Below are positions 1 through 23,003 of a stretch of DNA of 23,003 nucleotides, one piece after another. This stretch comes from a virus. The translations under genes were made by a program, and so were the position numbers. The stretch covers positions 1 to 23,003 of the IMG/VR virus record IMGVR_UViG_3300025949_000095; one strand, given 5' to 3'. Every line of letters begins with the position of its first letter. Positions within the stretch are counted from its first letter, which is position 1. The notes beneath the pieces were generated by a model that searched no databases, was not told the DNA's origin, and saw only the letters and a program-made list of their open reading frames with translations.

Positions 1-108
1 CAGCGCCGGAGTAGCCCGATGCGGTTGCGGCGCCGGAGTCGCCCGATGCGGTTGCAGCGCCGGAGTAGCCCGATGCGGTTGCAGCGCCGGAGTAGCCCGA
101 TGCGGTTG
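1..108. repeat. 27-bp tandem repeat, four copies visible
   Basis: Four contiguous 27-base units at 1-27, 28-54, 55-81 and 82-108. The second differs at two positions; the others are identical. The array reaches the window edge and may continue. On the minus strand each unit encodes nine residues (ATASGYSGA-type), and 27 is a multiple of three, so copy-number changes keep the frame. Confidence 0.95.
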
Positions 109-511
109 CAGCGCCGTTCTTCGTGGTCGCGGTCGAACCCTCAACCGGCTTTGCGCGGCTAGTCGTATATTCGATAGCCGCCTTGATTAGGCCGGCTAGA
201 TTGATTTCCGCGCTGACCTTGATCGTTGAGCTGGCAATCTTCGTGTCATCGCCGTGGCGCGAGAGTTCGCCGGACTGCTCTACAATGGCGAAGCGCGATG
301 TCCCCGGCTTGTAATAACGCAGGACATGCAGCGGATACTCGCAGGCGTGGAAGCCGGAATTGCAAGTGCTGACCTCCCCATCATGGGTGTATGTCTCGCC
401 GATGGCGTACTGGAAATCGCGGCACTTGAGTTTTTTGTCAAAACCTTTGTACGCGATGACGACCGGAGCCTTATCAGCCTTCGGCTTGACGGCCTTCTTG
501 ACGGCGCTCAT
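1..511 (-). CDS. Early leftward protein with ATASGYSGA tandem repeats (partial)
   Basis: Translating the minus strand from ATG at 511 gives an open frame of 170 codons that runs off the window edge, so the C-terminus is missing. The N-terminal part (about residues 20-115) contains YKGFDKKLKCRDFQYAIGE, a HDGEV segment, SGFHACEYPLHVL and RFAIVEQSGELSRHGDD. I recognise this pattern from phage and bacterial hypothetical proteins (DUF7666-like), whose function is unknown. From about residue 135 it becomes a nine-residue repeat, AATASGYSG, encoded by a 27-base tandem repeat. The frame contains no TAG codon. Its ATG overlaps the stop of the upstream gene (TCATGA), so it is translationally coupled in the leftward operon. 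The family assignment is by memory of sequence pattern; the role is not inferred. Confidence 0.8.
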   Translation of the reverse strand, partial: MSAVKKAVKPKADKAPVVIAYKGFDKKLKCRDFQYAIGETYTHDGEVSTCNSGFHACEYPLHVLRYYKPGTSRFAIVEQSGELSRHGDDTKIASSTIKVSAEINLAGLIKAAIEYTTSRAKPVEGSTATTKNGAATASGYSGAATASGYSGAATASGDSGAATASGYSGA

Positions 512-684
512 GACGCGCTCCCGACGTTGGCGAGGGCGGCGCGGCGGCGAAACTCGCTCGCATCCCGCATGGCCTCTTCCCATCGCTTGCTGTCGCCCGG
601 TGCGCGAGACATGGCGTAGTCAACGGCCATCTGCGCCTGCTCTTCCCAGTGCTTCACCGCCAGCACCTCCACCGGCCCGCTCAC
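508..684 (-). CDS. Small hypothetical early protein
   Basis: A 58-residue frame starts with GTG at 684, overlapping the TGA of the upstream gene (GTGA), and ends with a TGA that overlaps the ATG of the downstream gene. The product is charged and Ala-rich, with a HWEEQAQMAVDYAMSRAPGD segment and a basic FRRRAALA tail. I do not recognise the family. Coupled overlaps on both sides and the position behind the 925-953 promoter support a real gene of the leftward early operon. Confidence 0.6.
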   Translation of the reverse strand: MSGPVEVLAVKHWEEQAQMAVDYAMSRAPGDSKRWEEAMRDASEFRRRAALANVGSAS

Positions 685-890
685 CCCTCACCCCGAGCCG
701 CGAGGCAGTGCGCCGCGCCAGTGGTGAGGGCTTCGGCAACATCAATCGCGCGTTCCGGCGAAAGGTGCAGATCGTGGAACCACACGTCATCGCCCTGACC
801 TAGGACGACACTCTTGTCGCTGGCCCTCACGTCTACGACGACGCGCTCGCCAACTTTGATGGGTTCGGACTTCCAGGTGAATTGCGGCAT
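681..890 (-). CDS. Small hypothetical early protein, first gene of leftward operon
   Basis: A 69-residue protein beginning MPQFTWKSEPIKVGERVVVD. Longer starts exist at 953 and 935, but they lie inside the promoter: the -10 box is at 925-930, so transcripts should start near 918. I therefore choose ATG 890, which has an AGGGAG ribosome-binding site just upstream (complement of 897-902). The stop TGA overlaps the GTG of the next gene. No family recognised; the sequence looks like a small soluble acidic protein. As the first gene under the repressor-controlled leftward promoter, it occupies the place of the lambda early-left genes. Confidence 0.65.
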   Translation of the reverse strand: MPQFTWKSEPIKVGERVVVDVRASDKSVVLGQGDDVWFHDLHLSPERAIDVAEALTTGAAHCLAARGEG

Positions 891-924
891 CTCGTTCTCC
901 CTCGCCCGTGGTGGCGTGGAAGTG

Positions 925-953
925 ATATTAGGCATGCGTAAGTCACCTGTCAA
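925..953 (-). promoter_or_regulatory. Strong leftward early promoter (PL-like)
   Basis: On the minus strand, TTGACA (953-948) is followed by exactly 17 bases and TAATAT (930-925). This is nearly a perfect sigma-70 promoter. It drives the leftward operon starting at 890. Operator palindromes lie in the spacer/-10 (928-941) and directly upstream of the -35 (953-966), so it should be shut by the repressor encoded at 1595-2146. Confidence 0.85.
928..941. promoter_or_regulatory. Operator OL1-like
   Basis: TTAGGCATGCGTAA is a 14-base near-palindrome overlapping the -10 box of the leftward promoter. It matches the consensus TTAGGCATGCCTAA seen at four other places around the repressor gene. Confidence 0.75.
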
Positions 954-966
954 TAGGCATGCCTAA
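953..966. promoter_or_regulatory. Operator OL2-like
   Basis: ATAGGCATGCCTAA is a 14-base palindrome starting 25 bases from the first left operator (start to start) and abutting the -35 box. The spacing matches that of the right operators. Confidence 0.75.
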
Positions 967-1008
967 GTAAATATGCAACGACGCGGTGCAGTAATTGCTA
1001 GCGAGCGC

Positions 1009-1032
1009 AAAAAAAGCCCGCCGAAGCGGGCT
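1009..1032 (-). terminator. Rho-independent terminator of the repressor/lipoprotein unit
   Basis: On the minus strand, AGCCCGC, a TTCG loop and GCGGGCT are followed by a run of T (the A run at 1009-1015). The stem is seven GC-rich pairs with a stable tetraloop. It lies 20 bases past the stop of the lipoprotein gene and separates that unit from the leftward promoter. Confidence 0.9.
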
Positions 1033-1051
1033 GCACCTCTTGTGATGAGTC

Positions 1052-1486
1052 TTACCGAGCTGGCTGGACGGTGCCGGGGTCTACGTAGATGGCCGTTGCC
1101 TTGCCCACTTTATGCATCTGTGCCGCAGAGAAGCCCATGCCCGTGGCGAACCCCCCATTGCCACTCGCAAAGCCAGTGCCGACCGATCCAGCATATTCCG
1201 ACCCCATGCCCTGAAGGACGATGCCATTGGCGCCTAGGCTGGCGGCTTCCTTCTTCAGCCGCTTCATCACCTTATTCACGCGGCTCTGCTGTGAAAAGCC
1301 ATTGGCGCCCATGTCGTTGGCTTCTAGCAAAGCTACCGTCTCGAATTTCGCGGGCGGCTGAAGGTAGATCTTCACTTGATCGGGTTGGATCGGCGCTCGG
1401 GTCGTGCCGACGATCACGTGTGATGACGCGCATGCCGCAAGAGCGCCAAACATGACGCCAAGAGCCAAAATCTTGACTGCATTCAT
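1052..1486 (-). CDS. Secreted lipoprotein, possible lysogenic conversion gene
   Basis: A 144-residue protein with a classic lipoprotein signal: a basic N-terminus, a hydrophobic stretch (residues 5-17) and the lipobox LAAC with Cys19 as the predicted lipidated residue. The mature part contains IQPDQVKIYLQPPAKFETVA and a Gly-rich C-terminal half, resembling DUF4156/YbjQ-like bacterial lipoproteins. That match is by impression only. The ribosome-binding site AGGGGGAA precedes the ATG. The gene lies downstream of the repressor on the same strand and before a terminator, so it is probably expressed in the lysogen. That position suggests envelope modification or superinfection exclusion; this is inference. 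Confidence 0.8.
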   Translation of the reverse strand: MNAVKILALGVMFGALAACASSHVIVGTTRAPIQPDQVKIYLQPPAKFETVALLEANDMGANGFSQQSRVNKVMKRLKKEAASLGANGIVLQGMGSEYAGSVGTGFASGNGGFATGMGFSAAQMHKVGKATAIYVDPGTVQPAR

Positions 1487-1594
1487 CCCATATTCCCCCT
1501 GAGCTTTGCGGTGAACCTCAAATCAATTGGGTCTGGCCTGGTGCCGGCCCATAGCTTCTCGGCTGCCCTGATTCTAACTGACACAATACGAAGG

Positions 1595-2146
1595 TCAGGC
1601 CTCCTTTCGCGCTCCCCTCTTGGCAGGTTTTTGCTCATCAGTGCCAACAGTTGGCACACCTTTGTCTCGTCCATTCGCTGTAGCCCCCTGTGGCATGAAG
1701 TCAGCTCCCATACGGATCAGATTGCTCAGTGTCTCCACGTCCGGCAACTGCTCCCTTACAGCCAGCCAGTGCATAAACAGTGCCGCGCCTTCGTCGGTCT
1801 CGATATTGAATCTCCGACCCTGTCGATGCTCGTAAATGCGTAGCGCCTTGGCCGTTTCGGCGATCATCGCCGGGTCAAGTCGCGCGGGCTGCGATTGGCT
1901 TGCCTTGGGCGATTGACTGGTAACACCTTCACGCCCAGTCATGATCCATTCGGGGGTTGTTTCCAGGAACTTGGCGGCCGCCACCAAGTTGTCACCGCTG
2001 ATCATGCGGGTAGGGCGCGATCCCTTGCCGAACCATCCACTGACGGACGGCTCCCTGATGCCGCATGCGTTTGCAAGCGCCACCTGACTCTCGCCACGGT
2101 CCGTGAGGAGAGAAAAAATTCGCTTTGCCCATGGCTCCATATTCAT
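1595..2146 (-). CDS. cI: CI-like phage repressor (XRE helix-turn-helix)
   Basis: A 183-residue protein with an N-terminal XRE-type helix-turn-helix (about residues 15-60: SQVALANACGIREPSVSGWF, then NLVAAAKFLETTPEWIMTG). The rest is a Gln/Ser linker and a C-terminal domain in which I see no LexA/S24 serine-lysine peptidase signature. Induction may therefore not use RecA-stimulated self-cleavage. It is transcribed away from the Cro-like gene, and the first right operator (2146-2159) touches its ATG, so its mRNA is probably leaderless or nearly so, as for lambda PRM. The five TTAGG/CCTAA palindromes around it are its likely targets. The repressor role is well supported by context. Confidence 0.85.
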   Translation of the reverse strand: MNMEPWAKRIFSLLTDRGESQVALANACGIREPSVSGWFGKGSRPTRMISGDNLVAAAKFLETTPEWIMTGREGVTSQSPKASQSQPARLDPAMIAETAKALRIYEHRQGRRFNIETDEGAALFMHWLAVREQLPDVETLSNLIRMGADFMPQGATANGRDKGVPTVGTDEQKPAKRGARKEA

Positions 2147-2159
2147 TAGGTGAGCCTAA
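2146..2159. promoter_or_regulatory. Operator OR3-like
   Basis: TTAGGTGAGCCTAA, a 14-base palindrome directly abutting the repressor start codon; binding here would block repressor transcription. Confidence 0.7.
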
Positions 2160-2170
2160 GCCTTGGCACC

Positions 2171-2184
2171 ATAGGAATGCCTAT
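2171..2184. promoter_or_regulatory. Operator OR2-like
   Basis: ATAGGAATGCCTAT, a 14-base near-palindrome ending at the first base of the -35 box of the rightward promoter. Its start is 25 bases from OR3-like and 24 from OR1-like. Confidence 0.7.
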
Positions 2185-2212
2185 TGACAGTATCTTAGGC
2201 ATGCCTTAGTCT
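2184..2212 (+). promoter_or_regulatory. Rightward early promoter (PR-like)
   Basis: TTGACA (2184-2189), a 17-base spacer and TAGTCT (2207-2212) form a plausible sigma-70 promoter. The predicted start site is about 2219-2220, coinciding with the ATG of the Cro-like gene at 2220. No Shine-Dalgarno sequence lies in front of that ATG, so the transcript would be leaderless. Confidence 0.7.
2195..2208. promoter_or_regulatory. Operator OR1-like
   Basis: TTAGGCATGCCTTA, a 14-base near-palindrome in the spacer and -10 of the rightward promoter; same consensus as the left operators. Confidence 0.75.
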
Positions 2213-2219
2213 ACACCTC

Positions 2220-2405
2220 ATGACCGACTCCGAAATCATCAACGCACTCGGTGGAACCATGGCTGTTGCGGCTATTTGCCGGGTCAAGCCACCAAGCGTC
2301 AGCCAGTGGAAGAGGAGCGGCATTCCTGACGCAAGGCGCCAGTTCTTGGCACTACTTAGACCGGAACTTTTCGGCCAGCCATCTAAGCATTCCGAACCCT
2401 CGTAA
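2220..2405 (+). CDS. cro: Cro-like / YdaS-like regulator
   Basis: A 61-residue protein. MTDSEIINALGGTMAVAAIC followed by RVKPPSVSQWKRSGIPDARR is the pattern of Cro and YdaS_antitoxin-type helix-turn-helix proteins. The recognition helix is around PPSVSQWKRSG. It is divergent from the repressor gene and is the first gene after the PR-like promoter. It presumably binds the same TTAGG/CCTAA operators and shuts off repressor synthesis on the way to lytic growth. The start has no ribosome-binding site and lies at the predicted transcription start. A terminator-like hairpin follows at 2422-2450. Confidence 0.85.
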   Translation: MTDSEIINALGGTMAVAAICRVKPPSVSQWKRSGIPDARRQFLALLRPELFGQPSKHSEPS

Positions 2406-2421
2406 CTCATCACGTCCTTCC

Positions 2422-2450
2422 AAAGCGTGCCTAACCAGCACGCTTTTATT
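2422..2450 (+). terminator. Terminator-like hairpin after the Cro-like gene (tR1-like)
   Basis: AAAGCGTGC (2422-2430), a seven-base loop and GCACGCTTT (2438-2446) make a nine-pair stem, followed by a T-rich tail. The early operon continues beyond it, so some read-through or antitermination is implied, as at lambda tR1. Confidence 0.75.
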
Positions 2451-2488
2451 TCGCCTGAAATTCAATGTGGACAAAAGTGGACAAGTGT

Positions 2489-2860
2489 ATGAACAGTCTT
2501 TTACCTAGCCGAATCGAAGCCGTTCCGTCCCCCCGCATGGCTGATGAGCGCACGTTGCGTATGTGCTTCTCGGAGCGTGATGCGGTGGCTGCATCCGTCG
2601 CCCTTAGTGGCCTGACCTATCGCGAAATCGCTGCCCGCATGGGCGTGTCGAAGTCGCTGGTGGATCTGCTCATCAAGGGGCACCGGGCGCTTACTAAGAA
2701 ACGAACGATCCCGTTCTGTCACGCCACCGGCACGTTGCTTGTCCAGCAGTACCGGGAGATGGAGCGCGCCTTGAATGAGGCACAGGGCAGGGTGAAGGAA
2801 CACGAGCGCATTGCGGCCATCGTCGCGCCCACGCAGAAGCTGTGGAGCGCAGCGGCATGA
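2489..2860 (+). CDS. Early DNA-binding protein (HTH), CII-like position
   Basis: A 123-residue protein from ATG 2489; a longer frame opens at 2465, but no ribosome-binding site precedes it. The middle, GLTYREIAARMGVSKSLVDL, is a helix-turn-helix of the sigma region-4/Trp-repressor type. The C-terminal half (QQYREMERALNEAQGRVKEH) is probably a coiled coil. It sits where lambda cII lies, between cro and the replication gene, but sequence alone does not say whether it is an activator. Its stop overlaps the next ATG (ATGA). Confidence 0.65.
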   Translation: MNSLLPSRIEAVPSPRMADERTLRMCFSERDAVAASVALSGLTYREIAARMGVSKSLVDLLIKGHRALTKKRTIPFCHATGTLLVQQYREMERALNEAQGRVKEHERIAAIVAPTQKLWSAAA

Positions 2861-3042
2861 CCATCCACGACCATGGCCAGAACGACCCGCTGGAATACGT
2901 CCTAGACCGCAATGACGCCGCTGTAGCGGACTTCGTCGGCAAGGTCATCCAGATACGCCGGATGCAGCTCAACGACCGCGACAAGGCGCGGCAGGCGGCA
3001 GCGAATGAGCGCGAGATTGCGCGGGCGCTGGGGGTGGGCTGA
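2857..3042 (+). CDS. Small hypothetical early protein
   Basis: A 61-residue protein starting MTIHDHGQNDPLEYVLDRND. ATG 2857 overlaps the preceding TGA, and its own TGA overlaps the next ATG (TGATG), so it is translationally coupled on both sides. The second half is a charged, probably helical, Arg/Glu/Ala-rich stretch ending in a short glycine tail. No family recognised. Its place directly before the replication-initiation gene suggests an early-operon role but nothing more specific. Confidence 0.65.
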   Translation: MTIHDHGQNDPLEYVLDRNDAAVADFVGKVIQIRRMQLNDRDKARQAAANEREIARALGVG

Positions 3043-3755
3043 TGGCCGGCGACTGGATCAAGATGCGGACTGACCTGTTCACGCATCCGAAAGTTGTCCG
3101 CATTTCGTCCGCTTTGAAAGCGGACAGGTTGCGGACGGTTGGCGGACTCTTGTCCGTTTGGTGTCTCTTTGACGCGCATTCAGTCGATGGAAAACTTGAG
3201 GGTTATGACGCGCCAACACTGGACGATTTGATCGGGTGGCAGGGATTTTCGGCGGCAATGATCGCTGTCGGCTGGATTGAACAAGTCGGCGAAGGCCTTG
3301 CCCTGCCTAGCTTTGAGAGGCACAACGGGGCGTCAGCTAAGCGGCGCGCGCAGGACGCGGACAGGAAGAAAGACGTCCGCAATGTGTCCGCATTGGAAGC
3401 GGACAAAAAGCGGACTAGAGAAGAGAAGAGAAGAGAAGAGAAGAAAGAGCAAAAGACTGCGCCTGGCGTCGATCTTCTCGACGGCATCCCGGAACAGGTT
3501 GCCCAAGACTTCAAACAACTCCGCCAACGACTACGCGCACCTATCACGCAAACCGCGATGGATGGAATCAAGCGCGAGGCTGGAAAAGCAGGAATCACGC
3601 TGACCGCCGCCCTTGCGATGTGCTGCGAGCGCGGATGGCGTGGGTTCAAGGCGGAATGGGTTTCCGGCAACAGCAACACACCATCGACACCAGCGCCGAA
3701 GCGACGCAAGCAGCTCGGCGAAGGCAGTTCCACGAATTACGGGCCTGCGTCATGA
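3042..3755 (+). CDS. Phage replication initiation protein (lambda O-like position)
   Basis: A 237-residue protein. The N-terminal part (about 1-90) has the pattern DWIKMRTDLFTHPKVVRIS, then GGLLSVWCLFDAHSVDG and LDDLIGWQGFSAAMIAVGWI. I recognise this winged-helix fold from phage replication and DnaD/DnaT-like proteins. A very basic linker follows (about 105-140, repeated KRREEKK). The C-terminal half, from LLDGIPEQVAQDFKQLRQRL, probably contacts the helicase loader or helicase. The DnaB-type helicase gene directly follows and overlaps (ATGA). The coding sequence contains 11 GCGGAC/GTCCGC elements (3065-3415), which look like an embedded origin. The C-terminal role is inference. Confidence 0.75.
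   Translation: MAGDWIKMRTDLFTHPKVVRISSALKADRLRTVGGLLSVWCLFDAHSVDGKLEGYDAPTLDDLIGWQGFSAAMIAVGWIEQVGEGLALPSFERHNGASAKRRAQDADRKKDVRNVSALEADKKRTREEKRREEKKEQKTAPGVDLLDGIPEQVAQDFKQLRQRLRAPITQTAMDGIKREAGKAGITLTAALAMCCERGWRGFKAEWVSGNSNTPSTPAPKRRKQLGEGSSTNYGPAS
3065..3415. other. Putative replication origin: GCGGAC iteron cluster
   Basis: The hexamer GCGGAC or its complement GTCCGC occurs exactly at 3065, 3096, 3107, 3120, 3131, 3142, 3357, 3375, 3386, 3399 and 3410. An imperfect copy (GTCCGT) is at 3152. Several lie 11 or 13 bases apart, close to one helical turn. A purine-only AGAGA-type stretch (about 3418-3446) follows. The elements fall in different codon contexts of the replication gene, so selection seems to be on DNA, as for the lambda origin inside gene O. 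Function is inferred. Confidence 0.6.
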
Positions 3756-5089
3756 ACGCCGTGCGGATTTCTGATGCCCGCATTAGCGGCCTGCGTGTCC
3801 CCCCGCACTCCATCGACGCCGAACAGGCCGTTCTCGGTGGCCTGATGCTTGCGCCAGACAAAATCGAGACGCTGGCCGACAAGCTCTCGGAACAAGACTT
3901 CTACCGCAAAGACCACCGGATGATCTGGCGGGCCGTGGTTGAACTGAATGAGCGCGGTCAGCCATGCGATGCCGTGACTATGGGGGAATGGTTCGACAAC
4001 AACGGTTTGGGTGAAATGGTGGGCGGCTCCGGCTACCTGATCGACCTAGCCAACAGCACGCCTAGCGCCGCGAATATCGCCGCCTACGCACAGATCATCC
4101 GCGAGAAGTCCGTTCTGCGTTTAGTGATCGACCAAGCGATGCAGTTGATTGAATCCGCCTACGGCAACGAATCCAGCGGCGTCGAGTTGGTTGATCGAGG
4201 CATCGTGGAGCTGATGGCGTTGCAGAAAGTTGAGGCGCGGGCAGAGTTCACGCTTCGCCAAGCGATGACGTTAGCCTTTGCTGAGGCCGAGCGAGCCAAG
4301 GAGTTGGGCGGGAAGATACCCGGCATTTCATCCGGCCTTACCGACCTGGACCGCGTCCTTGGCGGCTGGCACGACTCTGACCTTGTGGTAATAGGCGCGC
4401 GGCCGGCGCAAGGAAAGACCGCGCTCCTACTGAACTTCGCCACGTCTTGTGCACTGCCAAGCGGGATCATTTCCGCCGAACAACCCGCCCAGCAAGTTGG
4501 CGCCCGCGTCATGTCGATCAAGTCACACGTACCCGCCGAGCGCATGCGGAACGGTCGATTTGATGCCGGTGACCTGCGCAAACTTGGCGGCGCCGTGGAT
4601 GAGTTGTGCGAACGGACTTGCCTAATCTATGACCGTAGCGCGCCGACGATTGCCGATGTATCGCGCATGGCTCGCAAGTGGAAACAGCAGAACGGCATTC
4701 GTGTTCTGTTCGTGGACTACATCCAGCGCATTGACGCATCGCACACCAACGCACGGGCGAACAAGGCCGAGAAGGTTGGCGAGGTAGTCCGTGGCCTGAA
4801 GAACCTTGCCCGCGATCTGGAAATCCCAGTGATCGCGCTGGCCCAGGTTGGCCGGCAAGCAGAGAACCGACAGCCGGGAATGGGCGATCTGTCCGATTCC
4901 AGCGAAATCGAGAAAGAGGCGGACCAGATCCTAACCCTGTTTCGACCGGGCACCAGTGACGACACAGCCAGCGACTACGACGCGGTGATTAGCGTCGAGA
5001 AGAACCGCCACGGGCCGTGTGGGGAAATCAAAGCGGTATGGCTCGCCGAAACCATGCGCTTCACCGACTACGCGGAGGAAACGCGATGA
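3752..5089 (+). CDS. Replicative DnaB-type DNA helicase
   Basis: A 445-residue protein. Residues 18-125 are a DnaB N-terminal domain (PPHSIDAEQAVLGGLMLAP). Residues about 165-440 are the RecA-like ATPase core, with Walker A GARPAQGKTA (215-224), Walker B VLFVDYIQRI (around 318-327), a catalytic-Glu region SAEQP (241-245) and the sensor QVGRQAENRQPGMGDLSDS. The length fits the family (about 440-470). It should form the hexameric 5'-3' helicase at the phage fork, independent of or competing with host DnaB. The ATG overlaps the preceding TGA, and the stop overlaps the next ATG. The frame is clean, with no in-frame TAG. Confidence 0.95.
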   Translation: MNAVRISDARISGLRVPPHSIDAEQAVLGGLMLAPDKIETLADKLSEQDFYRKDHRMIWRAVVELNERGQPCDAVTMGEWFDNNGLGEMVGGSGYLIDLANSTPSAANIAAYAQIIREKSVLRLVIDQAMQLIESAYGNESSGVELVDRGIVELMALQKVEARAEFTLRQAMTLAFAEAERAKELGGKIPGISSGLTDLDRVLGGWHDSDLVVIGARPAQGKTALLLNFATSCALPSGIISAEQPAQQVGARVMSIKSHVPAERMRNGRFDAGDLRKLGGAVDELCERTCLIYDRSAPTIADVSRMARKWKQQNGIRVLFVDYIQRIDASHTNARANKAEKVGEVVRGLKNLARDLEIPVIALAQVGRQAENRQPGMGDLSDSSEIEKEADQILTLFRPGTSDDTASDYDAVISVEKNRHGPCGEIKAVWLAETMRFTDYAEETR

Positions 5090-5343
5090 ACGACGTGGTT
5101 GAAATGATCCGAGGCAACGTGCGGAAAGAGGACGAAAAGCGCGAGCAGATTCGCATCGACTTTCCCAACTGCACGGCAATCATCGACCAGTTCCGCGCCG
5201 TGTTCGGCGATGGCGTGAAAGCCAAGTATTTCGAAGAGGACGGCAAGACGATGGGCAAGCAGCAACCTTTCGACGGGACGGATGTGGACAAGTACCTGCG
5301 TCTTGTGGACATGACTGCCAAGCGGCGCGGGGGTGGGCGGTGA
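5086..5343 (+). CDS. Hypothetical early protein after the helicase
   Basis: An 85-residue protein that begins MNDVVEMIRGNVRKEDEKRE and contains FPNCTAIIDQFRAVFGDGVK. It is coupled by ATGA to the helicase and by GTGA to the next gene. I have seen similar small proteins next to phage replicative helicases but know no function. It is charged and soluble, with no membrane segment. Confidence 0.7.
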   Translation: MNDVVEMIRGNVRKEDEKREQIRIDFPNCTAIIDQFRAVFGDGVKAKYFEEDGKTMGKQQPFDGTDVDKYLRLVDMTAKRRGGGR

Positions 5344-5768
5344 AGATCTCCAATCCCACCGAACTGTCCCGCTGGGTCGCGTTCCTGCACACGCTCAAGT
5401 TGCCACTGGAAGTCTCGGCCAAGGCGTGGAAGAGGGAGCGCACGCATCCACAAAACGCCTACCTCTTCGGCGTGTGCTATCCGGTCATCGCCGAGCAGAT
5501 GGGGTACACGGTCGATGATCTGCACGAGTGGGTGTGCGGGACGTTCTTCGGCTGGGTAGACCGCAAGCGCCCCAAGACTCCGCGCAACCCGGAAGGTGTC
5601 GAGAGCGTGCCATTCCGCACCACAACGCGCGACGAGAACAACAAGCGAGACGTGATGGATGCCAAAGCGTTTGGCGAGTTGCTGGATACCGTCGTGTTCC
5701 GGGCCGCTGCGCAGTGTGGCGCGTACATACCGGAGCCGTATGAGGGTGAGCAGAGGAGGGCGGCATGA
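5340..5768 (+). CDS. NinB/Orf-like recombination protein (tentative)
   Basis: A 142-residue protein from GTG 5340 (VKISNPTELSRWVAFLHTLK). The segment KRERTHPQNAYLFGVCYPVI, a central tryptophan/phenylalanine region and the C-terminal FGELLDTVVFRAAAQCGAYI resemble NinB (lambda Orf). NinB is a single-strand-DNA-binding recombination mediator that substitutes for RecFOR. The order helicase, NinB-like, YbcO-type nuclease fits the lambda nin region. The resemblance is in spacing of conserved residues only, so another early function is possible. It overlaps both neighbours by four bases. Confidence 0.5.
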   Translation: MKISNPTELSRWVAFLHTLKLPLEVSAKAWKRERTHPQNAYLFGVCYPVIAEQMGYTVDDLHEWVCGTFFGWVDRKRPKTPRNPEGVESVPFRTTTRDENNKRDVMDAKAFGELLDTVVFRAAAQCGAYIPEPYEGEQRRAA

Positions 5769-7130
5769 AATATCTCAGTGTGTGCAGCGGGATAGAAGCC
5801 GCAACGGTCGCATGGCATCCGCTCGGCTGGAAACCCTCAGCCTTTAGTGAGATTGAAAAATTCCCATCGCGAGTGCTGGCACATCACTACCCCGATGTGC
5901 CGAACCTCGGCGATATGACGAAGTACCAGGAGTGGCCCGATGCAGCAATTGACCTTCTTGTCGGCGGAACCCCATGCCAGTCCTTCAGCGTCGCCGGACT
6001 CCGAAAGGGATTGGACGACCCGCGTGGCAACCTCATGCTCACCTACGGTGCGATTGCTGGCCGCTATCGGCCCCGATGGCTGGTTTGGGAGAACGTCCCC
6101 GGCGTCCTGTCGTCTAACGGCGGGCGGGACTTTGGAACCTTCCTTGGGATGCTGGCAGAACTCGGGTATGGGTTCGCCTACCGAATTCTTGACGCTCAGT
6201 ACATCCGAGTGGACGGCTTTGCCCGCGCAGTTCCGCAGCGACGACGGCGTGTGTTCGTTGTCGGATATCTTGGAGACTGGCGCCGTGCCGCAGCGGTACT
6301 TTTTGAGCGCGAAAGCCTGTGCGGGCATCCTGCGCCGAGCCGCAAAGCGGGGGAAGGCATTGCCCGACCAATTGTTCGCAGCCTTGCAATCCGTGGTCGA
6401 GACGGAACGCCGCAAGCAGAGTTAGGCGAAGACGTTGCAAACGCCATTCTGACGCCAAGCGGTGGTCGCGCGGGCATCGGCGTCGGCGCAATCCTGCAAT
6501 CGTCCGCATGGCCCGCCGAAGTCGCCAGCACCCTGAATGCCGCATTCGGCAGCAAGCAAGGTCTTGAAGATCAACACGCCCTAAAAGGGGGGGGGCAACT
6601 CTTCGTCCCCGCTGAGCGTATCGCTCTGCCTGAATGCGGGAGCGATGGGCAGGCTGGATGCGGAAAGCGAAACGCTGATTCCTACTATCGGGGGCGTCTT
6701 CGATGTCGTCCCTTTCGATACCACGCAGATCACCAGCCCAGCGAACTACATCCGCCCGAAGTCAGGCGACGCTTGCCATCCGCTTGCTGCAGGGATGCAT
6801 CCGCCGGCGATCGCCTTTGCGCACCAGGCCGGCGGCATCCAGACCACGCTTGGATACGATCCTGACGCTGACACATCACCCACTCTGGCGAAGTGCCAGA
6901 CGCCAGCGATCGACACGGGCATGGCTGTTCGTCGCCTGACGCCAACCGAGTGCGAAAGGTTGCAGGGATTTGTTGACGGCTACACCGACATTCGCCACGG
7001 CGGTAAAGCTACGCCGGACGGCCCGCGCTACAAGGCGTGCGGCAACAGCATGGCGATTCCACCGATGCGTTGGATAGGGCGACGGATTGCGCTAGTTGAC
7101 TCCATCCAGGCATTGCAGGCGGCCGCATGA
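5765..7130 (+). CDS. DNA cytosine-5 methyltransferase, frameshifted at a G9 tract
   Basis: The first frame (5765-6865) has motif I (SVCSGIEAATVAW), motif IV with the catalytic Cys71 (GGTPCQSFS), motif VI (WENVPG) and motif VIII (QRRRRVFVVG). The conserved C-terminal motifs, RRLTPTECERLQGFVDGYTD (IX) and RYKACGNSMAIP (X), lie in the +1 frame ending at 7130. The frames can be joined at a run of nine G (6587-6595): removing one G gives a continuous protein of about 455 residues. As written, the first frame ends at 6865 with a nonsense-like Arg/Cys/Pro-rich tail and lacks motifs IX and X. Methylation would protect phage DNA from host restriction. The lesion may be a true mutation, phase variation or a sequencing error. 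Confidence 0.85.
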
Positions 7131-7513
7131 AGCGCTCACCCATACCCCAGCGATCCGGCCCGATCAAGAAGCGTTCCAGCCGCAAACCCACATCCATGAT
7201 CCGCAGCGATGCCGTAACGCAGAGTGCACGTGATCAGGACTGCACATTGCAGATCGCCGGATTCCACTGCGCGCCGAACGAGACGGTGGTGCTGGCACAT
7301 ATCCCCCTGATGGGCAATCACGGCGCCGGCTTGAAGGCTGACGACGTGTGCGGCTGCTATGCCTGCGCAACCTGCCACGCATTGCTCGATGGCCGCATGG
7401 ATGGCCTGCCCAAGGATTCAGCCGATTGGTACTTCTACGCCTTGCGCGGACTGGCTCGCACGCTGCGGGCCATGTATGACGCGGGCATTTTGACGATCAA
7501 GGGAGCGAAGTAA
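7127..7513 (+). CDS. YbcO-like HNH-type nuclease (DUF1364)
   Basis: A 128-residue protein with the DUF1364/YbcO pattern. It has a basic start (MKRSPIPQRSGPIKKRS), ARDQDCTLQIAGFHCAPNET, VLAHIPLMGNHGAGLKADD and the metal-binding ACATCHALLDGR. The conserved Cys and His residues probably bind zinc in a beta-beta-alpha metal nuclease fold. In lambdoid phages these genes lie in the nin region near Holliday-junction and recombination functions. It overlaps the methyltransferase stop by ATGA. Family identity is fairly secure; the exact DNA substrate is not known. Confidence 0.85.
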   Translation: MKRSPIPQRSGPIKKRSSRKPTSMIRSDAVTQSARDQDCTLQIAGFHCAPNETVVLAHIPLMGNHGAGLKADDVCGCYACATCHALLDGRMDGLPKDSADWYFYALRGLARTLRAMYDAGILTIKGAK

Positions 7514-7755
7514 TGCAGCAGGAACAATCCATCTCCGCAAAAATCCTGGCCGTGTTCGAGGAGGGCCCGGGAATGATCGATGACCTCGTGCTGGAACTCG
7601 GCATGTCGCCGAACCGCATCAGTGGCACGCTCAATCATTTGATCCGTGCAAGGAAGCTTGAGCGCAAGCCGTTCCACCTTCCGCCAGAGCTGCGCAAGCC
7701 GGGTAAGTCCGATGTTTTCCTATACTCGCTGCGAAGCTACAGGAAGGCGGCGTAA
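7513..7755 (+). CDS. Small winged-helix-like protein
   Basis: An 80-residue protein, MQQEQSISAKILAVFEEGPG, followed by MIDDLVLELGMSPNRISGTL and NHLIRARKLERK, then an aromatic-basic tail. This is the shape of a compact winged helix: a recognition helix around SPNRISGTLNHL, then a beta-wing. It is probably DNA-binding. The start overlaps the previous stop (TAATG), and its TAA overlaps the next ATG. The target is unknown. Confidence 0.7.
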   Translation: MQQEQSISAKILAVFEEGPGMIDDLVLELGMSPNRISGTLNHLIRARKLERKPFHLPPELRKPGKSDVFLYSLRSYRKAA

Positions 7756-8150
7756 TGGCTCGCCAAGCCTTCAAGCTCAAAGCTCCGCCACCGCCGACCG
7801 AACACGCCGAGCAATGCGCTCTGATGAGTTGGGCGCAGATGGCCTACGGCAAGCACCCCGAGTTGCGTTGGCTGTACGCAACGCCCAATGGCGGGTTCCG
7901 GCATCCGTCCACGGCATCCAAGCTCAAGGCCGAGGGGGCCAAGGCGGGCGTGTGTGACCTGTTCCTTCCCGTGGCGCGTGGCGGCTATCACGGGCTGTAT
8001 ATCGAGATGAAGCGCACCAAGGGTGGAGTGGTATCGCCCGAGCAGGCCGACTTTATCGAATTCGTCACGCAACACGGCTACCGCGCCGAGGTGTGCAAGG
8101 GCTGGATTGTTGCGCGCGATGTGCTGATGGATTACCTCAATGGGGAGTGA
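7755..8150 (+). CDS. VRR-NUC domain nuclease
   Basis: A 131-residue protein carrying a whole VRR-NUC domain: E-Q-alpha helix (TEHAEQCALMSWAQM), ATPNGGFRHPSTASKLKAEG, the metal-binding GVCDLFLPVARGG, LYIEMKRTKGGVVSPEQADF and a C-terminal YRAEVCKGWIVA. Asp in GVCDL and Glu-x-Lys in IEMK are the predicted catalytic residues of this restriction-like fold. Stand-alone phage members cleave branched DNA and may act as junction resolvases. Its position next to the YbcO-like and NinB-like genes makes a recombination or junction-processing module. Confidence 0.9.
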   Translation: MARQAFKLKAPPPPTEHAEQCALMSWAQMAYGKHPELRWLYATPNGGFRHPSTASKLKAEGAKAGVCDLFLPVARGGYHGLYIEMKRTKGGVVSPEQADFIEFVTQHGYRAEVCKGWIVARDVLMDYLNGE

Positions 8151-8153
8151 GTC

Positions 8154-8432
8154 ATGAATTATGCACATTTTGCTGAGTACGTCCGCAACATCGAGGATGA
8201 CCTCGTGAAGTTTGGCGTGCCGGCGAGTGAGGCCGCCAACATTGCGACGTACATCGAGGCCGCCGCCGTGAGTGCCGAAGCGAAGCAGCGCAAAGAGGAT
8301 CAGATGCGTCTTGATTTCCGCACGCACGAAGTCTCCGATCTGGCGAAGCGACACAACGTCACCGACCGCACCATCCGAACATGGAAGGCGAGGCTATTCG
8401 AGAATCCAGCACTGCGCAAAGTAGGAACATAG
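8154..8432 (+). CDS. Mor/gp49-like regulator ending in TAG
   Basis: A 92-residue protein. MNYAHFAEYVRNIEDDLVKF and GVPASEAANIATYIEAAAVS are followed by a C-terminal helix-turn-helix (SDLAKRHNVTDRTIRTWKAR). It resembles Mor/gp49-like phage transcription factors, so it may activate later genes. Its stop is TAG (8430-8432), the only gene in the window that clearly ends this way. Read as glutamine, translation would continue 31 more residues to a TGA at 8526-8528, over the next ribosome-binding site and start. That extension is Cys/Ser-rich and does not look like protein, so I treat TAG as a genuine stop here. Confidence 0.7.
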   Translation: MNYAHFAEYVRNIEDDLVKFGVPASEAANIATYIEAAAVSAEAKQRKEDQMRLDFRTHEVSDLAKRHNVTDRTIRTWKARLFENPALRKVGT

Positions 8433-8493
8433 CTTCCGGCCCAGCTTCCATTTTGCGTTAGATCATGCCGCCAATCCTCAGAGGGTCGGTGTA

Positions 8494-9267
8494 ATGGCGG
8501 ATCAGACGATTGCAAGCAAACAGGATGAGTTTCAGCAGTGGCACGAAGAGTGGCTGAACACTGACGCCGACCCGCGTCAAGCAACTGCGCGGGGTGGCAT
8601 GATGAACGTCCTCCCCGAGAATGACGGCGAGCGCGGCGATATTTTGCTCGCCACCTGTCTTTTGGATTACTTCCCCAATGCCTGCGCCGCCGTGGCCCGC
8701 CATAGCGCGAAGAGCAACGCAAAACACAACCCCGGCCAGCCACCTCACTGGGCGCGCGACAAGTCCACCGACCACCGCAACAAGATCGCGCGACACCTGA
8801 TCGACGCTGGCGGATTCGACAAGGACGGCAACCGGCATAGCGTCGCGATTGCATGGCGCGGTCTGGCGCTGCTTGAGGATGAGCTGATCGCGGAGGGCGC
8901 GGTGCCTGGGCGTAATGCTGTGGGGTCGCCATCAAGCAAAGCCGCATTAGCCGAGCTGGTCGCCGAAAGTCAGCGGCTTGGGCTGTATGACGACGGCATC
9001 CCTGCCGAATCCGCCTATCTCGCAAGCTTCGCGCCGAACGCTGACATTCCCGAAAAGTCGCCGCTCGCCGGCAGCCGCATTGCCACGCCTGCCGAACTTG
9101 CATATCTGCTACACGCAAACGAGCCGCACCGCGCGCCCGATCTGCGCAAGTGCGGCATCGGAGATGTTGCAGAAACTGCAACGACTGTTGCCTCGCAACA
9201 CCCCGCGCATGCCGAGGCTATCCGCATCCACGACGAGCGGCTTAACGGGCCGGAGGATCATCTGTGA
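8494..9267 (+). CDS. dATP/dGTP diphosphohydrolase N-terminal (DUF5664) family protein
   Basis: A 257-residue protein. The central part, HWARDKSTDHRNKIARHLID followed by GFDKDGNRHSVAIAWRGLAL and LEDELI, is the pattern I associate with DUF5664, named as the N-terminal domain of dATP/dGTP diphosphohydrolase. This may trim purine dNTP pools. The C-terminal 120 residues are Ala/Glu-rich and unrecognised. The GAGGGT ribosome-binding site is well placed, and the stop overlaps the next GTG. Evidence for catalysis is weak because MazG-type metal motifs are not obvious. Confidence 0.55.
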   Translation: MADQTIASKQDEFQQWHEEWLNTDADPRQATARGGMMNVLPENDGERGDILLATCLLDYFPNACAAVARHSAKSNAKHNPGQPPHWARDKSTDHRNKIARHLIDAGGFDKDGNRHSVAIAWRGLALLEDELIAEGAVPGRNAVGSPSSKAALAELVAESQRLGLYDDGIPAESAYLASFAPNADIPEKSPLAGSRIATPAELAYLLHANEPHRAPDLRKCGIGDVAETATTVASQHPAHAEAIRIHDERLNGPEDHL

Positions 9268-9452
9268 GCGAGTCCAAATCAAGTAGCGGCGGTATCGGAT
9301 TCGCCGGCCTGCTGACCGTGCTGTTCATCGGCCTGAAACTGACCGGCGCCATCACATGGAGCTGGTGGTGGGTCTTGTCGCCGCTATGGCTGGGCTACGC
9401 CATTGTGCTGCTTATCGTGGCGGTCTGGCTGTTTGTGGCGGCGCTGTCATGA
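9264..9452 (+). CDS. Small membrane protein, Fragile-X-F (TMEM185)-like
   Basis: A 62-residue protein starting at GTG 9264 (overlapping the preceding TGA). Two hydrophobic segments, about residues 12-29 and 36-61, are separated by TGAITWSWWWVLSPLW. This WSWWWVLSPLW motif is typical of phage and bacterial small proteins annotated as transmembrane Fragile-X-F. It is predicted to lie in the inner membrane; function is unknown. It is far from the lysis cassette, so a holin role is unlikely but not excluded. Confidence 0.75.
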   Translation: MSESKSSSGGIGFAGLLTVLFIGLKLTGAITWSWWWVLSPLWLGYAIVLLIVAVWLFVAALS

Positions 9453-9889
9453 GCGCTAGGAAGGAAGACGCTTTGCGCCGTAATCCTGAATACGTGTACC
9501 AAAAAACTAAGCGTTGGCGTGAAGCAAACCCAGAGATGGCACGGGCGCAACGGAAGCGAAATTACGCCTCGCGTTGCGACAGGTATCGAGCTGACCCGGC
9601 CAAGTATCTTTGGAGGACTGCGCGAACCCGGGCCAAAGCAACCGGAGTCAAATTCGATATTGATCCATCTGACATATCCATACCGGACTATTGCCCGATC
9701 ACTGGCGAAAAAATAGACGTCCTTGTCAGCAATTACCAGAACGGAGCGTCGGTTGATCGTGTTGTTAACTCCCTTGGTTATGTCAAGGGCAACGTGCGCG
9801 TTATCTCGCGCAAGGCCAATCGAATGAAGGGGGACGCGACCATTGGCGACCTTCTTCGCATGGTTGCATACATGAGGGGCGAGATATGA
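9449..9889 (+). CDS. HNH-like endonuclease
   Basis: A 146-residue protein from ATG 9449 (ATGA overlap). The N-terminal 70 residues are very basic (KTKRWREANPEMARAQRKRN) and likely bind DNA. The C-terminal part has CPITGEKIDVL, SVDRVVNSLGYVKGNVRVIS and RKANRMKGDATIGDLLRMV. This layout, a Cys-containing knuckle, Asp-Arg, Gly-Tyr, Asn-Val and Ala-Asn-x-x-Lys, is known from HNH/endonuclease VII-like phage proteins. Codon use looks a little less GC-rich than its neighbours, so it may be a recent insertion (a free-standing homing nuclease). Confidence 0.7.
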   Translation: MSARKEDALRRNPEYVYQKTKRWREANPEMARAQRKRNYASRCDRYRADPAKYLWRTARTRAKATGVKFDIDPSDISIPDYCPITGEKIDVLVSNYQNGASVDRVVNSLGYVKGNVRVISRKANRMKGDATIGDLLRMVAYMRGEI

Positions 9890-10842
9890 CGGCGGCCAAG
9901 CGCGAAGTGGCGGCTATGCTTACCGACGGCATTAGCCAGCGGGAGATTAGCAGGCGCACAGGGGTATCCCGCAAAACGATTTATAGGTGGGCCAATGAAA
10001 TACCCAAGCCTGACTCGGCTCCGCGCAGACATTTTGTTTTGCCCGACACCCAATGCAAGCCGGGCGAGCCGATGGATCATCTGCGCTGGATCGGTAAGGC
10101 GATTCGCGACTACAAGCCCGACGTGGTGATTCACATCGGCGACCATTACGACTTCCCAAGCCTGTCCACGCATTCCGCTCCCGAGTCCGGTGCAATGGAA
10201 GGGTTGCGTTACGAGGACGACCTGAAAGCCGGTAATGATGGCCTACGCATCCTGCACAAAGCGATGGGCGTCTGGCATGGTCGGAAGATTCTGTTGCGGG
10301 GTAACCACGAGAACCGCCTGACGCGCTATATCGACCGCAACCCGAAGCTTGCTGGCGCGATGGGCTTCCACCAGTTCGCCGATAAGTCGCTAGGCTGGGA
10401 AGTGGTCGATTACTACTGCGGGTCGCCCGGCCAGATCGTGGTCGATGGCGTTATCTACGCCCATTACTTCGCGGCAGTGAATACGGGCCGCGCTATCGGC
10501 GGCACGGCCAACAACAAGCTCAATCACGTAGGCCGGTCATTCGTGCAAGGCCATGTGCAGGGCTATGAGGTCGGGACGAAGCAGTACGCCACTGGCGTAG
10601 TCCGCAAGGGCATCGTTGCCGGCTCTGCTTACCTGCACGACGAAGATTACAAGGGCATGGCTAACTCGCACTGGCGCGGCGTCGTCGTGCTGAACGAAGT
10701 CAGCGACGGGCAGTTCTGCGAGATGCCATTAACGCTGGACTATCTCTGCCGCAAATACGAGGGCATGAGCGTAGCCCGATACCTTCGCGAGCATTACGAA
10801 AACGCCGAGCAGCGGTTTTGCTTGGCTAGGAGTGTGGCATGA
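9886..10842 (+). CDS. HTH-metallophosphoesterase fusion
   Basis: A 318-residue protein. Residues 1-40 are a resolvase-type helix-turn-helix (GISQREISRRTGVSRKTIYR). From residue 48 it is a calcineurin-like phosphoesterase: FVLPDTQC, HIGDHYD (GDxxD), LLRGNHENRLTR (GNHE) and a late QGHVQG in place of the usual GHxH. These residues build the two-metal centre. The substrate could be nucleotides, nucleic acid or protein phosphate; the sequence does not decide. It overlaps both neighbours by ATGA. The HTH fusion suggests action at DNA. Confidence 0.85.
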   Translation: MTAAKREVAAMLTDGISQREISRRTGVSRKTIYRWANEIPKPDSAPRRHFVLPDTQCKPGEPMDHLRWIGKAIRDYKPDVVIHIGDHYDFPSLSTHSAPESGAMEGLRYEDDLKAGNDGLRILHKAMGVWHGRKILLRGNHENRLTRYIDRNPKLAGAMGFHQFADKSLGWEVVDYYCGSPGQIVVDGVIYAHYFAAVNTGRAIGGTANNKLNHVGRSFVQGHVQGYEVGTKQYATGVVRKGIVAGSAYLHDEDYKGMANSHWRGVVVLNEVSDGQFCEMPLTLDYLCRKYEGMSVARYLREHYENAEQRFCLARSVA

Positions 10843-11204
10843 GCTTGTTTACCAAGAAGGCTAAGGTTGAGCGCGTCATAGAGCGGACCATTGAAAAGGA
10901 GGTCATTGTCGAAAAGGAGGTCATTAAGTATCTGCTCGGCAACGCCGAAAGGGTTGTGGTGTATCGGGCATTCAAAGAGGAGACGAGAGTCTTTGTTGTT
11001 GGTTTCGCGATCGCTCCGCATACAACCGCTACGGAGCTTGGCTATTACCACTCATGTGCCCAAGCCTTTGCAGAGAATCCAGGCTGCAAAGTTGAGACTC
11101 GATCCCTATGGAAGATTGGTGACAAATTTGTCAAAAGCCTGAATGTAGTGCCGGTCAATATCAAGATCGAGCCAAAGCCTAAGCGCGGCAAAGGAAAGGC
11201 ATGA
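10839..11204 (+). CDS. Hypothetical protein with N-terminal Glu/Lys/Val coiled coil
   Basis: A 121-residue protein. Residues 5-30 repeat a charged KVERVIERTIEKEVIVEKEV pattern that is probably a short coiled coil. The rest has beta-like stretches (RVFVVGFAIAPHTTATELGY) and a basic KPKPKRGKGKA-like tail. No family recognised. The base composition is more AT-rich than its neighbours. It is coupled by ATGA to both adjoining genes. Confidence 0.65.
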   Translation: MSLFTKKAKVERVIERTIEKEVIVEKEVIKYLLGNAERVVVYRAFKEETRVFVVGFAIAPHTTATELGYYHSCAQAFAENPGCKVETRSLWKIGDKFVKSLNVVPVNIKIEPKPKRGKGKA

Positions 11205-11419
11205 AAGGCAAGCGCATATTCCTTGAGTCTCCGAAACACAGCGGCTCCTACGTGCGCGTGACCGTCGATGAGGACACGGGCTATTTGGAGATGAAGCTAT
11301 CCGACTGTGATCGCCGCATCTGGTGGATTTTTGGCAAGCCCGGGGATAAGCGCGCCGTCAGGAAGATCAAACTACTCAAGGCGATTGTCGATGAAGTCCA
11401 TGGGCACTTAGTCAAATGA
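11201..11419 (+). CDS. Hypothetical small protein
   Basis: A 72-residue protein, MKGKRIFLESPKHSGSYVRV, containing LEMKLSDCDRRIWWIFGKPG and a basic helix at the end. No family recognised. Four-base overlaps with both neighbours support translation. It is probably soluble and mixed alpha/beta. Confidence 0.6.
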   Translation: MKGKRIFLESPKHSGSYVRVTVDEDTGYLEMKLSDCDRRIWWIFGKPGDKRAVRKIKLLKAIVDEVHGHLVK

Positions 11420-11910
11420 GTGCCCTGCAACCCTTTGTGGCTCCTGATGTGGCCCAACGCTTCGCCACCACCGAACTAACCGACGAGTGCGTAGACGCAG
11501 CCAACCGCACAGCTCCTATGTTCGATTCCGCGTATCCCGGATGGCAACTCTATAGCCGCATTGTTCGCGGTGACACAGTGTTCGACCGCCAGCTGACCGC
11601 CTGGGCTATCGGATGCGCTCGCGCCTTCGCGCGGGCAAAGAAGCTAAACGGGCAGGGCGTAGTAGCTCCGCGTGGCCGACGCAATGATTGGATAGCTCAG
11701 GCTGGCGTTGACGCATTGGAGTTCGTCATCAATGGCAAGTACGACGAGTCAGCCCATGTTGCCGCTGGACGGCTTGCTGTCTGGACACCGAAATACCGCA
11801 AGGTACGCGGCTCGATCACGGCGATGATGCTTGACGGATTCGCCAACTATCAATCCGAACTTCACTACCAATACATGCGCGTTATGCGCGAAAACCGGAG
11901 AATCGCATGA
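11416..11910 (+). CDS. Hypothetical protein, possible late regulator
   Basis: A 164-residue, Ala/Arg-rich, mostly helical protein with AWAIGCARAFARAKKLNGQG, WIAQAGVDALEFVINGKYDE and RVMRENRRIA at the end. It is near the distal end of the early operon, about 0.7 kb before the tRNA/lysis region, where lambdoid phages keep the antiterminator Q. I see no zinc motif or other signature to prove this, so the role is position-based speculation. It overlaps both neighbours by ATGA. Confidence 0.55.
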   Translation: MSALQPFVAPDVAQRFATTELTDECVDAANRTAPMFDSAYPGWQLYSRIVRGDTVFDRQLTAWAIGCARAFARAKKLNGQGVVAPRGRRNDWIAQAGVDALEFVINGKYDESAHVAAGRLAVWTPKYRKVRGSITAMMLDGFANYQSELHYQYMRVMRENRRIA

Positions 11911-12187
11911 ATAACCAGATGAACGCTGCTGGCGCCGTGCCACGGCAAGCGCCTTATGACGAGGCCCGCGACCAGTTGGCTAATGAGCAGGCGAGGTCAG
12001 ATAGCCTTGTGACAGATCTGTATAGCCGGCTTAACCGGGCGCTTGACCCAATTGGCCTTGCGGTGGCACCGCATGTGATCCTGTGCCAGAGCGCGCCGAG
12101 ATTTGCCACAGTATGTACTCGGCTTTGTCAGTACAGCGAAGGCTTAATGAACAGCTTCAAGACATTCTTATCCGTCTCGTTCTCTGA
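11907..12187 (+). pseudogene. Small early protein gene with a probable -1 frameshift
   Basis: ATG 11907 overlaps the previous TGA, and the first 45-50 codons look coding (PYDEARDQLANEQARSDSLV, then TDLYSRLNRALDPI). After about 12047-12061, coding character moves to another frame. That frame reads GGTACDPVPERAEICHSMYS, then ALSVQRRLNEQLQDILIRLV and L before TGA at 12185-12187. In the original frame the continuation (to 12212) is Cys/Ser/Phe-rich and unconvincing. A -1 shift or one missing base would restore a roughly 93-residue, mostly helical protein. Function is unknown. Confidence 0.6.
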
Positions 12188-12626
12188 CTGCGACAATCGC
12201 CAAATCCCATGATGCAATGGGCTATGGCGGCCAACCGCCACTCATTTTGCCGCCCAGCCTCTACCGAAATCTCCCGAAGCCTCGCAAGGCCGGCAAGCTT
12301 GAACAGGGCGGCGATTCACATGCCCGCTCGGGACAATCATACGGCGCAGCATCACACCAGCGCCGGATTATCCCGAGCGGTAACAGTTTGGGGATGCATC
12401 AAATCCGATCACGTTTAGCTGACGTGGTGAGGTCGGGAGGCCCGTTACGCGCCGCAACCTCGAAACCCGGATGCAGCAGGGCTAGGCCGGCCCGTTCCCC
12501 CAATCAATCTGACCGTCCATGTGGCGGCACAGTAACAGAGGCGCTATGCGCTTCCAGTGGGGATCGTCGTGAGACGCCCAATGCCTGCCGGTGGGGCAAG
12601 ACCCCGGCCCGAATTTTGGAGGTTAC
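12188..12626 (+). other. Poorly coding stretch between early operon and tRNA/late region
   Basis: About 440 bases without a convincing intact gene. It holds a possible frameshifted gene (12217-12512, separate entry) and a GC-rich stretch at 12575-12612 with a GGGG-CAAGA-CCCC hairpin just before the ribosome-binding site of the 12627 gene. It lies where lambdoid phages place the late promoter, but I could not identify a clear -35/-10 pair. Confidence 0.4.
12217..12512 (+). pseudogene. Possible frameshifted gene containing one TAG
   Basis: From ATG 12217 the frame reads MGYGGQPPLILPPSLYRNLP, KPRKAGKLEQGGDSHARSGQ and, by about 12423, RSRLADVV. Near 12430-12440 a -1 shift leads into GRPVTRRNLETRMQQG, then TAG at 12483-12485, then AGPFPQSI and TGA at 12510-12512. 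With TAG as Gln, the C-terminus looks protein-like. The start has no good ribosome-binding site, and the unshifted frame (to 12672) becomes low-quality. This is a suggestion only. Confidence 0.3.
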
Positions 12627-12863
12627 ATGCATTACCGCAACGGCCGCGAGGCCAAGAACGGCGACAAGATAGTCAGGTTGGAAGGCGGCAAGGTTGTGGC
12701 TTTTGGCGTGCTTCATGGCGCCGTTCCCGGAAACGATTTCTGCAACGGCAGCATCGCTGTCGTGCAGTCGGCGAATGAGTACGCGTGCATGTGCGATTGC
12801 TTGCACATCGATGATGTGGCCGAGATGCTGGCAGATAAGGGCCTCAACAAACGCCCCGCATAA
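12627..12863 (+). CDS. Small phage protein of unknown function (MHYRNGREAK type)
   Basis: A 78-residue protein starting MHYRNGREAKNGDKIVRLEG, with VVAFGVLHGAVPGNDFCNGS and CMCDCLHIDDVAEMLADKGL. The TTGGAGG ribosome-binding site fixes ATG 12627 over the longer frame at 12591. I recognise the N-x-R-E-A-K-x-G-D and Cys-Leu-His patterns from small phage proteins often found near lysis genes; the function is unknown. It ends with TAA nine bases before the tRNA-Thr gene. Confidence 0.75.
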   Translation: MHYRNGREAKNGDKIVRLEGGKVVAFGVLHGAVPGNDFCNGSIAVVQSANEYACMCDCLHIDDVAEMLADKGLNKRPA

Positions 12864-12872
12864 CCCCAACAC

Positions 12873-12948
12873 GCCGGATTAGCTCAGACGGTAGAGCAGT
12901 CCCTTTGTACGGCACAGGTCGTGGGTTCGACTCCTGCATCCGGCTCCA
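12873..12948 (+). tRNA. tRNA-Thr (TGT)
   Basis: A seven-pair acceptor GCCGGAT/ATCCGGC, a D-arm with GCTC/GAGC and a T-arm with loop TTCGACT. The anticodon loop TTTGTAC gives TGT (12906-12908), which reads ACA. The anticodon stem has one C-C mismatch (12901/12913). The 3' end is T-CCA, encoded. TTGTA matches bacterial tRNA-Thr loops. Confidence 0.85.
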
Positions 12949-12953
12949 ATTAC

Positions 12954-13040
12954 GGAAGGTTCCGCTAGGTTGGCTGGCAATCCGGTTTGAACCCGGAGGG
13001 ACTGGAAACGGTAGGGGTTCGACTCCTCAGCCTTCCGCCA
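12954..13040 (+). tRNA. tRNA-Ser (TGA)
   Basis: A class II tRNA: acceptor GGAAGGT/GCCTTCC, a perfect five-pair anticodon stem TCCGG/CCGGA, loop TTTGAAC with anticodon TGA (12988-12990; decodes UCA). It has a long variable arm with ACTG-GAAA-CGGT, T-loop TTCGACT, discriminator G and encoded CCA. The long arm and G73 fit serine. It follows tRNA-Thr by five bases. Confidence 0.85.
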
Positions 13041-13056
13041 CTTCAACGAGGCAGCC

Positions 13057-13332
13057 ATGACCGACGAACCCGAGGGCAGCGCAGAGCCTGAAATCGAGTT
13101 CGTGGTTGACGGCGACTCGCGCTCCGAAGTCTACGAATGGGATTCGCCCAGCGGCAAAGGCGGCACATATATCTTCCCGTCCGGCGTCGAGGCATGGGCC
13201 GAAACTAACGGCGTGGAGTTGGTGCATATCGACAAGACCACGGGCGTTATCACGGTCCAGCACGAGCTAGGCGCGCCATTTCGGCAGATAGACAAGTCGC
13301 TGAACACGGGCGCGGTTAAGCCGATCAAATGA
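13057..13332 (+). CDS. Hypothetical late protein
   Basis: A 91-residue acidic protein starting MTDEPEGSAEPEIEFVVDGD, with GGTYIFPSGVEAWAETNGVE and ITVQHELGAPFRQIDKSL. It is the first protein gene after the two tRNAs. Its stop overlaps the endolysin ATG (ATGA), so it belongs to the lysis transcript. It has no signal peptide or membrane helix. No family recognised. Confidence 0.6.
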   Translation: MTDEPEGSAEPEIEFVVDGDSRSEVYEWDSPSGKGGTYIFPSGVEAWAETNGVELVHIDKTTGVITVQHELGAPFRQIDKSLNTGAVKPIK

Positions 13333-13769
13333 ACATCTCACCCATTGGCCTCGACCTCATTAAGCGTTTTGAAGGGTTGAAGCTTGCGGCGTACCCCGAT
13401 CCAGGCACGGGTGCCGAACCCTACACCATCGGTTACGGCCATACGGGCGGCGTGAAGCCATTGGACACATGCACGCTTGCTCAGGCTCAGGCTTGGTTGC
13501 AAAGCGATGTGCGGGGCATTGTCCGCGCCCTAGCTGACATGATTTCAGTTCCTGTAACGCAGGGGCAGTTCGATGCCTGCGTGTCACTCGCCTACAACAT
13601 TGGCGTTTCGGCGTTTCGCGGATCGACCCTGCTGCGCCAGTTGAACGTGAGCAAGTATCAAGCGGCGGCGGACGAGTTTCCGCGCTGGAATAAGTCCGGC
13701 GGAAAGGTTCTGCCGGGATTGGTGGATAGACGGGCAGCAGAATGCGCCTTGTTTTTGGGAGAGGCGTGA
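13329..13769 (+). CDS. Endolysin, GH24 lysozyme (muramidase)
   Basis: A 146-residue protein of the T4/P22 lysozyme family, the usual length for a single-domain endolysin. Catalytic Glu15 lies in LIKRFEGLKLAAYPDPG, Asp24 in the same stretch and Thr33 in YTIGYGHT, matching the Glu-Asp-Thr triad. GQFDACVSLAYNIGVSAF and LPGLVDRRAAECALFL complete the fold. It cleaves the beta-1,4 bond between MurNAc and GlcNAc in peptidoglycan. There is no clear signal-anchor sequence, so release probably needs a holin. It overlaps both neighbours by ATGA/TGATG. Confidence 0.95.
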   Translation: MNISPIGLDLIKRFEGLKLAAYPDPGTGAEPYTIGYGHTGGVKPLDTCTLAQAQAWLQSDVRGIVRALADMISVPVTQGQFDACVSLAYNIGVSAFRGSTLLRQLNVSKYQAAADEFPRWNKSGGKVLPGLVDRRAAECALFLGEA

Positions 13770-14101
13770 TGATTGACTGGACTGCGGTAGGTGGTGGCGC
13801 CGGCATGCTGCTGACCGGCATTCTCGGCTGGTTCACGGGCAAGGGGCGGCGTGACGTATCGACAGCGCAGGACAACGCGCAGATATCGGATTACCGCGCC
13901 GATCAAGCCACTACCGATGCCGCAGCCGCACAAGTCACTGCGCTGATTGGTCGCGTGACAGCCCTTGAATCCAGTCATGCCGATCTGTGGCAGCGATTGC
14001 AGGACGAGGTGACGAAGCGCATGAAGCTCCAATTCCGCGTGCTGCAGCTCGAAGGCGTGTTGCAGGCACACAGCATCGAAGTCCCGCCCGAACAGCCATG
14101 A
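13769..14101 (+). CDS. Membrane-anchored coiled-coil protein, possible holin partner
   Basis: A 110-residue protein from ATG 13769 (TGATG overlap with the endolysin stop). Residues 5-24 (TAVGGGAGMLLTGILGWFTG) form one membrane segment. The rest is soluble and strongly helical, with heptad-like runs (AAAAQVTALIGRVTALESSH and VTKRMKLQFRVLQLEGVLQA). One membrane helix plus a coiled coil next to an endolysin could be a single-span holin, an antiholin or another lysis protein. No family is certain. Confidence 0.65.
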   Translation: MIDWTAVGGGAGMLLTGILGWFTGKGRRDVSTAQDNAQISDYRADQATTDAAAAQVTALIGRVTALESSHADLWQRLQDEVTKRMKLQFRVLQLEGVLQAHSIEVPPEQP

Positions 14102-14172
14102 GCCTGCACGACCGTCTCTACTTGCTGGCGTGCGAGGTCTACATGTTCGCTTGCGTGTCACGGATCATCTAA
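14098..14172 (+). CDS. 24-residue hydrophobic small protein
   Basis: ATG 14098 overlaps the previous TGA. It encodes MSLHDRLYLLACEVYMFACV plus SRII and ends with TAA. The hydrophobic centre could insert in a membrane. The four-base coupling and placement among lysis genes favour a real gene, but the size gives little statistical support. Function is unknown. Confidence 0.4.
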   Translation: MSLHDRLYLLACEVYMFACVSRII

Positions 14173-14175
14173 CCC

Positions 14176-14805
14176 ATGCGCATCCTCGCCGCCCTGCTAT
14201 GTGTAGGGCTGGCAGGATGTATCCATGTGGATACGGCGCGTGAAACCGCAGTCCGCCTCCAATTCTCCAACGGGTCGTGTAGTGGCACGATTGTCGGGCC
14301 TCATGCCGTCCTGAGCGCGACGCATTGTTTCAGCTTCGGCGAGACGTTGCGGCTATGGCAACAGCCAGTGCGCATCCTGCAACAGATTGATGACGGTAAC
14401 GACCACACCATCATCATCGTGGATCGGAACTTTCCGGTATGGGTGGTCGTCGGCCACATGCCCAAAGTGGGCAGTCCCATACACATCTTGGGTAACCCGG
14501 GCGACCTGACCGAACTGTACCGGCATGGCTATGTTGCTGGCGTCGAGGGCGTAGGCGGCAAGCTGTGCGACCTGTACGACCTTCGCGGGTGGTTCGGGGA
14601 CTCCGGAGCAGGGATCTTCGATGATAACGGCCACCTGATTGGCGTCATCAGCCTCATTTACACGTTAGACGATGGACGCGGGCAGCTCACGATGATGGGC
14701 GGCTTCCCGCTGGCATTCACAGCCGAACAGTGGGGCGAGGCATTACGGGGTTCTCCGCGTAACTTTGCAATCGGCGCTCAAAACTATCAGGTCAGCGCGA
14801 AATGA
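14176..14805 (+). CDS. Secreted trypsin-like serine protease lipoprotein
   Basis: A 209-residue protein with a lipoprotein signal (hydrophobic residues 3-13, lipobox LAGC, Cys15). A chymotrypsin-fold protease follows: His50 in VLSATHC, Asp76 or Asp83 as the acid, and Ser143 in GWFGDSGAG. The paired cysteines C35/C51 flank the His loop as in trypsins. The export signal puts it in the periplasm, attached to a membrane. It lies between the endolysin and the spanins, so it may attack envelope proteins during lysis, process a virion protein or alter the lysogen surface. The role is inferred from position. Confidence 0.8.
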   Translation: MRILAALLCVGLAGCIHVDTARETAVRLQFSNGSCSGTIVGPHAVLSATHCFSFGETLRLWQQPVRILQQIDDGNDHTIIIVDRNFPVWVVVGHMPKVGSPIHILGNPGDLTELYRHGYVAGVEGVGGKLCDLYDLRGWFGDSGAGIFDDNGHLIGVISLIYTLDDGRGQLTMMGGFPLAFTAEQWGEALRGSPRNFAIGAQNYQVSAK

Positions 14806-15095
14806 GCTTCCTTCTGCGCTGGTGGAAGCCTATAGCCGTGATCCTTATGGCTGCCGGCCTCTACTTCGGCGGCATGTACCAAGGCCACCACGGCGAGGTA
14901 CAGCGCCAAGCCGTCAAGCACTCCAAGCAAGTCGTTAGGGATCAAAAGGCCGTAACCAAGCGTGCCGAGGTTCGCAGTCATGTTGAGCAGGACACATAGA
15001 AGTTACCCGACGCGCCTATTCAGCGCATTGGGGATGCTGATCCTGTTACCGCTGCTGGCAAGTTGCGCGCTTGGGCAAGAGACAAAGCCAAGTAA
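14802..15095 (+). CDS. Rz: Inner-membrane spanin (Rz) with an in-frame TAG
   Basis: Starts at ATG 14802 with a membrane anchor (KPIAVILMAAGLYFGGMY) and a periplasmic charged helix (VQRQAVKHSKQVVRDQKAVT). Codon 66 is TAG (14997-14999). Read as Gln, it continues QKLPDAPIQRIGDADP and a 15-residue end to TAA at 15093-15095, giving 97 residues; the QKLPDAPIQRIGDADP type of ending is typical of phage inner spanins. Without read-through the protein has 65 residues and loses the C-terminal part expected to reach the outer spanin. So completion of lysis should need the amber-decoding tRNA at 15413. The gene overlaps the protease stop and contains the start of the outer spanin. Confidence 0.85.
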
Positions 15096-15219
15096 TGGGT
15101 GTGAGTGGGTTAAGCCGATCTATCCGAGTGTGAACGACCAGCTCACGGATGGCACGGCTAAACAGATCCTCGATCACGACGAAACCGGCAAGACCATATG
15201 CGGGTGGAAACAGCCATGA
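14980..15219 (+). CDS. Rz1: Outer-membrane spanin lipoprotein (Rz1)
   Basis: A 79-residue frame embedded in another frame of the inner spanin gene, the classic Rz/Rz1 layout. It has a hydrophobic signal (SALGMLILLPLLASC) with lipobox LLASC and Cys29, then a mature domain EWVKPIYPSVNDQLTDGTAK and a conserved-looking ICGWKQP end. I choose ATG 14980 over 14962 because it leaves a compact signal peptide. It has no TAG. The base that makes the inner-spanin TAG (14997) is a silent third position here (His CAT). It ends overlapping the next ATG. Confidence 0.85.
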   Translation: MLSRTHRSYPTRLFSALGMLILLPLLASCALGQETKPSNGCEWVKPIYPSVNDQLTDGTAKQILDHDETGKTICGWKQP

Positions 15220-15344
15220 CCCTATTGCACATCATCGCCGCGCTGATCTTCATTTCCGGCCTAGTCTCGCTCGGTGCGCTGATCTGGCTGCGCGAGAGTG
15301 ACGAGCTGATTCAACCGACTGTGCCGAAAGACCGTGAACGGTAA
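15216..15344 (+). CDS. 42-residue single-span membrane protein
   Basis: ATG 15216 overlaps the outer spanin TGA. The protein has one strong hydrophobic segment (LLHIIAALIFISGLVSLGAL), then WLRESDEL and a charged tail ending in TAA. Its position after the spanins makes a holin or antiholin possible. No family recognised. Confidence 0.6.
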   Translation: MTLLHIIAALIFISGLVSLGALIWLRESDELIQPTVPKDRER

Positions 15345-15555
15345 GGGATCGGCCCCACGCCCATTCAGCGTGGATCAGGCGACATTCGCCAGCAACTGGG
15401 ACGCAATCTTTTCGGGGAGTGGCGTAATGGGCAGCGCGGCGGACTCTAACTCCGCAGGTTCCGGCTCGGCTCCGGACTCCCCCGCCATCTATATCGACGC
15501 CGACACTGGCGAATAGGTCACTGAAGACTGGTGGCCCGGCGATTCGCATGACTGA
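15334..15555 (+). CDS. Small late protein overlapping the suppressor tRNA; contains TAG
   Basis: GTG 15334 begins MNGKGSAPRPFSVDQATFAS followed by NWDAIF, the pattern of small phage proteins beginning GKGSxPRPxSV. Codons 27-51 run through the tRNA gene and give only Gly/Ser/Ala-rich sequence. Then YIDADTGE is followed by TAG (15514-15516). Read as Gln, it continues VTEDWWPGDSHD to TGA at 15553-15555, overlapping the next ATG. The tRNA spans exactly 75 bases, so it could be an in-frame insertion into this gene. tRNA processing would cut this mRNA. Whether the protein is made is uncertain. Confidence 0.45.
15413..15487 (+). tRNA. Amber-decoding suppressor tRNA (CTA), glutamine-type
   Basis: The acceptor 2-7/66-71 is GGGGAG/CTCCCC with an open C1-C72 position. 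The D-stem is GCGT/GCGC, the anticodon stem GCGGA/TCCGC, the loop CTCTAAC with anticodon CTA at 15446-15448, and the T-stem TCCGG/CCGGA. G73 and CCA are encoded. CTA pairs with UAG. An unpaired 1-72 position, G2-C71, G3-C70, G73, G10, U35 and A37 are features GlnRS recognises, so charging with glutamine is likely. The T-loop CTCGGCT is unusual (C54, G58). It lies just upstream of the terminase and capsid genes, which carry in-frame TAG codons. Confidence 0.9.
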
Positions 15556-15751
15556 CGATGAGCTGACTGATCAAGCGGCTGCCAATCTGATCCGCTGCTA
15601 CGTGAAGCAGAGTATCATGGCGATGCTGGTCCGGACGCGCGGGACAGAGGTAAGCATCGTCTGCCCGAACGGTGACAAGACATTCATGGCCGCATTGCTT
15701 CGAGCTGCGGCTAAATCGCTGGATGAGCCGGCGAGTAAGAGAATCAACTGA
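15548..15751 (+). CDS. Hypothetical late protein before terminase
   Basis: A 67-residue protein (MTDDELTDQAAANLIRCYVK, then VRTRGTEVSIVCPNGDKTFM and a helical end). ATG 15548 overlaps the TGA that ends the 15334 frame when TAG is read through. This supports that the upstream gene really ends at 15555. No family recognised; no TAG inside. Confidence 0.6.
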   Translation: MTDDELTDQAAANLIRCYVKQSIMAMLVRTRGTEVSIVCPNGDKTFMAALLRAAAKSLDEPASKRIN

Positions 15752-15784
15752 AGGGTGACGCGAGAGCAGCCCGAGGAATGAGAT

Positions 15785-16138
15785 ATGGGAAGGCCAACCG
15801 ACTATCGGGAGGAATACTGCGATACCGTCATTGAGCTTGGCAGGCAGGGCAAGAGCCATTGCTAGATTGCTGCCGAACTTGATGTGGCACGGCAGACTCT
15901 GCACAACTGGGCTAGTGAACATCCTGAATTTTTGGACGCAATCACGCGAGCAAGGGACTTGGCTCAAGCGTGGTTCGAGAACATGGGCCAGTCTGGCCTT
16001 GTCATGCCGGGTTTCAACGCCTCGCTGTGGGCCAAGCAGGTGAGCTGCCGATTCCGCGACGACTACACGGACAAGCAACAGACGGAACACTCTGGAACGT
16101 TGACCGGCTTGACGGTGACCTTTGTCGCGCCCGAGTAA
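15785..16138 (+). CDS. terS: Terminase small subunit, one in-frame TAG
   Basis: ATG 15785 follows a GAGGAA ribosome-binding site. The protein begins MGRPTDYREEYCDTVIELGR, and codon 27 is TAG (15863-15865). Read as Gln it gives HCQIAAELDVARQTLHNWAS, a complete helix-turn-helix, then DAITRARDLAQAWFENMGQS and FNASLWAKQVSCRFRDDYTD, ending at TAA. This is the usual DNA-recognition subunit that selects phage DNA for packaging, here 117 residues. Without suppression only 26 residues are made, with no start codon soon after for a usable restart. Its end overlaps the large subunit start. Confidence 0.9.
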
Positions 16139-17381
16139 AGCCATCGAGTTCCCGGCCAAGCTCCAATGCCTATTTGGTCCGCAACGCTATACCGTGCTTC
16201 ACGGTGGCCGAGGTGGCGCCAAGTCATGGGGCGTGGCCCGGTCCTACCTGATCCGAGGCGCGCAGTCTAAGCGTCGTTTCCTGTGCACTCGCGAAGTGCA
16301 GAAGTCAATCCGCGATTCGGTGCACAAGTTGCTAAGTGACTAGATCCAGGCGCTTGAACTTGGTGCGTTCTACGAGGTGCAGTAGAACATCATCAAAGGG
16401 GCCAACGGGACCGAGTTCCTATTCTCCGGCCTGAGCGATCAGACCGCGGAGTCGATTAAGTCGTTTGAAGGCGTCGATGATGTGTGGATCGAAGAGGCCC
16501 AGGCTGTCAGCAAGCGCTCATGGGACATTCTTATCCCGACGATCCGCAAGGCCGGGTCTCGCATCACGGTCACGCTGAACCCCGAGTTGGACACGGACGA
16601 AACCTATGTCCGGTTCATCGAGAACCCGCCACCGGATTCCGTGGTGGTGAAGATCAACTATGCGGACAATCCGTGGTTCCCCGAAGTATTGGAGGCTGAG
16701 CGGCTGCATGCGCTCGCCACGATGCCTCGCGTGGACTACGACAACATCTGGGAGGGCCTGTGCAAGCCCGCCGTCACTGGCGCGATCTATGCCGATGAGA
16801 TTGCCAAGGCGCAGGAAGAGGGCCGTATTGGCCTGTTCCCGTATGACCCAGCACTCAAGGTTCACGTCATCTTCGACTTGGGCTGGAACGACAAGATGGC
16901 GATTGGCTTGTGCCAGCGCCACATCTCGTCCCTGCGCCTGATCGAGTACATCGAGGTTGATCACAAAACGCTGGACTGGTGTTCTGCCGAGCTGAAGCAA
17001 AAGAACCTCAATTGGGGCCGTCTCTGGCTGCCGCACGATGGCGCGCACGGCGACTACAAGACCGGCAAGAGTGCCGAGCAGATCATGCGTGAGCTAGGCT
17101 GGGATGTGGGCATTGTGCCGATCCAGCCGGTCGAGACGGGCATCAAGGCGGCCCGCATGGCGTTCGGTCAGCTCTACATCAACAAGACTAAGTGTGAGCG
17201 CCTGATCCAGTGCCTGAAGCGCTATAAGCGCGGCGTTCCCGTCTCCACTGGCGAGCCGGGCGCTCCGGTCCACGACGAGTGGAGCCACGGTGCCGATATG
17301 TTCCGATACATGGCCTCAACGGCGCCAAAGATGGTTAACGAAGATATGCGTCCGATTTCCTATCACAGGCTTACCCGCTAA
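16122..17381 (+). CDS. terL: Terminase large subunit, two in-frame TAG codons
   Basis: The packaging ATPase-nuclease. Start: a TGA lies at 16116-16118 and the first usable start is TTG 16122, overlapping the small subunit, so I accept it with caution. Walker A is GGRGGAKS (28-35). TAG is codon 74 (16341) and codon 88 (16383), in SD-Q-IQALELGAFYEVQ-Q-NII, where glutamine fits. Walker B/catalytic is DDVWIEEA (119-126), and TVTLNPELDTDETYV is the coupling motif. The nuclease part has VIFDLGWNDK (Asp about 252) and the C-terminal HDEWSHGADMFRYMA. About 419 residues, normal for this family. Ends TAATG with the portal. Confidence 0.93.
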
Positions 17382-19588
17382 TGGCATACACGTCCAACAA
17401 GGCGTCGATCAAGCACGAGAAGATGACGGACGATGTTATCGAGCTTGCCTGCCGCAACGCGCTGGACAACAGCATGGGTGGGCCGGGCACTGAGATTGCC
17501 TAGCTGCGGCTGCGCAATTTGGAGTACTACAACGCCGAACCCACTGGCGAGCTTGCGCCGCCTGAGATTGACGACCGCAGCGACTTCGTGGCCACGGACG
17601 TTGCCGATACCGTCGAGGCGATGCTGCCGCAGATCATGAAGCCGTTCGTTACGGATGATGAAGCAGTGGAGTTCCAGGCGCGCCGCCCCGGTTCTGAGCC
17701 TGTCGCATAGCTCGCCACGGCCTACGTGAATTACCTGTTCTACACCAAGAACGACGGTGTAGGCGTCATGTACGACTGGTTCAAGGATGCGCTGATTCAG
17801 AAGGTCGGCTTCGTCAAGGTATGGGCTGAGGAGGAATTCGAAGATATTCAGACCGCCTATTCCGGCATCACGCAGGAACAGGTGGTGATGCTGCAGCAAT
17901 AGGGCTGGGAGCTTGACGGCGAACCGCAGCAGGAAGAGCCGCAGGCCATGCCGCAGCAGTTCGGGCCAGACGGGCAGCCAATGCCGCAGCCGCCCGCCAT
18001 TCCGACGCTCACGGTCAGCCTGAAGAAAGAAGACAAGCGCATGGCGGTGAAGGTCGCCGCCTGCGCGCCGCACGAAGTCCGTGTGGACGCCAATGCGCGC
18101 TGGGGCGATGAGCCGGCGATGATTGCCCACGTCTACCCGCGCCGGAAGTTTGAGCTTGAAGAGGAAGGCTATGACCTGTCCGATATTGGCCAGTCCGGCA
18201 ACGATTCGCGGTACGACAGCGAGACGCTTGCATAGCTTGGGCTGAATGCCGATTACACGGCAGTAGAGCCGCACGAAAGCCATAAGCTGTACCAGTGCAG
18301 CGAGGTCTACATCAAGCTCGACGCGGACGGTGACGGCATTGCCGAATGGCTGTGCTGCCACATGATCGAGCAGAAGCTGGTGGAGTGGGAGAAGTGCGAC
18401 GGGCATCCGTTCGTGTGGATCTGCCCCATTCCTCGTCCGCATGCGTTCTTCGGCGATTGCCCGGCCGACATGGCGCTGCAGCCTCAGAAGCTGCGCACGA
18501 ACGTCATCCGCGCCATCCAAGACAACATGATGCTGTCCGTCAACCAGCGGACCTACATCAATCTTGATGCCGGCGTGAACATGGACGACTGGCTGGAAAA
18601 CCGGCCCGGTGGTGCGGTTCGCGGTCACGGCCCGGCGAATACCGCGATCCAGCCCATTGTGCAGCCTGCGTTGGGCGCTCCAGCCTACGAATTCAACGAA
18701 TGGTTGGAAGGTTGGAAGGAAAATCGCACCGGCTTCACGCGCTACTCGCAGGGCATGGACTCCGACAGCCTCAACAAGACGGCGACCGGCGTCAGCATCA
18801 TCACGCAGAAAGCCGACATGCGCATGGAGCTGATGGCGCGCATGTTCGCGGTCGGCATGAAGGGGTTGTTTAGCAAGATGCTGAAACTCGCTGTCCAGTT
18901 CCAGGACAAGGCCGAGATGATGCAGGTGAATGGGTCATGGGTCGCCGTGAACCCGTCCGAATGGAAGGATCAATTCAACACGACAATCAAGGTCGGTCTT
19001 GGCACGGGCAGCAAGGAGCAGCTTGCCGCTCGCGTCATGGGCCTGATGCAGGTTCAGATGCAGGCTGCACAGTTTGGCGTCGTCACGCCCGCGCAGATTG
19101 CCGAGACCGTCAAGTTGTACGTGCAGGCTGCCGAGTTCAAGGAGCCTGAGCGCTTCGTGAGTCCTGAGCCAACCGGCATGCCCCCGAACCCGCAAGCCTT
19201 CCAGCAGATGCAGCAGCAGCAGCAGCAGCAGATGGAGCAGGCGAAACAGCAGTTGGAGCAGTTGAGCCAGGAGAACGGACAGCTCAAGCAGTAGACGGCC
19301 CAGCAGCAGCAGGACGCATCGCTGAAACAGATGGAGTTGGAGCAAAAGGCCCGCGCCGCCGAGGACAAGCACGCCGAGACGCTGGCGAGCATTAGCCTCA
19401 AGCAGTAGGACCAAGACCGCAAGGCGCATGAATCGCACATGGCCGGCGTCGAGACGGCTCACAGCATGGCGCACAAGGACATCGACGCGCAGCAGAACCA
19501 ACAGATTGCCAGCTTGCAGCAGCAGTTGGATGAACTAAAGGCTGCGATGGGTTAGGGCGAAGCCAACGAGGAGGAGGGCGGCGAGTGA
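17381..19588 (+). CDS. Portal protein (P22/podovirus type), seven in-frame TAG codons
   Basis: A 735-residue protein when TAG is read as Gln at 17501, 17708, 17900, 18233, 19292, 19406 and 19553. It contains ADTVEAMLPQIMKPF, LYQCSEVYIKLDADGDGIAE, PRPHAFFGDCPADMALQPQK, FTRYSQGMDSDSLNKTATGV and MRMELMARMFAVGMKGLFSK, which I recognise from podoviral portals. It forms the dodecameric vertex ring through which DNA enters. The C-terminal 110 residues are Gln-rich coiled coil (19190-19550), encoded by CAG runs, with three of the TAG codons among them. The start overlaps the terminase TAA; the stop TGA overlaps the next GTG. Confidence 0.93.
19201..19240 (+). repeat. CAG-rich tract in the portal C-terminus
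   Basis: An uneven CAG triplet run encodes QQMQQQQQQQMEQ. CAG differs from TAG by one C-to-T change. The tract is a likely coiled-coil or flexible tail and could vary in length. Confidence 0.85.
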
Positions 19589-19866
19589 CCCCACAAGAAG
19601 AACTTGAACGCGGCCAACTTGCCGCCGACGTGCTGTCCAATCGCGTCTACGTCGAGACGATGGCGCAGATTCGGGACGAAATCCTCGCCCGCTGGCAGAT
19701 CGAGGCCGACGAGGCGAAGCGTGATCATCTGTGGCGCATGATCCAGTGCCACAAGCGTCTGGGCGACGTGCTGGAACAGACGATGATTACCGGAAAGATG
19801 CAGCAGAAGGCCATCCAGGCCGAGCAATCCCGCGCTGAACGGCTCAAGGGCGTGTTTCAGCGGTAA
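19585..19866 (+). CDS. Hypothetical head-region protein
   Basis: A 93-residue protein from GTG 19585 (GTGA overlap with the portal stop). It is almost wholly helical and charged: MTPQEELERGQLAADVLSNR, then QIRDEILARWQIEADEAKRD and LGDVLEQTMITGKMQQ. Similar small proteins lie between portal and scaffold genes in podoviruses; the function is unknown. It contains no TAG. Confidence 0.7.
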   Translation: MTPQEELERGQLAADVLSNRVYVETMAQIRDEILARWQIEADEAKRDHLWRMIQCHKRLGDVLEQTMITGKMQQKAIQAEQSRAERLKGVFQR

Positions 19867-20041
19867 ACGTTTTGCGGTGAATACGCAGGCTGATGCAAGG
19901 CTAACGCCGTCGTTGCAAGTAAAAGTACCTCGCCCATGTGACCGATTGGAGGGAGCCTGGGAAATGGGAAATTTCGCGACCCAATGTGCCGGGATCAGCT
20001 CCGGCCGCCGCAGATTCATTTCAACCACAGAGGCATAAAAC
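19867..20041 (+). other. 175-bp leader upstream of scaffold and capsid genes
   Basis: A gene-free gap inside a gene-dense late operon. It includes GGAGC (19952-19956) and GCTCC (19998-20002), which could pair around an AT-rich internal part, and a CCGG-bounded stretch (19989-20004). A GTG frame from 19938 runs into the scaffold gene in another frame and is not convincing. It may hold a promoter or a structured leader for high capsid output. No clear -35/-10 was found. Confidence 0.4.
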
Positions 20042-20977
20042 ATGGCAGGTGACGCAGCGATGCAGCCAGCCGATAGCGCAACGTCGCTCTCGGATCTTGG
20101 CGGATTTATCGACAAGTCCGAGGAAGTCGAGGGCGAGGAATCGGAAGAGGAGGAAGCGCCGGAAGGTGAGGAATCCGAGTAGGAAGAGGAAGAGGGCGAA
20201 GAGGGCGAGGACGAGGCCAAAGACGACGAAGGAGACGACTCCACCATTGTGCTGAAGCACGATGGCAAGGATGTGCCGCTGAAGAAGTCCGAGGTGATCG
20301 AGTTGGCCTAGAAGGGCTTCGACTACTCGCAGAAAACGATGGCTGTCGCGGAGGAACGCAAGCACGTCGAGGCGTTGCAGGCGCAAGCCGACGAGTACCG
20401 CCAGCACAACGAAAAGGCATTGACGGCGACCCTTGACCGTCTGAATGCATTCGCTCAGTTCACCGAGTCACAGATAGGCGCCCCGCCGCCTGTCGAACTG
20501 GCCTCGCAGGATGTGGGGCTGTACATCGCACAGAAGGAGCAATACGAAACACGCAAGGGCCAGTTACAGAGGGCGCACGAGGCCATCGCGAATGTTCAAC
20601 AGGAAGCGCAGCGGAAACGCCAAGCGTGGATTGCGGAACAGGCCGATGCCACCGAGAAGGCGCTGAGGGACACCCTGCCGGGTTTTGGTGAGAAGACAAT
20701 CGACGAATTGGCCGCGTACCTTGGCAAGGCTGGCATCAGCCCCAAGACCGCCGACGTCGGTTATGTGCAGAAGGGTTTGTGGGAGATTGCCGCGAAGGCA
20801 AAAGCCTATGACGAGTTGCAGGCCAAAACGGCCACGCTCAAGCCCGTTGCACAACTGCCCAAGGTGGCTAAGCCATCGGCGGCAAACCAGCCCAACAGGG
20901 CGGCTGTGAACAAGCAGGAGGCGTTCAAGCGCTTCGATGCCAAGCAGTCGCTTCAATCCCTCGGTAACTTGCTTTAA
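20042..20977 (+). CDS. Scaffold protein, two in-frame TAG codons
   Basis: A 311-residue protein with TAG at codon 47 (20180) and codon 90 (20309), both read as Gln. The first 75 residues are extremely acidic (EEVEGEESEEEEAPEGEESE). Then IVLKHDGKDVPLKKSEVIEL and KGFDYSQKTMAVAEERKHVE begin a long helical region. The end is basic (KRFDAKQSLQSLGNLL). Acidic start, coiled-coil body, basic end and position between portal and capsid are typical of procapsid scaffolds. Without suppression only 46 residues form. The spacer to the capsid ATG is nine bases, with an AAGGA ribosome-binding site. Confidence 0.85.
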
Positions 20978-20986
20978 GGAACAACC

Positions 20987-21955
20987 ATGACCGCGAATAC
21001 CCTGATTACCCCGTCCGTCGTCCGTGTGGCGGAGGATGTGGAAGACCGCATCTACAACTTCAATCCGTAGGATACCCCGCTCGTTAGCATGATCGACCGC
21101 ATCAAGGTGTCGAACGTGTTCCACGAGTGGACCCGCGACAGCTACCGCGCCCCGAGTGCATCGAATGCTGCAATCGAAGGCGCTGATGCCTCCTACGCCG
21201 CGCAGGTCCAGCCCGGCCCGTTGAACAACCGCACACAGATTTTCCAAGACACCTTGAGCGTGTCCAACACTGCCGAGACGGTCAAGAAGTACGGCCGTTC
21301 GTCCGAAATCAACCGCCTGAAAGCGAAGAAGATGGTTGAGCTGAGGCGCGATATCGAGGCGGCCGCCATCGGCAACGGCGCGTCTGTCACGGGCACCGGC
21401 AGCGTGGCCGGCCAGATGCGTGGCCTGTTCGGCTTCATCGCCACGAACGCCAGCGTTGGCGCCACCACGGGCGTTGCGCCGAACCCGGTAACCAATACCG
21501 CCCCGGTGGCGGGTACGGCTCGCGCTATCTCTGACGTGTTGGTCAAGGCGGCGGTTCTGGCTGCGTATACCAACGGCGGCAGCGGTAGTGTCCTACTGGT
21601 CTCGCCGGCACAGAAGCAGAAGGTCTCCGCGCTGACCGGCAACGTCACGCGGCAGCAGTAGGTTCCGTCTGATAAGGACGGCAATCTGGTGCTGAACACC
21701 GCCTTCACCTTCTACGGCCATGACTTCGGCAATACGAAGGTGGTTCCGGATCGCGTAATGGCGGCTGGTGGGGCTGGCTTGACGGCATCGGCCTACCTGA
21801 TCGACGGCGATAAGCTGGCCCTGGGCCAGCTGCGTCCGTTCGAGTCGGAGCAGCTGGCGACCACGGGCGATGCCAAGCAGTGGCAGATCCGCACCGAAGT
21901 CACGCTGGTGGTGCGTGATGAAAAGCCGCTCGCGTCGATCCTTGACCTGAGCTGA
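20987..21955 (+). CDS. Major capsid protein (SU10/DUF5309 type), two in-frame TAG codons
   Basis: A 322-residue protein with TAG at codon 28 (21068; RIYNFNP-Q-DTPLVSMI) and codon 225 (21659; GNVTRQQ-Q-VPSDKDG). FHEWTRDSYRAPSASNAAIE, VSNTAETVKKYGRSSEINRL and KMVELRRDIEAAAIGNGASV are hallmarks of the SU10/DUF5309 capsid family (HK97 fold). The end has DGDKLALGQLRPFESEQLAT and VTLVVRDEKPLASILDLS. Without amber read-through only 27 residues are made, so no capsid could form. Followed by a strong terminator-like hairpin at 21964. Confidence 0.95.
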
Positions 21956-21963
21956 TGAACCTT

Positions 21964-21997
21964 GGGGCCGGCTGGTATAGCGGCCCCTCTTTCTTTC
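21964..21997 (+). terminator. Rho-independent terminator after the major capsid gene
   Basis: GGGGCCG (21964-21970), a ten-base loop and CGGCCCC (21981-21987) form seven pairs, followed by the T-rich TCTTTCTTTC. It would limit transcription into the lower-copy head-completion genes. Confidence 0.85.
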
Positions 21998-22007
21998 GGA
22001 GGTTGGC

Positions 22008-22298
22008 ATGCGCGCACGGATTGAACAGATAGACGCCTTACATGAGGCACATATCTACGAAGCCAGCATGGACGACCTCCGCGCCGTGGCCGATCATTGC
22101 AAGGCGCGTTAGAGCGCTGGCGATACCGGCGATAGCGAAATGCGAGCACTGATGACGGTCCCAGCCATCATCGTGCAGCAGTACATGAACGAAAATGGCG
22201 TGTCGTATCCCGAGTTCATGCGCAACCCTGAGCATGCCCGCCGCATGATGAACGACCCAGCCCTATCCGCCTTCCGCATCCATCGGGGTCGCGTCTGA
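22008..22298 (+). CDS. Small head-region protein, one in-frame TAG
   Basis: A 96-residue protein from ATG 22008 (CGGAGG ribosome-binding site). MRARIEQIDALHEAHIYEAS precedes TAG at codon 35 (22110; ADHCKAR-Q-SAGDTGDS). Then PAIIVQQYMNENGVSYPEFM and RNPEHARRMMNDPALSAFRI. It ends with TGA overlapping the next ATG (TGATG). I do not recognise the family; position suggests a capsid-vertex or head-completion accessory. Without suppression a 34-residue fragment results. Confidence 0.75.
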
Positions 22299-22951
22299 TG
22301 CAGTTCTCGAACTACACCGACTTCCGCACCGCCGTGCTGAAGATGATCGACGGTGACGACACCAATGCTGGCGCCCTGAGCCAGTCTACGCTAGATCTGC
22401 TGATTGGCATGGGGGAGTAGGCGGTTTACTACGGCATGACGGGCGCGCGTGGTGAGACATTGCCGCCGCTGCGCTGCGCTGAAATGGAGTCGCCGCTAGC
22501 CATCACGGCTACCGGAAACATCGCCACGATCCCCGCTGACTGCCTTGAGCTGATCCGCGTGCAGGTATCGGGCGAATATCCGATGGACTACGCCGCCGAA
22601 GAGGGCCAGCTTCGCTAGCTGAAAGCTGGTGGTGGCTCGGGTGCGGCACGCAAGTACACGCAACAGGGATTGAGTCTGTTGTTCTTCCCCACGGTAACGG
22701 ATGGAACCGCCATCGCCGGCCGGTACTACAAAAAGGCGGCGGATATCTCGTCCGGCACGCTGAATGCCGCGTTCAACCGCTACCCCGACGTGTGGCTTTA
22801 CGCTGCGCTGGCTGAGTCAGCCCCGTTCATCGGCGAGGATGGCCGTTTGCCGCTGTGGAAGGCGCAATACGCAGGTCGGTTGATGGCTGCGCTTGCCAAT
22901 GAGCGCGCCCGCTTCACGCACGGATCGCGGCTGACCCAGGTTCCCCGGTGA
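22298..22951 (+). CDS. Head-tail adaptor-like protein, two in-frame TAG codons
   Basis: A 217-residue protein with TAG at codon 41 (22418; IGMGE-Q-AVYYGMTG) and codon 107 (22616; EGQLR-Q-LKAGGGSG), both natural as Gln. MQFSNYTDFRTAVLKMIDGD, IATIPADCLELIRVQVSGEY, IAGRYYKKAADISSGTLNAA and RYPDVWLYAALAESAPFIGE match the pattern of podoviral/SU10-type adaptor proteins that bind beneath the portal ring. It ends with TGA overlapping GTG of the next gene. Confidence 0.85.
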
Positions 22952-23003
22952 AGACCGATTTTCTCGGAGCTGCCTACCAATCGCGCTCGCTACCGCTGGC
23001 AGG
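22948..23003 (+). CDS. Packaged DNA stabilization protein, gp10-like (partial)
   Basis: GTG 22948 overlaps the previous stop (GTGA). The 18 readable codons give VKTDFLGAAYQSRSLPLA, the N-terminal pattern (FLGxAYQxRS) of P22 gp10-like DNA stabilization/tail-plug proteins. The rest lies beyond the window. The order adaptor then gp10-like is normal for P22-type podoviruses. Confidence 0.7.
   Translation, partial: MKTDFLGAAYQSRSLPLA

Follow-up and report, generated by a model that had tools for sequence, protein, structure and literature searches.

The window analysed here, a stretch of 23,003 nucleotides comprising positions 1 to 23,003 of IMG/VR record IMGVR_UViG_3300025949_000095, carries on its plus strand a gene for a 92-amino-acid, Mor/C-like helix-turn-helix (HTH) protein (8154–8432) that is a putative early or middle transcription regulator. 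The gene lies between two others on the same strand, a VRR-NUC nuclease gene upstream (7755–8150, Pfam PF08774) and a gene downstream whose 257-amino-acid product has a dATP/dGTP-diphosphohydrolase-N-like domain (8494–9267, Pfam PF18909 and PHROG 27780). It ends in TAG at 8430–8432, in frame with the ATG at 8154, as an earlier sequence-only reading of this DNA had stated. If this TAG were read as sense the frame would stay open to the TGA at 8526–8528 and the protein would gain 31 residues (LPAQLPFCVRSCRQSSEGRCNGGSDDCKQTG, with four Cys and four Ser); this hypothetical tail (31 codons plus the TGA, 8433–8528) passes the next gene's start at 8494 by 35 bases in a different frame, and so the Cys/Ser-rich extension and the invasion of the downstream start described in that reading are both borne out. 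Its remark that all other complete genes end in TGA or TAA holds for the early genes: apart from this one, 20 rightward early genes were called in the window, with 17 TGA and 3 TAA stops and no TAG. With translation table 11 one further open reading frame ends in TAG (14802–14999), and this is the i-spanin (Rz) gene, where the TAG is sense (below). At the contig end, positions 1–130 contain a short tandem repeat that reads Ser-Ala-Gly-Val-Ala-Arg-Cys-Gly-Cys in one frame.

The late genes of the window contain many in-frame TAG codons: on the plus strand, one in the terminase small subunit gene (TerS, 15785–16138), two in the terminase large subunit gene (TerL, 16122–17381), seven in the SU10-type portal gene (17381–19588) and two in the SU10-type major capsid protein gene (20987–21955), these last two genes being identified by Pfam-profile matches, as well as two in a scaffold-like gene named by position only (20042–20977); two further late genes (22008–22298 and 22298–22951) have one and two, respectively. 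The Rz-like i-spanin gene (14802–15095, PHROG 1026) is a positive control for sense TAG; its TAG at 14997–14999 is Gln in the homologue from L010, and a Gln codon of the window is in turn TAG in L006, so that the exchange goes both ways. The phage also encodes a suppressor tRNA with anticodon CUA (15413–15487, plus strand), whose discriminator G and unpaired 1–72 positions are the features expected of a tRNA charged by GlnRS and are thus compatible with Gln charging. Relatives most often have Gln (26%, followed by Glu at 12%) at the TAG columns of the alignments of TerL, portal, scaffold and capsid, although Gln does not lead when the capsid is taken by itself. Because of this alignment preference, the two-way exchange in Rz and the discriminator and 1–72 features of the tRNA, TAG in the late genes most likely specifies Gln. 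The window phage thus has both in-frame TAG in conserved late genes and its own CUA tRNA, and the earlier proposal that amber is a stop early and a sense codon late agrees with what we find. The CUA suppressor tRNAs of relatives (L007, L011, L014, L017, L022, L146 and others) are 71 to 94 nt long and resemble several different backbones; most share GGGG/CCCC in the acceptor stem, and almost every one has a G-CCA end. ARAGORN finds no CUA tRNA in prophages L127 (in Dyella sp. SG609) and L231/L232 (G062), which nonetheless have many late sense TAGs; reading these would call for an unusual tRNA or a suppressor supplied by the host.

In crAss-like phages it is established that TAG is reassigned in late genes only and that phage-encoded suppressor tRNAs go with this (PMC7886860, PMC9523058, PMC10607447); PMC7886860 is a survey of the group, and PMC9523058 gives proteomics of code-15 late recoding. 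Suppressor tRNAs have also been proposed to take part in switching to lytic genes (PMC10879173). The window phage resembles the code-15 crAss-like phages in that TAG is most likely Gln in its late structural and lysis genes, in having a phage CUA tRNA and in the standard code of its early genes. It differs from them in that its group has a high G+C content (56–63%), genomes of about 40 kb and an SU10-type portal and capsid. One relative, G007, resides as a prophage in Dyella sp. SG609, and the hosts of the group therefore include Rhodanobacteraceae.

The identity of the 92-amino-acid protein was assessed by sequence and structure. It matches PHROG 836 ("late transcriptional activator") with E = 9e-4, and no Pfam match was found for it. 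Its AlphaFold (AF2) model, built from a 10-row alignment, has a mean pLDDT of 86.6 and consists of helices only with a C-terminal HTH, and the top three Foldseek hits for this model are Mor (9l0y), C (9l0x) and Mor (1rr7) of phage Mu, with non-significant E values of 0.4–0.5, an rmsd of about 12 and a VIA-align Z of 4.2 against 1rr7. The Mu activators are likewise small and all-helical with a C-terminal HTH; set against them, the matches of the window protein are weak, and it is a putative regulator. Four family members used as queries found no matching protein among annotated phages, and a profile of subfamily B found nothing in 233 genomes of the Dyella genome's family. The name "Mor/gp49-like" used in the sequence-only reading is weakly supported, by the PHROG 836 match and by the Mor/C top hits with their non-significant Foldseek values. 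A Mor/C-like regulator is our best guess for this protein, as a tentative family assignment.

Could the TAG at 8430 be sense here too, and the true product carry 31 more residues? Late genes of the phage are indeed decoded with TAG as sense, but the coding score falls from +0.28 per codon in the body of the gene to −0.29 log-likelihood per codon in the tail, which is thus non-coding, whereas the stretches behind the sense TAGs of late genes range from −0.12 to +0.59, nearly all of them being positive. The reading had named conservation of the protein beyond the TAG as the sign of a sense codon, and we looked for it in the relatives compared without finding protein homology past the stop in any of them; their read-through tails are unrelated and range from 1 to 68 residues (for example 31, 17, 20, 68 and 1), with read-through in G005 adding a single residue, and the homologues stop at about the same place by TAG, TGA or TAA. 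A longer protein is accordingly extremely improbable, and a conserved extended isoform was rejected since the tails are unrelated. The signs of programmed read-through are likewise missing, as there is no conserved coding sequence past the stop and the identity of the stop is not conserved among suppressing phages (7 TAG, 3 TGA and 2 TAA). Because of the negative tail score, the unrelated tails, the like ends of the homologues and the hairpin leader that follows (below), the TAG at 8430 is, on the evidence of sequence, a true stop. One homologue (L106, 6436–6490) has three close in-frame TAGs at the gene end (TAG MVAR TAG VVE TAG) and then a TGA that overlaps the next ATG.

The stop codon comparison among relatives that the sequence-only reading had suggested was made with 28 homologues of the Mor/C-like gene (27 relatives of the window gene), those in phages that lack a suppressor tRNA being found by HMM and further searches. 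TAG ends 18 of the 28. In recoded phages the stops are 7 TAG, 3 TGA and 2 TAA (n = 12), in standard-code phages 7 TAG, 3 TAA and 1 TGA (n = 11; four contigs, L153, L238, L243 and L245, were checked over long late regions, and L239–L242, L246 and L247 are classed by the absence of a CUA tRNA together with 67–462 aligned late codons, or none for L241), and in homologues placed in neither class 4 TAG and 1 TGA (n = 5). The Mor-like gene was not recognised in recoded L145–L148. TAG is equally frequent with and without recoding (Fisher p = 1.0, on near-identical earlier counts of 7/12 recoded versus 6/10 standard-code). Among the checked contigs, L153, from the G519 phage, has a TAG-ended Mor-like gene, no sense TAG in ~5,800 aligned late codons and no CUA tRNA. 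Those of L238, L243 and L245 are alike, also with a TAG-ended Mor-like gene and no CUA tRNA, and their fetched parts have at most 1–2 doubtful in-frame TAGs per 5,900 to 7,800 codons of strong genes, compared with 9–41 per 4,100–7,100 codons in recoded contigs. Since the two groups do not differ, TAG is a habit of this gene and not of recoding, and the suggestion of a dual-state codon that could act as a sensor of the switch is not supported: seven of 11 standard-code homologues end in it, and five of 12 recoded ones use TGA or TAA.

TAG stops are not rare in general, as they end ~12% of the gapped genes of standard-code phages, and they are unusual in the early genes of recoded phages. Among early genes followed by a positive gap, TAG ends 2 of 104 in recoded phages compared with 13 of 110 in those with the standard code (p = 0.006), and by these counts early genes are likely purged of TAG terminators once a phage is recoded. 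The Mor-like gene stands out in that TAG persists there in spite of the purge (7/12 in recoded phages versus 2/104 of the other gapped early genes, p = 6e-7 with kinship ignored). An initial claim that recoding makes TAG specific to the Mor-like gene (7/11 equivalents versus 2/194 other early genes, p = 4e-9) was withdrawn because TAG is not available to overlapping genes (TGA and TAA can share bases with the following ATG, TAG cannot) and because the standard-code relatives are equal. A role of TAG as a stop that has nothing to do with recoding, such as tuned termination or coupling ahead of the hairpin, would explain the preference in both groups and the excess of TAG (18/28 homologues) over the 12% background (6/10 versus 13/110, p = 0.001). 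We nonetheless consider such a role unlikely, since no conserved sequence was seen around the stop codon of the homologues and the codon is labile, its TAG state changing ~7 times across the tree, which is barely below the 8.4 of the shuffles.

Between the stop and the next gene lies a leader hairpin (8469–8491, plus strand) that contains the next gene's Shine-Dalgarno (SD) sequence AGAGGG (8480–8485). The stop-to-ATG leaders of 20 homologous loci (35–61 bases) all fold so that the SD lies within a hairpin and the start codon directly behind it, with a mean z of −3.3 and 17 of 20 below −1.5, against a mean of −0.6 for 85 other leaders (gaps of at least 30 bases, some homologous leaders being among them); the window's own hairpin, with z = −1.4, is among the weakest of the family. 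Its arms vary while pairing is kept (GCACC/GGTGC, GCATC/GATGC, CCTCAC/GTGAGG and GGCTCC/GGAGCC), and eight more loci of the standard-code branch, folded without z-scores, form it too. It is present in recoded and standard-code phages alike, whichever stop (TAG, TGA or TAA) precedes it, and the gene downstream varies between phages, so the hairpin is part of the regulator's module. There is no Rfam match at the site, and a scan of IMG/VR for the leader palindrome returned mostly unrelated palindromes. Like SD-covering leader hairpins elsewhere it contains the SD and adjoins the start codon, with covarying arms; it differs from them in preceding differing genes. Ribosomes that pass the TAG might melt the hairpin and so alter translation of the next gene, and its position next to the start in all homologous loci examined and the in-frame continuation of read-through into the next gene in G002 and L108 would suit this. 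Such a switch is nevertheless quite improbable, as the hairpin is equally present with TGA or TAA stops and without recoding, and the next genes vary from phage to phage.

The explanation that we hold to be probable is that the TAG at 8430 is an ordinary terminator of an early HTH regulator, an ancestral habit whose late read-through is tolerated. Release factor 1 of the host would recognise the codon at 8430–8432 during the first expression of the gene, and the codon was probably inherited from standard-code ancestors that already had a preference for TAG in this gene family. The Mor-like gene, unlike most in its tightly overlapping operon, has an untranslated leader with an SD-covering hairpin behind its stop, and it would be able to use TAG because this leader and not an overlapping gene comes next. 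Late in infection the phage CUA tRNA probably lets some ribosomes add the non-functional tail, which the phage would tolerate; read-through is physically expected and an extended product may exist, but nothing points to a selected role for it. Tolerance alone explains neither the sparing of the Mor-like gene nor the family's TAG preference.

Selection could instead have kept the TAG as feedback from the code switch, with build-up of the suppressor tRNA causing read-through that tags or inactivates the early regulator and helps early shut-off; any tail would serve, and so tail conservation is not required. Retention of TAG in 7 of 12 recoded phages though it is purged elsewhere in the early operon fits this, as does TAG on several CI-like repressors and integrases of recoded relatives, but TAG is equally frequent in phages without the suppressor, five recoded relatives use TGA or TAA, and the single residue added in G005 is hard to fit with it, and we regard such feedback as unlikely. 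The CI-like and other HTH repressors of recoded relatives end in TAG in five of seven left arms, a small sample in which two are near-identical (all minus strand, in contigs oriented with TerL on plus: 8779–9303 in G002, the contig of L007, 2580–3566 in G004, 12481–12966 in G005, 10240–10806 in G007 and 10773–11759 in G008). The other two of the seven end in TGA (the window) and TAA (G006), and the repressor of standard-code L002 has TAA. The SG609 prophage, whose repressor-like gene has TAG, closes its Mor-like gene with TGA. TAG is also the stop of the integrases of G002, G005 and G007, and equally of that of standard-code G001.

Our preferred reading remains that of an ordinary, tolerated terminator. 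A G+C-rich phage group, one member of which is a prophage of a cultured Dyella strain, joins the late-recoding phages, and the comparison of one gene between recoded and standard-code phages shows that a TAG stop on an early gene need not signal a code switch. Recoded phages show a measurable loss of TAG terminators among their early genes, with the Mor-like gene as its defined exception. It is improbable, in our estimation, that TAG is kept selectively on regulators of recoded phages (the Mor-like gene, joined in several relatives by the CI-like repressor and the integrase) as a commitment switch based on the genetic code; if it were, accumulation of the suppressor tRNA would lengthen and disable the regulators of the previous programme by using stops that were already in place.

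Follow-up and report, generated by a model that had tools for sequence, protein, structure and literature searches.

Phages that decode the amber codon TAG as glutamine under genetic code 15 are known from gut bacteria; they include crAss-like phages, Lak phages and the groups described in Borges et al. 2022 (cited in PMC9523058, PMC10607447 and PMC11210395). The use of code 15 in lytic genes together with a suppressor tRNA has been shown by proteomics in two gut phages (PMC9523058), and recoding of late or lytic genes in temperate phages was already proposed in Nat Microbiol 7:918 (Borges et al. 2022, cited in PMC10607447 and PMC10879173). The Zeta crAss-like phages possess suppressor tRNAs with little recoding (PMC12386605), and tRNA-associated theta ribozymes are found in gut phages in which a suppressor tRNA controls late genes (PMC10879173). 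A synthetic suppressor-tRNA leak dampener has been built in E. coli, in which a single promoter drives both the tRNA and the amber target; when RF1 is present, constructs with 1-3 ambers leak less while retaining a large part of the signal, and this number preserves it best (PMC7969014).

The locus studied here lies on a virus record of 23,003 bases, a linear fragment that was analysed over its whole length and is called the window below. Its late genes have in-frame TAGs with no other stop, homologue alignments at these codons favour glutamine, and the phage has its own CUA tRNA, which places it among the code-15 phages. The features shared with the code-15 gut phages are TAG read as glutamine mainly in structural and late genes, a phage-encoded CUA suppressor tRNA and a host with the standard code.

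Amber codons in the late genes

When the frames are read through TAG, nine late genes in the window contain 19 internal TAGs and not a single internal TAA or TGA, at exactly the coordinates of the original prediction. All of these genes are on the plus strand. The first is an Rz-like spanin gene (14802-15095, TAG 14997; PHROG 1026, E 2e-4), overlapped by the TAG-free frame of an Rz1-like lipoprotein (14962-15219, read from the sequence). It is followed by a small late ORF (15334-15555, TAG 15514), the translation of which contains KGSAPRPFSVDQATFASNWDAIF and, further on, DWWPGD; by the terminase small subunit gene terS (15785-16138, TAG 15863; PHROG 309, E 1e-26); and by the large subunit gene terL (16122-17381, TAG 16341 and 16383; Terminase_3, 123.6 bits), which starts with TTG at 16122 or GTG at 16194. 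The portal gene (17381-19588; SU10_portal, 576 bits) has seven TAGs, at 17501, 17708, 17900, 18233, 19292, 19406 and 19553, and the small late ORF at 19585-19866 has none. Next are the genes for the scaffold (20042-20977, TAG 20180 and 20309; PHROG 3927, E 2.5e-24) and the major capsid protein (MCP; 20987-21955, TAG 21068 and 21659; SU10_MCP, 273 bits), a late ORF (22008-22298, TAG 22110) and the head-tail adaptor gene (22298-22951, TAG 22418 and 22616; SU10_adaptor, 65.8 bits). As had been predicted, the late frames resume as known families: the read-through products are a spanin-like protein, the small and large terminase subunits, an SU10-type portal, a scaffold, an SU10-type MCP and an SU10-type adaptor, and the family matches, such as those of the portal, the MCP and the large terminase subunit, extend over nearly the entire length.

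The regulatory and early block (1483-12212), which encodes a repressor, a replication initiator, a DnaB-like helicase and others, uses the standard code. None of the genes from 1 to 14805 has an internal TAG, as foreseen, and one of them (8154-8432, plus strand) terminates with TAG. The lysozyme gene (13329-13769), the ORF at 13742-14101 and a protease-like gene, which together occupy 13329-14805 on the late side of the plus strand, are also TAG-free; thus, recoding begins at the spanin. The earlier view that recoding is restricted to lysis and virion genes was right for the virion genes but too broad for lysis, where the spanin alone is recoded.

Under the standard code the late frames are broken, which is what sequencing errors, or decaying pseudogenes of defective prophages, would also produce. 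Such an origin has a negligible chance of being correct: all 19 TAGs were seen again in three other metagenome assemblies combined, which match portions of the window at 99.8-100% identity; the interruptions are exclusively TAG, never TAA or TGA; and an isolate genome has the same pattern.

Scans with the terminase and the capsid gave ~200 loci. About 25 distinct relatives, namely soil and rhizosphere contigs and two integrated Rhodanobacteraceae prophages, have late-only TAGs and a CUA tRNA in a nearly identical slot; late TAGs are confined to a subset of the loci, and TAA or TGA never accompanies them. Among the contigs that span terL plus 1.5 kb of preceding sequence, 17 have TAGs and the tRNA, 87 have neither, four have the tRNA with few TAGs and three were scored, as counted in bulk, as having TAG without the tRNA (L105, L135 and L155; in L135 the MCP TAG is the terminal codon). 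This co-occurrence (Fisher p ~1e-13) indicates that the late TAGs are not due to chance. The complete relatives have genes for regulation, replication and integration that read uninterrupted under the standard code; almost all of their TAGs lie between the lysis end and the tail genes, with as many as 11 in a single gene.

One recoded relative is integrated in the isolate genome of Dyella sp. SG609, and a second recoded prophage with a CUA tRNA is present in another Rhodanobacteraceae genome. Some phages have the non-standard code of their host, and a host that itself decodes TAG as an amino acid would be of this kind. We consider this most improbable. The Dyella genome contains RF1 along with GlnRS, a CUA tRNA was not found among its 47 recovered host tRNAs, and TAG is a stop both in phage early genes and in the integrase gene of the Dyella prophage. 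The standard code of the host applies here to Dyella, which carries a relative and not the window phage.

The clade is of the temperate type: the window has a repressor-like gene (1595-2146, minus strand), an integrase is present in 7/10 relatives, and two copies are chromosomal; no integrase was found in the window fragment. The original claim of a temperate-type phage that reads TAG as glutamine only in its late genes is supported, but its presumed novelty is not, as the idea is already published. The closest capsid match in annotated phage records is 47% identical, and the SU10-type portal, MCP and adaptor, together with the prophages in Rhodanobacteraceae, set the clade apart from Crassvirales, which are recognised by their own hallmark genes and by Bacteroidetes hosts.

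Decoding of TAG and the CUA tRNA

The TAG sites were set one by one against homologues that use the standard code, a check named in the original prediction, and the residues were scored as log-odds. For the TAG sites of the window, glutamine reaches +12.7 versus +3.0 for glutamate. Over ~500 site observations from 23 phages, among which related phages overlap, the summed log-odds are +338 for glutamine and -207 for glutamate, the next residue. Some TAG columns are glutamine in nearly every homologue, and the column of 16341 has glutamine in 113 standard-code homologues. The sum clearly favours glutamine, as expected, but the claim that glutamine fits every single TAG was too strong, since 18233, 17900, 21068 and 21659 are among the sites with other homologue residues. 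The decoding of TAG as glutamine is strongly supported.

A suppressor tRNA gene with the anticodon CUA is located at 15413-15487 on the plus strand (ARAGORN; Rfam tRNA, 49.9 bits, E 3.9e-08), with the CCA end encoded. It is nested in the small late ORF at 15334-15555 and had been overlooked in the original prediction. ARAGORN labels it tRNA-Pyl, which we rejected because the label comes solely from the CTA anticodon; with regard to a pyrrolysine system, the gene matches the ordinary Rfam tRNA family and the TAG sites score as glutamine. Single-sequence folding of the tRNA was uninformative (z 0.76), and tRNAs were the sole matches of the window to the general Rfam models. In most relatives, the CUA tRNA follows the NW..IF motif of the small ORF by ~20-30 nt, whatever the tRNA type; in L161, L021/L023, L100/L101, L163 and G129 the spacing is different or the adjoining motif was not found. 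ARAGORN saw no tRNA in the recoded phages L018, L025/L083 and L161; that they lack one was rejected, as a structure search found CUA tRNAs at the expected place, with a degenerate or irregular body or a short D-arm.

The relatives have 19 distinct CUA tRNA sequences, the bodies of which vary widely. In 19/19 of these, positions 1 and 72 are mismatched (C.C, C.U, U.C, C.A or A.C), the 2-71 pair is G-C, base 73 is G and CCA is encoded. The acceptor end of the window tRNA has an unpaired C1.C72, G2-C71, G3-C70 and G73, and the tRNA-Gln genes of the Dyella host carry U1-A72, G2-C71 and G73. The identity determinants of bacterial GlnRS are G73, U1-A72, G2-C71, G3-C70 and U35 (PMC9976931). The unpaired 1-72 position, G2-C71 and G73 would fit charging of the CUA tRNAs by GlnRS; that the broken 1-72 pair favours GlnRS is our own reading of PMC9976931.

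In several relatives, the length (87-94 nt) and shape of the CUA tRNA reveal a long variable arm, which raises the question of whether another residue is inserted in these phages. A long variable arm is typical of Ser, Leu and Tyr tRNAs. Insertion of another residue is nevertheless very unlikely, because glutamine is still the top score at the TAG sites of L010, L059, L016, L165 and L180, and these tRNAs also have the 1-72 mismatch and G73. We rejected it for all phages with such tRNAs except L126, in which the scores of His, Gln and Arg at six TAG sites are close.

TAG placement and the proposed amber lock

A TAG that is merely a synonym for glutamine should be spread at random among the glutamine codons, but the observed placement is non-random. 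Seven phages use TAG for a fraction of 0.23-0.37 of the glutamine codons within the first 50 codons versus 0.07-0.14 beyond (per-genome p 0.054 to 0.0004), and CAA shows no N-terminal enrichment in the same phages. Over-long start calls could create such a bias artificially; with only codons aligned to standard-code homologues counted, the bias appears in nine phages, each with p 0.0106 to 6e-5. Every genome tested has an excess of TAG within the first 50 codons of its genes, in tests that share ancestry.

The MCP gene shows the placement most sharply. Its first glutamine codon is TAG in 16/17 recoded sequences, at codon 16, 21, 28, 42 or 73 depending on the lineage (codon 28 in the window, TAG 21068), and nearly all of its remaining glutamine codons are CAG. 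The first glutamine codon of the window portal (codon 41) is also TAG. At MCP codon 16, TAG is kept in 10/10 relatives, the synonymous sites of which have largely diverged (~60% identical codons at identical residues), and the codon is CAG in two relatives without recoding. L021 combines the tRNA with 10 TAGs across the tested late genes, 10/10 of them within the first 60 codons, beyond which TAG accounts for 0/255 glutamine codons; one of these TAGs, codon 3 of the portal gene, is outside the aligned-codon control and may precede the true start. This placement is evidence that TAG positions are set by selection.

The original prediction held the recoding to be recent, a drift from CAG. The persistence of TAG16 across diverged phages, the 19 tRNA forms and the concentration of TAG near gene starts speak against this. 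On the capsid tree, recoded phages are interspersed among those with the standard code, and the state changes about nine times when L189, the apparent recoding of which is due to unread bases, is taken as non-recoded. The mixed tree and the widely varying tRNA body suggest that the trait is old and has been repeatedly gained, lost or exchanged.

We propose, with good confidence, that the glutamine-inserting amber suppressor tRNA of the late block (15413-15487) is required for full-length TAG-bearing virion proteins and acts in a feed-forward gate. The parts of this mechanism that the sequences carry are TAG as glutamine, the tRNA with its identity elements, the late-only distribution and the N-terminal placement. 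In a silent prophage or early in infection, host RF1 would terminate translation at TAG, and leaky late mRNA would yield only short fragments, mainly because the TAGs lie near gene starts; the presumed benefit is that leaky expression is blocked. At the onset of late transcription, one region would provide both the tRNA and the mRNA, presumably by co-transcription. Host GlnRS would charge the CUA tRNA, which would compete with RF1, and the capsid, portal, terminase and tail proteins would then be completed. As full-length virion proteins would need both the tRNA and the mRNA, the arrangement would be a coherent feed-forward (AND) gate.

We further favour, with less assurance, a natural amber lock, in which selection retains a TAG at the first glutamine codon or close to it in virion genes, most of all in the MCP gene, so that late proteins need late mRNA and the suppressor tRNA from the same block; the lock would have come first, in an L021-like state, and general recoding after. 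Several observations weigh against the lock. TAG forms 7-14% of the glutamine codons deep in the genes, where a pure lock has no use for it; some late genes, such as 19585-19866, have no TAG; and, within the operon, the spanin TAG lies upstream of the tRNA. A bias towards the N-terminus would likewise follow if early failure of suppression were simply cheaper than late failure.

The last point is the core of the main rival, in which code 15 is real, TAG is a tolerated synonym of CAG with no regulatory role, and the bias arises because chains lost to RF1 early cost less and leave fewer harmful fragments. TAGs along the full length of long genes agree with it, as does the N-terminal bias that selection on cost predicts, and about nine state changes on the MCP tree are what a labile trait would show. 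Under cost selection alone, however, the protein made in the largest amount should have lost its TAGs. The MCP retains one as its first glutamine codon, placed independently at five sites, and its other glutamines are almost all encoded by CAG; L021, moreover, has almost exclusively N-terminal TAGs. The rival accounts for the bias but not for a capsid gene that retains any amber, and we regard it as possible though rather unlikely.

Comparison with known recoded phages and synthetic circuits

For the code-15 gut phages, a role of recoding in controlling late genes and the lysogenic-lytic switch was already proposed. Unlike those phages, the present clade has genomes of ~40 kb that are GC-rich with SU10-type head genes, and resides in Rhodanobacteraceae (Gammaproteobacteria) from soil and rhizosphere, so that code-15 recoding is now placed in Gammaproteobacterial soil prophages. 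Further differences are the nesting of the tRNA in a conserved small ORF and the N-terminal and first-glutamine placement of TAG measured here. The lineage and the evidence for selected TAG placement are what we regard as new, and the placement may already be contained in Borges et al. 2022. As to whether stop-codon recoding in phages reflects regulation or drift, the first-glutamine TAG in capsid genes and the N-terminal enrichment argue for regulation. As a practical consequence, standard gene callers break all main virion genes of these prophages. The Dyella isolate prophage makes the recoding testable at the bench, if the strain is obtainable.

A suppressor tRNA accompanied by few TAGs, as in L021-L024, resembles the situation in the Zeta crAss-like phages, but there the TAGs are rare with another stop close behind, whereas here the few TAGs stand at the start of essential late genes. 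The theta-ribozyme phages likewise have a suppressor tRNA for late genes; in the window, the CCA end is encoded and the Rfam scan returned tRNAs only. In function, the proposed gate resembles the synthetic leak dampener, the 1-3 ambers of which are near the number in the capsid genes here. The dampener is engineered and there is no kinship between the two, but the phage system would work alike, and the clade can be seen as the natural counterpart of that circuit.

The CUA suppressor tRNA and its overlapping reading frame

A protein frame remains open across the whole CUA tRNA gene (15413-15487) in the small late ORF at window positions 15334-15555, and also in the relative phage loci L162, L165, and L161. 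In all four, the frame contains a TAG followed by a conserved DWWPG-like tail at its end. Because the frame runs through the tRNA gene, excision of the tRNA would destroy the mRNA of the overlapping ORF; judged from the sequence, this may be a self-limiting loop.

The CUA tRNAs of three other relatives (L006, L083, and L018) and of the related recoded locus G129 are 71 nt long with a reduced D-arm; standard tools either overlook them or give them hardly any score.

Other ORFs and the protease-like gene

A DNA cytosine methyltransferase-like gene on the plus strand is apparently split over two frames (5765-6865 and 6645-7130), and the second ORF resembles the C-terminal part of that gene. The split may reflect a frameshift, an error or a programmed shift. 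On the minus strand, an ORF with GAATASGYS repeats (2-583; PHROG 4433) extends past the end of the record. A TAG-free protease-like gene (14176-14805, plus strand; PHROG 9683) lies between the lysozyme and spanin genes, and similar-looking genes occupy this position in G129 and the prophage of Dyella sp. SG609.

Additional tRNA genes

In the relative L126, a tRNA-Gln(TTG) adjoins the 94-nt CUA tRNA; across the 6 TAG sites compared in this phage, His, Gln and Arg score at similar levels. The window carries tRNA-Thr(TGT) (12873-12948) and tRNA-Ser(TGA) (12954-13040), both on the plus strand between the early and lysis genes. This pair is also present in L003, whereas the pair in L009 consists of Ser(GCT) and Ser(TGA).

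Follow-up and report, generated by a model that had tools for sequence, protein, structure and literature searches.

Does an amber codon in a spanin gene hold back the last step of lysis until a phage-encoded suppressor tRNA has been made? The question is raised by the window analysed here, a stretch of 23,003 nt of virus DNA (positions 1 to 23,003 of IMG/VR record IMGVR_UViG_3300025949_000095), in which the frame of a predicted inner spanin contains a TAG codon and a gene for tRNA(CUA) follows on the same strand. A sequence-only reading had proposed that this arrangement is a device which times lysis. According to our analysis it is highly probable that the late block as a whole is recoded, with TAG read as glutamine by means of the phage tRNA(CUA), and that the spanin is one passenger gene of this block.

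The inner spanin frame (14802..15095, + strand) starts with ATG at 14802, meets TAG at 14997–14999 as codon 66 and ends with TAA at 15093–15095. With TAG read as glutamine it has 97 codons, and without suppression the product is 65 residues long; the claimed truncation at codon 66 was confirmed in sequence and coordinates. The N-terminal hydrophobic segment and the remainder up to residue 65 are unaffected by the TAG. The protein is Rz-like by PHROGs (phrog_1026, E 2e-4) and has homologues in relatives. The gene of the outer spanin (14980..15219, + strand; phrog_1275, E 2e-18), an Rz1-like lipoprotein in which a LASC lipobox was recognised by eye, is free of TAG and begins 5' of the inner TAG. 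Judged from the family matches, the overlap and a membrane segment seen by eye, the pair is a predicted two-component spanin of the Rz/Rz1 type, with a membrane-anchored inner protein and an overlapping outer lipoprotein. In lambda, the inner spanin Rz has an N-terminal membrane segment, and the outer lipoprotein Rz1 starts inside the inner gene in another frame. The window pair shares this layout, but its inner frame carries the in-frame TAG.

In the inner frame, the T at 14997 is the first base of its codon; in the outer frame it is the third. The assumed C-to-T origin of the TAG proved right, since the related phages L004, L005/L013 and L006/L007 have CAG at this codon, which most likely is the ancestral one. 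L005/L013 and L006/L007 have CAG also at codon 63, the place where L004 has a TAG of its own, three codons earlier than in the window. The change was correctly described as silent in the outer frame as well; this silence is automatic and implies no design, because C and T are always synonymous in the third position of an outer codon. The TAG of L004 is silent by the same frame geometry.

TAG codons in the late genes of the window and its relatives

TAG codons were counted in 37 genes picked by hand from the ORF lists, with positions 1–2464 excluded, shadow ORFs and TAG-extended variants removed and the helicase gene trimmed of its overlapping 5' portion. The 12 late genes, from 14802 onward, hold 19 TAG vs 164 CAG/CAA, whereas the 25 early genes, from 2465 to 14805, hold none vs 144 (Fisher p 1.3e-5); the late block is delimited on the basis of gene content rather than of transcripts. 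The TAG excess over chance is a property of the whole late region and not of the spanin. TAG occurs in nine of the 12 late genes, the exceptions being the outer spanin and the genes at 15548–15751 and 19585–19866. Besides the inner spanin, the recoded set includes the small terminase subunit TerS (15785..16138; one TAG; phrog_309, E 1e-26), the large subunit TerL (16122..17381; two; phrog_3717, E 3e-57), the portal protein (17381..19588; seven; phrog_1216, E 7e-119), the scaffolding protein (20042..20977; two; phrog_3927, E 2.5e-24), the major head protein (20987..21955; two; phrog_1328, E 1e-79), a late gene of unknown function which has no PHROG but homologues in relatives (22008..22298; one) and a virion structural protein (22298..22951; two; phrog_2941, E 1e-19), all on the + strand. 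The tail genes lie outside this 23 kb contig. A terminal TAG is found in none of the late genes and in one early gene (8154..8432, + strand), which weakly matches a family of late transcriptional activators (phrog_836, E 9e-4) and whose TAG was taken as a true stop.

In the longer relatives, no TAG was found in the dnaB homologues of G004 and G005 or in the rep homologue of G004, and the single TAGs in two g11416 homologues fall before the aligning region. These data come from a rough ORF pick, which yields false antisense or over-extended TAG ORFs and was used only for genes with homologues or known position; three doubtful ORFs were checked individually.

The residues opposite the TAG codons point to glutamine. 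Of the 15 TAG columns of TerL, 11 are Gln in the nearest non-TAG relative, two are Glu, one is Lys and one is Ser. When selected late genes were compared to their nearest non-TAG relatives (>60% identical; a TAG common to several sequences is counted repeatedly), 22 of 29 TAG cells in the window clade (76%) and 74 of 102 in the other clade (73%) face Gln, and no other residue stands opposite more than seven TAG cells. CAG cells face Gln more often, in 315/349 (90%) and 679/783 (87%) cases, respectively. Because of this difference, the comparison suggests that a minority of the TAGs arose at variable, possibly non-Gln sites. With TAG in late but absent from early genes, and with Gln at the TAG columns of relatives, the window shows two traits of phage genetic code 15 (TAG to Gln); the third, a phage tRNA(CUA) with Gln identity, is present as judged from sequence elements only.

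From these observations two codes in time may be proposed. Early, replication and lysogeny genes would be written in the standard code, while in the late block, which begins with the inner spanin and takes in terminase, portal and capsid, TAG would be an additional glutamine codon. The tRNA(CUA) would be co-transcribed with this block and charged by the host glutaminyl-tRNA synthetase, and TAG would then be translated as Gln. The spanin TAG would have arisen by a single C-to-T change from CAG and, since spanin and tRNA would be made together, it would be tolerated; full-length spanin would depend on the tRNA in the same way as terminase, portal and capsid.

We extended the analysis to relatives. 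A TerL search retained 80 of 177 confirmed viral loci, and 79 of these plus the window were tallied (L007 was omitted as a near-copy of L019/L020). TerL contains TAG in 20 of the 80, and a CUA tRNA lies upstream in all 20 loci; 17 of these tRNAs were found by ARAGORN and those of L012, L021 and L028 by eye or by a relaxed scan. Neither a TerL TAG nor a detected CUA tRNA was found in 56, some of which have little upstream sequence. The remaining four, L024–L027, have a CUA tRNA but a TerL without TAG; the record behind L024 has one TAG in its homologue of 22298–22951. These four may be at an early stage of recoding or in its reversal. In L021, the region with TAG extends further upstream than in the window, into the lysis-region protease, whose homologue (record G008, locus L250, 380–1006) has a TAG at codon 102. 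Small genes with a TAG at the same codon are located 5' of the tRNA ORF in L006, L014, L017, L018, L028, L029 and L062 (for instance, L014 5052–5240). This 55-residue gene between outer spanin and tRNA belongs to the other clade, and its TAG is common to six distinct sequences and L062.

A genome collection yielded 17 TerL loci, and one of the 11 checked is recoded. This is L086, on a 432 kb contig of Dyella sp. SG609, with six TAG in TerL and identity to the IMG/VR locus L028 across 13,200 bases. In this prophage the integrase (PF00589) has a TAG past its catalytic domain, taken as the stop, and by the rough ORF pick the DnaB-like gene has no TAG and the late genes have many. The presence of a recoded prophage in this strain points to Dyella-like hosts, presumably for the window phage as well. 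We selected 40 rows for a TerL tree and labelled 15 of them as recoded (L024–L026 by their tRNA alone). On this tree the recoded label requires three changes; none of 500 shuffles gave as low a number, and the bootstrap 5–95% range is 3–3. Phages without detected recoding stand between recoded ones, and the three changes may reflect three gains, or fewer gains together with losses.

Late TAGs may also have been kept by selection, so that genes for lysis and structure are not expressed leakily in lysogens or in early infection; the tRNA would then act as the switch for the entire block, an idea put forward by Borges et al. This is an added claim, compatible with late-block recoding, which we hold to be possible but somewhat less than evenly likely. 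It agrees with the limitation of TAG to late genes, with the same plan in a prophage of a Dyella chromosome and with the same-codon TAG in the small gene 5' of the tRNA. Furthermore, the base after TAG is G in 84 of 173 cases vs 362 of 1142 after CAG (chi-square p 1e-4; six records pooled, which are non-independent). However, neutral drift under late-only suppression predicts an identical confinement, TAG makes up about 10% of the late Gln codons in the window (19/183), and its positions turn over.

The suppressor tRNAs and the ORF that holds them

The tRNA(CUA) of the window (15413..15487, + strand; ARAGORN; Rfam RF00005, 49.9 bits) lies, as had been stated, just 3' of the spanin genes on the same strand. 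It is an amber suppressor by anticodon and has a Gln-type acceptor end, with C1 and C72 unpaired, G2-C71, G3-C70, G73 and an encoded CCA. Its fold is no more stable than that of shuffled sequences (z 0.76), and the minimum-energy fold is the cloverleaf. Single-strand folding of eight of these tRNAs gave z values from -2.0 to 0.8, and by eye the cloverleaf was the minimum in four (window, L013, L017, L021).

The 15 distinct CUA tRNAs which we compared fall into ten body groups, with at least 81% identity to the nearest member within a group and at most 76% between groups; host tRNAs of different amino acids have a mean identity of 60% and a maximum of 79%. The lengths are 71, 74, 75, 87, 90 and 106 nt. 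The variable region is long in two body groups (L006/L014; L012), and the D arm is reduced in a further two (L010/L181; L021/L086). An insertion of Ser or Leu by the Type II tRNAs was considered and rejected, as the TAG columns of their clade are mostly Gln (74/102; Ser 7). The acceptor end is common to all groups: positions 1 and 72 are unpaired, and G2-C71 and G73 are present, in 15 of 15; G3-C70 is present in 14, with C3-G70 in L024. Among 45 Dyella host tRNAs with CCA, the 1-72 pair is absent in one only, a tRNA-Met which we take to be the initiator. The host tRNA-Gln has G2-C71, G3-C70 and G73. Thus the conserved acceptor end looks as expected of amber suppressors that would be charged with glutamine.

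According to PMC9976931, glutamine identity is tied to the anticodon, to positions 1-72 and 3-70 and to the discriminator, and every amber suppressor selected from tRNA-Asn in E. coli inserted Gln and carried substitutions that weaken 1-72. The combination of CUA with a weakened 1-72 thus leads to glutamine on other tRNA bodies in the laboratory suppressors described there; here we deal with natural phage tRNAs of about ten body types, whose charging is predicted. Among the matches listed in a literature search on suppressor tRNAs, phages, GlnRS and the discriminator, no title indicated a paper on phage recoding.

The quality of the tRNA matches varies. RF00005 scores are 49.4 bits for L012 and 46.6–56.7 for L004, L014, L017, L029 and L105, and 23.3 bits, under the threshold of 29, for L086. 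The best Rfam match of L010 is tRNA-Sec, with a sub-threshold 16.1 bits, and the L181 tRNA has no Rfam match at the gathering threshold. The bodies with reduced D arms (L010/L181; L021/L086) are therefore the least certain tRNAs. For crAss-like phages, extreme divergence of phage suppressor tRNAs is named in PMC12386605 as a reason for missed detection.

TerL identity and tRNA body do not go together. L010, L012 and L013 have a TerL 93–94% identical to that of the window and tRNAs from other body groups, whereas the TerL of L105 is only 35% identical and its tRNA is nevertheless of the window type, at 85%. Therefore, tRNA bodies move or are replaced at this locus.

The tRNA lies within a small conserved late ORF (15334..15555, + strand; the GTG start is a guess), for which we coined the label kgs after its conserved start KGSxPRPxSV....FAxxWDxIF. 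At E 0.01, kgs matches nothing in Pfam or PHROGs. An ORF for a 42-residue small hydrophobic protein, free of TAG, fills the space between outer spanin and kgs (15216..15344, + strand). The kgs frame enters the tRNA, crosses it and then reaches a conserved end, which is IYxDxxTGxxVTExWWP-like in the window, L004, L021, L024–L026, L181 and L105 and acidic (e.g. EDDD) in L010, L012, L013, L006, L014 and L062. L017, L028/L086 and L029 have kgs without either end, the conserved start is absent from L024–L026, and in L029 the tRNA is read in the other open frame. Among 28 non-independent pairs of the first kind of end, differences at codon positions 1, 2 and 3 number 100, 111 and 249, and between window and L004 they number 1, 0 and 7. 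Because differences pile up at codon position 3, the frame 3' of the tRNA appears to be translated. The kgs frame has an in-frame TAG of its own, located 3' of the tRNA in the window (15514..15516, + strand) and likewise after the tRNA in L004 and L021, but within the tRNA in L006/L019 and L017; L181 also has one.

The openness of the frame through the tRNA is by itself a weak argument, since 105 of 141 frames of host tRNAs lack TAA and TGA, and 45 lack any stop. If the numbers of frames open to TAA and TGA in the ten body groups are taken as independent, the chance of openness is (1/3)^2 x (2/3)^8 = 0.004, a figure which includes the L024 group without conserved start. The association with tRNAs is broader than the suppressors. 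Of 73 distinct ORFs with a kgs start, 19 overlap a same-strand tRNA (15 CUA and four Gly, Val or Phe), so that the kgs 3' end appears to be a wider seat of phage tRNAs; in four more, a tRNA follows 1–10 nt past the stop. In this tally three CUA cases were entered by hand, near-copies remain and ORFs running off the contig were dropped; retrieval was partly biased, as some queries contained tRNA-coded residues. In L113, L115, L123, L139 and L148 (the latter runs off the contig), Gly, Val, Phe and Ala tRNAs overlap the kgs end.

We tentatively suggest, at less than even confidence, that the tRNA sits within a translated gene, so that a late transcript could yield either kgs protein or tRNA and a TAG-bearing kgs would need its own tRNA. 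Swaps of the cassette would keep only the acceptor end for GlnRS, perhaps evading host enzymes which attack tRNAs. If this is true, the recoding switch is a self-dependent, exchangeable module. We found no literature on tRNA genes nested in phage ORFs, which is weak evidence of novelty only.

The spanin amber as a proposed lysis timer

The sequence-only reading had placed the inner spanin alone under tRNA control. Its first half holds, in that full-length inner spanin should need the tRNA; the restriction to the spanin is not supported, as other late genes carry TAG too. A selected timer, in which the amber makes the final lysis step wait for tRNA and late expression, would nevertheless fit with the genes upstream. 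The lysozyme (endolysin; 13329..13769; PF00959, E 2.7e-44; phrog_7), a protein with an N-terminal hydrophobic stretch seen by eye (13742..14101; phrog_38423, unknown function), which is holin-like by position only, and a trypsin-like protease with lipoprotein-like N-terminus (14176..14805; PF13365, E 6e-8), all on the + strand, are free of TAG, as is the outer spanin. Hence the earlier lysis steps are not gated in the window, and only the last one could be held.

To judge the timer we searched 20 contigs and loci for the outer spanin; in nine distinct recoded lineages the spanin pair was located and fully readable. An inner-spanin TAG is found in three of the nine, which speaks for the timer as far as it goes, but at three different codons: 66 in the window, 63 in L004 and 43 in L105. 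The other six (L013, L014, L062, L017, L086, L020) have none, so that the amber is not conserved among these recoded lineages. The inner spanin of L029 has no TAG in its visible part, which is cut by the contig end, and at E 1e-3 the search gave no outer spanin hit in L010, L012, L021, L024, L026 and L181. Pooled inner spanins have three TAG vs 64 CAG+CAA, and TerL plus portal 65 vs 503 (Fisher p 0.09, the spanin being lower; the portal of L004 and L020 and both genes of L105 are excluded), so the spanin rate is not above that of TerL plus portal.

The position of the tRNA gives little room for a delay either. Its 3' end is merely 392 nt past the inner-spanin stop on the same strand, and at bacterial rates this distance is transcribed in about 10 s. 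A delay, if there is one, would arise while the tRNA is processed, charged and accumulated, and it would affect terminase, portal and capsid to the same extent. In a simple scan of 12400–16200, neither promoter- nor terminator-like sites were seen on the + strand; at high GC this test is weak. The same scan, with its little power, also led us to reject a late promoter belonging to the tRNA itself: the sole promoter-like site is on the other strand and there are no terminators. Taken together with the automatic silence in the outer frame, a dedicated lysis timer is not supported and appears improbable; the spanin TAG is one late codon among many.

Still less probable is a function for the 65-residue form, for instance as an antagonist that is anchored in the membrane and acts against the full-length spanin. 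It would retain the hydrophobic segment, but with the TAG at codon 43, 63 or 66 its length would vary, and none would be made in six of nine relatives; presumably the truncated form is non-functional. A sequencing error or a decaying spanin can practically be dismissed: nothing beyond the single base speaks for it, a slip at 14997 is unlikely because contigs L002 and L003 share the identical TAG at codon 66, the window has 18 more late TAGs, and the frame past the TAG is conserved in relatives, though the outer spanin overlaps it.

Known systems and further features of the window

According to papers citing Borges et al. 2022 (doi 10.1038/s41564-022-01128-6), stop codons were found there to be over-represented among genes for structure and lysis, a finding linked to lysis timing (PMC10879173); the study is also cited for late-infection regulation of lytic genes (PMC11210395) and for preventing premature late-protein production (PMC10746230). 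As presented by these papers, the idea of amber-gated lysis is in its general form already published, and the window is a case of this known pattern of phage late-gene recoding. It shares with the phages of that study, as they are cited, the reading of TAG as Gln, a tRNA(CUA) encoded by the phage, recoding of genes for structure and lysis and a standard-code host. Its high GC, its kinship to a prophage of Dyella, the nesting of its tRNA in an ORF and the variation of the tRNA body between close relatives may set it apart from the published cases. In the suppressor tRNAs linked to theta ribozymes (PMC10879173), recoded lysis and structural genes are likewise thought to be activated by a phage amber suppressor tRNA. 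The window tRNA differs by its encoded CCA and by the lack of a ribozyme match: at Rfam gathering thresholds only two tRNA matches were obtained in the window, and no theta or HDV-like ribozyme by the tRNA.

The spanin TAG alone is therefore one more example of late-gene recoding, and the surrounding family is more useful. With close relatives that have unrelated suppressor tRNAs at one locus, with neighbouring lineages in which no recoding was detected and with a sequenced Dyella isolate whose prophage carries the system, origin, loss and exchange of recoding become testable, and the same family makes it possible to test lysis gating against mere drift. Its natural tRNAs also recall the glutamine insertion by CUA and a weak 1-72 in the laboratory (PMC9976931).

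Some further features may be mentioned. Suppression at the end of the putative late activator (8154) would add about 32 residues up to a TGA at 8528, a possible feedback; no homologue of this gene was found in the contigs and loci >3 kb examined. Positions 1–116 form a tandem repeat of 4.3 copies of a 27-bp unit. At 930–960 and 2150–2210, TTAGGCATGCCTAA-like sites were seen by eye, near a Cro-like gene (2220–2405; P22_Cro, E 2e-5, under its cut-off), and together these suggest a temperate control region. Finally, genes for tRNA-Thr and tRNA-Ser are located at 12873–13040, 5' of the lysis genes, and in some relatives Ser/Ser or Pro tRNAs take their place.
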